Below, one piece after another: positions 1-52,550 of a DNA stretch of 52,550 nt (within the stretch, counting starts at the first letter, position 1; the number at the start of each line of letters is the position of its first letter). Source of the stretch: Planctomycetaceae bacterium. Its GTDB lineage: Bacteria; Planctomycetota; Planctomycetia; Pirellulales; UBA1268. The notes below the pieces were generated by a model. It worked only from the letters and a program-made list of their open reading frames with translations, searched no databases and was not told the origin of the DNA. The DNA lies in contig CANFQO010000016.1 of assembly GCA_947449135.1 (NCBI GenBank), forward strand, positions 1 to 52,550. The letters run 5' to 3'. The position numbers and the translations under genes were made by a program.

Positions 1-92
1 CCGTAGATGGAGTCGTCGAGATTGATGGCGAAGGCCCGCTGGGCGGTCGGATCGACGGCCTGCATCGGGCCGGACATGGCGAGAGGCTGCAT
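1..92 (-). CDS. N-terminus of a conserved planctomycete protein (partial)
   Basis: An ATG at 92 on the minus strand opens a frame that runs off the left edge; 30 residues are visible. It is preceded by an AGGAAG ribosome-binding site about eight bases upstream. The stretch FAINLDDSIYG resembles the start of a conserved bacterial family whose members continue with a GTFAEIGAGQEVARWFF-type motif and are often (probably wrongly) annotated as TonB-dependent receptor or nucleotidyltransferase. That continuation lies outside the window, so the assignment is from memory of the family and remains tentative. No function is claimed. Confidence 0.5.
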   Translation of the reverse strand, partial: MQPLAMSGPMQAVDPTAQRAFAINLDDSIY

Positions 93-246
93 GGTGGGCT
101 TCCTGGGGCTGACGCACCTCGTCCCGGCGGGATCACGATGATACGCCGTCGTCGGCTCCCATGGCAGGGCGCCCGGTCAGGCCGCCCTCCGGCCGGCGTT
201 CATCACGACTCCGGCATCATGGGTCACGCATCCGGCCCACAAAGCG

Positions 247-278
247 GGCGGGCCGGACGCTGTCGCGCCCGGCCCGCC
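247..278 (-). terminator. Terminator-like hairpin after the YTV gene
   Basis: A perfect 10-bp inverted repeat, GGCGGGCCGG (247-256) and CCGGCCCGCC (269-278), has a 12-base loop. It is flanked by AAAGC on the left and TTTGCTTT on the right. It lies about 50 bases past the stop of the minus-strand YTV gene. The T-tract on the exit side is short, so it may need an additional factor. Confidence 0.6.
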
Positions 279-325
279 TTTGCTTTCTCATGCGTCACCC
301 AGGCCAGCGGCCCGGGTGGGGCCAA

Positions 326-1867
326 CTAGCAGCCCTTCTTGCAGCCCAGACCGTGGCCGAAGAGGCCAGCCTTGCCGGCACCGTTGCCGCCATTGCTGCC
401 CGAGCAGCCGCAGCCGTTGTCGGCCGGGACCTGCTCTTCGACACACTTGCGGACCTGGGTGCAGACCTGCTTCGTGACCTTCTTGGGGACGCGGACGACA
501 TAAGACTCGGTCTTCGTCTCCGAGACGTTGTCGCTGACGCACACCGTGTAGTTGGCGGTCTTCTGGACCGGCACCTTCACCGTGTAGCAGACTTCCTTGG
601 TCCGGGTCTCCGGCACGCACTTGTTCACCGTGTACTCGCGGGTGCGAGTCTCGGTGCGGCACTTCTTCACGCACACCGTACGGGTCCGGGTCTCCGGAAC
701 CATCTTGGTGACGCAGTAGCTGGCCGACCGCTCCTCACAACGCGACTTCTTCACGCAGATCGTCCGGGTGCGGCACTCCGGCACCATCTTCGTGACACAG
801 TAGTTGCGGGTCCGCTCCTCGCAGCGTGACAGCTTCACGCAGTAGTTGCGGGTCCGCTCCTCGCAGCGACTCTTCTGGACGCACACCATCCGCGTCCGCT
901 GCTCGCAGCGGCTCTTCTTCACGCAGTAGGTGTAGGGAACCTGCTCGCACTCGACCTTCCACAGCGTGACCTCGATCTCCTTGGTCTCGCAGGTGGGGAC
1001 CCAGCGACGGCAGCAGACGACCTTCGGGCAGCAGGGATTGCCGGCGGCGTCATACTTGCCGTTGGCGGAAATCTCCTTGGCATCGGTCACCCAGTGGCCA
1101 CCACGGCAGGTCACGGTCTTCGTGCTCTTGACGGGCACGCGCTTCGACACCGTGCGGTAACCGGTCAGCTGCTCGGTGTAGGGCACGTTCACCGTGTAGG
1201 ACTGCTCGATCTGCTCGGTGTAGGGAACGTTGACCTTGTAGGTCGCGGTCCGCTCTTCGGTGTAGGGGACGTTGACCTTGTAGGTCGCCGTCCGCTGCTC
1301 CTTGACCGGCACCATCACCGTGTAGGACTGCTCGACCTGCTCGGTGTAGGGGACGTTCACCTTCCAGCTGTGGGTCCGCTCTTCCTTGACCGGCACGCAG
1401 ACCTTGTAGGACTCTTCACGCTGCTCGGTGTAGGGCACCGACACGTTGTAGGTCGCCGTCCGCGTCTCCGGAACGGTCACGTTGACGGTGTAGTCCACCG
1501 ACTTCGTGCGCTGTTCCGGCACCATCACCGTGTAGTTCCGGGTCCGCTCCTCGATCCGCGGAACCTTCTTGGTCACCGTGAAGGACCGCTCACGCACCTC
1601 GGTCGTCCACTCCGTGGTCTCCACGTCGCGGATTTCCGGCACCATCTTCCACACCTTCACCGTCTTCATGCAGGCGTCGGCAGCGGCACCGTCCGCAGCC
1701 TCGACCACGGCAGCCTCGGCCGCAGCGGCATCGGCACCGCCCACCAGGACGGAGCCCTCGGCCGGAACACTCGTCGCGGCATCCTCACCACGAACGAAAC
1801 CACCCGCGACACACACGCCAGCGGCGGCCACCCACGGCAGGAAGCCGAAAGTCAATCGCTTCTTCAC
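326..1867 (-). CDS. YTV-repeat cysteine-rich surface protein
   Basis: A 513-residue exported protein. The frame is open from 1942, but a GTG at 1867 preceded by GGAGG with a five-base gap is the better start. It is followed at once by a signal peptide (KKRLTFGFLPWVAAAGVCVAG). The middle holds many 12-16-residue units of the form Y-K/T-V-x-VPYTEQ or VPVKEQRT (about residues 70-260). A Cys-rich array of units like CVKKSRCEERTRNY follows (about 300-460), then a Gly/Cys tail ending GCKKGC. These match the planctomycete YTV repeat family, associated with the proteinaceous cell wall; the regular cysteines suggest disulfide cross-linking of extended beta structure. The exact role is unknown. Two inverted repeats lie upstream. 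Confidence 0.85.
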   Translation of the reverse strand: MKKRLTFGFLPWVAAAGVCVAGGFVRGEDAATSVPAEGSVLVGGADAAAAEAAVVEAADGAAADACMKTVKVWKMVPEIRDVETTEWTTEVRERSFTVTKKVPRIEERTRNYTVMVPEQRTKSVDYTVNVTVPETRTATYNVSVPYTEQREESYKVCVPVKEERTHSWKVNVPYTEQVEQSYTVMVPVKEQRTATYKVNVPYTEERTATYKVNVPYTEQIEQSYTVNVPYTEQLTGYRTVSKRVPVKSTKTVTCRGGHWVTDAKEISANGKYDAAGNPCCPKVVCCRRWVPTCETKEIEVTLWKVECEQVPYTYCVKKSRCEQRTRMVCVQKSRCEERTRNYCVKLSRCEERTRNYCVTKMVPECRTRTICVKKSRCEERSASYCVTKMVPETRTRTVCVKKCRTETRTREYTVNKCVPETRTKEVCYTVKVPVQKTANYTVCVSDNVSETKTESYVVRVPKKVTKQVCTQVRKCVEEQVPADNGCGCSGSNGGNGAGKAGLFGHGLGCKKGC

Positions 1868-1895
1868 AGGAACCTCCAGAGAGATAAAAAAACAG

Positions 1896-1909
1896 GCAAA
1901 ACGTTTTGC
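1896..1909. promoter_or_regulatory. 14-bp perfect palindrome, candidate operator of the YTV gene
   Basis: GCAAAACGTTTTGC is a perfect palindrome centred on CG, about 30 bases before the GTG start of the YTV gene. A central CG with A/T-rich arms is the usual form of LacI/PurR-family operators. No regulator gene is seen nearby, so the binding protein is unknown. Confidence 0.45.
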
Positions 1910-2045
1910 GAACACGCCTTCCAGGCGTTGCGTGGAAGCCACCCCCAGTCGGTGAATTTCCTGCGCAAGAGACCTGGCCGAGTCGAGAGCCGCCCATCCC
2001 TACCGACCGCGGAGCCGTACGTGGCGTTTCACCGCGACCGACAGG

Positions 2046-2064
2046 GTTTGCGCGACACGCAAAC
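2046..2064. promoter_or_regulatory. Inverted repeat GTTTGCG-N5-CGCAAAC upstream of the YTV gene
   Basis: Perfect 7-5-7 inverted repeat. Its half-site shares GCAAA with the palindrome at 1896-1909, so both may belong to one control region. It lies between the YTV gene and the zinc-ribbon gene, both on the minus strand. It could be a protein-binding site or a short hairpin. Confidence 0.35.
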
Positions 2065-2100
2065 TCACAGCAGAAGATCGATCTTTCCCCGTCGAAAAAC

Positions 2101-2292
2101 TCAGCCGGGGCGAGATTCGTCGGGTGGCGCAGGTCGTGCCGGAGATGACGGCGGCTGCGGGCATGAAGCGCCTGGTCCCATCGGCCCGCCCTCGCAGCAG
2201 GTTTCGAGGATCATGCCGCACGCCCGGCAGAGCAGCTTGGCGCGGATCTCGAACGTTTCACCCTGACAGACAGGGCAGCGGGGCTGTGTCAT
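2101..2292 (-). CDS. Small zinc-ribbon protein
   Basis: A 63-residue protein. I start it at the ATG at 2292 because the family-like sequence begins there (MTQPRCPVCQGETFEIRAKL), although the frame is open upstream to 2352. CPVC, CRACG and a nearby CC pair form a likely zinc ribbon, followed by a Pro/Ser-rich tail. Short proteins of this type, with FEIRAKL between the cysteine pairs, recur in planctomycete genomes. There is no strong ribosome-binding site. The role is unknown; nucleic-acid or protein binding is typical of such ribbons. Confidence 0.65.
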   Translation of the reverse strand: MTQPRCPVCQGETFEIRAKLLCRACGMILETCCEGGPMGPGASCPQPPSSPARPAPPDESRPG

Positions 2293-2389
2293 GGCCGCGA
2301 TCGTAGCAGGCAACGCGCCCGGCGTGCGATCCTCGCCGCCGAGCTTCAACATCCGTCTCGCGGCCCAAACCGCCGGAGGCGAGAGGCCG

Positions 2390-3187
2390 TCAGCCCACCA
2401 GAATCAGAATCAGCTCTTTGGGCCCGTGGGCGCCGAGCACAAGAATCCGCTCGATGTCGCCGGTGCGGCTGGGGCCGGTGATGAAGGAGAGCATGCTCGG
2501 CAGGTGGCCGTCATGACGGTCCCGCACGGCATGGAGGGCGTCGGCGAGCGTGGCGATGATCTGGTCGACGGTGGCCACGACCACATGCACGTGTGGCAGG
2601 ATCGACAGGGCCCGGCCACCGGAAGTGGCACTCGAGACGAGAATCGAACCGGTCTGGGCGACCAGCGCCTCGCACGACGTGATGCCGGCGTCGCAGGATT
2701 CGAGCGCGTTCTTGTCGAAGTCTGCCGGGTCGACGCGATAGGTCGCGCACGGCACGCCGGCCAGAAGCGGCTCGATGAGCGGGTGCGGGTGCCAGGCCAC
2801 CCGGTGCCAGTCCCGCTCTCGGGCGAGCGTGAAGAGATAGTCGCTAGCGGCGGTGAGGTCGGGCACCTGCTGCACGATCGCCCGGAGCTTGCCGAGATTC
2901 TCGACCAGGAGTTGGAGCCGTTCAGCTGGCGTCTCTCCGCCATCGGGCAGCCACGGCCGGGCCACCTCCTCCGGCAGCACGGTGAGCGTGGGCAGCCCCG
3001 TGGACGCGTGCGCGGACATGACCGTTGCCCCGGATCCGCCGCTGGTCGTCAGCACCGCGGCCGGTGGTCCCACCTGCGCGCGACTGTCCTCGGCCAGACC
3101 GTGCGGGAGCGGTGCGGGCACCCGCAAGGCCTCCTTGATCCGCGCCATGATCACCTCGCGGGCCGACATGCCTGTGGTGTCGCTCAT
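2390..3187 (-). CDS. lutC: Lactate utilization protein LutC (LUD domain)
   Basis: A 265-residue LUD-domain protein, a subunit of the LutABC iron-sulfur L-lactate dehydrogenase complex that oxidises lactate to pyruvate. The ATG at 3187 overlaps the lutB stop by four bases (ATGA) and has a GGAGGAGG ribosome-binding site, which decides against the longer frame open to 3391. The conserved stretch around residues 155-190 (SCEALVAQTGSILVSS followed by LPHVHVVVA) is the LUD signature. Translational coupling to lutB supports a shared complex. It is the last gene of the pair; lutA lies 4.3 kb away on the same strand. Confidence 0.88.
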   Translation of the reverse strand: MSDTTGMSAREVIMARIKEALRVPAPLPHGLAEDSRAQVGPPAAVLTTSGGSGATVMSAHASTGLPTLTVLPEEVARPWLPDGGETPAERLQLLVENLGKLRAIVQQVPDLTAASDYLFTLARERDWHRVAWHPHPLIEPLLAGVPCATYRVDPADFDKNALESCDAGITSCEALVAQTGSILVSSATSGGRALSILPHVHVVVATVDQIIATLADALHAVRDRHDGHLPSMLSFITGPSRTGDIERILVLGAHGPKELILILVG

Positions 3188-4686
3188 GCCTCCTCCTTCC
3201 GCGCGTGAGGGTGCACCGAAGCCGCGGTCGGCTCCAGCGGCTGGCGGCGGTCCCACTGCCGGCGGAAGCTCTGCCGGGGGGCTGCCGGGAGATCGCGCGA
3301 GGCCAGCCAGTCGCGAAGCAGCGGCGGCCGCAGGAGCTTCAGCAGCGGCAGCGTGCGGCGAAACACCGCCCCGCCGAGGCCGAAGAGCCACGGCCGACGG
3401 GCCACCATCACGAACAGTCGGTGCCCGATCTTTTCCCAGGCATTGGGGGCGGTGCGGGCTGCATTGCGGCGGTTATGGAGCAGATGGTGGTGGATGTCGA
3501 TCCGCACCGGACAGGCGTCGGAGCAGGCGCCGCAAAGTGAACTGGCGGCCGAGAGATGGTTCCATTCGGCGAGCCCGCGGAGGTGCGGCGTGATCACCGA
3601 GCCAATCGGGCCCTGATAGGTCGTGCCGTAGGTGAAGCCACCGACATTCTTGAAGATCGGGCAGACATTCAGGCAGGCACCGCAGCGGATGCAGTGGAGG
3701 CTATCCCGTTGCTCGGGGTCCGCGAGGATTGCCGTCCGCGAGTTGTCGAGGAGCACAAGGTGCATTTCCTCGGGGCCATCGGCCTCGCCGGGGCGGCGTG
3801 GTCCCGCATAGAGAGTGTTGTAGCAGGTCATCGGCTGGCCCGCCCCCGCCGTGGCCAGCATTGGCAGCAGCACAGCGAGGTCGTCGAGATGCTCCACCAC
3901 CTTTTCCAGACCGGAGATGGCGATGTGCACCCGCGGCAGTGCCGCCGTCAGTCGTGCGTTGCCCTCGTTTTCCGTGATCGAGATCTGGCCGGTTTCGGCG
4001 ACCAGAAAATTCGCCCCGGTGATCCCGATGTCGGCATCGACATAAAGCCGGCGCATGTGCCGGCGGGCGATCATCGTCAGCTCTTCGGGGCTGTCGGTCG
4101 GCGCCGTGCCGAGATGCTTGCCGAACAGGTCGCTGATCTCGTCGCGGCGGACATGCATGCAGGGAAACACGAAGTGGTAGGGCGGTTCGCCGCGGAGCTG
4201 CTGGATGAACTCCCCCAGATCGCTCTCCACCACGCCGTAACCCTCGGCCTCGAGAGCCGCATTGAGATGGATCTCTTCGCTGGTCATGCACTTGCTTTTG
4301 ATGACCGCCTTCGCCCGGGCCGCCCGCACGAGGTTGAGCACGATGGTTCGTGCTTCTTCGGCGTCCCGTGCCCAGTGCACCGTGCCACCGTTGGCCTCGA
4401 AGTTGGCGACGAACCGCGGCAGCAGTTCATCGAGCCTGTTCACGGCCGACCATTTCGCCAGACTGGCAGCATCGCGGGCATGCTCCCAGTTGCGAAACCG
4501 TGCCTTTTGAAGGTCACGATTGGTGTAATAGCCGCCGAGGGCCTTGCGGACAAAGGCCCGGTGGCCGGTGTCGCGGACATGCTCGGCGGCGTCGTGGAGA
4601 AACTTCTTTTTCGCCAGCCGCGGCAACTCTGCTCCGGGGTCTCCCGAGTGACTTGCGGGCGGGTTGGAAGCGTCGGTGACGATCAT
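3184..4686 (-). CDS. lutB: Lactate utilization iron-sulfur protein LutB
   Basis: A 500-residue iron-sulfur protein of the LutABC/YkgEFG complex. An N-terminal LUD domain covers about residues 60-310. Two ferredoxin-like clusters follow: CIRCGACLNVCP at 332-343 and CGACSDACP at 385-393. Length and architecture fit LutB. The C-terminal 100 residues are Arg-rich with a hydrophobic stretch (about 423-450), as in the family. It is the first gene of a coupled lutB-lutC pair and is divergent from the PilB-like ATPase at 4873. A 9-bp inverted repeat in the shared promoter region is a candidate control site. Confidence 0.92.
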   Translation of the reverse strand: MIVTDASNPPASHSGDPGAELPRLAKKKFLHDAAEHVRDTGHRAFVRKALGGYYTNRDLQKARFRNWEHARDAASLAKWSAVNRLDELLPRFVANFEANGGTVHWARDAEEARTIVLNLVRAARAKAVIKSKCMTSEEIHLNAALEAEGYGVVESDLGEFIQQLRGEPPYHFVFPCMHVRRDEISDLFGKHLGTAPTDSPEELTMIARRHMRRLYVDADIGITGANFLVAETGQISITENEGNARLTAALPRVHIAISGLEKVVEHLDDLAVLLPMLATAGAGQPMTCYNTLYAGPRRPGEADGPEEMHLVLLDNSRTAILADPEQRDSLHCIRCGACLNVCPIFKNVGGFTYGTTYQGPIGSVITPHLRGLAEWNHLSAASSLCGACSDACPVRIDIHHHLLHNRRNAARTAPNAWEKIGHRLFVMVARRPWLFGLGGAVFRRTLPLLKLLRPPLLRDWLASRDLPAAPRQSFRRQWDRRQPLEPTAASVHPHARKEEA

Positions 4687-4752
4687 GCCCCAATCATAGC
4701 CGATGGACGGATTCGGAGGCTGACCCCCGCCGGGCCTCGGGTTCCATAGATT

Positions 4753-4782
4753 TCTTCAGTTCTGGAGGGTAAAAACTGAAGA
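4753..4782. promoter_or_regulatory. 9-bp inverted repeat between divergent lutB and the ATPase gene
   Basis: TCTTCAGTT (4753-4761) and AACTGAAGA (4774-4782) are perfect inverted copies separated by 12 bases. The position between two divergent start codons suggests an operator for one or both genes. A leader hairpin is also possible. Nothing indicates which protein binds. Confidence 0.4.
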
Positions 4783-4872
4783 TACAGCCATGTGCTGTGT
4801 CGTACGGGCGGCCCTGTCGAATGTGCGACAGGCAGCGTGTGGACCCACGGGGTGAGCGGAAAGGCGACAGGT

Positions 4873-6513
4873 ATGTTCTCAGCGGCCGCGATCGACCGCT
4901 TGGTGTGGCTGGGTGTGGCCTGGTTTCTGTTGGCCGCCGCCTGGACAGCGTTCTGCGTTTGGGTTGACACCGATTTCCGGGAGATCCTCGGCGAGGACTT
5001 CCCCTGGTCGTTGCCGTTCGTGGCCGCCGGCGCAGTCTTTTTATTCGTTACCTACCAGTACGGCCTGGGCATGCTGCCACTGTTTCTCGTGGCCTTCCCC
5101 GCCGCATTTCTGGGGTATGTGGCCTTCCGCGACAGCAAGGCCCCGTCGACCCGCAAGATGCTCACCCGGCGGTTCGCCCGCAAGATGACGTTCTTGGCCG
5201 CCACGAGGCTGGGGATGGAAAAAGAGTTTGAGAAGTGGTTTCCGGTGAAACGCGGCGGACATACCGGCCGTGAGGCCGACAACGCAATCATCATCCTGAG
5301 CAAAAATGGCACACCGGTCGATGGTCAGGGAGGTGGTGGGCTCGATCGCGAGGCCTCGCGGGCGATCAAGACCGTGCAGCAGATCTTCGAGAAGGCACTG
5401 GCCATGCGGGCCACCGACATCCACCTCGAGCCCAAGGGGGCCGAGGAGTTGATCGTCCGCTGCCGCATCGACGGCATCCTGCAGAATGTGTCATCGATCA
5501 AGGGGGCGTCCGGCCGGGCCGTGGTGTCGGCGATCAAGGTGTGCTCTGACATGGACATCGCAGAACGGCGGCGGCCGCAGGACGGCACGTTCTCCGTGCT
5601 CAATGCGGGCAAAAAATTCGACGTCCGCGTGGCGTCCGGGCCGACGAATTTCGGTGAAAAAATGGCCCTGCGGCTGCTTGATGCCGACAGCGGCATCATC
5701 AAGGGGGGGCTCGCCTCGCTCGGCATGCGGGAGTCGCTGCTGAAGACTCTGCAGGGGATCGTCCAGCAGCCCCACGGCATGCTGATCGTCTGCGGTCCGA
5801 CCGGCTCCGGCAAGACGACGACCCTCTACGTGGCGCTCGGCGAGATCGATGTGCTTTCCCGCAACATCGTCACGATCGAGGATCCGATCGAATACCAGCT
5901 CGACAACATCTCGCAGACGGCGGTCAACAACGCCGCGGATCTCACCTTCGCGAAGATTCTGCGGTCGGTGCTGCGGCAGGACCCCGACGTAATCCTGGTG
6001 GGTGAGATTCGCGACAAGGAGACGGCCGAGATTGCCATGCAGGCGGCCCTTACGGGCCACTTTGTCTTTACGACATTGCACGCCAACGACACGGCTACGA
6101 CGGTCACGCGTCTGCTCGACATCGGCATCGACACCACGCTCCTCCAGTCGGCCGTGACCGCGGTGCTGGCTCAACGACTCGTCCGCGTGCTCTGCCCCAA
6201 GTGCAAGGAGCCCTATCCGGCTCCGGCTGAATTTCGGCAGAAGGTGGGCGTGCCCGCCGACAAGGAGGTCACGATCTACCGGGAGAAGGGCTGTCCGGCC
6301 TGCCACGGCACGGGCTACAAGGGCCGCACGGGCGTGCATGAACTGCTGGTGTTCAACAGTGCGATTCGCGAACTGCTGGTGGGGCAGCCGTCGATCCAGG
6401 CCATCCGGGCCGCGGCCCGCAAGTCCGGCACGCGGACGCTCCAGGAGGCGGGCATCGCGAAGGTACTGGCCGGGGTGACGAGCCTCAACGAACTGGTGCG
6501 GGTGACCAAGTGA
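4873..6513 (+). CDS. GspE/PilB-type secretion ATPase with membrane-anchored N-terminus
   Basis: A 546-residue ATPase of the type II secretion/type IV pilus assembly family. I prefer the ATG at 4873 (GGAAAGG upstream) over 4792. From that start: Walker A GPTGSGKT at 308-315, Asp box TIEDPIEY near 334, Walker B ILVGEIRD at 374-381, His box TLHAND near 401, and a zinc site from CPKC (441-444) and CPAC (474-477). In place of the usual soluble GspE N-terminal domain it has two or three hydrophobic segments in the first 85 residues, so it may be membrane-anchored. The next gene encodes a CvpA-like membrane protein 40 bases downstream. The DUF1559 pseudopilin at 35890 is a possible distant substrate. 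Confidence 0.88.
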   Translation: MFSAAAIDRLVWLGVAWFLLAAAWTAFCVWVDTDFREILGEDFPWSLPFVAAGAVFLFVTYQYGLGMLPLFLVAFPAAFLGYVAFRDSKAPSTRKMLTRRFARKMTFLAATRLGMEKEFEKWFPVKRGGHTGREADNAIIILSKNGTPVDGQGGGGLDREASRAIKTVQQIFEKALAMRATDIHLEPKGAEELIVRCRIDGILQNVSSIKGASGRAVVSAIKVCSDMDIAERRRPQDGTFSVLNAGKKFDVRVASGPTNFGEKMALRLLDADSGIIKGGLASLGMRESLLKTLQGIVQQPHGMLIVCGPTGSGKTTTLYVALGEIDVLSRNIVTIEDPIEYQLDNISQTAVNNAADLTFAKILRSVLRQDPDVILVGEIRDKETAEIAMQAALTGHFVFTTLHANDTATTVTRLLDIGIDTTLLQSAVTAVLAQRLVRVLCPKCKEPYPAPAEFRQKVGVPADKEVTIYREKGCPACHGTGYKGRTGVHELLVFNSAIRELLVGQPSIQAIRAAARKSGTRTLQEAGIAKVLAGVTSLNELVRVTK

Positions 6514-6553
6514 GAGACTGTTGTTTTCCGGTGACGTGGCAGGCGAGGCGACC

Positions 6554-7516
6554 ATGCTGATGCTTCTGGAACCCCTGTTGGCCGCGAGCGTGCCGCAGCG
6601 GTTTGGCGAACTGCTCGTGGGCGGCATCGTGCTCGCGCTGGTGGCCTATGGCGCGCAGAGCGGTCTGTTCCTGGCGGTGTTGGCTGGCATGCACGCGCTG
6701 GCGTCGCTGGTGGTGGCGCTGGCATTCGCCGAGCCTCTGGCAGCCTTGCTGACGACCTTTGAGCTGCCGCCACTCTATGCGTTTCCGGCGGCCTTTGGCC
6801 TGCTGCTTGCGGGCACGGCCTTCGGCATCCGGCTGCTGGTGGGGGAGTATGTCCCGGCGGACGTGGTGCGGTTTGCACCGCTGATCGACAAGATTGGTGG
6901 CGGACTGGTCGGCGCGGTGGCGGGCATGATCGTTGCCGGCATCTTCCTGATCGCCTGCTCCATCGCGCCGGTTCCCGAGGCATTTCGGCTTGAGGGCTGG
7001 AAGCTGGGAAAATACGACATGGGAAAGAGGCTGCTCACGACATTTGCACGCTGTATCGAACCGGACAACATCAACCGGGAGATCCTGCTCAACGGTGAAC
7101 CGGGAACGGCGGCCCCACCACCGCCACCTCCGGCAGAACCGGAAGGCACGGATGTGGCCACGGAGCAGCCGCCAGCGACGCCAGACCCCGCGACGCCGCC
7201 GGTGATCACTCCCCCTGAGTGGAGCGAACCGTTTGCTGATCTGAATGGCAACAAGACCTGCGATGACGGGGAACCCTACATCGACACCGATAAGAACCAG
7301 GCTTTCACAGCTCGTTTGTCCCATAAGGACGAGAATGGCAACGGCGTTCGTGACATCGGCCTCCTCGAGCGATATCGGATGAACGCCTGGGGCCAACAGG
7401 TGATGTCGATAGTGACCGTGACCTTAAACCTGCCGGCAGCCGACTCGCCGGCTCCGGAGTCAGGCGTTCCGGCGCCGGGCGCGAGCGCTCCGGCACCAGC
7501 GGCTAGCGTTCCGTGA
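6554..7516 (+). CDS. CvpA-like membrane protein with EF-hand-like C-terminal region
   Basis: A 320-residue protein started at ATG 6554. Residues 1-150 hold about four hydrophobic segments in the arrangement of the CvpA (colicin V production) family. A Pro/Glu-rich linker with a run of six prolines follows, then a domain with calcium-loop-like motifs DLNGNKTCDDGE and DENGNGVRD, and a Pro/Ala/Ser-rich tail. The fusion of a CvpA-like core to EF-hand or dockerin-like loops is unusual. It follows the secretion ATPase closely, so a joint membrane or export role is possible. Its 3' end overlaps the convergent lutA by 14 bases. Confidence 0.7.
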   Translation: MLMLLEPLLAASVPQRFGELLVGGIVLALVAYGAQSGLFLAVLAGMHALASLVVALAFAEPLAALLTTFELPPLYAFPAAFGLLLAGTAFGIRLLVGEYVPADVVRFAPLIDKIGGGLVGAVAGMIVAGIFLIACSIAPVPEAFRLEGWKLGKYDMGKRLLTTFARCIEPDNINREILLNGEPGTAAPPPPPPAEPEGTDVATEQPPATPDPATPPVITPPEWSEPFADLNGNKTCDDGEPYIDTDKNQAFTARLSHKDENGNGVRDIGLLERYRMNAWGQQVMSIVTVTLNLPAADSPAPESGVPAPGASAPAPAASVP

Positions 7517-8231
7517 CCATGCCGGCCAGCACCTCGGCCAGATGGACCGTGCGGGCCTGTCTGCCGTTGCGTGCGAGCCAGCCGTCGAGCTGGAGCTGGC
7601 AGCTCGGGTCGCTCGACACGATGTAGTCGCAGTCGGTGCGGGCGAGCGAGCCCCCCTTCACCTCGGCCATTGCCGTCGAGATCATCGGAAACTTCACGCT
7701 GAAGAGTCCGCCGAAGCCGCAGCAGCTCTCCGGCTCGTCGCACTCGACCAGTTCGAGATCGCGGACGGCCCGCAGGAGTTGCCTGGGCTCCTCCTTGACT
7801 CGAAGTTCGCGGAGGCCATGGCAGCCGTCGTGGTAGGTGACGCGATGGGGGAACCTGGCCCCGACATCCGTGACCCCAAGTTTCTTGACAAGGAACTCGC
7901 TGAATTCGAAGGTCCGCGCTGCCAGATCGAGGGCGGCTGTTTCGTGGGGTGTGCCCTCGAGCAGTTCTGGATAGAAGACCCGCATCATCGCCACGCAGGA
8001 GCCGCTCGGTCCCACCACCGCCTCGGCGCCGGCGAAGACCTCCAGCGCGTGGATGGCCACGGCGCGGGCCTCGTCCCAGTAGCCGGCGTTGAAGCTTGGC
8101 TGGCCGCAGCAGGTTTGGGCAGAGCGAAATTCGACCGAGTGGCCAAGTCGCTCAAGCACGCGGGCCACCGCCAGCCCCACCTGCGGGGTCATCTGATCAA
8201 CGAAGCAGGGGATGAAGAGGCTGACGTTCAT
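7503..8231 (-). CDS. lutA: Lactate utilization protein LutA (CCG-domain)
   Basis: A 242-residue protein with two cysteine-rich CCG domains: CCGQP at 41-45 with TGP-like GPSGSC following, and DGCHGLRELRV near 135 with ESCCGFGG at 168-175. This is the architecture of LutA/YkgE, the Fe-S subunit of the lactate oxidation complex related to the GlpC/HdrB CCG proteins. Unusually it is not next to lutB-lutC but immediately downstream of sucD on the same strand, separated only by a REP-like palindrome. The start ATG at 8231 abuts that palindrome. Confidence 0.88.
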   Translation of the reverse strand: MNVSLFIPCFVDQMTPQVGLAVARVLERLGHSVEFRSAQTCCGQPSFNAGYWDEARAVAIHALEVFAGAEAVVGPSGSCVAMMRVFYPELLEGTPHETAALDLAARTFEFSEFLVKKLGVTDVGARFPHRVTYHDGCHGLRELRVKEEPRQLLRAVRDLELVECDEPESCCGFGGLFSVKFPMISTAMAEVKGGSLARTDCDYIVSSDPSCQLQLDGWLARNGRQARTVHLAEVLAGMVTER

Positions 8232-8233
8232 GG

Positions 8234-8314
8234 AAAATGGGGACGGGACCGATTTTTGTGGAGCAACCTTGGGGCCAACAATCGGCAGCGAAAAATCGCT
8301 CCCGTCCCCATTTT
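8234..8314. repeat. REP-like palindrome filling the lutA-sucD gap
   Basis: The arms at 8234-8257 and 8291-8314 are 24 bases each and complementary except for one position. Each arm reads AAAATGGGGACGGGA from outside inwards, and they are separated by 33 bases. The element occupies essentially the whole gap between the sucD stop (8315) and the lutA start (8231). GGGGACGGGA-type palindromes are known near REP-associated tyrosine transposases in planctomycetes and other bacteria; no such transposase lies in this window. Confidence 0.75.
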
Positions 8315-9193
<879 letters not shown>

Positions 9194-9198
9194 GGGAG

Positions 9199-9210
9199 GC
9201 TTTCGAAAGC
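9199..9210. promoter_or_regulatory. 12-bp palindrome before sucD
   Basis: GCTTTCGAAAGC is a perfect palindrome six bases upstream of the sucD ATG, in the sucC-sucD spacer, where a ribosome-binding site would be expected and no good one is seen. It could be a protein site or could affect translation. Confidence 0.25.
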
Positions 9211-9324
9211 GGAGAGTGGAAGGTTCGTTGAGTGTAAGGGCAGGAGGCCCGCTTGAGCAGCAGCGACCTGCGGTCGCCAAGCCGGGGCGGACAAGATGTC
9301 CGAGCCCGGCGTGAACACGGTATG

Positions 9325-10512
9325 TCAGGCGGCGCTGGCGGCGGCGACCACCTTCTTGGCGGCATCGGTGAGGCCGTCGGCGGTGATGATCGCCGTGCCG
9401 CTGTTGGCCAGGATCTTCTTCCCCTCCTCCACCTCGGTGCCCTCGAGCCGCACCACCAAGGGCACGGTGAAGCCGACGGTTTTCGAGGCCTCGACGATGG
9501 CGGTCGCGATCGTCGTGCACCGCATGATGCCGCCGAAGATGTTGACGAGGATCGCCTTCACGTGGGGATCGGAGAGGATGATGCGGAAGGCCTCGGTCAC
9601 CTGCTTGACGTCAGCGCCGCCGCCCACATCAAGAAAATTGGCCGGCTCGCCGCCGTGGTATTTGACGAGGTCCATCGTGCTCATGGCGAGGCCGGCACCG
9701 TTGACCAGACAGCCGATCGTGCCATTGAGCTTCACGTAGGAGAGCCCGGCGGCGGATGCCCGCGTCTCGGCCGGCTCTTCTTCTGCCTCGTCGCGAAGCG
9801 CCGCGAGATCCTTATGGCGGAAGAGCGAGTTGTCGTCGAACGTCATCTTGGCATCGAGGGCCACAAGCGCGCCGTCTTTCGTGAGCACAAGCGGATTGAT
9901 CTCCAAGAGCGACGCGTCGAGCGACACGAACGCTGCGCAGAGCTTGCGGAAGAAGGCCTCGGCATGCCGCCAGCTGGCCGTCGGCAGCCCGAGCTTCGCG
10001 GCCAAGAGCCGGGCCTGGTAGCCGGCGAGGCCGCGATCGGGGTCGAAGGGCTCGCTCAGGATCAGTTCGGGCGTGTTGTGGGCGACCTCTTCGATGTCCA
10101 TGCCGCCGGCTGTGCTGGCGATGAGTACGGGTGAGCCGACGCGGCGGTCGACGAGCACCGCGCAGTAGAGCTCGCGGTCGATCGCGCAGCCGCTCTCGAC
10201 AAACACCTGCCGCACGACCTGGCCCTCGGGGCCGGTCTGGATCGTGACGAGTGTGTTGCCGAGCAGGCCCTTGGCGATCCGCGCCGCATCGTCGGCGGTT
10301 TTGGCAAGTTCCACGCCGCGCTGAGTGGAACCCTTCACCTGGCCCTTGCCGCGGCCGCCGGCATGGATCTGGGCCTTCACGGCACAGACGGGAGTGCCGA
10401 GCGCGGTGAAGGCAGCGGCCGCTTCCTCGGGGGTACGGGCGACCCGGCCTGCCAGTACCGGCACGCCGGCTGCTCGCAGCAGATCCTTGGCCTGATATTC
10501 GTGGATTTTCAT
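9325..10512 (-). CDS. sucC: Succinyl-CoA synthetase beta subunit
   Basis: A 395-residue beta subunit that binds nucleotide through its ATP-grasp fold and pairs with SucD. The start [19 protein letters not shown] is canonical. [16 protein letters not shown] marks the ATP-grasp region (about 45-60), and [13 protein letters not shown] near 320 is the conserved C-terminal CoA-ligase motif. The ATG at 10512 is preceded by AGGAA. It is the first gene of a minus-strand run sucC-sucD-lutA. Its last residues are Ala-Ala, within a generally Ala-rich tail. Confidence 0.95.
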
Positions 10513-10736
10513 GGTGTGGTTCCTGCCTGAAAGGCCGCGGAAGACGCGGAGAACAGTCATCGGCCCGGAACGATACAACGGAACGGGCGTTCTGGCGGCC
10601 ACCACTATGGCAGGAACCTTCGCGGCTTCCAAGCGGTCGCCGACGGCCGGCCCGCGAATCGGCTACCCGGTGGCCTCTATACTGTGCAGCTCCGCAGGCG
10701 GCGTCCGTGTTCCGGGAACGGTCGACTGGCAGCACC

Positions 10737-11537
10737 ATGAGCCCAGCCATGAACGGCGTACAACTTGCGATGATCGCCCTGCCTGTGGGCCTGTTTGTCG
10801 CGATGCTCCTGGCAGCCGCGATCGGCCAGCGGCTCGCCGCTCGGCGGTTGCAACGCAGCGACGATGCGTCGGCGGTGGGCACCAGTGCCGTCGATGCCGC
10901 GGTGCTCGGCCTGCTTGGGCTGCTCGTGGCCTTCTGGTTTAGTTCAGCTGGCACGCGGCTCGACATGCGGCGGAGCCTCATCGTCGAGGAGGCCAACGCC
11001 ATCGGCACGGCCTGGCTGCGGCTCGATCTGCTGCCGGTGGATGCTCAGCCAGCGGTGCGGGAGGAGTTTCGCACCTATCTTGATGTGCGGCTCGTGCAGG
11101 CACCGGGTGCGAACCAGGCCGACTCAGACGGTGTCCTTGCCGACCGGCTTACTAAGGCCCAAGACTCGATCTGGCGGCAGGCTATCGCAGCGGCCCCCCG
11201 CTGTGAGAGTGACCAGGCTGCGGTCCTCCTTCTTGATGCGCTCAATGCCATGTTCGACGCCGGCACGCGGCATCGGGCCGCCTTCAACGCCCACACACCA
11301 GTGGCGATTCTGCTCCTGCTCCTGCTGGTGGCGATCTTCGCTGCAGTGCTCGCCGGGCATGACATGGCCGGCCGGGGACGGTTCAACTGGCTGCACATCA
11401 TCGTGTTTGCCAGCGTCGTCTCGCTGACGATCTGGGTGATCTACGATCTGGAGATGCCCCGCTACGGACTGATCCGCGTCGACAACTACGACCAGACGCT
11501 CCGCGACCTCCGCGTCACCTTTCAGCGGGGAACGTAA
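10737..11537 (+). CDS. Bestrophin-like (DUF4239-type) membrane protein
   Basis: A 266-residue membrane protein. Hydrophobic segments lie near the N-terminus (LAMIALPVGLFVAMLLAAAI), around residues 50-70 (VLGLLGLLVAFWFSSA), and as a C-terminal pair (VAILLLLLLVAIFAAVLAG and a segment ending SLTIWVIYDLE). The central SLIVEEANAIGTAWLRLDLLP stretch and the C-terminal DLEMPRYGLIRV are typical of the DUF4239 bestrophin-like family. Substrate and role are unknown. I used the ATG at 10737; one at 10749 is also possible. It is divergent from sucC and stands alone. Confidence 0.72.
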   Translation: MSPAMNGVQLAMIALPVGLFVAMLLAAAIGQRLAARRLQRSDDASAVGTSAVDAAVLGLLGLLVAFWFSSAGTRLDMRRSLIVEEANAIGTAWLRLDLLPVDAQPAVREEFRTYLDVRLVQAPGANQADSDGVLADRLTKAQDSIWRQAIAAAPRCESDQAAVLLLDALNAMFDAGTRHRAAFNAHTPVAILLLLLLVAIFAAVLAGHDMAGRGRFNWLHIIVFASVVSLTIWVIYDLEMPRYGLIRVDNYDQTLRDLRVTFQRGT

Positions 11538-11613
11538 CCTTCTGGGCTGGCCAACGGCTGTGGCCATCGGAAAGAATAGGGATTCCCCGCTGATCCAGAG
11601 GTCGAGACGGTTT

Positions 11614-12726
11614 ATGAGCCTGCCCCGCGTGGTCATCGACCTCGAAAAGCTCCGTCACATCAACTGTGGCCTGGGTCGGTATTCGCTGCACTTAGGCCAG
11701 GAAATCCTCGCCGTCGCCGCGGGCCGGTTTCAGCCGGTGTTTCTCTTGCCCAGCGGAGCCGAGCGGTATTTTCCCGGCGGCGGCTTTGAGTCGATCACCG
11801 TGTCGCCCTGGAACAAGGAGGCGATCCGCCAACTCTACCGGCCGTTCGTCCGGCCGCTGCTGCCCGCCCCCCGAGTCGCGCTCTGGCATGTGACCAGCCA
11901 GATGTCGAAATATCTGCCGCTCGACGACCGGGTGCCGGTCGTGCTCACGATCCACGACCTGAACTTCCTGCATGAGTCGCCGTCTGCTGCCCGCTCCGAC
12001 GAGATCGACCGCAAGCTCGCCGACATTCAGCGGAAGGTGAATCGCGCGGCCGCGATCGTGGCCGATTCGGCGTATGTCGCCGACGACGTGGCGAAGCATG
12101 TGGATCTGGGTGGCCGTCCGGTGCATGTCGTGCCGCTGGCTGTCTCGACCCCGCCGGTGGCGTCGGCGACACGGCCGGCCTTCGTGCCGGCCGGGCCGTT
12201 TCTGCTTTCGATCGGCAACTGCCTGCCGCACAAGAATTTTCATGCACTGTTCGGTCTGCTCGAGCAGTTGCCCGATGCCAGGCTCGTGATCGCCGGCAAG
12301 AAGACGACGCCCTACGGCGAGTTTCTGGAGAGGGAAGTGACGCAGCGTGGACTCACCGGGCGGGTGATCCTGCCGGGCGAGGTGTCGGACGGCGATCGGC
12401 AGTGGCTCTACGAGCACTGCGAGGCATTTTTGTTTCCGTCGCTTACGGAGGGGTTTGGGTTTCCGGTGCTGGAGGCGATGCAGTGCGGCAAGCCGGTATT
12501 CCTGTCGCGACGGACGAGCCTGCCGGAGATCGCCGGCGACATGGGCTACTACTTCGACGGCTATGAGCCCGCGGAATTGGCGGCGGTCTATCGCGACGGT
12601 ATGGCCCAGTATCAGGCTGATCCGGCCTTTTCGACGCGGCTGAAGGACCATGCCGCCGGCTTCTCCTGGGCGGCTACGGCCCGGGGGTATTGCGATGTCT
12701 ATGCCGGGCTTGTGGGCGGATTCTGA
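11614..12726 (+). CDS. Glycosyltransferase family 4 protein
   Basis: A 370-residue GT-B glycosyltransferase. The C-terminal nucleotide-sugar site is clear: LSIGNCLPHKN near 205, then LTEGFGFPVLEAMQCGKPVF near 285 with the E-x7-E pair of GT4 enzymes. I start at ATG 11614 (MSLPRVVIDLEKLRH), where similarity to its paralogue at 31299 begins. It precedes gmd, so a GDP-sugar (mannose or a gmd product) donor is plausible but unproven. It forms the left end of the glycan locus. Its C-terminus (GLVGGF) lacks the Ala-Ala ending seen in most of the locus. Confidence 0.85.
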   Translation: MSLPRVVIDLEKLRHINCGLGRYSLHLGQEILAVAAGRFQPVFLLPSGAERYFPGGGFESITVSPWNKEAIRQLYRPFVRPLLPAPRVALWHVTSQMSKYLPLDDRVPVVLTIHDLNFLHESPSAARSDEIDRKLADIQRKVNRAAAIVADSAYVADDVAKHVDLGGRPVHVVPLAVSTPPVASATRPAFVPAGPFLLSIGNCLPHKNFHALFGLLEQLPDARLVIAGKKTTPYGEFLEREVTQRGLTGRVILPGEVSDGDRQWLYEHCEAFLFPSLTEGFGFPVLEAMQCGKPVFLSRRTSLPEIAGDMGYYFDGYEPAELAAVYRDGMAQYQADPAFSTRLKDHAAGFSWAATARGYCDVYAGLVGGF

Positions 12727-12856
12727 CGCGGGAAACTGCCGTATCGTCGCCGGGATACGACTGCTAGTTTCTCCCCCCTCTTAGGAATGGAGCGGCAGGT
12801 TCGGTCACCACGCAGGTGTGGACTCTGCCGTGCAAGACAGCCCCACCATAATGTAA

Positions 12857-13900
<1,044 letters not shown>

Positions 13901-13928
13901 GGCATACGCGGCCAGCCATCCGGGTCGT

Positions 13929-14618
13929 TCAGTTCGGTTTCCGCAGCACAGCGAGTGATTGGCCAACGGCGCTCCCGTTCCAGCGATTGTCTGTTCCATC
14001 TACGAAGCTTTCGCGAACGAAGCCCAGGTGTTCGCACCAGACATCGATCACGTTGCGTTCGATGAACATATTGAGCGGTTGCCGCGCGTTATTTCTGCGG
14101 GCCTCCATGGTGGGCGCAAAAATCGCCCAGTGGCAGGGGTTCGCGAATTCGAGAAAGGACATCACGACCTTGCCTCCCGGCTTCAGCACGCGGTGCGATT
14201 CCTGCAGGTAGATGTAGCTCTCCTCGTGCAGCAGGTGGGTAAACAGGCTGAACGCGCACACCATGTCGGCCGACGCATCCGCAGCAGGCACAGATAGTTC
14301 TTGATGGCACTTGAATCGGTAGTGCCGAGGGCAAACCGTCACGGCGTAGTCGAGAAGCCGCTTGACCACATCGGTGCCGAGGTATTCGATCTGCACTCGC
14401 TTACTGATGCCCTTCGCCGCCCTGCCACTCCCGCAGCCCAGGTCGACGAGGGACATCCCATTCCGAAGACCGTTCTGCACCAGCACCTCGGCAAGGATGA
14501 CCGAAAACTCCTCGTAATAGCCACCCACAGCAAGGGACATGGCTTCGGCGAGGGGATGATTGCGGATCAGTTGATCGACGTGTTGCTCGTAATCATCGAC
14601 GAAGTGGAAGTTACTCAT
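13929..14618 (-). CDS. Class I SAM-dependent methyltransferase
   Basis: A 229-residue methyltransferase started at ATG 14618 (MSNFHFVDDYEQHVDQL). SAM-binding motif I is VDLGCGSGRAAKGI near 60. ADMVCAFSLFTHLLHEE corresponds to motif II/III, and RVLKPGGKVVMSF is the post-motif loop. The substrate is unknown; its place beside gmd and glycosyltransferases suggests methylation of a sugar or lipid-linked glycan intermediate. It converges with gmd with 28 bases between stops and is the last gene of a minus-strand run. The C-terminus VLRKPN lacks the Ala-Ala ending. Confidence 0.8.
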   Translation of the reverse strand: MSNFHFVDDYEQHVDQLIRNHPLAEAMSLAVGGYYEEFSVILAEVLVQNGLRNGMSLVDLGCGSGRAAKGISKRVQIEYLGTDVVKRLLDYAVTVCPRHYRFKCHQELSVPAADASADMVCAFSLFTHLLHEESYIYLQESHRVLKPGGKVVMSFLEFANPCHWAIFAPTMEARRNNARQPLNMFIERNVIDVWCEHLGFVRESFVDGTDNRWNGSAVGQSLAVLRKPN

Positions 14619-14763
14619 AACAGTCTCGTCAGGCGTGGGGTTCGACGTATTCGTAAGAAATTGTGAGGAGAGAATACCACCGTCCATTCACCAGCGCACA
14701 GTCCGCGGCGAGCAGTGGTGGTCAATTCCGGAGTTCAGCGACGAGAATCGCTGGTGCTTCGCA

Positions 14764-15618
14764 TCAGGCGGCCGAAGTGGCCGCCGCGTAGACGCAAAAC
14801 GCAGGACCGTTGGGATGGTCGGGCGTTTCGAATGACACCTCAATGGTCCGGTAGCCGAGATGCCCGAGCAACCCGAGGATTGAGTCGCGTGTGAGCCACA
14901 GGCTGGTTTCGGCCGAGCCTCCGCAGAAGCCACTCCAACCAAGCGACTCCTTGTAGGACTGCTCGACAAACTGATAGCGAAAGCCGCCGATTGTGGCCTC
15001 TTCGACCTTACCGAACTTGTGCTCGAGCGCAGGAGTGCCCCGAATGATTGACTCGTCGAAGTAGTGAGTCCAAAGAAAGATCCGGGGCGCCATTCGTGGC
15101 AAGAGCGACAGAAAGCGGGCTGGTTCCTTCATGTGATAGAGAATGCCGCTAGCGAACACCATGTCCCAACCGCCGGCGTCCTGATCCATGAATGCCACGC
15201 AGTCGCCAAGCAGAAAATGCACCTTTGAAAGGCCGAAAATCTCTTTGACACACAGGCACTTGAGAAAAGATCGCACATTGGCTTCGATGGCGAGCACCTC
15301 ATCTGCACCGGCCTTTTCAAGCATGTGGGAGTGCCCGCCTTCAAGCGGTCCGAGTTCAAGAATGCGCCGACCGATCACCCCGCCGCATTGTGAGACCGCC
15401 CACGTCACGCGAGGATCTTCAAAGAGTCCAGCTGGTCCTGGCGTTGTCTCAAGACCGCTCGCGGAAGGCATCGCCGATGACCATTCTCCGCGGAAGATGT
15501 CGAGCACCTGTTGAGGTCCCGGCTTCTTCATGCAGTAGGCGTCGAGAATGCCTGTGCCGGTGGCGACAGCAGGAGCGGTGGGGGCGACAGTGGGTTTTCG
15601 TTTGCCGAATCCGAACAT
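14764..15618 (-). CDS. SAM-dependent methyltransferase (DUF1698-like)
   Basis: A 284-residue protein with a class I methyltransferase core. ILELGPLEGGHSHMLE near 87 is motif I (LGPLEGGH rather than the usual GxGxG). GADEVLAIEAN places the acidic residue that binds the SAM ribose, and WDMVFASGILYHMKEP is the catalytic-region loop. The pattern resembles methyltransferases related to CmoB/DUF1698 that act in glycan clusters. It sits between two other methyltransferase genes in one minus-strand series. The C-terminus is Ala-rich and ends SAA. Confidence 0.75.
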   Translation of the reverse strand: MFGFGKRKPTVAPTAPAVATGTGILDAYCMKKPGPQQVLDIFRGEWSSAMPSASGLETTPGPAGLFEDPRVTWAVSQCGGVIGRRILELGPLEGGHSHMLEKAGADEVLAIEANVRSFLKCLCVKEIFGLSKVHFLLGDCVAFMDQDAGGWDMVFASGILYHMKEPARFLSLLPRMAPRIFLWTHYFDESIIRGTPALEHKFGKVEEATIGGFRYQFVEQSYKESLGWSGFCGGSAETSLWLTRDSILGLLGHLGYRTIEVSFETPDHPNGPAFCVYAAATSAA

Positions 15619-15642
15619 CTCTCCGCCTCACGGTAAAGTTTT

Positions 15643-16446
15643 CTAAGCCGCCGCTCGTCCGTGGGACGACGCCTTGGAGAGCGTCACGAAGAACTCACAG
15701 CCGCGGGTCGGGTGGTAGTGCTGCTCCTGGAAGCCGATGAGCCTCAGTTCGTGCAGATCGCGGATGATCTGGCGAAATGAATCGGGCGTGAACACCCAGG
15801 CGTGCAGATCGAAATAATGCCCCTCCCGGACCTTTGCCATCGCGTGGAGGGCGTCCTGCAGGCCATGCACCGGCTCCAGCTGTCCCTGATGCCGCTCGTC
15901 CCAGGCGATCTGGCCGCCCTTACGCCGCACCTTCAGAAAATACTCGGCCGCAGTGCCCGGAGAATGATTGGTCGATTGTGCATGGGCCACGTCGATGACA
16001 CGGCCCAGTGAACTGTTCTCACGTTCACAGTCGAAGCAGTAGCGCTTGTCGGGCACGGCCAGCGAGAGCACTCCGCCCGGAGCGAGTATTCGCTCACACG
16101 CGTTGAGAAATCCCACCAGATCGGGAACGTGCTCAATGACGTGGCTGGCTATGATCCAGGCGAAACGCTCGCCAGCGACCAGTTCGTCGAGCGGCTGACC
16201 GGTCCAGACATAGTCGACCTCTTCGATGGCATCAGTATCAACGCCGTGCGTCGCATATTTCTCACGGAGGGAGGCTGCATCAAGGTGGTCGAGAATACGG
16301 ACGTTGAAACCGTCGCGCTTCGCCGCGATGGGCCGATGACTGGGGCCGATCTCGAGTCCTGGAGTTGCCTTGTCGACCCCGCGGAGGATGATTTGTTCGC
16401 GGGGTTCCGGTCCCTTCGTGACGATGATCTTACGGAACAGGCTCAT
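15643..16446 (-). CDS. Methyltransferase domain protein
   Basis: A 267-residue protein. The ATG at 16446 overlaps the stop of the upstream glycosyltransferase by four bases and has GGAGGG before it, so the two are translationally coupled. The N-terminal region contains GLEIGPSHRPIAAKRDGFNV, a motif I variant common in glycan-cluster methyltransferases. IIASHVIEHVPDLVGFLNAC and ERILAPGGVLSLAVPDKRY give motifs IV-VI. A C-terminal segment with DLHAWVFTPDSFRQII is also typical of this group. It probably modifies sugars added by the adjacent transferases. It ends GRAAA. Confidence 0.8.
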   Translation of the reverse strand: MSLFRKIIVTKGPEPREQIILRGVDKATPGLEIGPSHRPIAAKRDGFNVRILDHLDAASLREKYATHGVDTDAIEEVDYVWTGQPLDELVAGERFAWIIASHVIEHVPDLVGFLNACERILAPGGVLSLAVPDKRYCFDCERENSSLGRVIDVAHAQSTNHSPGTAAEYFLKVRRKGGQIAWDERHQGQLEPVHGLQDALHAMAKVREGHYFDLHAWVFTPDSFRQIIRDLHELRLIGFQEQHYHPTRGCEFFVTLSKASSHGRAAA

Positions 16447-18293
16447 GCGGCCCTCCATGCTGGGAGTCGGTGAGAGCAGTCAAGCGAATAGTCACCCGCC
16501 TGCATCGAAAGATTGGGGTTGTAATGGGGGTCGCACGCGAGGGTGTCACCCCAACGGGCTTCCATGAAACGAACCTCTCGCTGGAATCTCGCGATCTTTT
16601 CCGGATTATCCTCCAGGCCGCGTGATGCCGATTCGTGGTGGATCAGTTCGGCGAACGGCGTCCAGATGTTGCGATACCCAGCCGCCCGCAACCGTAGGCA
16701 GAAGTCGATGTCGTTGAAGGCCACCGCGATCTGCTCATCGAGACCGCCCACTTCTTGAAACACCGCGCGTCGGACCATCAGGCAGGCGCCCGTCACCGCC
16801 GAAAGCTCCTGCTGGAGCACTGCGCGGGAGAAATATCCAGGGCACCCTTTCGGCAGTCGGGGGTGGGCGTGGCCGGCGACACCGCCGATGCCGATGATCA
16901 CACCGCCGTGCTGAAGTGTGCCGTCTGGATACCAGAGCCTCGCACCGACGGCGCCAACGTCAGGCTTGATGGCAAAGGAGACCATTTCCTCCAGCCAATC
17001 GGGAGTGACCACCTCGATGTCGTCGTTGAGCAGGCAGACAATGTCGCCGCGGCAATGGGCCACCGCGCCGTTATTTAGGCGGGAGTAGTTGAACGCAGAG
17101 TCATCGCGGATCACTTTGATTCCGGGCTGAGTCGCCAGCGAAGCCAGATAGGCAACGGCCTGCGGTTCCCTGCTGCCGTTGTCGACGATCACGATTTCAT
17201 AGTTCGGGTAGGTCGAAACCATGCGGATCGATTCCACGGCCGTGCGCAGGAGCGCCTCATGATCTCGGGTGCAGATGACAATCGACACGAGCGGAAGTTC
17301 GGCGGGTCGCTGATACTTGATGCGGTGAAATGCCGGCGATTCGGGAGCCATGTCGACGGTGCCGCCGCCGGCTGATTGCAGGTGCTCGGCGACTGCTCGC
17401 CGCGCTGTCGGCTCGCAGAAATGCTTCTCAGTTCTGGAGAGAGCAACGCTCCCGGCAATGCTTCGCCAGTGATAGAGAATTCGCGGGATGTGCACGATCT
17501 GATTGCGCGGAATCGCAGCGATGACCCGCAGCGCGAGATCGTAGTCCTGTGAGCCGTCGAAACCGCTACGAAATCCGCCCAATGAACAGATCAGTTCTCG
17601 GCGATAGACACCAAGGTGGCAGATCATGTTTTGGGCGAGGAACAGTTCGTAGTTGAAATCTGGTTTGAAGTAAGGATCAAATCGCATTCCTTGGGCGTCA
17701 ATCTTGTCTTCATCGGAGTAGAGCAGCCGCGCATCGGGATGCCGGTTGATTGCTTCTGCGACCCAATAGAGCGCATGTGCCGGCAGCACGTCGTCATGAT
17801 CGAGGAGGGCGACAAACTCGCCTGTGGCCATCTCTAATGCCGTGTTCGAAGCGGCGGCGATGTTTCCACGAGAGTCGCGAAATCGTACTTTGATGCGTGT
17901 GTCTTTGGCTGCGTACTGCTCGAGCAACTCGCGGATTCCAGAAGCGGAAGAGGCATCGTCGGCAATGCACAACTCCCAATCGGCGTAGGCCTGATTCAGC
18001 ACTGAGCGGATAGCCTTTTCGAGAATCACAAGCGGGGTGTTGCAAACAGGCATCACAACCGAGATGGTTGGCCGTCGGGGAAGCATTTCGGCCATGCTCC
18101 GCAGCAGTGCGACATCCTTACGAGACAGGGTGTCGTGTTTGTACACCCAGGCACTGTAGTGCTCCTGAGCGTCTGCAGGCGACGACCGCTCTGCTCCCCG
18201 TAGACGGCGACAGATTCTTCGCACGCGATCCACGGGACCGGTCGCGAGAGGGAGACAAGCGACAGTATCGCCGATTATTCTTCCGATTTTCAT
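16443..18293 (-). CDS. Two-domain family 2 glycosyltransferase
   Basis: A 616-residue protein, started at ATG 18293 (MKIGRIIGDTVACLP). It contains two GT-A fold GT2 domains. The first, about 75-320, has ISVVMPVCNTPLVILEKAI, IADDASS and the DHDD metal motif. The second, about 345-600, has VSIVICTRDHEALLRTAV, IVDNGS and the NDDIE motif. Such tandem GT2 proteins usually extend O-antigen or capsule chains by alternating linkages. It is coupled to the methyltransferase at 15643. It ends AWRAA. Confidence 0.88.
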   Translation of the reverse strand: MKIGRIIGDTVACLPLATGPVDRVRRICRRLRGAERSSPADAQEHYSAWVYKHDTLSRKDVALLRSMAEMLPRRPTISVVMPVCNTPLVILEKAIRSVLNQAYADWELCIADDASSASGIRELLEQYAAKDTRIKVRFRDSRGNIAAASNTALEMATGEFVALLDHDDVLPAHALYWVAEAINRHPDARLLYSDEDKIDAQGMRFDPYFKPDFNYELFLAQNMICHLGVYRRELICSLGGFRSGFDGSQDYDLALRVIAAIPRNQIVHIPRILYHWRSIAGSVALSRTEKHFCEPTARRAVAEHLQSAGGGTVDMAPESPAFHRIKYQRPAELPLVSIVICTRDHEALLRTAVESIRMVSTYPNYEIVIVDNGSREPQAVAYLASLATQPGIKVIRDDSAFNYSRLNNGAVAHCRGDIVCLLNDDIEVVTPDWLEEMVSFAIKPDVGAVGARLWYPDGTLQHGGVIIGIGGVAGHAHPRLPKGCPGYFSRAVLQQELSAVTGACLMVRRAVFQEVGGLDEQIAVAFNDIDFCLRLRAAGYRNIWTPFAELIHHESASRGLEDNPEKIARFQREVRFMEARWGDTLACDPHYNPNLSMQAGDYSLDCSHRLPAWRAA

Positions 18294-18627
18294 CCAGGTG
18301 GGTTCCTCATCGACGGCGGGTCGGCCAGCTTTCGCGCAAAGCAATGACGCAACCTGCCAGCCCGCGTTGGGGTTCCTGCTGATTGGCGTTCACGGGTCCA
18401 ACGTCTCTGTTCGGAGACATTAGGTGACCTGGGCTGGGCCGCACCAGATCAATTCGCCACTCCAACCTGGAAGGCTAGGCAGGCCTGGCTGGCTGCGAAA
18501 GAAGCTGTCAATGGCAAGCCGCAGGAAAAAGACGATGGAAACGCCCTTCGATTTCTCCCAGCGACGAGCGTCGCCTCGACTGATGCGCGAGTGAATTCAT
18601 CGAACCGAGGGCACGGGTGTGCGCATG
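18294..18627. other. 334-base spacer without a gene
   Basis: No convincing frame is present. It holds a short palindrome GCGACG-AG-CGTCGC (18561-18574) and presumably the promoter of the tandem GT2 gene, but no clear -35/-10 pair is recognised. It separates the FkbM gene from the GT2 gene on the minus strand. Confidence 0.4.
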
Positions 18628-19578
18628 TTAGAAACGAAATGCTCCCACATTGAAGTCAGCCCGGCCGCGGTAACAGGGAGTATCCAACGATGTAGGAAAC
18701 ACCTCTTCGGACTTGATCAGCCTTGTGTCCTGTGTCCGCACCAGGGTGATCTCAAGTACCGAGGGAATAGGAATGCCGCCGACGATTGAGTACGGGCGGT
18801 GATTGTTGGCGTGCACATGGATCACACGGTGGTCGGCCGTCAGCACGCCGATCGCTCGCTCCACCTGGGTCAGAAACTCGGGGTCAACCAGTCGCTCGAG
18901 GTAATGAATTTCGAGCACGATTTGCTTGAAGTGCCGCAGACAATCCTGCGGCAGATGAGCAAGTACCTCCCATTCGCAGCCTTCAATATCGCACTTGAGG
19001 AGCATGTCTTGGCGGCCGAGATGGCCATTCACTTCGAGAAGTCTCGGCAATGTCTCCAACTCTGCAGTCGCGAATGGCCCGAGACCTTTTTTCGACCAAT
19101 GAAAGCGGTCGTTCTGGAGTGGCAGCGCGTCGATCGTGTGGTCGTATTGGAAAACCTCGATGCCTCTTTCGGCCATGCTCAGATCCCACGACACCTCGTC
19201 ACAGATTCCGATGGAATAGGCTGCGGTGATGCCTTTGAAATCATCCAGCATGACATACCCACCGTCGCATTCCTTGCCGATGCGAATCTTCGCGTAATCA
19301 ACCGCTTGCATTGGCTCCATGTGCCTCAAAATGGCGAGTACCTTTCGTTGCACACCCTCGGAATCGTCGTAGACAAAGCCCTCCGACGCCGAGGCTCTCC
19401 GTGTCGCGAATTCAGGGGTGGCGACGAGTTTTTCGACCAGGTCGCGAAAGTCGGCGCAGGCTTCGAGAAATACGCTGGCCTCGGCAGCGGAGCGGGGATG
19501 TCTCCCAAGAATGTGCGCGAATGCCCAGACAACGTCGTCTTGGGTGAGCATTTTTTTTCGTCGTGCGAAACCAAGCAT
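18628..19578 (-). CDS. FkbM-type methyltransferase with N-terminal helical domain
   Basis: A 316-residue protein. A TTG at 19599 or the ATG at 19578 could start it; I use the ATG, nine bases after AAGGTG. Residues about 10-60 (TQDDVVWAFAHILGRHPRS, then LVATPEF) match a short helical module seen fused to glycan methyltransferases and glycosyltransferases. The rest has IGKECDGGYVMLDDF, AYSIGICDEVSWDL, MLLKCDIEGCEWEVL and FKQIVLEIHYLE, the hallmarks of FkbM/Methyltransf_24 O-methyltransferases. It follows the GT4-GT2 gene closely. The C-terminus VGAFRF lacks Ala-Ala. Confidence 0.8.
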   Translation of the reverse strand: MLGFARRKKMLTQDDVVWAFAHILGRHPRSAAEASVFLEACADFRDLVEKLVATPEFATRRASASEGFVYDDSEGVQRKVLAILRHMEPMQAVDYAKIRIGKECDGGYVMLDDFKGITAAYSIGICDEVSWDLSMAERGIEVFQYDHTIDALPLQNDRFHWSKKGLGPFATAELETLPRLLEVNGHLGRQDMLLKCDIEGCEWEVLAHLPQDCLRHFKQIVLEIHYLERLVDPEFLTQVERAIGVLTADHRVIHVHANNHRPYSIVGGIPIPSVLEITLVRTQDTRLIKSEEVFPTSLDTPCYRGRADFNVGAFRF

Positions 19579-19599
19579 CGTGGACACCTTGCTTTCCAA

Positions 19600-22050
19600 T
19601 CATGCCGCCCGTGAACGATGGCGACGGCGGTGCTGTTTGAACTCCCGTAGCCACGTGCGAATCGATCCAGAAAATCGATTGTGCTGCAGGAAATGAGGTA
19701 AAAAGTTGCGAATGGTCCGCGTCGGCGTCGCCCGTTGGCTCGCTGCCGTGCCGTGTGTCGCGGTATTACGTTGTGCGATCCGCAGCAGCGTGACCCATGC
19801 GGCAGACCATTCCTGATCGGACGAATCGTTGGACCACTCTTCGGCCTGGCCAATTTGCGTAAAGGTCTCACAGATGTCGTCGAAGAGAGTGCGGCGGAGC
19901 GACTCGAGTCTGTGTTCGGAATCACGCACCCGGCCAGCGGCGATTCGCGGCAGCGATTCATCTGATGTAGCCCGTTCATCGAGGGCTTCGAAAGCCAGCA
20001 ATTGGGGCTCAAGGATGCTTCTCCAGGAAGCATTGCTGATGTGCGTGTGGTGCTCAGCCCGACGACGCCTTTCAACCTCGAGTTCCTGATAAAACAAGAG
20101 TCCATCGCTGCCTACGACGCGAGGATGCATGGCCGAGAGCACGGTCCGCATATTGCCGACGCGACGCATTCGTTCCCAAAACGACCTCGGCGTCATCGGA
20201 TGAAGATGATGGCCTAAAGCGTGCTCGAGATACCGCAGTGTCAGGCCTCGCTTCGATAGACGATACCCAAGTTCGACATCTTCAAACGCCGCGTGACGGA
20301 ATGCCTCACTGAAAATCTGCTCGAGGTCTGCAGTCAGCGCACGCTTCCACGAAACGTTCGAGGTATAAAATCGGTCGAACGGCACTTGCTGCTCATCGCT
20401 CAGCGCGCGGTAATCGAACTGTTGAGCGCCATCTCCGACGATGTGGCGCGTAAACCAGTCGAGATTCATGTCGGGATGCCAATCCACCTGTCCCACGAAG
20501 GCATCTTCTGCTGCTGGGTAACGCCGGTGGGCATCCAGATGGCGAGCGATCAGGTCCGGTGCAGGGATGATGTCGTCGCCCGTAATGAGAAAGATCTCCC
20601 CGTCTGCTGCTTCGAGTCCCAGATTCCTCGCGGCACCCGGTCCGGGAAGGCCATCGTTATCGATGACGCGAGTGCGAAGTTTTCCGCCAATCGAGTCAAC
20701 GATGTGACGAACCGCATCGCCATCACCATGATCGTTGACGATGAGGATCTCAAAGGGTTGCGAATCCTGTCCAGCGTACCCCTGAAGTGTTTTCACAAGT
20801 TCAGCCGGACGGTCCTTGGTAGGCATGATGACCGACAACGGCATCGTCGCGGGGCGCATTCGACGAGAGGTCCTGGTTTCCTTCTCTGCGTGCCACTGTT
20901 GCAGTGCGTTCACGAGCGACTGTGCGGCACTCGTCCAGGTGTATCGGCCAAATATGTGGGCCCTTGCAACGCTTGCTGCGTCTTCAGCTGGTGACGGGTT
21001 TGTCAGATAAGCCCGGAGAGAATCGACGAGGGCTTCCTCGCGAACTTGGCACCAATACGCCCCGGGGCCCACGAGATAGTGCTCGGTGTCATAACACTGC
21101 CCGACAGGAACTTCGTCGAATGCCAGTGGCAGAAAGCCGTTTGGGATGGCGTATTCCATGGGTCCGCCAAAAGCAGGCATCATCACCGGCAGCCCCACGG
21201 CCATCGCGTCGATAATCTTCATGGCATATCCCTCGCCACGAAAAGGAGACACCATCAGGTCCATTTCGCCGTAGAGTCGGATAAGATTTTCTTTGCTCAG
21301 AAACGACTCGTGCCAGACCACCTTGGGAAACGATGGGTGGGACGCAACCAAGTCGCGGAGTGTTCGCGAGCCTGATGAGGAGCCATAGTCTTTGATGTGG
21401 ATCTCAACCGGGTCGTGAGGTGAATAAGCCTTCGCGAGCGCGGGTATGAGAATGTCAGTTCCGTAGCGGTTGAGATCATGGGAGTTCGTCACAATCAGGA
21501 TTTTGCGTACTCCTGAGTTGCTGCGACCCTTGCCTGTGGGAAAGAGTGAGTCGATCTCAGGGGAGTAGCCCGGCGCTACGACCGCACATTGGTTCGCCGA
21601 AACGCCGAGGTCAGCCAGGCTGGCTCCGCAAAACGAACTCATGGGGAGTTTGCGGACGCCGTTTGTGACGAGGTTTCGACTCCACATGTCGAGAGGACGA
21701 ATCTCACCCCGAAACCGATAGTTCGTGACGAACAGTTCCGCGTTGACCTCGCCCGAGACCTCCTGCATCAAGAACTGCGGCCAGTAGTGGTTCAGCTTGA
21801 TGTGATACGTTCTGCATGGGTGGTCGGTCATCAGCGATAAGAGACGCGGTCGGAGTCGCGACTCGAGCGTCTCAGAGAGTGCACGAGTGCGCGGAATACT
21901 CACGCGCTGTCCGATGTCCGAGAGTGCTACGGCTAATTCACCGACCACCCAACTGAGGGCACTCCCCTGCGAGAGATCGACAGCAAGATGAATGCCCTCA
22001 TCGCCGTGAGGTTTCCGCATGACCGCAGTGGTAGCTTGCGTCTTGGACAA
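19600..22050 (-). CDS. Bifunctional glycosyltransferase: GT4-like plus GT2 domain
   Basis: An 816-residue fusion. Residues about 20-400 form a GT-B domain of GT4 type (KILIVTNSHDLNRYGTDIL, then MVSPFRGEGYAMKIIDAMAV near 265 with the E-x7-D/E position). Residues about 410-650 form a GT-A GT2 domain (LSVIMPTKDRPAELVKTL, ILIVNDHGDG, TGDDI as metal motif, YTSNVSWKR). A basic C-terminal region ends RRHRSRAA. I take the TTG at 22050 as start because GGGAG lies nine bases before it; the ATG at 22020 has no such signal. It could add two sugars in succession. Confidence 0.82.
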   Translation of the reverse strand: MSKTQATTAVMRKPHGDEGIHLAVDLSQGSALSWVVGELAVALSDIGQRVSIPRTRALSETLESRLRPRLLSLMTDHPCRTYHIKLNHYWPQFLMQEVSGEVNAELFVTNYRFRGEIRPLDMWSRNLVTNGVRKLPMSSFCGASLADLGVSANQCAVVAPGYSPEIDSLFPTGKGRSNSGVRKILIVTNSHDLNRYGTDILIPALAKAYSPHDPVEIHIKDYGSSSGSRTLRDLVASHPSFPKVVWHESFLSKENLIRLYGEMDLMVSPFRGEGYAMKIIDAMAVGLPVMMPAFGGPMEYAIPNGFLPLAFDEVPVGQCYDTEHYLVGPGAYWCQVREEALVDSLRAYLTNPSPAEDAASVARAHIFGRYTWTSAAQSLVNALQQWHAEKETRTSRRMRPATMPLSVIMPTKDRPAELVKTLQGYAGQDSQPFEILIVNDHGDGDAVRHIVDSIGGKLRTRVIDNDGLPGPGAARNLGLEAADGEIFLITGDDIIPAPDLIARHLDAHRRYPAAEDAFVGQVDWHPDMNLDWFTRHIVGDGAQQFDYRALSDEQQVPFDRFYTSNVSWKRALTADLEQIFSEAFRHAAFEDVELGYRLSKRGLTLRYLEHALGHHLHPMTPRSFWERMRRVGNMRTVLSAMHPRVVGSDGLLFYQELEVERRRRAEHHTHISNASWRSILEPQLLAFEALDERATSDESLPRIAAGRVRDSEHRLESLRRTLFDDICETFTQIGQAEEWSNDSSDQEWSAAWVTLLRIAQRNTATHGTAASQRATPTRTIRNFLPHFLQHNRFSGSIRTWLREFKQHRRRHRSRAA

Positions 22051-22085
22051 AGTGGTGCTCCCTGATCGATCTGGATTCGGTGCAA

Positions 22086-23153
22086 TCAGGACGATCGCTC
22101 CGAGAGCCCGAGTCGGCTACGGCGATAGCCGCCGCTCGTGATGTTGGCCACCCAGGCCGGGTTCTCGAGATACCAGGCAACCGTGCGAGTGATCGCCTCG
22201 TCGAACGACAGGCTGGGTCGCCAGCCGAGTTCTCCCTCGATCTTGCTGAAGTCGATGGCGTAGCGGCGGTCGTGGCCTGGTCGGTCCTTCACGTAGCTGA
22301 TCAGCGACGTGCAGGGAGCATGGGGTAATCCCGGCCGCAGCGTGTCGACGGCCTTACAGATGGCCTGCACCACCTCCAGATTCCGTTTTTCGCTGTCGCC
22401 GCCGATGTTGTAGACCTCGCCAAGTCGACCACGAGCAAGCACCGCCCGGATCGCACGGCAGTGATCGCCGACATAGAGCCAGTCGCGGACCTGCGCACCA
22501 TCGCCATAGACGGGCAAGGGCTTGCCCTCCAGACAGTTGAGGATCATCACCGGGATGAGCTTCTCGGGAAACTGGTAGGGACCGTAGTTGTTGGAGCAGT
22601 TGGTTGTGAGGGTGGGCAGACCGTAGGTGTGATGGTAGGCACGGACGAAATGGTCGCTCGAGGCCTTCGAGGCCGAGTATGGCGAGTTGGGGGCATACGG
22701 AGTGGTCTCGGTGAACTTGCCGGTGCTGCCGAGCGAGCCGTAGACCTCGTCCGTGGAAACGTGCAGAAAACGGAACTCTTTCTGCTCTGGCTCCGGGAGG
22801 TTCTTCCAGTGCCTTCGAGCTTCCTCAAGCAGGCGGAAGGTTCCCACCACATTGGTTTCGACGAATGCGGCCGGACCGTCGATCGACCGGTCGACATGGC
22901 TTTCTGCGGCAAAGTTGACGATCGCCCGTGGTCGATGGCTCGCCAAGAGCCGCGCCACGAGTTCGCTGTCGCCAATGTCGCCCTGCACGAAAATGTGCCG
23001 CGGGTTTACCGCCACGTCGCGAAGCGATTCGAGATTGCCCGCGTAGGTGAGTGCGTCGAGGTTGACGACGGCCGAGTGCTCCTCGTCGATCCATTGCCGA
23101 ACGAACTCGCCGCCGATGAATCCGGCTCCGCCGGTAACCAAGATGGGTTGCAT
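22086..23153 (-). CDS. rfbB: dTDP-glucose 4,6-dehydratase
   Basis: A 355-residue enzyme making dTDP-4-dehydro-6-deoxyglucose, the precursor of dTDP-rhamnose and other deoxyhexoses. [13 protein letters not shown] (NAD binding) lies at the N-terminus, with [35 protein letters not shown] and [20 protein letters not shown] (Tyr-x3-Lys). [12 protein letters not shown] and the C-terminal [15 protein letters not shown] are canonical. The ATG at 23153 gives family length. rfbA is 2.3 kb away on the other strand; rfbC and rfbD are not in the window. It ends SERSS, not Ala-Ala. Confidence 0.95.
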
Positions 23154-23347
23154 GCCGCCCTTTCGCACAAGAATCCCGAAGGAAAAACGCGGGTTTCGAC
23201 CGGGGTAATACGTTTTTCGTGTGCTGGTCGCCAGCCCGAAAAATGGCCGTGACATTGAGGCCGATGGGGAACCGGTTTGATCTGGCGATGCTTACCGGGA
23301 TGCCGTATCACCCCCATCCACTCGTACGAATCCGGAAACCAAGGCCG

Positions 23348-25234
23348 ATGGCAGCGCGGAAAAAAACCACGGCATTACTCGCTCTTGGCAAGCACTTGGA
23401 ACGTGGCTTGCGTCACTTGAGGCATGGCATCAGGGATGCGCGAGGTGCGGTTACGATTCTCCGGGCCGCTCGCCGTGCTGGACCTGACACCCTTGCCCGT
23501 CTCGCCGCCGGCCTCAGCCCGCCCGACGTGATTATTTGCGGCGGTTCTGACGCGGCAGTGGCTTCCGAGGAGTGCATCAGCTGCCTTGACAGACTCGCCC
23601 GTGGTCCGCTGCTCCCGCGGCAGGTGTGGATCGTCGCACCAGCGGACACCCTGGCGGCATTGCGTCGCTCCTCGGCAACGGGTGTCCGCCCGGTGGTGCA
23701 ACGGCAGGGCACGGATGTCATTTTCGTCGAAGCTGCGTCACATTCCGGGCAGACATCCCTGGTGAGCTTGCGCACCGCTGTAGCCTCCGCCGCGTCCGGC
23801 CATGTGGTTCTCTGCGATGCCCGGGCGACCGTCTGCGAAGATGCCCTCCTGTGGGTTGCGGCGGTTCTCGAACGGAACGGCGGCCAGAATGCAGCCCGTG
23901 AGATCATGGCGGTCTACGGCGATGACGCAGTGAGCGATCCTTCGGACGGCGTGTGGGCCGCTCCGACGCTTCATCACAAGCCCGACTTTTCCTGGACATC
24001 ACTGCTCGCGGGCAGCTATCTGGGCCCGATCGTGGCCTTCGATCGGTCACTGGCAACCGCAGCACTTGGGCGGCTGGTTGCCCGTGGCGTGACGACCGTA
24101 TCCGCAAGCGAAACCCTCTATGCACTCGCCCTGGAGACACTCCGGGGCTACTCACACGAAGACGTGGCGCATATCCGGCACCCACTCGGGATTCTGCCGC
24201 GTGGCCACGGCACTGCCGCAGGCGATGACACGGCTGGCATCGCCTCCGAGGCGCTCGAAGCCATCGGCGTCTCGGCCTCCGTGACGGTGCATCCCCAAGA
24301 GGCATCGATCCACCAGTTTGAACTGCAGCCGCGACAATCGGCACACGTCTCGATCGTGATCCCGACAAAGAACGCCGGGGCTCTCGTGAAGTCGTGCGTG
24401 CATGATCTCCGGGAACGAGCCGGCTATGACAACTATGACATCACCGTGATCGATCACGAATCAGACGAGCCGGAACTGCTCGGCTTTCTCGCCCACGAGT
24501 CGGCTGCGGACCGGCTGCGGGTGTTTCCCTACAGCGGTCCCTTCAATTTCGCGGCCATGAACAATGCCGCCGTGCGGTCCACCTGCGGTTCCCTGCTGCT
24601 CTTTCTCAACAACGACGTCGACAGCTTCTCGTCACGATGGCTGGAACAGATGACGGCGACCTTCGAACTCGACGATCGCATTGGGGCTGTCGGTGCGCTG
24701 CTCCACTATCCGGAAGGCGATATCCAGCATGCCGGTGTCGTGCTGAGCGCGAAACGGCTGTGCCAGCACGCCCATTACAACTGGCCAGCGGACTCGCTCG
24801 GGTATCAAGGCCGCATCCGCCGGTTGCAGGAATTCTCGGCTGTGACGGCTGCGTGCATGCTCGTCCGCAGGGATGCCTTCGAGGCAGTGGGCGGCTTCGA
24901 CGAGCAATTCCCGGACGACTACAACGACATCGATCTCTGCCTCCGGCTTCGCAGAGCGGGGTTTGCGATCGTCTACCAGCCGCACGTTCAGGCCACGCAC
25001 TGGGAGGGACGCACCCGCACGGCCAAGGAAACGGCCAAGGACGTGTTCGTCGCGCGTTGGCAGCATGCTTTTCCCTGTGATCCGTTCTACCATCCGCACC
25101 TTGCCGCAACCGACTTCCGCCCCGACGGCCTGGGGCGATTCTGGCGGCAGCGGAAGACCGTGGCACTGGCCGAGCTGCTGGCAGGCCGTGAGCAGGCGCT
25201 GCCGCCGCTGACACGCCGTGGCAAGGCGGCGTAA
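23348..25234 (+). CDS. Family 2 glycosyltransferase with degenerate N-terminal domain
   Basis: About 628 residues from ATG 23348; the frame is open to a GTG at 23219 and the true start is uncertain. The C-terminal half is a clear GT2 domain: [41 protein letters not shown] as the metal region, [20 protein letters not shown] and [15 protein letters not shown]. The N-terminal half looks like a decayed or divergent GT-A domain (VWIVAPADT and [20 protein letters not shown]), so tandem architecture like that of 16443-18293 is likely with one inactive copy. It is divergent from rfbB. It ends RRGKAA. Confidence 0.82.
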
Positions 25235-25442
25235 GCACGGCTGGGCGACGATCGGATCTCCCCCGCATTGCCAAACCGCGAGTTCTTTGCGGACCCGCCG
25301 CCCCGGCCGAGTCGACCCCGCGGTATGTGCTCTGGCGTTACTCCCCCGCGCGCTGTTATCCCCCCGCAACCGGCGGGCCTCCCCGGCCCGATCGCAAAAA
25401 ACCCCACAACAACCCACAAATCCCTCGCTGGCTGATCACGCT

Positions 25443-26372
25443 ATGGACGCACGCAAAAACGACACCACACCGCTCAAGGGCATCGTGTTGGCAGGCGGAT
25501 CTGGAACGCGTCTGCATCCGATGACGCTGGCAATCTCCAAGCAACTGCTGCCGGTCTACGACAAGCCGATGGTCTACTACCCGCTGTCGGCGCTGATGCT
25601 CGCCGGCATCCGCGACATTCTCTTGATCTCCACGCCCCACGATCTGCCGCATTTTCAGCGGCTGCTCGGCGACGGATCGCAGTTTGGTGTGGCGCTCTCC
25701 TACGCGGAGCAGCCGAAGCCCGATGGGCTGGCACAGGCATTCGTCATCGGCCGAGATTTCCTCGGTGGTGATCGGGCAGCACTCGTGCTCGGCGACAACA
25801 TCTTCCATGGTCACGGCTTCCAAGCGGTGCTTCACGCCGCCGCGGCACGGCAGCGTGGGGCCACGATTTTCGCCTATCCCGTGCGCGATCCTGAGCGGTT
25901 CGGCGTCGTGGAGTTTGATGCAGGTGGTAAGGCCCTCTCGCTCGAGGAGAAGCCACGGCAGCCGAAATCTCATTTTGCTGTGCCGGGTCTTTACTTCTAC
26001 GACGCTGACGTGACGGATATCGCCCGCAGCCTGAAGCCGAGCAGTCGGGGGGAATTGGAGATCACTGACCTAAACAGGGTGTATCTCGAGCGTGGCGACC
26101 TCCAGGTGGAGAAGCTCGGCCGCGGCTTTGCCTGGCTCGACACCGGCACGCCCGACTCGCTCCTGCAGGCGACTTCGTTTGTGCAGACGATCCAGGAGCG
26201 ACAGGGGCTGAAGATCGCTTGTCTCGAAGAAATCGGTATGCACCTGGGATATCTGTCGCCGGCGGAGGTGGTCGAGCGAGCCCTCCGGATGAAGAGCGAC
26301 TACGGCCGGTATCTCGCGGACATCGCAGCAGAATCGCTGGCCGAGCCGCAACCGCGAGCGGTGGCCGCGTAA
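25443..26372 (+). CDS. rfbA: Glucose-1-phosphate thymidylyltransferase
   Basis: A 309-residue nucleotidyltransferase joining dTTP and glucose-1-phosphate into dTDP-glucose, the substrate of Rfb[17 protein letters not shown] is the nucleotide-binding signature at about 13-28. [41 protein letters not shown] and [16 protein letters not shown] are all canonical RmlA motifs. ATG 25443 gives the family length. The frame is open upstream to 25218 but that part overlaps the previous gene and is not conserved. It ends RAVAA after a Pro/Arg tail that extends past usual RmlA homology. Confidence 0.95.
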
Positions 26373-26402
26373 TCTCGTTGATGGGTCCTTGAAAGACGCT
26401 GT

Positions 26403-27266
26403 ATGGACCGCACACCGCGATGCTCCCGCGCGTTGGTATACGCCCACTGGGATCGCGATGGCATCGTGGATCCGTACGTCATCCACGCCCTGCGGCAATA
26501 CCGCGCCGTGGTCGACCGCATCGTGTTCGTCTCTACGCACTGCACGAACGTGTGCGCCGCGCTCACGTCGCTGGCGGACGAGATCATCGTACGCGACAAC
26601 GAGGGCTTCGATTTCGCAAGCTGGCGCGAGGGTCTTTTGCGGCTCAACATCCCGGCCTACGACGAGATTCTCTTCACGAACAGCAGCGTCTACGGCCCGC
26701 TCTGGCCGATTGAGGGCTGCCTAGCGGCCGCGGCTGCTAGGCAGAGCGATCTCTGGGGCATGACGGTGTCACTGGAGCCCGAGGTACATCTGCAGTCATA
26801 TTTCATGGGCATGTCCCGCCGGCTGTTGGCCTCAGACTTTGGCAAGCGGCTCTGGGAGCACGTACGGCTTGTGCCCACCAAACGGGATGCGATCAATGCC
26901 TACGAGCTGCGCTGGATGCCGGACTGCGTCGCGAATGGCTTTGCCGTCCACTCGCTGTTCGACGGCCGGAATCATCCGCGGGTGCCTGTAGGAGAGCAGC
27001 TGTCGAACATGGCCTGCTGGCCACCCTGGCAAAAGCGTGTACGGCGGTATCGGCGCAGCATCCGCCGCCCGACCTACAACCCCACGCATCTGCAGTGGAG
27101 GCAGGTGCTGGAAGCCGGCGTGCCGATGCTAAAAGTGGATCTGCTCCGGGACAACCCTGTCGGCATTGACGCCCGTCGCATTTATGACTGGCTTACGAGC
27201 CACACCGCGTACCCAGTGGACATCATCCGCGACCATCTCGATCGGATGATCCGCGCTGCCGCCTGA
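26403..27266 (+). CDS. RgpF-like rhamnan synthesis family protein
   Basis: A 287-residue protein resembling the rhamnan synthesis protein F family (RgpF), which includes rhamnosyltransferases of polysaccharide clusters. Typical are YAHWDRDGIVDPYVIHAL near the N-terminus, DEIIVRDNEGFDFASWREG near 62-80, EILFTNSSVYGPLWP, and LQSYFMGMSRRLLAS. It begins 30 bases after rfbA, suggesting one transcript and a dTDP-rhamnose link, though the later rhamnose genes are not in the window. It ends MIRAAA. Confidence 0.8.
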   Translation: MDRTPRCSRALVYAHWDRDGIVDPYVIHALRQYRAVVDRIVFVSTHCTNVCAALTSLADEIIVRDNEGFDFASWREGLLRLNIPAYDEILFTNSSVYGPLWPIEGCLAAAAARQSDLWGMTVSLEPEVHLQSYFMGMSRRLLASDFGKRLWEHVRLVPTKRDAINAYELRWMPDCVANGFAVHSLFDGRNHPRVPVGEQLSNMACWPPWQKRVRRYRRSIRRPTYNPTHLQWRQVLEAGVPMLKVDLLRDNPVGIDARRIYDWLTSHTAYPVDIIRDHLDRMIRAAA

Positions 27267-27335
27267 CACGTTTTCGGTTGGGGGGTTGGGAAGACTGGCA
27301 AGGCCTGCGAAGGCCGCGGCGCGGTAGGGGCTGAC

Positions 27336-27357
27336 TAATCGGCACAAAGTCTCACGG
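27336..27357 (+). repeat. Conserved intergenic block, copy 1 (before sulfotransferase gene 1)
   Basis: The core ATCGGCACAAAGTCTCACG recurs as ATCGGCACAACGTCTCACG at 29947-29967, with one difference. Both copies lie about 95-130 bases upstream of a sulfotransferase start codon. It may be a shared regulatory element or a scar of duplication. Confidence 0.5.
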
Positions 27358-27464
27358 CAAAACAGAGACCTTCCGATATCCACAGGAAGAGGGGTGCGCG
27401 TTTCACAACGGAGGTTCGCTCCAAGCGGGTGCCTTGTTCAGTCATTTATTGCAGGTCCCTGCTT

Positions 27465-28562
27465 ATGAGCCGGCTCTCGACAGTCATCCGAACGCTGGCC
27501 AGGCGTGCCCCACACTGGCCGATTCCACCAGTATCCGCCCACAAGCCTCCGCTCTTGCTTCACATCGGCCCGCACAAGACCGGAACAACCGCGATCCAAC
27601 TGTTCTGTGAACGAAACCGTAACGAGTTGGCCAAGGCGGGGTTCTGGTATCCGAAAGCGGGCCTCGCAAGCGGGCAGCACATGGTGTTGCCGGGGTGCTA
27701 CATCAGCCATCATCCGCACATTCCCGAATCCTTGCTCGGGGGCTCTCCGGAAAAAATTGTCGCCGACATCGCGGCCGAGGTGCCGCGTGGTCTGACGCCC
27801 GTGATGAGCAGCGAGGTGTATTGGGAACTGTTATGCAACCAACCAGACGCGTTCGAATCCGTTTTGGAGGTGCTCCGTAGGCGATATGACGTGCACATCG
27901 TCATGGTCGAAAGGCCGGTCGTTGAGCGGGTCTGGAGTGCCATTAAATTCAAATCACGACTGGGTTTTGCGTTTGACCCCATTGCGGAGTTTGGAGTGTT
28001 ACAGGGCGTCGCCTACCATGCCCTGGAACGGCTCAAGAAAATAGATTGCTCTGTGATCCGCGTTCCATACGATGACTCTGACTGCATTTCGCCGTTTCTG
28101 AGATCTGTTTCGTCGCATCTCGCACAGCGGCAGCCTGCTCAACCACGCATCCTCGGCGCACTGATTGAAAAGTGCCGCGCGGTTTCTTCAAAGCTACGAG
28201 AAAACGTCTCGCCTTCAGAGCCTTGGTTCGTTGCCGTCACGTTGGAGTTTTCGCGTCGGCTCATGGCGGCGAAAGAAAGCACCGGAAAATATCACAGCCG
28301 TATCGCGGCATTTTTGCGAGACGTGATGGCAATCGGCAACAGGCTCGAGTCAATCCGTTTGTTGCCAGATGAAGACGTTGTCTTTTACCGCGTCGTCGAA
28401 GCAAGCAACACTGGTGCCGGCCTCCTGTCTCCAGTGGAGGTTCGGGTGTGGGAAGCGATCTGCGGTCACCCTACTATCCAAAAAATAGCGATTCGATCGG
28501 GCTGTGCTGGCGAATTGATGGCTGTTTGTCAGCCCATGGTCCGTTCAAGAGATGCTGCCTGA
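27465..28562 (+). CDS. Sulfotransferase-like protein 1
   Basis: A 365-residue protein; ATG 27465 is used, nine bases after an AGGT ribosome-binding site. LLHIGPHKTGTTAIQLFCER near the N-terminus is the 5'-phosphosulfate-binding loop of PAPS-dependent sulfotransferases, and VMVERPVVERVWSAIKFKS matches the 3'-phosphate-binding region. An acceptor sugar is likely given the surrounding glycan genes. It is not closely similar to the two sulfotransferase-like genes that follow. A/T-ending codons are more common here than in the flanking core genes. It ends RSRDAA. Confidence 0.75.
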   Translation: MSRLSTVIRTLARRAPHWPIPPVSAHKPPLLLHIGPHKTGTTAIQLFCERNRNELAKAGFWYPKAGLASGQHMVLPGCYISHHPHIPESLLGGSPEKIVADIAAEVPRGLTPVMSSEVYWELLCNQPDAFESVLEVLRRRYDVHIVMVERPVVERVWSAIKFKSRLGFAFDPIAEFGVLQGVAYHALERLKKIDCSVIRVPYDDSDCISPFLRSVSSHLAQRQPAQPRILGALIEKCRAVSSKLRENVSPSEPWFVAVTLEFSRRLMAAKESTGKYHSRIAAFLRDVMAIGNRLESIRLLPDEDVVFYRVVEASNTGAGLLSPVEVRVWEAICGHPTIQKIAIRSGCAGELMAVCQPMVRSRDAA

Positions 28563-28860
28563 GGTCGCTGGGTACGGCGGTCTGCGGCATGGATCGCGGC
28601 GGGGAGCGGTGGGCCGCCGTATCCGGCGGTGCTTACCGCCACGCTCGCTGGCCGCAGCGTTGATGGCGGCACGGCTTTCGCTGAGGAAATGGGGCGACTA
28701 GGCAATTTCTGCGAACGCCACGCCGCCATAAAGTCTGCCCAATCGGCAATATCCTCATTTAGGGTGGGCTGATACGTCGATACCCTCTCCAGTGAGAGGG
28801 AGCAGGCGGCGAGTCAACTGCCTGTTGTGACTCATCCAACATTCGATAGTAGGTACTGCC
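28563..28860. other. 298-base spacer with two short hairpins
   Basis: No gene is seen. GGCGGT-GCTT-ACCGCC (28625-28640) and CCCTCTC-CAGT-GAGAGGG (28783-28800) are perfect stem-loops. The second lies 60 bases before the next start codon. Neither has a T-tract, so leader structures or protein sites are more likely than terminators. Confidence 0.4.
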
Positions 28861-29772
28861 GTGAGCCGCCTTACCCGATTTCTTCGCTCTGTCTGCTCGC
28901 AGCGAGTGGATGGTCGCCTCCTCCCACTGCAGCAACCGGGGTTTCCCGTTGCCGTCTGCTGGTCGGCAAAGAGCGGATGTACGACGGTCCTGAAATGGTT
29001 CCTTGCACAGACCGGCCTGCTGGACGAGGCACTCGCCTACAACGACTGGATTCACGCCTATCGGCAGGACAAGTTGTTCGCCACGAAAGGCTACGCAGTT
29101 CAGTGCGACAGGCTCTTCAAGAGCAGCCAACGCAACACTGTCATCATCAGATTGATCCGTGATCCCGCCTCCCGGGCAGTTAGTAGCTTCCTGCATTTTC
29201 TGCGCAATGAGCACGATCTTGAGCATTGGCCGGACGCCGTTGAACTGACCCGATGGAAGGCAGCCGTCGGACTTGCTGGACAGCAGGGGCTCAGCTTCCA
29301 GCAGTTTCTTATGTACGTGGCTGCGCAGCAGGTGAGCCGCCGACTGGTCGATCCTCATTTCAGACCGCAGTACGATGAGCAGCAGGATTCGCGGGTCGAC
29401 ACCTATGTCCGTCTGGAAGATCTGTCGGCTGGTTTGAGAGCTGTCGAGGAACGTTGCGGATTGCCTCATGTCGATGTGGGAAGTCTTAGTATTTCTCCCC
29501 ACCATAATCCCGCGACCGCGAACCACGGCTGGCCGACACGCGCCGCGGAGTTTCCCGCCGATGTCAACATCCTCCACGAACTCGGGACGCCTCCAGTTCA
29601 GGCTTTTCTTGACCCTGAAACAAGGTTGTTGATTCGTACCGCCTACTGGACTGACTACGAGGCATACGGACACCACTACGACGTAGCCCCGACCACGACG
29701 CTGCGAATGCCGTCTTCGGACCGGTCAAAAACAGGTGGAGATAGTGCAGGTCAATTGCGACGGGCGGCCTGA
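28861..29772 (+). CDS. Sulfotransferase-like protein 2
   Basis: A 303-residue protein starting at GTG 28861 with an AGGT ribosome-binding site. AVCWSAKSGCTTVLKWFL (about 30-47) fits the 5'-phosphosulfate loop, and RLIRDPASRAVSSFLHFLR (about 97-115) the 3'-phosphate loop with its Arg and Ser. It also has PHFRPQYDEQQD and YVRLEDLSAGLRAVEE. It is a close paralogue of the gene at 30060: both share AYNDWIHAYRQDKLFA and YWTDYEAYGHHYD. Expected role: PAPS-dependent sulfation of the glycan. It ends QLRRAA. Confidence 0.78.
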   Translation: MSRLTRFLRSVCSQRVDGRLLPLQQPGFPVAVCWSAKSGCTTVLKWFLAQTGLLDEALAYNDWIHAYRQDKLFATKGYAVQCDRLFKSSQRNTVIIRLIRDPASRAVSSFLHFLRNEHDLEHWPDAVELTRWKAAVGLAGQQGLSFQQFLMYVAAQQVSRRLVDPHFRPQYDEQQDSRVDTYVRLEDLSAGLRAVEERCGLPHVDVGSLSISPHHNPATANHGWPTRAAEFPADVNILHELGTPPVQAFLDPETRLLIRTAYWTDYEAYGHHYDVAPTTTLRMPSSDRSKTGGDSAGQLRRAA

Positions 29773-29946
29773 AGACTGCGTTACGCGCTGAGTCAGCAGA
29801 TAGCGGCGCCCGTGATCAAGTTCCCAACGATCGTGCCACCCTCGGCAGCACGATTTCGCTGCCCGTCGCCGTATGGCACGGCACTCGCTTCGGATATGCG
29901 AGAACTGACGTATCCTTCGGAATCGCGTTGGGAAGCAGAGTCTATC

Positions 29947-29967
29947 TGATCGGCACAACGTCTCACG
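29947..29967 (+). repeat. Conserved intergenic block, copy 2 (before sulfotransferase gene 3)
   Basis: ATCGGCACAACGTCTCACG, matching the block at 27336-27357 with one change in the core. It lies 93 bases before ATG 30060. Confidence 0.5.
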
Positions 29968-30059
29968 ATGGAACGGACGACGTGCCGATATTTGCACGTG
30001 TCGTAGCGGAACATCCATGTACGCCTTCCGATTTCTGAGCCGCCCATAGAGTGCGTTCA

Positions 30060-31010
30060 ATGAGTCGCCTTACTCGCTTTCTACGGTCAGTCTGCATGCC
30101 CCGCGTGCAGGCGTTGCGTGGTGATCTGCCGCCGATCGATCCCACATGGACGAGGGAGGAGTTGAAGCCGCCCCACGTGCTGCCGTTGCATGGTTACCTC
30201 CCGCCGCTCCAGCAACCAGGGTTTCCTGTTGCAGTCTGTTGGTCGGCGAAGAGCGGGTGCACGACGGTTTTGAAGTGGTTCCTCACCCAGAATGGCCTGC
30301 TTGACGAGGCACTCGCATATAACGACTGGATTCACGCCTATCGACAGGACAAATTGTTCGCAGCGAGCGACTACCTACGGGACTGCAATGCACTCTTCAA
30401 AAATAGCGACAGAAACACTGCCGTCATCAAGGTGATTCGCGATCCTACTACTCGAGCTGTTAGCAGCTTCCTGCACTTCCTGCGTTATGGTCATGACATC
30501 AAGCGTTGGTTCAATGGGGCGTCTCTGACGGACTGGAAGTCAGTTGTCGGAATCGAACATCAGGAAGGCCTGAGCTTTCGGCAATTTCTCGCGTATGTGA
30601 TAGCGCAGCAGCACAAAGGCTTACCACTCGACCCCCACTTTCATCCACAGTACGACTCACAACAGGATCCAATGGTCGACACCTATATTAGGCTGGAAGA
30701 CCTTTCGTGTGGACTAAGGGCGGTCGAGGCTCGCTACGGATTGCCCCATGTCGATGTGGAAAACCTAAGTGTTTCCGACCATCACAATCCGGCAAAAAAA
30801 GATCACGCCTGGCCCGTGAATGCCGCAACTGTGCCTGCCGATCAAAGCACCCTCGTTGAACTTGGAACGCCTCCGGCCAACGTTTTCTTCGATCCTGAAA
30901 CGCTGTCACTCATTCGGGCGGCCTATTGGACTGACTACGAGGCTTACGGACACCACTACGATACGGAGTCGGCAATGGATCTCCATGTCGGAGCGCGGCA
31001 AGCCGCCTGA
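30060..31010 (+). CDS. Sulfotransferase-like protein 3
   Basis: A 316-residue paralogue of the preceding gene. It has the same MSRLTRFLRSVC start, the same AVCWSAKSGCTTVLKWFL loop and RDPTTRAVSSFLHFLRYGHD. The main difference is an insert of about 20 residues after the N-terminus (around PPIDPTWTREELKPPH). ATG 30060 follows directly on the alignment of the two starts. The pair arose by tandem duplication followed by divergence, probably giving different acceptor sites. It ends GARQAA. Confidence 0.78.
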   Translation: MSRLTRFLRSVCMPRVQALRGDLPPIDPTWTREELKPPHVLPLHGYLPPLQQPGFPVAVCWSAKSGCTTVLKWFLTQNGLLDEALAYNDWIHAYRQDKLFAASDYLRDCNALFKNSDRNTAVIKVIRDPTTRAVSSFLHFLRYGHDIKRWFNGASLTDWKSVVGIEHQEGLSFRQFLAYVIAQQHKGLPLDPHFHPQYDSQQDPMVDTYIRLEDLSCGLRAVEARYGLPHVDVENLSVSDHHNPAKKDHAWPVNAATVPADQSTLVELGTPPANVFFDPETLSLIRAAYWTDYEAYGHHYDTESAMDLHVGARQAA

Positions 31011-31298
31011 ATCACGTTGTTTTAATCGAGACACACGATCGCGTTGCTGTGATTAGGCAGCCGTCTATCGGGCGGAGCGGATGGTCACAGTCTCGCTGCA
31101 TGCCTTGGTGCCGGCAGCGATAGCTCAGTCCCCATCCTACTGGCCAGCCTGTGCAGCCTGCCTGTTTTTACGACACGGAGCGACTCTGACGTTTGCGTTC
31201 AGTTTGCGGGCGCCGGATGCCGATAACAGCACAGGTCGTTGGTGTGTGGGCTGGCTGGTTTCAATAGGCCCCCACCATGGTCTTGGGGTCCACTATCC
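31011..31298. other. 288-base spacer, no gene recognised
   Basis: It separates the third sulfotransferase gene from the second GT4 gene. A weak AATCAC/GTGATT inverted pair follows the stop codon. I see no clear terminator or promoter. Confidence 0.3.
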
Positions 31299-32477
31299 AT
31301 GTTCGCCAACCGGCTTTGCTCGCAGCGGATTACCCAGCAGGCTCGGGCCGAACGGCCCCGCGTCGTGCTCGACCTCGAAAAACTGCGGCATGCCAACTGC
31401 GGGCTTGGCCGGTTCTGCCGGCACCTGGCCGAGGGCATCCTGGCGCTCGGCGAGAGGTCTTTCGATCCCGTGTTTTTCCTGCCGCAGACAATCCCGCAGG
31501 AGACTGTCCGGCACTTCCGAGCTGAGGGCGTCGAGCAGATCGAGGTGAGCCCCTGGCGGAAGGAGACATTCGCCAGCTTTTATCGGCCGTTCCTCGCGCC
31601 CTTCCAGCGGCGGCATCGCTATGACCTCTGGCACGTCACGAACCAGACAAGTAAATATCTGCCGCTCGATCCAACCGTGCCTGTCGTGCTCACGATCCAC
31701 GACCTGAACTTTCTCCACGACGCTCGGCACCAGGACCGGCCCGGGGCTGTGGCCCGCAAACTGGCCGACGTGCAGCGGAAGGTCGATAGGGCAACGGCGA
31801 TCGTCACCGACTCACGCTACGTGGCCGATGATGTCGCCGCCCACCTGCGGCTCGGCGGAAAACCGGTGCATGTCGTGTCGCCGGGCCTGCCCACTCCGCC
31901 CGTCGCTTCCGCCGTCGCTCCAGTGTGGGCACCTTCCGGCCGCTTTCTGCTCTCGATCGGCAACTGCCTGCCCCACAAGAATTTTCATGCGCTTTTCGAC
32001 CTCATTGAGCAGCTACCCGAGTTCGCGCTCGTGATCGCCGGCAAACGGGAGACTCCCTACGGGGAGCAGCTGGTCCGTGAAGTCGCCGCCAGGAATCTCG
32101 GGAGCCGGGTGACGCTCACCGGGCAGGTCTCCGACGGCGACCGACAGTGGCTCTACGAGCACTGCGACGCGTTTGCATTCCCGTCGCTCACCGAAGGCTT
32201 TGGGTTTCCGGTGCTCGAGGCGATGCAGTGCGGCAAGCCGGTGTTCATGTCCCGCCGCACGAGCCTGCCGGAACTGGGCGGGTCGCTCGGCTTCTACTGG
32301 GATTCCTTCGGGGCCGAGCACATGGCCGCCGTCTTCCATGCAGGCATGGCGGCCGTGTCGGCCATGCCGACCTTTGCGGCCGCGGCCCGGGCCCGGGCCG
32401 CCGAATTTTCCTGGGAGAACGCCGCCCGCGGCTACCTGCGGGTCTACCGCTCCATCCTCGACCCGGCGGCTGCCTGA
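31299..32477 (+). CDS. Glycosyltransferase family 4 protein (paralogue of 11614-12726)
   Basis: A 392-residue GT-B enzyme. It shares long blocks with the GT4 at 11614: VVLDLEKLRHANCGLGR, VPVVLTIHDLNFLH, LLSIGNCLPHKNFHALF, VSDGDRQWLYEHC and LTEGFGFPVLEAMQCGKPVF with the E-x7-E pair. Similarity extends to DNA level around 31955-31990, so the duplication is fairly recent or under strong constraint. As with its paralogue, a gmd-family gene follows. ATG 31299 is used. Unlike the first copy it ends with Ala residues (DPAAA). Confidence 0.85.
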   Translation: MFANRLCSQRITQQARAERPRVVLDLEKLRHANCGLGRFCRHLAEGILALGERSFDPVFFLPQTIPQETVRHFRAEGVEQIEVSPWRKETFASFYRPFLAPFQRRHRYDLWHVTNQTSKYLPLDPTVPVVLTIHDLNFLHDARHQDRPGAVARKLADVQRKVDRATAIVTDSRYVADDVAAHLRLGGKPVHVVSPGLPTPPVASAVAPVWAPSGRFLLSIGNCLPHKNFHALFDLIEQLPEFALVIAGKRETPYGEQLVREVAARNLGSRVTLTGQVSDGDRQWLYEHCDAFAFPSLTEGFGFPVLEAMQCGKPVFMSRRTSLPELGGSLGFYWDSFGAEHMAAVFHAGMAAVSAMPTFAAAARARAAEFSWENAARGYLRVYRSILDPAAA

Positions 32478-32529
32478 ACGGCCCCTCCGTCGGCCAAGCT
32501 ACCCTTTCGATCACCTGCGGGGACTTGCT

Positions 32530-33561
32530 ATGACCCCCTGTTCCATGACCCCTGCAACCCGCCTCCAGCCATCGCTCGCACGAACAGCCCTCATCTGCGG
32601 GATGGGTGGGCAGGATGGCAGCTACCTCGCAGCGCATCTGCTCGACCTCGGCTATACGGTCGTCGGCACCAGCCGCGATGCTCAGGCGAGCCGCTTTGAC
32701 GGGCTCACTCGGCTTGGCATCCGTGACCGCGTGTCAGTGGAGTCGATGTCGCTCGTCGACTTCCGCTCCACGATGCAGGTGCTCTCCCGCACACAGCCCG
32801 ACGAGGTCTACAACCTCGCCGGCCAGACCTCCGTGGGGCTCTCCTTCAACCAGCCCGTGGAGACCTTCGAGAGCATCGTCATCGGTACGGTGAATCTGCT
32901 CGAGGCGATCCGGATGCTCGGCCGACCGATCCGGCTCTACAACGCTGGGAGTTCCGAGATGTTTGGCAACACCGGCGACCAGCCGGCCGGCGAGACGACC
33001 GTGCTCAGGCCTTGCAGTCCCTACGGCATCGCCAAGGCCACGTCGTTCTGGCAGATCGCCCAGTATCGACAGTCCTACGCGATCGAAGCCTGCACCGGTA
33101 TTCTCTTTAACCACGAAAGCCCGCTGCGTCCGGAACGGTTCGTGACGCAGAAGATCGTGGCGGGCGCCTGCCGCGTGGCCGCAGGCGAACAGGATGTGCT
33201 GAGCCTGGGCGACCTCTCTGTCCGCCGCGACTGGGGCTGGGCGCCAGAGTATGTCGTCGCCATGCACCGCATGCTGCAGATGGAGACGCTCCAAGACTTC
33301 GTGATCGCCACCGGCCAGACGACGAGCCTCGAAGACTTTGTCCGTGAGGTATTCGCCAGCCTCGGCCTCGACTGGCGGAAGCATGTGGTCCGCGATCCGG
33401 CGCTCACCAGGCCTAGCGAGATCCTCTCAGGCCAGGCTGACACGTCCCACGCCACGGCACAGCTCGGCTGGACCGCGCGATCCCACATGAAGGATGTCGC
33501 GCGGATGATGGTGGAGGCGCGGCTTGCCTCACAGACCCCGGCGATCCGCCGCGCGGCCTAG
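32530..33561 (+). CDS. GDP-mannose 4,6-dehydratase family protein (second copy)
   Basis: A 343-residue relative of Gmd, with [19 protein letters not shown] as nucleotide-binding loop, YNLAGQTSVGLSFNQP, AGSSEMFG, SPYGIAKATSFW (Tyr-x3-Lys intact) and [19 protein letters not shown]. It is more diverged from gmd at 12866 than the two GT4 genes are from each other, so it may act on a different nucleotide sugar or be a GDP-4-dehydro-6-deoxymannose related enzyme. ATG 32530 was chosen because the upstream frame overlaps the GT4 gene. Its stop lies two bases from the convergent lnt stop. It ends AIRRAA. Confidence 0.85.
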   Translation: MTPCSMTPATRLQPSLARTALICGMGGQDGSYLAAHLLDLGYTVVGTSRDAQASRFDGLTRLGIRDRVSVESMSLVDFRSTMQVLSRTQPDEVYNLAGQTSVGLSFNQPVETFESIVIGTVNLLEAIRMLGRPIRLYNAGSSEMFGNTGDQPAGETTVLRPCSPYGIAKATSFWQIAQYRQSYAIEACTGILFNHESPLRPERFVTQKIVAGACRVAAGEQDVLSLGDLSVRRDWGWAPEYVVAMHRMLQMETLQDFVIATGQTTSLEDFVREVFASLGLDWRKHVVRDPALTRPSEILSGQADTSHATAQLGWTARSHMKDVARMMVEARLASQTPAIRRAA

Positions 33562-33563
33562 CG

Positions 33564-35198
33564 TCAGACGCCACGGCGGTGACGCCGCCAGCTCTCGAGG
33601 GCGATCGCAATCGCCAGGCCGCCGCAGACGATCGGGAATGTCTGGCCGATCCGGCTTGCCACTGTGCGGGCGTCGAGCAGCGGCACCTCTGCAACGAGCA
33701 CGTCTTCCACATGCAGCGGCAGCCGCGCTGGGATCGTGCCAAGCGGGGAGACCACGCAGGTCTCGCCCGTCGCGGCACACCGCAGCAGGCAGCGGCGGTT
33801 TTCCACCGCCCGCAGCTGCGAGAGCAGGCGGTGCTGCAGGAGCGTGAGCGTGGCCTTGAACGACGAGCCATTGATCAGCGAGAGCAGCACGTTGGCGGAA
33901 TTGTCGACGAGTGATTCGGCGGCGCTTGGCACCATGTCCTCGTAGCAGAGCATCACGCCGAGCCTCGCCTTGTCGCCCAGCGAGAGCACGTTGGCATCCG
34001 GTCCCACATCGAGGTTGTCGTCCATCGGAAAGTAGTGGCGGATCTCCGGCATCCAGTCGCAGCCCGGCACGTATTCGCCGAACGGCATCAGGTGCCGCTT
34101 GTGGTAGCGGCCAATGATCCGCTCCGACCCATCCACCAGGATTGCCGACTGGTAGAGGTCGGTGGGCCGCTCGGGATAGCCCCGGTAGATCTTGCCGCCG
34201 AACAGGAGCGGAGACTCAGGATCTGCCAGCGGCCGTAGTCCCCGCAGCGGTTCCCGCGACTGGTCGTAGACCTGCTGGGAATCGGCAAACGAAGTGAGCG
34301 CCTCCTCGTAGGATCCCCCACTACATTCCGGCCAGCAGATCAGATCGAAGGCGCCGGCGTGCTGCTCGCAGGCTTCTTTCGTGACCCTCTGCAGGGTTTC
34401 CGTGGCACCCTCCTGACTGGGGTCGACCTGCACGAGCGCCACGCTGAGCTTCGGCGCCGCGGCCATCCGCGCCGACCAGGTCTGCAGTGCCCAGCCCCCA
34501 TAAGCCAGATTGGCAACACAGACGGCGACTGCGGCCAGGCCGATCGCCGTCCACGGCCGGCCGCCGGTGCCGGAGAGCCGGCGGCGGATCATCTCGACCA
34601 CGAGGACGATCACACCCGCGTGAGCGTAGAGCACGAAGGTGGCGGCCTCCGGGCCGAGCAGGTCGACCGACTGGATCAGCGCGGGCCAGGCGATCTGGCT
34701 GTAGCCGAGCTTCCAGGGAAACACGCTCGTCACGAAGGCCTCCGAAGCGACGGCGACGAGTGCTGCGGGGAGCCAGGCGTTGCGGGGATCGGTGACCGTT
34801 CGACCGACGAACCAAAACGGCAGCGAGAGCCGCATGGCGTCCCAGAGCACGATCGGAACGGTGAAGGCCAGACCGATGGCGTAGCTTGTCCCTACAGAAT
34901 CGGCGAGCACCTCCGGCGACCAGTGGAATGCCGTGGCCAGTGCCAGTGCCGCCGCGGCGAGGACGAGCGCCTCCCCCCGCCAGCCCCTCAGGTGCGAAAG
35001 CACCAGCAGCGCGGCCGCCACACCGAGCCACTCGCAGGGCACGAGATCCTGCCAGAGCCACGGCACCGCGATCAACGCGGAAATCGCCAGAGCCACGAGG
35101 GCATCGATCCACCAGGGGGATCGGTTATCGACGACTTGATCTGGGCGAACATGCTCGTCGCGTGTCGGAACTGGCGGCTGGCGAACCGAAGCATTCAT
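33564..35198 (-). CDS. lnt: Apolipoprotein N-acyltransferase
   Basis: A 544-residue membrane enzyme that N-acylates the N-terminal cysteine of lipoproteins. The first 240 residues hold six or more hydrophobic segments; the rest is a nitrilase-like domain. The Glu-Lys-Cys triad is visible: WPECSGG near 295, RYHKRHLMPFGEYVPG near 370, and VMLCYEDMVP near 420. LLSLINGSSFKATLTLLQH replaces the usual LVNLTNDAWFG-like stretch, somewhat divergent but still Lnt-like. It is convergent with the second gmd-family gene. It is not functionally tied to the glycan locus. Confidence 0.85.
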   Translation of the reverse strand: MNASVRQPPVPTRDEHVRPDQVVDNRSPWWIDALVALAISALIAVPWLWQDLVPCEWLGVAAALLVLSHLRGWRGEALVLAAAALALATAFHWSPEVLADSVGTSYAIGLAFTVPIVLWDAMRLSLPFWFVGRTVTDPRNAWLPAALVAVASEAFVTSVFPWKLGYSQIAWPALIQSVDLLGPEAATFVLYAHAGVIVLVVEMIRRRLSGTGGRPWTAIGLAAVAVCVANLAYGGWALQTWSARMAAAPKLSVALVQVDPSQEGATETLQRVTKEACEQHAGAFDLICWPECSGGSYEEALTSFADSQQVYDQSREPLRGLRPLADPESPLLFGGKIYRGYPERPTDLYQSAILVDGSERIIGRYHKRHLMPFGEYVPGCDWMPEIRHYFPMDDNLDVGPDANVLSLGDKARLGVMLCYEDMVPSAAESLVDNSANVLLSLINGSSFKATLTLLQHRLLSQLRAVENRRCLLRCAATGETCVVSPLGTIPARLPLHVEDVLVAEVPLLDARTVASRIGQTFPIVCGGLAIAIALESWRRHRRGV

Positions 35199-35263
35199 CT
35201 CTCGGTTCTAATCACGACGAACGGCGGGCACAAACGGCAGCACTGTTTCTTTGGGGGCATGCA

Positions 35264-35331
35264 AACGAGCAGGCCGGACATCGCGGCGGGGTTGAAGCCC
35301 TCACCAGTGATGTCCGGCCTGTGGTCTCGTT
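35264..35331. terminator. Long hairpin between lnt and the small secreted protein gene
   Basis: AGGCCGGACATC (35271-35282) and GATGTCCGGCCT (35309-35320) are perfect 12-bp complements. The stem continues past a bulge with AACGAG (35264-35269) and CTCGTT (35326-35331). It lies 40-100 bases past the stop of the minus-strand gene at 35370. It probably ends that transcript, although no long T-run is present. Confidence 0.55.
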
Positions 35332-35342
35332 GTGGGCCTCGA

Positions 35343-35361
35343 GTTCCGGTTGTGCCGGAAC
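35343..35361. terminator. Short hairpin GTTCCGG-TTGTG-CCGGAAC
   Basis: A perfect 7-bp stem with a five-base loop, nine bases past the stop of the small secreted protein gene. It may act together with the larger hairpin next to it as a double terminator. Confidence 0.45.
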
Positions 35362-35369
35362 AACGGGGC

Positions 35370-35759
35370 TTAGAAAATCTTGCCCGGGGGGGAAAACGTC
35401 AGTGAGGTCGTGCTATTGTCGGTCTCAGCCGTCAGATACACGTACTGACTCTTCGGGAAGGTGTAGTTTAGGACGGGAGCGATGGCGGTCTGTGCCGTGT
35501 TCGCAGCCCAAGCCTGACTAGCCACCTTCTTCGTCGTAAACTGGGCCACGCCGTTCTGGTTGACGGTCTTGGCACCAGCAGCCCCAGTCGCAGCGCCAGT
35601 CTTCGCATTCACGAGCACCGGCTTGGAACCGATGTTCTTGATGCGAACGTACTGGTTGTTGCTCTTGGAGCTTCCACCGCTCCTGCCGCCGGCAAACGCC
35701 GCGTCAGTTGCAAACGCCAAGGCAGCGACCGCCAAGGCGAGGGAAAAGCTACGAATCAT
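35370..35759 (-). CDS. Small secreted protein of unknown function
   Basis: A 129-residue protein with a clear signal peptide (MIRSFSLALAVAALAFATDA, cleavage probably after AFA). GAGAGG precedes the ATG. The mature part is Gly/Ser/Asn-rich at first (GGRSGGSSKSNNQYVRIKN) and then Thr/Ala-rich with probable beta strands (LNYTFPKSQYVYLTAETD). No known domain is recognised and there are no cysteines. It lies 130 bases downstream of the DUF1559 pseudopilin on the same strand with two small hairpins between, so co-transcription is possible. Confidence 0.7.
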   Translation of the reverse strand: MIRSFSLALAVAALAFATDAAFAGGRSGGSSKSNNQYVRIKNIGSKPVLVNAKTGAATGAAGAKTVNQNGVAQFTTKKVASQAWAANTAQTAIAPVLNYTFPKSQYVYLTAETDNSTTSLTFSPPGKIF

Positions 35760-35825
35760 GAAAACCTCTCTTCGAAGGAAAGTCTTTCAAGTCACGACCG
35801 CATGAAGTGCTCATGCGACCGACCA

Positions 35826-35861
35826 CGGGTTGCCCCGTAATGTTGTGAGCGGGTTGCCCCG
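35826..35861. repeat. Twin CGGGTTGCCCCG hairpin repeats
   Basis: CGGGTTGCCCCG occurs at 35826-35837 and again at 35850-35861, 24 bases apart. Each can fold as CGGG-TTGC-CCCG. They lie between the stop of the DUF1559 gene and the start of the small secreted protein gene. The TTGCCCCG part also occurs in the 77-bp tandem repeat at the right end of the window. Confidence 0.55.
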
Positions 35862-35889
35862 CGATGTGTTGTGTGGTGAAACGGTCCTC

Positions 35890-36783
35890 TTAAAGACCGG
35901 CGGATTCGGTCTCCCCGCCGCTCTTCGTGCAGATGGCAATCAGGGACGGGGCATCGGTGCTTTCGCTGATGAACGTCACGTGGCCGTCGCCGAACAGGCC
36001 GTAGATGCCGCCGATGTGCAGGCTGCGGAAACCATTGTCGTTTTCGCCCGGCATGTTGATCACGCGGGCGTTGAGAGAACAGCAATTGGAGCCACACGCC
36101 CAGCCAGCGTCGCCCGACTTGCGGGTATCGGCGGCGCCAACCTGCTCCCGGTCGACGGCTTCGATCACGAGGAGCGTTTTCGACAGCCCGTCTGAGACCT
36201 GCGCCACAGAGGCCGGCAGGCGTGGCTGCTGGGAGGGAACCGTGCCCGGCACGTAGAGGGTTGTGCCGGTGGCGTAGAGCACGCCCGACGTCAGGAATTG
36301 CAGGTCCTTACCGTTGACGATCGCCAGTTGCTCGCCGTTGCGATTAATCGAGGACCCCAGCACCCCGGCGTAGTCCTGTTTGCCAGCGAACGACTTGATC
36401 CCGCTCGGACAGACATAGGTGGGAATCGTCAGGTCGGCGATGGCTGAATTGCCACCCACGTCGTCCCAGTGTTTCGAGTAGTCGATGCGGTCGGACACCG
36501 TCGATTGCTCGAGAAACGGCAGCACAAACGAGGACCAAGCGTGGTACCGCTCGCCGGCCTGATCATTCCCAGGTGGAAACCGCTTCTTGGCCTGTTCGTA
36601 GTTGCCCAGTGCCACGCCCATCTGCTTGAGATTGTTGGAGCACTGCATCCGCCGGCCCGCTTCACGAACCCGCTGTACAGCCGGCAACAGCAGGCCGATC
36701 AGCGTGCCAATGATGGCAATCACCGCGAGCAGCTCAACGAGCGTGAAGCCGCTCGGTACGGTGCGTGGGGCGATGGCTTTCAT
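35890..36783 (-). CDS. DUF1559 pseudopilin-like protein (H-X9-DG)
   Basis: A 297-residue protein of the planctomycete DUF1559 family. The type IV pilin-like N-terminus SGFTLVELLAVIAIIGTLIG carries the prepilin peptidase and methylation site. It is followed by a long hydrophobic helix and RMQCSNNLKQMGVALGNYE, a family hallmark. The C-terminal H-X9-DG motif is LHIGGIYGLFGDGHVTF. The ATG at 36783 places the leader peptide at the usual length. Such proteins are thought to be pseudopilins of a type II secretion-like apparatus; the ATPase at 4873 is a possible partner. Confidence 0.9.
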   Translation of the reverse strand: MKAIAPRTVPSGFTLVELLAVIAIIGTLIGLLLPAVQRVREAGRRMQCSNNLKQMGVALGNYEQAKKRFPPGNDQAGERYHAWSSFVLPFLEQSTVSDRIDYSKHWDDVGGNSAIADLTIPTYVCPSGIKSFAGKQDYAGVLGSSINRNGEQLAIVNGKDLQFLTSGVLYATGTTLYVPGTVPSQQPRLPASVAQVSDGLSKTLLVIEAVDREQVGAADTRKSGDAGWACGSNCCSLNARVINMPGENDNGFRSLHIGGIYGLFGDGHVTFISESTDAPSLIAICTKSGGETESAGL

Positions 36784-37012
36784 GGGGCTGCACTCTTTAG
36801 GGTCGATCAGGGCCCACACACTCTGGTAAGTTACGGAGGATACGCTGGGGATTTGGGGGTTCAAACGCGAAACATGATTTTCATGCAAAATTGGCTTTTG
36901 AGACGGTTTTCAGCCGGGGGAGAACAGAGCAGAAGACGGTAGGTAGTCGTTCGCAAGCCTTTTTCCTGCAGGGACTTACGTCTCGCGGATGAGGTTTTTG
37001 TGTTGCCGAGCG

Positions 37013-37813
37013 TCAGATGATCTTAAAGCTGGTCGCGGCGCCCGCGGCCAGCGGGTTGCCGGCCCGGTCCACGACGCCCGTTTTCGCGAAGGACAGGGTG
37101 AAGGTTCCCGGTTCCGCCAGGGTGAGTTGTTCCTGAAACGTAAATGTCCGTCCATCGGGGGACTGGGACATCGTGATCAATCCGACGTAAGCCCGGGCCC
37201 GAACGTCGTTGATGGGCAGGTTAGGTATCGCGACTCCAGACGACGTCCGTCCCGAGAGGATCAGGTTCGAGGCCCGCACCCCCGAAACCGGCTCGGAGAA
37301 CGTCACGATCGCGCGTCCATTGTCTCTGTCATAGGTCACGCTGGCTGTCGGCGGTGTGGGATCGACCGCCATCGACCAGGAGTTCGCCGTGCTCCACACC
37401 TGACCGGCGCCGACGGCGTATGCGGTGATGGTGTGGGCACCGGCGGAAAGCGGCCGGGCTGCGGGTGTGGCCAAGCTCCATCCCCCGCGAACGTTGGCCC
37501 TGGTGATACCGAGCAACTGTCCGTCGGCATACACGACCACACTCGACCGGGCGGGGGCCGCGCCAGCGAATGACGGCCGTGCCAGCCTGGTGATCCCGTC
37601 TCCCCGAATTCCCGTGTCGCTGGCTACCGCAAGCGCGACGGATGGCGGCGCCACAACCGGCGTCGATACCGTCAATGCCATCCGCTGCTCAAGCGACTCA
37701 AGGCCCGTCGGCACTGTCTGGCGCCGCCGGCCCCGTGAGGCGGCCTGTCGCCGGTGCCTTGGGCTCACTGATCGACCCAAGCTTAGAAGGGATCGCACGA
37801 AAGCGAATGCCAT
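37013..37813 (-). CDS. Secreted protein with LEPR-xLL-like N-terminus and Ig-like region
   Basis: A 266-residue protein. After a basic leader the sequence TGLESLEQRMALTVS resembles the planctomycete LEPR-xLL motif (LEPR-LLA type) found at the start of large surface proteins. Residues about 80-155 (SSVVVYADGQLLGI, AGAHTITAYAVG) look like a bacterial Ig-like fold, and about 155-265 (PTASVTYDRDNGRAIVTFSEPVSG, GTFTLSFAKTGVVDRAGNPLA) like another. Family members are often thousands of residues long; this one is short. It probably localises to the cell surface. Confidence 0.65.
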   Translation of the reverse strand: MAFAFVRSLLSLGRSVSPRHRRQAASRGRRRQTVPTGLESLEQRMALTVSTPVVAPPSVALAVASDTGIRGDGITRLARPSFAGAAPARSSVVVYADGQLLGITRANVRGGWSLATPAARPLSAGAHTITAYAVGAGQVWSTANSWSMAVDPTPPTASVTYDRDNGRAIVTFSEPVSGVRASNLILSGRTSSGVAIPNLPINDVRARAYVGLITMSQSPDGRTFTFQEQLTLAEPGTFTLSFAKTGVVDRAGNPLAAGAATSFKII

Positions 37814-38172
37814 GGATCACCTGTGTGGCGAGGACGGGATGGAGGGCTGGGCACTGGAAGCGGTCCGTCGCCACGCACAATGAGAACGAACCCATTCTCA
37901 ATGGAGTCAAAGCCGAGTCAAGAAAAATGGATCACCCAGGGCCGGAACGGACGTAAAGCTCGGCCCAGGGGACGTTTCCGCGGTCTGTCAGCCATCTTGA
38001 CCCCGGTGGACACGCAGGCCCGGTCTTCGTGAACCCGGGGCCGCAGGCTGCGGACTGCGGCTGTATGCGGGCAGAACGGGTGAACGTATGATCGCTTTCG
38101 CCTCGTTTCCCGTTGTTTCCTAGACCCCAACGCTTGCTTGCGGGCGGCTCCCCGCCTGACTGGATCACGACC
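37814..38172. other. 359-base divergent promoter region
   Basis: No convincing gene. It must hold promoters for the minus-strand surface protein and the plus-strand epimerase. The only clear structure is the TGAGAA-N8-TTCTCA inverted repeat annotated separately. Confidence 0.4.
37881..37900. promoter_or_regulatory. Inverted repeat TGAGAA-N8-TTCTCA, candidate operator
   Basis: The six-base arms are perfect and lie about 70 bases upstream of the surface protein start (37813, minus strand). The size and spacing fit a dimeric regulator site. It is not close enough to the Fur consensus to name a regulator. Confidence 0.3.
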
Positions 38173-39150
38173 ATGAACGTCCTCGTCACCGGCGGTGCCG
38201 GATTCATCGGCAGCCATATTGTCGACGGCCTCGTGGCGGCCGGTCACCGGGTGGAGGTACTCGACGACCTCTCCAGCGGGTCCCGCGACAACCTGCCTGC
38301 CGGCGTGCCCCTGCACGTGGCCGACATCGTCGACCCGGCGGCCGTGGCCCGCGTCTTTGAGGCGGCAAGGCCCGATCTGATCTGCCATCAGGCGGCGCAG
38401 ATGTCGGTCAGCCGGTCGGTTCGTGAGCCCCGCTTCGATGCCGAGGTCAACTGCATCGGCCTGATCAACGTGCTGGAGTCCGCGGCCAGGCACCGCTGCC
38501 GGCGGGTTGTCTTCGCTTCCAGTGGTGGCGTGCTCTATGGAGAGGTGACCTCACCCGCTCCCGAAACGACGCCCGCCAACCCGGTGAGTCCCTACGGCAT
38601 CACCAAGTGGGTCGGAGAGCGGTATCTGCAGTTCTTCGCGGCGGAGCACGGCATGGCGACGGTGGCGCTGCGGTATTCGAATGTCTACGGGCCCCGCCAG
38701 AACCCGCACGGCGAGGCGGGCGTGGTGGCGATCTTCTGCAAGAAACTGCTGGCGGGCGAACCGGCCCGCATCAACGGCGACGGTCGCTACGTCCGTGACT
38801 ATGTCTTCGGGCCTGACGTCGCCCGTGCCAACGTGCTGGCGCTGACGGCTGATCTGCCCGGCGTCGTGCCGGGCACGCTCACGAGCCTGAACATCGGCAC
38901 CGGCACCGGCGCAGACGTCAACGAACTCGAAGCGATGATCCGCGGCGCCGTCGCCGCCGTACGCTCGCGCCATGGCCGCAACGCTCCGCTGCCCCCGCCG
39001 GAAAATGGCCCGGCCAGACCGGGGGATCTGCGTTCAAACCTGGTCGATGCCACCCGTGCCAGTGAGGTGCTCGGCTGGCGGCCAACGGTGGCGCTCGCGG
39101 AGGGGCTGTCGCAGACGGCGGAGTGGTTTGCCGCCCACGACCGGTCCTAG
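38173..39150 (+). CDS. NAD-dependent nucleotide-sugar epimerase/dehydratase
   Basis: A 325-residue extended SDR enzyme, GalE-like. [20 protein letters not shown] holds the NAD site, DDLSSGSRDNLP, HQAAQMSVSRSV, FASSGGVLYGE and SPYGITKWVGERYLQFF (Tyr-x3-Lys) follow, with LRYSNVYGPRQNPHGEAGVVAIF near 175. The pattern fits UDP-glucose 4-epimerases and related UDP-hexuronate enzymes; substrate cannot be fixed by sight. ATG 38173 gives normal length. It is 4.6 kb from the glycan locus and may supply sugars to it. It lacks the Ala-Ala ending. Confidence 0.85.
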   Translation: MNVLVTGGAGFIGSHIVDGLVAAGHRVEVLDDLSSGSRDNLPAGVPLHVADIVDPAAVARVFEAARPDLICHQAAQMSVSRSVREPRFDAEVNCIGLINVLESAARHRCRRVVFASSGGVLYGEVTSPAPETTPANPVSPYGITKWVGERYLQFFAAEHGMATVALRYSNVYGPRQNPHGEAGVVAIFCKKLLAGEPARINGDGRYVRDYVFGPDVARANVLALTADLPGVVPGTLTSLNIGTGTGADVNELEAMIRGAVAAVRSRHGRNAPLPPPENGPARPGDLRSNLVDATRASEVLGWRPTVALAEGLSQTAEWFAAHDRS

Positions 39151-39158
39151 CCGCCGGC

Positions 39159-40253
39159 TCATTCGCCAGTCGTGGTGTCTGTCAGGCCGTCGAGGGCACC
39201 CGTGACGAGCCGCTGCCTGAGGGACGGCGAATCCAGATACGGTGGAAATCGATGGCTCTTGCCGACGATCGGCGCGGCATCGACCTGAACGAATTCGATC
39301 TCCGGCGGCAGCCAGCGGGCAGGCATGTTCTCATGACCGAGTGCCTCGGTCCCCAGATCCGGATCAACGAATTCGAAGAATCGCAGCGCTTGATCCCGCG
39401 TGTTGTTGAGCAGCGTCAAGCGATCGATGCAGCGGAGCACCCCCCGGTATTCGCTGCACGGGGCCAGGGCGTCTTGCCGCACGGCTGCCGCCACCATCAC
39501 AAGATGCAGCTTCGCGGGGCGGTCGATCCACGGCTGGAGGTTGGAACGCCCCGACCGCTGGGCGCCGACGAGATGATCGAGCGCCTCCAGTGCGATGAGC
39601 CCACCGTAGCTGTAGGACACGATCGCCACCGACCGCTCGGGCTCCACCTGACCCAGCAGCCAGGCGAGATAGTGGCCTTCCGTCATCGACCGCTCGTATT
39701 TGGCGCGGCTGTCCCGCAGCAGCAAGCCCTCCTGTGAACTCGGCCACGAAAAGATCACCGTGCGTGCCTGGGGAGCGTTGGGACGACAGGCCGACAGCCG
39801 GCGGGCCAACAGGAGTCCCTGCGACTTCGCCGAGGCCGGGTCGTAGCGGTTGCCGTGGATGAAGATCACGAGTGGCCGCTGCGGTTCTTCGAGCAGGCTC
39901 GGCAGGTCCGACGGCATCCAGCGACTGCATGCCACATCTGGAACCAGTCGTTCCACATCGAATGTCACGTGGGCCGGCAGGCGGCTGATGTCGGGCAGCC
40001 GTCGCGTGCTGACGACCCAGACGTCGTCCTCCCTGCAGCCCGTGTTGGTCAGGCCGCTGTCTGCCGGGGCTGGCACGGACGTCTCCGGCCCGATGGCATC
40101 GACTTCTTGCGAAGCTGCCACTGTCACCGTCGGGCAGCAGCACACGAAAGCGATCGCGACCAGGGCCAGAAAAGATTGGAACGCAGCGAAAAGTCGCAAG
40201 TCAGACACCGCACAGAAAGGACAGCCTGAGCCGCGACGCGGCGGCTTATTCAT
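39159..40253 (-). CDS. Alpha/beta hydrolase (DUF900-like), exported
   Basis: A 364-residue protein. A hydrophobic segment at about 20-47 (LFAAFQSFLALVAIAFVCCC) suggests export or a membrane anchor. VVSTRRL, VIFIHGNRYDPAS and IVSYSYGGLIALEALDHL (nucleophile elbow SYSYGG) match alpha/beta hydrolases of the DUF900 type. HLVMVAAAVRQDAL and LLNNTRDQALRFFEF near 255-290 carry later conserved positions, with His at the C-terminal part (GKSHRF). Substrate unknown. It is convergent with the epimerase gene (eight bases between). Confidence 0.7.
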   Translation of the reverse strand: MNKPPRRGSGCPFCAVSDLRLFAAFQSFLALVAIAFVCCCPTVTVAASQEVDAIGPETSVPAPADSGLTNTGCREDDVWVVSTRRLPDISRLPAHVTFDVERLVPDVACSRWMPSDLPSLLEEPQRPLVIFIHGNRYDPASAKSQGLLLARRLSACRPNAPQARTVIFSWPSSQEGLLLRDSRAKYERSMTEGHYLAWLLGQVEPERSVAIVSYSYGGLIALEALDHLVGAQRSGRSNLQPWIDRPAKLHLVMVAAAVRQDALAPCSEYRGVLRCIDRLTLLNNTRDQALRFFEFVDPDLGTEALGHENMPARWLPPEIEFVQVDAAPIVGKSHRFPPYLDSPSLRQRLVTGALDGLTDTTTGE

Positions 40254-40518
40254 CGACTCTTCTCAACAGTAGCACCTTTTTTCTGGCGGTGTGTGCGGCT
40301 GATTGCCCAGGCCGCAGTGGTGTCTGCCGGTGTATTCGCTACGGTCGGCCACCATCGGCATGATCGGCACCCACGGGAAGAAGAAGTCGAAAAATTTTTT
40401 GAGAAATGTGCTCGCCCATCCGACAGGGTGCCGGATCGTGAGCTAGGGTTTGGAGGCGTCGTCGTGGACGACGCATCGTGTCCGACCGCGGGCCATCCCT
40501 GACCCGCCGGTGGTGGAG

Positions 40519-40842
40519 ATGCCAATCATGTGCCGTACCCTGTGCCTTGTGATCGCCCTCGGCAGCCTCGCTGCCGCCCCCGGCTGCAGCAGTTGTTTTG
40601 GCGGTGCCAACAGCTGCCGTCGGCCGTCGTTCATGGAATTCCGCTCGCCCTGCTCGGGTGGGGCCGCGCCGTGTGCGGCGCCGCAGCCTTGTGCAGCACC
40701 TCAGCCTTGCCAGCCCGCCTGCGGGGCGCCGATGCAGGAGCCGGCGTGCGGCCCGGCCTGCGGGTCGTGCGGTGAAGGCGGTCCAATGATGTCGTCGCCG
40801 GTCTCGGGGCCGATGATGGGCGAGCCGGGAACGTTCAGCTGA
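40519..40842 (+). CDS. Small cysteine/proline-rich putative lipoprotein
   Basis: A 107-residue protein started at ATG 40519. The N-terminus MPIMCRTLCLVIALGSLAAA then PGCSSC has a signal peptide ending in a lipobox-like APGC. The mature part is rich in Cys, Pro, Ala and Gly, with repeats CAAPQPCAAPQPC and CGPACGSCGEGG, and ends in Met/Pro/Gly. Such small Cys/Pro-rich exported proteins are frequent in planctomycetes. No function is known. It stands 200 bases upstream of ffh. Confidence 0.6.
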   Translation: MPIMCRTLCLVIALGSLAAAPGCSSCFGGANSCRRPSFMEFRSPCSGGAAPCAAPQPCAAPQPCQPACGAPMQEPACGPACGSCGEGGPMMSSPVSGPMMGEPGTFS

Positions 40843-40987
40843 TTGAAGGCCGGGTGGGACGCCCGCCCTGCCGGTGATGCGCCGCTCTTGCCGGCCAAGC
40901 GTCGGGCAAGCAGCACGCAGTGTGCCTGCTCCCGATTCGAGCGGTTCGTCACCGGCAGGGTTGGCGGGGTGGTAATTCCGCCCGTTT

Positions 40988-41014
40988 TTGAAGCCCGCCC
41001 ACTGCCCGTATACT
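40988..41014 (+). promoter_or_regulatory. Candidate sigma-70-type promoter of ffh
   Basis: TTGAAG at 40988-40993 and TATACT at 41009-41014 are separated by 15 bases, a little short of the optimum. The -10 element lies 31 bases before the ffh ATG. Confidence 0.35.
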
Positions 41015-41045
41015 CGCGGCTCCCGTTTCCTCCCACGGAGCCGCC

Positions 41046-42512
41046 ATGTTTGAGTCGCTGACTGCCTCGCTCTCTTCCGCCCTCAATAGTCTGCGGGGTC
41101 GCGGCAAGCTCACCGAAGGGAACATGCGCGAGGGGCTCGCGGGGGTCCGTACCGCGCTGTTGGAGGCGGACGTCGCCTACGACGTTGTCGAAACGTTTCT
41201 GTCGCGGGTCGTTGACGATGCGGTGGGGGCGAAGGTGCTCGAGTCGCTCGACCCGGCCCAGCAGCTCGTCGGCATCGTGCATCAGGAACTGGTCAACCTC
41301 ATGGGGCCAGTGGACCACTCGCTCCACCTGCAGCCGGGCAAGACCACCATCCTGATGCTCTGTGGCCTGCAGGGCTCGGGCAAGACGACCTCCTGCGGCA
41401 AGCTCGCCAAGCGGATCAAGCAGCAGGGGCAGGGCGTGATGCTCGTCGCGGCCGACCTTCAGCGGCCGGCGGCCATCGAGCAGCTGGCGGTGCTGGGACG
41501 GCAGATCGGCGTGCCGGTACACGTGCCGGATGGCATCACCGATCCCGTCGCCGTCTGCCGTGCCGGCGTGGCCCGCGCCGAGAAGGAAGGCATCTCCGTC
41601 GTCATCCTCGACACCGCCGGCCGACTCTCGATCGACGAGGCGCTCATGCAGGAGCTGTCGAAGATCGACCGCACCGTGGGGCCGGACCAGGTCTACCTCG
41701 TGGTCGATGCCATGACCGGGCAGGACGCGGTGAAGAGCGCCAAGGCCTTCAACGAGGCACTCGAACTCGACGGCGTCATCATGACGAAGCTCGATGGCGA
41801 CGCCCGCGGCGGCGCTGCCTTGTCGGTGAAGACCGTGACGGGCGTGCCGATCAAGTTCATCGGCACAGGTGAGCAGATCGAGGCCCTCGAGGATTTCCAC
41901 GCCGAGCGCATGGCGGGGCGGATCCTCGGCATGGGCGACGTCGTCACGCTCGTCGAAGAGGCGCAGCGGAAGTTCGACCAGGACGAGATGAAGCGGCAGG
42001 AGGAGCGGCTCCGCGCGGGCGAATTCACGCTCGACGACTTCAAGAAGGTGCTGCTGCAGACCCGCCGTCTGGGCCCGATGGGCAAGGTGCTGGGGATGAT
42101 CCCGGGCATGGGCGGCATGCAGGAGATGCTGGCCGGTGCCGACCTCGATAAAGACGTCAACCGACTCTTCGGCATCATCGATGCGATGACGCCTGCCGAG
42201 CGGCGCAACCCGTCGCGGGTCGTCGACCAGTCGCGACGCCGCCGGATTGCTGCCGGCGCCGGTGTCGATCCGCATGAGGTGGGCGACCTCGTCAAACAGT
42301 TCGACGGCATGAGCGCGATGATGAAGGGCATGGCTGGACTGGGCATGCGAGACCGTCTCCGCGAAGTGCAGCGACTGCAGACGCAGATGACCAATCCTGC
42401 CGCGCGACTCGGCAGACCCAAGGGTGACACAGGCAAGCGGCTCACGGCCGATGAGCGTCGTAAGCAGAAGAAGCAACGCGAAAAGGACGCTCGCCGTAAG
42501 AAGCGAGGGTGA
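41046..42512 (+). CDS. ffh: Signal recognition particle protein Ffh
   Basis: A 488-residue SRP54 GTPase that binds signal peptides and SRP RNA and delivers ribosomes to FtsY. The N domain is followed by the G domain: [18 protein letters not shown] (G1) near 100, [32 protein letters not shown] (G3) and [15 protein letters not shown]. The C-terminal M domain is Met-rich ([17 protein letters not shown] and [11 protein letters not shown]). The tail after about 455 is Lys/Arg-rich. It is the first gene of the ffh-rpsP-trmD-rplS-yraN group, but a 590-base spacer with terminators and repeats separates it from rpsP. Confidence 0.96.
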
Positions 42513-42549
42513 GCACTGGAGCGCGGAGGCCCTCAAAGCGCTGACTCTA

Positions 42550-42731
42550 GCCGGGCATCCGCCCGGCATTGCGACACGATGTCGTGTTGCGAATGAAGTA
42601 TTGATGCTGCGGAGCCGGTCGGAGGCACGCGCAGGAGTCGGTGAATTCTGCGACTCACGAGCGATGCACGATTCGTCCACGAGCCTCCCGTAGCAGAATC
42701 CGCCGGCGACGAGCATGCCGCAGCCGGCGAA
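42550..42731. repeat. Structured intergenic repeat, copy A
   Basis: The left core 42604-42643 matches 52258-52297 at 38 of 40 positions. The right core 42700-42731 matches 52353-52384 at 32 of 32. Between them ATTCTGC (42645-42651) pairs with GCAGAAT (42693-42699) around a 41-base loop. In copy B the equivalent stem has different bases that still pair. Two more hairpins precede the core: GCCGGGC-ATCC-GCCCGGC (42550-42567) and ACACGA-TG-TCGTGT (42574-42587). The right core holds CGCCGGC/GCCGGCG. The active strand is unknown. Confidence 0.75.
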
Positions 42732-42740
42732 GATGCTTCA

Positions 42741-42793
42741 CGAAAAACACGACTTCGTGTCGTTTTTTCTTGGCCGACATCCGTCGGCTTTTT
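42741..42793 (+). terminator. Tandem rho-independent terminators after ffh
   Basis: The first hairpin, ACACG-ACTT-CGTGT (42747-42760), is followed by CG and six Ts. The second, GCCGAC-ATCC-GTCGGC (42773-42788), is followed by TTTTT. Both are oriented for plus-strand transcripts arriving from ffh. They lie downstream of the repeat element, so an ffh transcript would include it. Confidence 0.75.
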
Positions 42794-42851
42794 CTTACTC
42801 GGCCCTCCGGGCCTGGCGCAGAGTGCGATCGCTAAACAGACACGACTCCAG

Positions 42852-42882
42852 ATGCTGCGGAGCATGCCGCAGCCGGCGAACC
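42852..42882. repeat. Degenerate fragment of the structured repeat
   Basis: ATGCTGCGGAG (left-core start) is fused directly to GAGCATGCCGCAGCCGGCGAA (right-core end). The stem-loop and the rest of the core are missing. It looks like a deletion product of the element, perhaps by recombination at the shared GGAG. Confidence 0.55.
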
Positions 42883-43102
42883 AGTGCGTCCCGTCAACAC
42901 CAGCACGATCCATCGGGCAAGCGGAAATGTGCCCCCACGTCGAGCCGCCCCGCGAGTGGAGCGTGTTTGGTGATCCCCCCCGGCACGGCGGCGATTTTCG
43001 CAAAAACACCGGAAAAACCGGAGCCTGCAAGGTGGGCTTGGGTTCCGGCGCCGGTCGGGTACTCTAAGGGGCTCGATCAATCCTTTCCGAGGAGACTGCT
43101 CT

Positions 43103-43585
43103 GTGGCTGTGGCGATTCGAATGAAGCGGATGGGCCGGAAGAACCGTGCCTTCTACAGGATTTGTGCAACCGACCGGCGGAGCCCGCGGGATGGCCGCGT
43201 GATCGAGGTGCTCGGCACCTATGATCCCTCCGTCCCCGACACCGATGCCCGCTGCCTGCTCAACAGCGAGCGGGTCAACTACTGGCTGAGCGTCGGCGCC
43301 CAGCCGAGCGACGCCGTGCGGGTGCTTGTCAAAAAGTACGGCCACAACGGCACGCGCCTCAAGGAAATGGAGCTGGCCCGCGCCAAGCTTTCCATGCCCA
43401 GGGTCATTCCCGAAGCCGGTGAGCCGGTGTTCGTTCCCGAGCCTAAGGCGGAGCCGGGTGCTGCCGCTGCCGCTGCGGTTGCGGAAACCGCGGCGGCTGC
43501 CGAGTCGGTGGTCGATGCTCCGGCGGCCGATGCCGCCAGCCCCGCGGCCGAAGCCGGTGGGGAATCGCAGCCAGAGCAAGCCTGA
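43103..43585 (+). CDS. rpsP: 30S ribosomal protein S16 with long C-terminal extension
   Basis: A 160-residue protein. The first 80 or so residues are bS16: [31 protein letters not shown] and [20 protein letters not shown]. About 60 further residues are Ala/Glu/Pro-rich ([20 protein letters not shown]) and probably disordered; bS16 is usually 80-90 residues. GTG at 43103 with GAGGAG nine bases before is the start. It is followed by trmD after 19 bases, with no rimM between. Confidence 0.93.
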
Positions 43586-43604
43586 TGATGCCTCTGCCGA
43601 TCCC

Positions 43605-44300
43605 ATGCGCATCGATATCCTTACCCTGTTCCCTGAGATGTTCACGGGCTTCCTCGATGGAAGCCTGCTCGGTGAGGCACGCCGTTCGCGCTTGATCGAC
43701 GTCTGCCTGACGAACATCCGCGACTTCGCCGAGGGCGTGCATCGACAGGTCGATGACCGGCCCTATGGCGGAGGTCCAGGGATGCTGCTCATGCCCGGTC
43801 CGGTCGTTTCGTGTGTCGAGGCCGTGCAGCAGCAGGCCGCAGTGCCTGGGCATGTCGTGATGCTCACGCCCGGTGGACGACGGCTCGATCAGGCGGGTGT
43901 CGAGGAACTGGCCCGCAAGGAACGGCTCGTGCTGCTCTGCGGCCGCTACGAGGGCTTCGACGACCGGGTCCGTGAAACGCTCTCGCCCGATCAAGTCTCC
44001 ATTGGCGACTATGTGCTCTCCGGCGGCGAAGTGGCGGCGATGGTGATCGTCGACGCCGTCGCCCGTCTCCTGCCCGGCGTGCTGGGCGACGAGGAGAGTG
44101 CCCGCCAGGATTCCTTCTCGGGCGCCGACCGCCTCGTGGAAGGCCCACAATACACCCGGCCGCGTGAGTTTCGCGGCCTGCGCGTGCCCGACGTGCTGCT
44201 CTCGGGCGACCATGGCCGGATCGCTCGCTGGCGGCACGAACAGGCCGTCGACGCGACCCGCAGCCGAGTCCCAACCAACCTGTCCCCCTCCCGTTCCTGA
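43605..44300 (+). CDS. trmD: tRNA (guanine-N1)-methyltransferase TrmD
   Basis: A 231-residue SPOUT methyltransferase that makes m1G37 in tRNAs reading CNN codons, preventing frameshifting. [55 protein letters not shown] and [20 protein letters not shown] (the knot) are canonical. [20 protein letters not shown] precedes the C-terminal domain. ATG 43605 gives full family length. It lies between rpsP and rplS in a tight operon. Confidence 0.96.
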
Positions 44301-44310
44301 AGGAGCCGTC

Positions 44311-44724
44311 GTGAGCCAGAAGATCCTCGCCAAGGTCGAAGCATCCAGCCTCAAGTCAGAGGTGCCCCAGTTCGCCATCGGCGATACCGTTGACGTGCAT
44401 ACCCGGATTCTGGAAGGGGAGAAGGAGCGGGTCCAGATTTTCAACGGCGTGGTTATCGCCAAGAGCGGTTCCGGCAGCCGTGAGACATTCACCGTCCGGC
44501 GAATCGTGGCGGGCGAGGGCGTCGAGCGGAAGTTCCCCATCCATTCGCCAAAGATCGCCAAGGTCGAGGTGAAGCGGTCGGGCGTCGCGCGACGTGCCAA
44601 GCTCTACTACCTCCGTGATCGTGTCGGCAAGTCGGTCCGCCTCCGCGAGAAGCGGGACGATGTGGCCGCCGCCGAGGCGACAGCGAAGAAGGCGGCCGGC
44701 AAGAAGGCCGCGGCCAAGGCCTGA
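44311..44724 (+). CDS. rplS: 50S ribosomal protein L19
   Basis: A 137-residue bL19. FAIGDTVDVHTRILEGEKER, IFNGVVIAKSGSGSRETFTV, GVERKFPIHSPKIAKVEV and AKLYYLRDRVGKSVRLREK are all family hallmarks. The C-terminal 20 residues are an Ala/Lys tail (AAAEATAKKAAGKKAAAKA) beyond the usual end. GTG 44311 has AGGAG six bases upstream. It starts ten bases after trmD. Confidence 0.96.
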   Translation: MSQKILAKVEASSLKSEVPQFAIGDTVDVHTRILEGEKERVQIFNGVVIAKSGSGSRETFTVRRIVAGEGVERKFPIHSPKIAKVEVKRSGVARRAKLYYLRDRVGKSVRLREKRDDVAAAEATAKKAAGKKAAAKA

Positions 44725-44763
44725 CGACCTAGGTTCGACGTTCTCCGTGTCCCGGCGGCAGCC

Positions 44764-45144
44764 ATGACAGCGCGTGATCCGAGGCAGGCGTTGGGCCAGC
44801 GGGGCGAGGCGGAGGCTGAGAAATGTCTGCGGGCGTTGGGCTACCGGATCGTGGGCCGGCGGGAGCGGGTGCTCCGTGGTGACATCGATCTGGTGGCCCT
44901 CGACGGCCGCACGGTTGTCTTCGTCGAGGTGCGGTCGCGGAGCGATACGGCCCATGGGCATCCGGCCGAAACCGTCGGCCCGCAGAAGCAGCGTCGGATT
45001 GCCGAGCTCGCCACCGCCTACATCCGTCGCCACCGCCTCGAGGATTGCCAGGTGCGGATCGACGTGGTGACGGTCACCTTCGGGTCAGAGGGCTCCCGAC
45101 CGGTCGTTGAACACTTTCAAAATGCCTTCGACAGTCCCCTGTAG
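44764..45144 (+). CDS. YraN/UPF0102 family protein
   Basis: A 126-residue endonuclease-fold protein. [39 protein letters not shown] (Asp and Glu-x-Lys-like positions, here EVR) and AVGPQKQ-like [13 protein letters not shown] are the UPF0102 pattern, related to Holliday junction resolvases. Its biochemical role is unsettled. It lies 39 bases after rplS, the usual place for this gene. Confidence 0.85.
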
Positions 45145-45196
45145 GGGGAATTGCGACGGGCATGGGCCGTTTCCGAATCAGGAAGGATCGCCGGCG

Positions 45197-45526
45197 ATGT
45201 CGTGGGTGTATCTCCTTATCGCGATCGTGGCCGAGGTGGTCGGCACGAGTTTCCTGCGGGCCTCGCAGGGATTCACAAAGCCCATGCCGAGCGTCATGGT
45301 GGTGCTTGGCTACGGGCTGGCGTTCTTCTTCCTCTCGCTGACGCTCAAGGATATTCCCGTCGGCATCGCCTACGCCGTCTGGAGCGGCGCTGGGGTGACG
45401 CTCATCGCCGCGATCGGCTGGCTCTTTCTGGGCCAGAAGCTCGACGCCGCGGCGATCCTCGGCATGCTGCTGATCGTTGCAGGCGTCGTCGTACTCAACC
45501 TGTTTTCGAAGGCTGGTGGCCACTGA
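45197..45526 (+). CDS. Small multidrug resistance (SMR) family exporter
   Basis: A 109-residue protein with four membrane helices. The N-terminal [20 protein letters not shown] carries the essential membrane Glu (AEVVGT) of EmrE-type proton antiporters. [13 protein letters not shown] in helix 3 holds the conserved Trp. The sequence is closer to the Qac/EmrE type than to guanidinium exporters, but this cannot be settled by sight. It presumably works as a dual-topology homodimer. GGAAGG precedes ATG 45197. A 12-bp duplication covers its stop codon. Confidence 0.88.
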
Positions 45527-45540
45527 ACCGGCCACTGAAC
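45518..45540. repeat. Tandem duplication at the SMR gene stop
   Basis: GGCCACTGAAC occurs at 45518-45528 and 45530-45540 with a period of 12 bases. The first copy includes the stop codon of the exporter gene. Confidence 0.6.
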
Positions 45541-45568
45541 ATAGGCCGGGAAATCCGCGTTGCGCCAG

Positions 45569-46342
45569 TCACAGTCCAAGCGGCCGGCCCAGCAGTTTGA
45601 CGCTGGCAAAAACCAGCACGCCGGCCATCAGCAGTCGCAGCGTGCGCACCGGCAGCCGGAACGCGCCCCAGTGCGAGCCGATCGCACCGCCGAGCACGGC
45701 GGCCGCGATCACGGGCAGGCTCACCGACTGGAGCGGCCGGCCGGCGAACAGGCCTCCTGCCAGTCCGGCCAACGAATTCACGAGGATGAATGGGGCCGTG
45801 ATAGCGGCGATGTTTTTGACCGGTGCCGCCTGTAGGGCGAGCAGCGACGGTGTGAGAAACACGCCCCCGCCGACGCCGGTGAGACCTGACAGCAGACCGA
45901 TCCCGCCGCCGATCGCCCCCAGCGACACCGCCCTGCCCTGCCACGCGTTGCCTGCCCCAGAGGCCTGCTCGTGAGTGGCGAGCGCGGCTGTCCCCCGGAG
46001 AGAGTTGCGGATGATCTGGACAGCAGACGCCAGCAGCACGCCGCCGAGCACCGCCTCGAAGGCGGCCGTAGGCAGCGTGACCGCGCCGCCGAGGAATGCG
46101 CATGGCACGCTCGCCACCGCCAGTGGCCCGAAGAGCCGGGGGCGAAAATGACCGGCACGGAAAAACTCTGCGGTGGCGATCGTCGCCACGATCACATTGA
46201 GCACGAGCGCCGTCGGACGGACCGTGGCCGCGGGCATCCCCAGCAGCGTCATCACCGCGATGTAGCCCGTGGCGCCGGCATGGCCCACGGAGGCATAGAG
46301 CAGGGCGACAAGTCCGATGGCCAGCGGCAGGATGTCGTGCAT
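45569..46342 (-). CDS. TauE/SafE-type membrane permease
   Basis: A 257-residue protein with about eight hydrophobic segments. The paired family motifs are ASVGHAGATGYIAVMTLLGM in the first half and LSGLTGVGGGVFLTPSLLAL in the second, the internal repeat of TauE/SafE (sulfite/organosulfonate exporter) permeases. The substrate is unknown; many members carry sulfite, sulfoacetate or other anions. I start at ATG 46342. It is convergent with the SMR gene and follows the DUF2237 gene on the same strand. Confidence 0.85.
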   Translation of the reverse strand: MHDILPLAIGLVALLYASVGHAGATGYIAVMTLLGMPAATVRPTALVLNVIVATIATAEFFRAGHFRPRLFGPLAVASVPCAFLGGAVTLPTAAFEAVLGGVLLASAVQIIRNSLRGTAALATHEQASGAGNAWQGRAVSLGAIGGGIGLLSGLTGVGGGVFLTPSLLALQAAPVKNIAAITAPFILVNSLAGLAGGLFAGRPLQSVSLPVIAAAVLGGAIGSHWGAFRLPVRTLRLLMAGVLVFASVKLLGRPLGL

Positions 46343-46355
46343 GCGGAGCGGGTCT

Positions 46356-46766
46356 TCAGGTCGACGGGAAGGCGTGCTTCTTGAGCAGTTCGAAGGGCAC
46401 GACATCGAGCGCCTTTTCGTGCGTCGCCTCGAGCACCACCGGCGGCGCCCGACCCTCCCGGGCCGCTTCCAGCCAACGCGAGGCGCACAGGCACCAACGG
46501 TCGCCTTCGACGAGTCCGGGAAATCCCCACTCCGGTCGGGGCGTGACCAGGTCGTTGCCCGCGGCCACTGTGAATTGCAGAAAGTCTTTCGTCATCACGG
46601 CGCAGACGGTGTGTTGGCCGACGTCGTCGGGTCCGGTGCGGCAGCAGCCGTCCCGAAAGAATCCGGTGAGTGGCTGGCTGGAACAGGGGGCCAGCGGCAG
46701 CCCCAGCACGTTGCGGTCGGGTTTCTTGCCGCGACTGGGATCGGCGGGGCGGTCGAAGGCGATCAT
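46356..46766 (-). CDS. DUF2237 family protein
   Basis: A 136-residue protein. GCCRTGPDDVGQHTVCAVMT, EFL-type DFLQFTVAAGNDLVTPRPE, FPGLVEGDRWCLCASRW and APPVVLEATHEKAL are the conserved blocks of DUF2237. Several conserved cysteines (GCC, VCA, WCLC) could bind metal, but no function is established for the family. Length and start at ATG 46766 fit. It lies 13 bases upstream of the TauE-like gene and so probably shares its transcript. Confidence 0.85.
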   Translation of the reverse strand: MIAFDRPADPSRGKKPDRNVLGLPLAPCSSQPLTGFFRDGCCRTGPDDVGQHTVCAVMTKDFLQFTVAAGNDLVTPRPEWGFPGLVEGDRWCLCASRWLEAAREGRAPPVVLEATHEKALDVVPFELLKKHAFPST

Positions 46767-46869
46767 GCGAACGGTTCCGGTATGCCGGGGAAGGCTTCAG
46801 TGACAGGCAGTATGATGCACGGCGAAGATTGATGCACGGACAACCCCAGGCCCCGCCAACATCGCTCGC

Positions 46870-47445
46870 ATGCTCAGCCTGCAATCAGCCACCGACGCCC
46901 GCTGGCTCGCCCAGGTGGACACACACCTCGACGACGTTCTCATCGACCACGCCCACTGCGAGAAGAAGGCGGCGGGTGTGGCGATGAACCTGCTCTTTTC
47001 CTACGTTGACCATGTGCCGCTCGCCCGCGCCATGACGGAGATCGTCAACGAGGAATTGGCGCATTTCCAGCTCGTACTCGATCTCCTCGAACGGCGGGGC
47101 ATCCGCTTCCGGAAGCTCTCCCCTTCCAGCTACGGCCAGCGGCTCCACGCCTGTGTCCGCAAGCAGGAGCCCGCCCGGGCGATCGACCGGCTGCTGGTGG
47201 CCGGTCTCATCGAGGCCCGCAGTTGCGAACGGTTCGCCCTGCTCCGCGACCATCTCGCCGACCTCGAACTGCGGGAATTTTACGGAAGCTTGTTCGAATC
47301 TGAGGCCCGACATCACGCCACATATGTCCGCCTGGCCTGCGACGTGGCCCCCGAAGACACGGTGCGTGCGCGGCTCCAGGAGTTGTCAGCAGAGGAAGCT
47401 GCGATCATTGCCCAGGGCGATCCGTGCGCCCGCATGCACAGCTGA
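46870..47445 (+). CDS. miaE: tRNA-(ms2io6A)-hydroxylase MiaE
   Basis: A 191-residue di-iron protein of ferritin-like fold that hydroxylates the isopentenyl group of ms2i6A37 in tRNA. Candidate iron ligands are visible in [32 protein letters not shown] (Glu-x2-His), [18 protein letters not shown] and [16 protein letters not shown] (Glu-x3-His). Length matches MiaE. The partner enzymes miaA and miaB are not in the window. A 12-bp sequence is repeated three times just past its stop. Confidence 0.88.
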
Positions 47446-47446
47446 C

Positions 47447-47482
47447 TGGGATCAGCTCTGAGATCAGCTCTGGGATCAGCAC
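47447..47482. repeat. Three tandem 12-bp repeats after miaE
   Basis: TGGGATCAGCTC, TGAGATCAGCTC and TGGGATCAGCAC lie head to tail right after the miaE stop codon. They precede the metal ATPase start (47517) by 34 bases. Confidence 0.65.
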
Positions 47483-47516
47483 GCAACCACATGCGACGAA
47501 CAATGGATCTCTTGCC

Positions 47517-49490
47517 ATGACCACACATTCCACGTCCACCGGGCCGGGCACGCCCGCTTCCCGCCCGCTGCCGATCAACGAACTGATCGCCGTCGGTGCG
47601 CTTGTGTCCCTGGCGGCATGGGCGGTCATCACCTGGTCGGGCCGCGGTGGGGCACCGGTGCCGCTTGGGCCGATTGATCCTGCCCGCTGGTTTCCTGGCC
47701 GTGGCCTCACGCTGGCCGACATGCCGCTGGTGGCGATGCTCGTGTTGGGGGGTGTGCCGCTGGTGTGGGATCTCGTCGCCAAAGTGTGTGCCGGCACGTT
47801 TGGCTCCGACCTGCTGGCCGGCCTGTCGATTGTCACGAGCATTCTCCTTGGGGAATACCTTGCTGGCGTGCTGGTCGTGCTGATGCTCTCGGGAGGGGAG
47901 GCGCTTGAATCACGTGCCGTCAGCCGGGCCGGGGATGTGCTCAACGCGCTGGCCCGCCGCATGCCGACGCTCGCCCATCGCAAGACGGCCGCCGGACTGG
48001 CCGACATCAGGCTCATCGAGGTGGCTGTGGGAGATCTGATCGTGGTCCTGCCACACGAGATCTGTCCGGTGGACGGCACGGTGGTGTCGGGCCGCGGCTC
48101 GATGGACGAAAGCTATCTCACCGGCGAGCCCTACCGAATGGCGAAGGCTCCGGGGTCGACCGTGCTTTCCGGCGCGATTAACGGGCAGGCTGCGCTCGAA
48201 GTCCGCACCGACCGCGTGGCCGGCGACAGCCGCTACGCCAAGATCATGGACGTGCTTCGCGCCAGCGAGGAGCAGCGGCCGCAGCTGCGGCGGATGGCCG
48301 ACATGCTCGGCGCTTTCTACACGCCGCTGGCGGTGGCGATTGCCGCTGCGGCCTGGTGGTTCAGCGGCAGCGCCACGCGGTTTCTCGCCGTGCTCGTCGT
48401 CGCCACCCCCTGCCCGCTCCTGATCGCGATCCCGGTGGCGATCATCGGCGCCGTGTCGTTGGCGGCCAAACGCGGCATCGTGATCCGTGACCCGGCCATT
48501 CTCGAACGTCTCGACACCTGCCGCACGGCGATCTTCGATAAGACAGGAACGCTCACCTATGGCGAGCCCAGCCTCACCGACGTCGTGCTCTTGGGAGGTT
48601 TGTCCCAGACCGAGGTGCTGGCACTGGCTGCAAGCCTCGAAACCTACTCCAAGCATCCACTCTCCGCGGCCGTGGTGCAGGCCGCCGCAGAACAGTCGGT
48701 CCGGTTGCTGGATGTCGAGGCGCTCGCCGAGAAGCCTGGGATGGGGCTGGTTGGACAGGTAAAAAAACTCAATGGCGCCGCGTTGGTGCACGAGGTGGCG
48801 ATCACCAGCCGCCAGAAGCTCCCGAACGTCGATGCCGACGGTGTCGCCAAGCTGCCGGCGGTCAGTGGAGGCCTCGAATGCGTGGTGGTGGTGGATGGGA
48901 AGACCGAAGCCTTGCTCCGCTTTCGCGACTCGCCGCGGGCCGACGGCCGGCCGTTTGTCAGCCACTTGAAACCAGCCCATGGGCTTTCCAGGGTGATGCT
49001 CGTCTCCGGTGACCGCGAGAGCGAGGTCCGCTGGCTCGCCGATCTGGTCGGCATCACCGAGGTGCACGCCGGCATCCAGCCCGAGGGAAAGCTCAGAATC
49101 GTGGAGCAGGCGACGGCCGAGGCGCCGACGCTCTTTGTCGGCGACGGCATCAACGACGCGCCGGCACTGGCGGCGGCGACGGTCGGCATCGCGATGGGCG
49201 CAGCGAGCGACGTCACCAGCGAGGCGGCCGGTGCTGTGGTGATGGACACGGCGCTGGAACGGATCGACGAACTGCTCCACATCGGCCGACGACTGCGGTC
49301 GATCGCGCTGCAAAGCGCCGTGGGCGGAATGGCAGCCAGCCTGATCGGCATGGGCCTGGCCTCAGCCGGGTTTCTATCCCCGGCGATGGGCGCTCTGTTC
49401 CAAGAGGCGATCGACGTGGTAGCGGTGCTCAACGCCCTCCGCGTGTCATGGGATCCGGGAACGCTCTCGGACTATCACGACCGTGGCTGA
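47517..49490 (+). CDS. P1B-type metal-transporting ATPase
   Basis: A 657-residue P-type ATPase started at ATG 47517. It has SYLTGEP in the actuator domain, the phosphorylation motif [19 protein letters not shown] (HP motif), and [15 protein letters not shown]. The transmembrane metal site reads [11 protein letters not shown] (TPC instead of CPC), and the last membrane segment has [12 protein letters not shown]. The TPC plus QE-x2-D-x5-N pattern is that described for the P1B-5 subgroup linked to nickel, cobalt or iron. There is no N-terminal heavy-metal-binding domain and no C-terminal hemerythrin domain. The substrate is inferred, not shown. Confidence 0.88.
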
Positions 49491-50239
49491 CGCTGGACAA
49501 CAGCCGTCGCCACTTTCGTCGCTAGTCCGCCGCCCGCCCAGACTGCGGCTCCCGCCAGCGCTCCGGTGATCACGCCGCCCGGCCCGGCCGGCAGACCGGC
49601 CAGGGCACATGCCGCGGCGGAGGTGGCAAGCCCTGCGGCCTCTCCGGCCCGGCGACTATCGGCGGCGGAGCGTCCAGCATGGTTGGCCGTCCACTCGGCG
49701 GCCAGTGCCGCAGCCTCACCGGCGATGGCCGCGGGCACGAGCGTCCTCAAGCCGAGTCGTACCGTCGTACCCAGCGCCGTCCGAACGGCGATCCGCTCGG
49801 CAGCACCGACCGCAGCGGTCGACAGCAGCCCACGGGCCGACACGGCTGCCGCCACCCGTGCCGCCGCACCGCTGATCCGCTCGAGCACGATCTCCACCTG
49901 GCGGCTCGACCGCTCACCCGTCGCGCACCATGTGGCGAAGTGCTCGCAGTTGTCGATCACCGGACAGTAGCCCTCCCGGCCGACGTGGGCGAGTGCCCGC
50001 GCTACGATCTCGGCGGGCGGATGCGTGGCGACTGGCTCCGTCGTGACGAGCACTGCGATTCCACCGGCAAACTCCGCCAAGCTTGTCCGTTCGACCCGGC
50101 CCCCTGCCAGCGGCCGCCGGAAGTCGTCTGGCCGCGCGTGAACGACCGTGCCGTCGCCAGCATCGATGCCGTGGTGCATGTACGCCACGTTTGAGCCGGC
50201 CAGCCGTCGTTCCACCCGCAAGCGATCACCAGCCGCCAT
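49475..50239 (-). CDS. LRAT-domain protein
   Basis: A 254-residue protein started at ATG 50239, ten bases after AAGGAG. The first 125 residues match the NlpC/P60-related LRAT domain: [17 protein letters not shown] supplies the catalytic His, and [15 protein letters not shown] the catalytic Cys in the NCEHF motif. The rest is Ala/Gly-rich with hydrophobic stretches ([20 protein letters not shown]) that may be membrane-associated. LRAT enzymes transfer acyl groups or hydrolyse lipids or amides. Substrate unknown. It overlaps the end of the convergent ATPase by 16 bases. Confidence 0.82.
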
Positions 50240-50318
50240 CCGTTGATTCTCCTTGTGGCCGATCAATGGCCCGCACCGGCTGAATCATTCTACGCACCCA
50301 CGTTCGCCCCGGTTCACC

Positions 50319-50358
50319 TGGGCGTTGTCAGTGGGCATTCTCCCACACACAACGCCCA
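50319..50358. promoter_or_regulatory. Strong hairpin upstream of the PiT gene
   Basis: TGGGCGTTGT (50319-50328) pairs with ACAACGCCCA (50349-50358), and inside them GTGGG (50331-50335) pairs with CCCAC (50342-50346). The internal loop is CA opposite AC, and the hairpin loop is CATTCT. It sits 107 bases before the PiT start and 80 bases before the divergent LRAT gene. It could be a leader hairpin or a regulator site. No T-run follows. Confidence 0.5.
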
Positions 50359-50465
50359 AGTATGAGAATTTCATAAGGACCTGATTGTCACTTGTATCGG
50401 GCCCAAGGTCGCCGTAGTTTCATTTTCCTTTCTTCTCAGGGAACCAGACGCAGAAAGCGGCCGCT

Positions 50466-52019
50466 ATGGAAATCCTGGAAGTCTTCAACACGCTCGGCAC
50501 TGGGCAGCTCTTCTTGCTGCTCGTCGCCCTGGTGATCGCCTTTGGCTTCGAGGTCATCAACGGCTTTCACGACACGGCCAACGCCGTGGCGACGGTGATC
50601 TACACCAAGTCGATGAAGCCGACTCCCGCCGTCATCTGGTCGGGGCTCTGGAACTTCATCGGCGTGCATGCCGGCGGCATCGGCGTCGCCTTCAGCATCG
50701 TGCACCTGCTGCCGGTCGACCTGCTGGTCAACATCAAGACCGGCCGAGGGCTGGCGATGGTGCTGTCGCTGTTGGGCGCCGCGATCATCTGGAATTTCGC
50801 CACCTGGTACCGCGGCCTGCCGGCCTCCAGTTCCCATTCGCTCATCGGCTCGATCATGGGCGTGGGGATGATGAACGCCCTGATGGAGCACGGCTCGATG
50901 GCCCGCGGGATCAATTGGCACAAGGCCACCGAGGTTGGGATCGCCCTGCTTCTCTCGCCGGCGATCGGCTTTGGTCTGGCGGCGGCACTGCTCTTGATCA
51001 GCAAGAAGCTGATCCCCGCCAAAGAACTCTACGAGCCGCCGCACGGCGATCGGCCGCCGCCGTGGTGGATTCGCGGTCTGCTCATCGGCACCTGCACCGG
51101 CGTCAGCTTTGCCCACGGCTCCAACGATGGCCAGAAGGGAATGGGGCTGATCATGCTGGTGTTGATCGGCATCGTGCCGGCCGCCTACGCCCTCAACATG
51201 AATTCGTCGACGGCCGATCTCACGGCTACGGTTGCCGCCGCCCAAAAGCTGGAAGCGGAACTTTCCGATCCGGAGTTGGCAGGCATGATGACGGCTCTTA
51301 AGGACCAGCATCTCGCCGAATCTCGGGTCGAGCGGCTCTCGCGGAGCGAAACTGTGTCGGCCGCGGAAGTGATCGAGTCGACGCTGGTGGACGACGTTCT
51401 CGATCCCTATCCGGCCAACGATGTCGTGCTCGCGACGCTCGATCCGCTGCCGCTAGTGAAGGGCGTGCTGAAGAGCCTCGAGGGCCGCCAGAGTTTCGAC
51501 GAGCTGCAGGCTGACGAGCGTTGGCAGCTGCGGACCAATCTGGTTGAGCTGGGAGCCTCGGTTCGCACGCTCTTGCGTCAGTTTGGCGACCGGCTGGCTG
51601 AGGACCGCCGCAAGGTGCTCAAAGGCCTGGCGGGCCAGCTGGCCAAGCCGGTGGAATACGTGCCAGAGTGGGTCGTGATGGGCGTGGCTCTCTGCCTCGG
51701 GATCGGCACGATGTTCGGCTGGGAGCGGATCGTGAAGACGGTGGGCGAGAAGATCGGCAAGACCCATCTCACCTATGCCCAGGGGGGCGCGGCTGAGCTG
51801 GTCGCCGCCACGACGATCGCGATGGCCGACCATCTGGGCATGCCGGTGAGCACGACGCACGTGCTCTCCAGCGGCGTGGCGGGCACGATGTGGGCCAACA
51901 AGTCGGGCATCCAGCCGGAGACGGTCCGCGAGATCGCGCTGGCCTGGATCCTCACGCTGCCCGTGGCGATGGCCCTCTCAGGCAGCCTCTACTGGCTGGC
52001 GACCTGGTTTGTGGGGTAG
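50466..52019 (+). CDS. pit: Inorganic phosphate transporter, PiT family
   Basis: A 517-residue low-affinity phosphate (metal-phosphate/H+ or Na+) symporter. The duplicated PHO4 signatures are FEVINGFHDTANAVATVIYT near 30 and SFAHGSNDGQKGMGLI near 215, with GLPASSSHSLIGSIMG and its second-half partner GMPVSTTHVLSSGVAG. About 150 hydrophilic residues (about 250-400) sit between the membrane halves, as in other PiT proteins. The start follows a leader with a strong hairpin. There is no phoU-like gene nearby. Confidence 0.93.
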   Translation: MEILEVFNTLGTGQLFLLLVALVIAFGFEVINGFHDTANAVATVIYTKSMKPTPAVIWSGLWNFIGVHAGGIGVAFSIVHLLPVDLLVNIKTGRGLAMVLSLLGAAIIWNFATWYRGLPASSSHSLIGSIMGVGMMNALMEHGSMARGINWHKATEVGIALLLSPAIGFGLAAALLLISKKLIPAKELYEPPHGDRPPPWWIRGLLIGTCTGVSFAHGSNDGQKGMGLIMLVLIGIVPAAYALNMNSSTADLTATVAAAQKLEAELSDPELAGMMTALKDQHLAESRVERLSRSETVSAAEVIESTLVDDVLDPYPANDVVLATLDPLPLVKGVLKSLEGRQSFDELQADERWQLRTNLVELGASVRTLLRQFGDRLAEDRRKVLKGLAGQLAKPVEYVPEWVVMGVALCLGIGTMFGWERIVKTVGEKIGKTHLTYAQGGAAELVAATTIAMADHLGMPVSTTHVLSSGVAGTMWANKSGIQPETVREIALAWILTLPVAMALSGSLYWLATWFVG

Positions 52020-52172
52020 GTCACGCGACCCGCCACTGGCATTGCGCCGCCGAGACGGCAGAAGTCTCCTTCGCGGGGACTTTCGCCGTTGGGCGTGTTG
52101 GCAGTGCAAACCTCAAAAGGGCGAAATTCCAACGCTCGTCGAGCTTCCGCCGATCCCGGCTCCCTCCACGAC

Positions 52173-52384
52173 TGCTGCGCAGGATGCGAAGCGCAGCACC
52201 GGCACACTGCGTTTGCCAAGTGAAAACGGCAGGATGCCGTGTTTCACGTGTAGACAGATGCTGAGGAGCCGGTCGGAGGCACGCGCAGGAGCCGGTGCAC
52301 TTTGCCTGCAACCCACAACTCACCATCATCCAAGAGCATGCAACGGCAAAGTCCGCCGGCGACGAGCATGCCGCAGCCGGCGAA
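52173..52384. repeat. Structured intergenic repeat, copy B
   Basis: The left core is 52258-52297 and the right core 52353-52384, matching copy A. The central stem ACTTTGCC (52299-52306) pairs with GGCAAAGT (52345-52352) around a 38-base loop. The upstream hairpins are TGCTGCGC/GCGCAGCA (52173-52198) and the long stem GTGAAA+ACGGCA with TGCCGT+TTTCAC (52220-52247). Architecture is the same as in copy A although hairpin sequences differ. Confidence 0.75.
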
Positions 52385-52535
52385 CCAAAGCGGGTAAATG
52401 TTGCCCCGTCTCTGTTTTACCCGCAGCGAACGTCCGGTGACGGGGCGTGGGCGGCCCCGAACCAAAGCGGGTAAATGTTGCCCCGTCTCTGTTTTACCCG
52501 CAGCGAACGTCCGGCGACGGGGCATGGGCAGCCCC
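52382..52535. repeat. 77-bp tandem repeat, two units
   Basis: The units 52382-52458 and 52459-52535 differ at three positions, and a third unit begins at 52536 but diverges after a few bases. Each unit contains CGGGTAAA/TTTACCCG (in unit one 52391-52398 and 52416-52423) and an overlapping GCCCCGTC/GACGGGGC pair, so alternative folds are possible. It starts where structured repeat B ends. Confidence 0.75.
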
Positions 52536-52550
52536 GAACCGTGCCAGCTC

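Follow-up and report, generated by a model that had tools for sequence, protein, structure and literature searches.

The closest described systems are the clusters for sulfated capsular polysaccharides from Vibrio sp. KMM 8419 and Cobetia marina KMM 1449, and a putative sulfated glycosaminoglycan cluster from Pontiella sulfatireligans F21, the last bacterium being a relative of the planctomycetes within the PVC group. In the Vibrio cluster, whose sulfated glycan has been solved by NMR, the genes for dTDP-rhamnose, glycosyltransferases, an RgpF homologue and sulfotransferases occur together with cysNDC and an ABC exporter; in the part of the source available, PAPS synthesis genes inside the cluster are presented as a hallmark of sulfated-capsule loci, and a similar cluster of another strain is described as having one region without a sulfotransferase gene (PMC11641403). 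The Cobetia cluster, as described in the available part of its report, combines the dTDP-Rha and GDP-Man pathways with glycosyltransferases and a sulfotransferase, with the ABC exporter and the PAPS genes again inside and the structure solved (PMC11766843), while in Pontiella, according to the part available, a sulfotransferase of the PF13469 type is placed amid GT2, GT4, methyltransferase and gmd genes, and a sulfated exopolymer has been measured (PMC7356697). The planctomycete locus presented here resembles all three in gene content, its sulfotransferase genes lying among glycosyltransferase and sugar-nucleotide genes in the manner of Vibrio and Cobetia; it differs from the Vibrio and Cobetia clusters in being known from genes alone, in having its PAPS genes on another contig and in that an exporter has not been seen. 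The sulfotransferase-bearing type of glycan locus is already known from these two bacteria; unexpected here is that three genes with two different kinds of body have the same type of N-terminal start and, less firmly, similar DNA ahead of it.

The window, i.e. the whole analysed stretch of 52,550 nucleotides, contains in its list of open reading frames (ORFs) three consecutive ORFs on the plus strand—ST1, ST2 and ST3—exactly where the original prediction had placed three adjacent sulfotransferase-like genes. ST1 (27465–28562; 365 amino acids), a probable PAPS-dependent sulfotransferase, is taken to begin with the ATG at position 27465, the ORF tool giving a GTG at 27429. ST2 (28861–29772; 303 amino acids; GTG start) is a sulfotransferase of the Sulfotransfer_2 type, and ST3 (30060–31010; 316 amino acids) is its paralogue with an N-terminal linker 27 residues longer, starting with the ATG at 30060, an in-frame GTG being present also at 30051. 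An antisense ORF overlapping ST2 (28759–29676, minus strand) was judged spurious because ST2 has homologues. The GC content of the trio stretch is 57.3% against 63.5% for the window; this composition was nevertheless rejected as a sign of foreign DNA, equally low values being found in 1-kb segments at 14.5 kb and from 17 to 22 kb of the same locus.

Concerning the surroundings, on the plus strand the trio is preceded by an RgpF-like gene (Rhamnan synthesis protein F; 26403–27266; PF05045, 102.7 bits), an RmlA-like nucleotidyltransferase (25218–26372, the 5′ end of the ORF being probably too long; PF00483, 249.2 bits) and a GT2-type glycosyltransferase recognised by Pfam (23219–25234). On the minus strand, there are an RmlB-like dTDP-glucose 4,6-dehydratase (22086–23255; identified by Pfam, best PDB match 9.9e-137), a two-domain glycosyltransferase combining GT4 and GT2 (19600–22050; Pfam), a possible FkbM-type methyltransferase (18628–19599; PF05050, 15.6 bits, below the cut-off of 22.7), a double GT2 glycosyltransferase (16443–18344), whose homologue adjoins a sulfotransferase at two other loci (L022 and L023), and three methyltransferase-like genes (13929–14687, 14764–15618 and 15643–16458, together spanning 13929–16458). 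A GT4 glycosyltransferase with a GDP-mannose-dehydratase-like gene (11560–13900, plus strand) has a second counterpart of both, identified by Pfam, on the 3′ side of ST3 (31239–33561, plus strand). The proposed glycan-assembly setting is thus borne out by the glycosyltransferase, RmlA, RmlB, RgpF and GDP-mannose-dehydratase-like neighbours, as well as by a glycan context around six of the nine relatives found in genome contigs. A Pfam scan covering 40 ORFs of the window, many belonging to no family, picked up neither a flippase nor a polymerase nor an exporter. The PAPS synthesis genes are present in the trio's own genome: CysD, CysNC, RmlC and RmlD share one 16-kb stretch of another contig, cysNC lying about 3.6 kb from rmlD on contig C54, and APS kinase matches occur on contigs C25 and C54 and not on C16, which carries the trio, so that the hallmark of PAPS genes inside the cluster is absent here.

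The profile search against sulfotransferase families, suggested with the original prediction, bears out the assignment for ST2 and ST3, whose scores of 28.1 and 23.7 bits, respectively, exceed the curated gathering cut-off of PF03567 (22 bits) by a small margin of 2–6 bits. The same family is matched by 14 of 18 aligned members of the ST2/ST3 family (best 1.7e-19). The PAPS signature of sulfotransferases consists of a 5′-phosphosulfate loop with K and S/T and of a 3′-phosphate loop R-x7-S; the loops predicted earlier are indeed there, GPHKTGTT in ST1 and WSAKSGCTT in both ST2 and ST3, the latter two displaying the complete signature, and the R-x7-S loops are found as R150–S158 (ST1), R100–S108 (ST2) and R127–S135 (ST3, counted from the ATG at 30060). 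It should be noted that the bare R-x7-S pattern is unspecific, with two extra instances in ST1 and one in ST3, and its weight therefore rests on conservation among relatives: K64, G66, C67, T68, R127 and S135 (ST3 numbering) are invariant across the 18 sequences, and an 18-member profile brings the R-x7-S loop into register with its counterpart in sulfotransferases of known structure (best E 0.0012). The evidence on the fold of the pair comes from the predicted model of ST3 (pLDDT 82.1, pTM 0.77). Foldseek places heparan sulfate 3-O-sulfotransferase 3 first (E 1.8e-3), 49 of the 50 matches listed being sulfotransferases or their known relatives; no match passes 1e-3 and the best one has a TM-score of only 0.30–0.35. 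With VIA-align, sulfotransferases fill all 50 rows listed, the top Z of 8.8 being moderate. The model thus places ST3, and presumably its paralogue ST2, in the sulfotransferase fold with moderate scores, and family, fold and PAPS signature together support their being sulfotransferases. They belong to a divergent branch of PF03567 common to genes from Bacillaceae, Haliea and viral contigs; they also match PHROG 21956, a phage protein family with no function given, at 1.3e-27 (ST2) and 1.1e-30 (ST3).

With ST3 alone as the query, no relatives were detected in genome contigs (8 candidate stretches) or viral contigs (4 candidate stretches), two carriers, own genome included, were found both among 59 related genomes and among 392 genomes of the phylum, and the plasmid and phage records yielded three Priestia records (31%) and one uncultured record (28%), respectively; the wider relatives in genome and viral contigs were found with an alignment as the query. 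Seven window genes have counterparts, 60–83% identical, around the homologue at L023, and the gene content at the trio's chromosomal site, including the sulfotransferases, varies among related genera. Five of 36 RgpF loci carry a Pfam-confirmed sulfotransferase in the fetched piece (L059, L084, L105, L106 and L107) and one more (L058) has a single match below the cut-off; many of these loci are cut by contig ends, they are not independent, the matches in G454 and G029:C242 were left out, and one search profile was built with the L058 protein, the proximity of sulfotransferases and RgpF being suggestive only. As to the view that a locus making a sulfated glycan is less described in planctomycetes, it holds only in part, since in the 149 planctomycete genomes sampled, sulfotransferase genes are common (PF13469, Sulfotransfer_3, in 79; PF03567 in 26) and, as far as the available part of the source goes, they have already been published for some planctomycete MAGs (PMC9723792).

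All three proteins start with a peptide of 14 residues of the type MSRL[ST]xx[LI]R (MSRLSTVIRTLARR in ST1, 27465–27506; the same type at 28861–28902 in ST2 and 30060–30101 in ST3, all on the plus strand), beyond which the body of ST1 has no detectable sequence kinship with ST2 and ST3. Less firmly than the peptide, a leader sequence also seems to be common to the upstream DNA of the three genes: the 5′ part of the plus-strand leader before ST1 (27267–27381) resembles the ST2 leader and its 3′ part the ST3 leader, the segment before ST2 (28670–28748) being modestly similar to 27267–27345, and that before ST3 (29937–29991) being similar to 27326–27380, including a 19-nt core (27338–27356 and 29949–29967), both segments likewise on the plus strand. 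This similarity was judged against single-base shuffles; by blastn, the match between the ST1 and ST2 leaders (E 0.014) has its equal in two stray hits within L058 (also E 0.014), a stray match to the ST3 leader occurs in L062 (E 0.018), and a BLAST comparison of the 124-nt ST1 leader with its own genome listed, besides the leader, just two matches of 23 nt (E 0.74), the ST2 and ST3 copies remaining unlisted. There are no sigma-70-like sites (1.5 in shuffles) and three terminator-like sites (3.3 in shuffles) in 27200–31300, and no Rfam family reaches the gathering score in 26000–32000. A tentative and rather doubtful reading would see the trio as a modular sulfation cassette, in which the re-used leader and the 14-residue peptide put two sulfotransferase families under one control and at one glycan-assembly complex, and swaps of the body re-code the sulfation site.

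The identity of ST1 is less straightforward, and the earlier assignment of it as a sulfotransferase is only probable. It is unlikely, yet conceivable, that ST1 is another P-loop transferase or a kinase, the sulfation being left to ST2 and ST3: in Pfam and NCBIfam it has no sulfotransferase match at E ≤ 1, its four matches among PDB sequences at E ≤ 1 (best 0.028) are all unrelated proteins, and in the alignment of nine members (E ≤ 0.01), single members match Sulfotransfer_4 (0.0043), Sulfotransfer_1 (0.0056) and the unrelated family OmdA (0.0028). Its model, based on an alignment of six sequences, is poor (pLDDT 56), and VIA-align gives a tie between adenylate kinase 5 (10.8) and 3-O-sulfotransferase 5 (10.4). 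The profile comparison with the ST2/ST3 family is not significant either (E 0.076 and a probability of 0.7 out of 100 over 22 columns), leaving common ancestry unsupported. Against a kinase, however, GPHKTGTT has T at the position where the Walker A motif of kinases has lysine, the peptide at its N-terminus is of the type present in ST2 and ST3, and ST1 and its eight relatives conserve the HKTG[TS] loop together with the R-x7-S spacing, H33, G35, H37-K38-T39-G40, T42, R150 and S158 being invariant in these nine sequences. Moreover, 7 of 13 plasmid relatives are annotated as 'sulfotransferase domain-containing protein', six of these seven coming from one species and the query coverage being 12–39%. 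The HKTGTT loop and the invariant R-x7-S thus favour ST1 as a probable sulfotransferase.

As regards the other two genes, ST2 and ST3 are 67% identical in amino acids over 289 codons (dN 0.25, dS 1.5) and form a tandem duplicate, as predicted, and an old one; the insert distinguishing them, originally given as 20 residues, comprises 27, directly N-terminal of the PAPS loop of ST3. The GTG start of ST2 and its lack of this stretch might hint at a decaying, functionless copy, which is highly improbable given that dN/dS is about 0.17, the computation showing purifying selection between the two, that all motifs are intact in both, and that the stretch is a linker modelled partly with confidence below 50 and is likewise shorter in the homologue at L022. 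Another question is the acceptor: instead of the glycan of this locus, the enzymes could sulfate lipids, proteins or small metabolites. The sulfotransferase fold is common to carbohydrate and small-molecule enzymes, the top VIA-align rows of ST3 mix SULT1/2 with heparan sulfate enzymes within 1 Z, and neither the three Haliea relatives among the nine from genome contigs (judged by eye) nor two of the three viral-contig loci looked at (L031 and L034) have glycan genes nearby. This alternative is nonetheless quite improbable: the trio lies in a glycan locus, the remaining six genome-contig relatives (Planctomycetes and Bacillaceae) are found among glycosyltransferase or sugar-nucleotide genes, and the best PDB matches of a four-member profile are heparan sulfate 3-O-sulfotransferases (E 0.0038), the first match of the 18-member profile being a bacterial sulfotransferase with no substrate stated.

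It is likely that ST2 and ST3, with ST1 as a probable third, act in the cytosol as PAPS-dependent sulfotransferases on the rhamnose- or 6-deoxyhexose-containing, methylated glycan of this locus. PAPS would be supplied by CysD and CysNC of the genome and held by two loops, the 5′ one (HKTGTT or KSGCTT) through its K/T residues and the 3′ one through R-x7-S; the sulfo group would then be moved to hydroxyls of a glycan built by the neighbouring glycosyltransferases, with PAP released. The cytosolic site is suggested by the lack of a hydrophobic segment, and the activity of ST1, the acceptor sugar, the order of action and export to the surface are likewise inferred. Sulfation of a rhamnose-type glycan is probably the best reading of the locus, with both the surface site and the sulfate being putative.

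Planctomycetes are known for sulfatases that degrade sulfated glycans, and a genome with 26 sulfatase-family matches would here also be equipped to produce such a glycan. The locus gives three named candidate enzymes, and related genera with differing sulfotransferase content at the same chromosomal site offer a natural comparison. If functional, the peptide found on two kinds of sulfotransferase may represent a simple handle to direct such enzymes to a glycan-assembly complex.

The three neighbouring sulfotransferase-like genes of the glycan locus, ST1 (27465-28562), ST2 (28861-29772) and ST3 (30060-31010), all on the + strand, were confirmed as open reading frames (ORFs), and the PAPS-binding and 3'-phosphate-type loops quoted in the original prediction were found in all three proteins. 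Each carries an R-x7-S segment C-terminal to the PAPS-type loop, this pattern being in itself unspecific, as the bare motif is found also at other places in ST1 and ST3. In the profile search against sulfotransferase families, ST2 (28.1 bits) and ST3 (23.7 bits) exceeded the 22-bit cut-off of Pfam Sulfotransfer_2 (PF03567), whereas ST1 had no sulfotransferase family match in the Pfam and NCBIfam scans; NCBIfam gave a name to none of the three. Since no hydrophobic membrane segment was seen in any of them (highest 19-residue hydrophobicity mean 1.0-1.1), the trio proteins look cytosolic.

ST2 and ST3 share 67% identity, with dN of 0.25 and dS of 1.5 over 289 aligned codons; they are an old duplicate pair, and selection has kept both copies. 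The tandem duplication predicted originally stands; the insert in ST3 comprises 27 residues, not 20; it is N-terminal to the PAPS loop, in a region with AlphaFold2 confidence partly below 50. In the 18-sequence alignment of the ST2/ST3 family, W61, K64, G66, C67, T68, H92, R127, R132, S135, H193, Q197 and E213 are conserved; PF03567 is matched by 14 of the members and NCBIfam by none. The ST3 model (pLDDT 82.1, pTM 0.77) found no Foldseek match below E 1e-3, the top one being heparan sulfate 3-O-sulfotransferase 3 (E 1.8e-3, TM-score 0.30-0.35); sulfotransferases or their known relatives make up 49 of the 50 matches listed, some being assigned by name alone, and 7p9v is the sole exception. VIA-align listed sulfotransferases in 50 of 50 matches (Z up to 8.8; 198 residues, 4.3 A). 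The family profile aligned the R-x7-S loop with that of 3rnl, a sulfotransferase of Alicyclobacillus (E 0.0012); its alignment with 3-O-sulfotransferases is weaker.

Concerning ST1, its alignment with eight relatives (n=9) shows H33, G35, H37, K38, T39, G40, T42, Q45, S115, E117, R150 and S158 to be conserved. The loop GPHKTGTT has T at the position of the Walker A lysine, as is the case in sulfotransferases. With tblastn, 13 plasmid records were matched over 12-39% of the query, seven annotated as sulfotransferase domain-containing protein (six from Cereibacter sphaeroides), three as hypothetical and one as glycosyltransferase, two being nameless. The model is poor (pLDDT 56, built from 6 sequences); nucleotide kinases predominate among its top Foldseek matches, a minority being sulfotransferases, and in VIA-align adenylate kinase 5 (Z 10.8) is tied with 3-O-sulfotransferase 5 (Z 10.4). 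Because of this evidence in sum, ST1 is a probable, not an established, sulfotransferase.

The surrounding stretch, 11560-33561, contains five glycosyltransferase-domain ORFs, RmlA-like and RmlB-like genes, RgpF, two GDP-mannose-dehydratase-like (GMD) genes and methyltransferases. A scan of 40 window ORFs, many of them without a family match, brought up no recognisable flippase, polymerase or exporter. A pair of GT4 and GMD-like genes is positioned at either end (11560-13900 and 31239-33561); compared with one GT4 and one GMD gene of the related genome G012, the former pair shows 58% and 85% and the latter 53% and 43%, respectively. Elsewhere in the same genome, contig C54 carries RmlC, RmlD, CysNC and CysD within one 16-kb stretch, together with two GT2-like genes (L068:1579-12158), and a second APS kinase match is found on contig C25. 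The genome has 26 sulfatase-family matches, seven PF13469 matches (six above cut-off) and five PF03567 matches, ST2 and ST3 being two.

In the related genome G015, counterparts of the left-flank genes (3556 to 10134) adjoin those of GT2, RgpF, RmlA and RmlB; in G012, where the locus is cut by the end of the piece, counterparts of two left-flank genes (8237-10134) adjoin GT4, GMD, RmlA, RmlB and RgpF counterparts. For ST1 and ST2/ST3 alike, both genomes lack a match at E 0.001. The G015 locus has a different HIMKTAGTS protein beside RgpF, with a weak PF03567 likeness (15.6 bits, below cut-off), and no sulfotransferase-type protein was seen at its second RgpF locus. In G029, a GT2-Sulfotransfer_3-methyltransferase fusion (86.5 bits) precedes RgpF; it is one 1199-residue ORF directly 5' of that gene (L059:4036-7632). 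Within the pieces fetched, a Pfam-confirmed sulfotransferase occurs in 5 of 36 RgpF loci. The window's genome has a second RgpF-like match (C45:16965-17462), separated by ~2.4 kb from one to Sulfotransfer_3 (C45:19840-20433, 33.6 bits); the ORFs that bear them are adjacent (L067:4969-8494). The locus keeps its site among related genomes while its gene content varies, a behaviour that O-antigen and capsule loci share.

Genes of the ST2/ST3 kind are rare: the 59 near relatives include two carriers, and so do the 392 genomes of the phylum, the window's genome being counted in both. Genome contigs yielded nine loci: two in planctomycetes (L022, 48% identity, its protein being the same as that of L006 in G029; L023, 49%), four in Bacillaceae and three in Haliea, a single MAG accounting for two of the Haliea loci. 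G029 and the genome taken to carry L023 (G455) both belong to the window's family, which puts the window among the planctomycetes. The sulfotransferase stands amid glycosyltransferase or sugar-nucleotide genes in six of the nine (L022-L026, L029), in Bacillus sp. J33 and Perspicuibacillus being immediately flanked by an epimerase and a GT2 gene. L023 has counterparts of seven window genes (14764, 15643, 16443, 18628, 19600, 22086, 25218) at 60-83% identity; its sulfotransferase gene adjoins the GT2 gene, the position after RgpF, as in the window, not being kept. The three Haliea loci show no glycan genes around it, as judged by eye from the ORFs; in one (L028:5989-7818) a convergent Sulfotransfer_3 gene (63.3 bits) neighbours the relative. 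On a Priestia megaterium plasmid, the nearest listed gene 3' of the relative encodes a peptidase_G2-domain protein.

ST2 and ST3 themselves match phrog_21956 (no assigned function), and relatives at 28-42% recur on IMG/VR contigs (L031-L049), whose hosts, as a guess, may be Bacillus-like. Among the 21 viral-contig loci found, three neighbourhoods were inspected: L031 and L034 have no visible glycan genes around the relative, and L050, a 63-kb IMG/VR contig, has a distant relative (23%) among GMD, DegT aminotransferase and methyltransferase genes (1649-10322), possibly a virus-borne glycan-sulfation set.

The N-termini of ST1 (MSRLSTVIRTLARR), ST2/ST3 (MSRLTRFLRSVC), L022 (MSRLSSVLRSIV) and L023 (MSRLTLLLRDIA) are alike. 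By mean score over the four peptides of ST2, ST3, L022 and L023, the ST1 start was beaten or equalled by none of 3347 other candidate N-termini, drawn from the window and nine stretches of its genome; against ST3 alone, one scored as high. A pattern derived from these peptides was run over ~1.0 Mb with 18,420 candidate starts, overlapping loci included, and matched only ST1, ST2, ST3 and the L022 and L023 proteins; as it was built post hoc, the five matches arise by construction and the informative part is the absence of others, including the other eight members of the ST1 alignment.

The upstream leaders (27267-27381, 28670-28748 and 29937-29991 for ST1, ST2 and ST3, respectively) seem to support the same link, less firmly. 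Their alignment scores 27 for ST1-ST2 and 25 for ST1-ST3, against at most 17 and 14 in 200 single-base shuffles each; ST2-ST3 (15, shuffle maximum 15) is unclear. In 0.52 Mb, nhmmer E-values for the leaders were 0.0013 and 0.0059; in blastn the ST1-ST2 match was no better than stray matches, and the two copies were not among the matches listed by whole-genome BLAST of the leader. A 19-nt core at 27338 and 29949, from which the pattern was derived, turns up only twice more on the forward strand of the genome when up to three mismatches are allowed, each time with three (a control pattern, once). The link could mean that ST1 received a copied 5' end from an ST2/ST3-type gene or, on the other reading, that the common peptide targets or docks ST1 and the ST2/ST3-type enzymes.

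Vibrio (PMC11641403) and Cobetia (PMC11766843) have known clusters for sulfated capsules in which rhamnose genes occur together with sulfotransferases; a cyanobacterial sulfated polysaccharide, synechan, is also on record (PMC8205485). A PF13469-based survey reports sulfotransferase genes in some planctomycete MAGs and their absence from most planctomycete orders (PMC9723792), and passages of three further papers (PMC4807772, PMC12555021, PMC10483923) name no planctomycete sulfation locus; no paper on one was among the literature matches listed, subscription journals being mostly outside coverage. The observation behind the original prediction is confirmed, and its interpretation, that the trio makes a sulfated surface glycan, is partly supported. 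The kind of locus is already known; its odd feature, and the one worth testing, is the N-terminal peptide, and perhaps the leader, shared by ST1 and the ST2/ST3 type.
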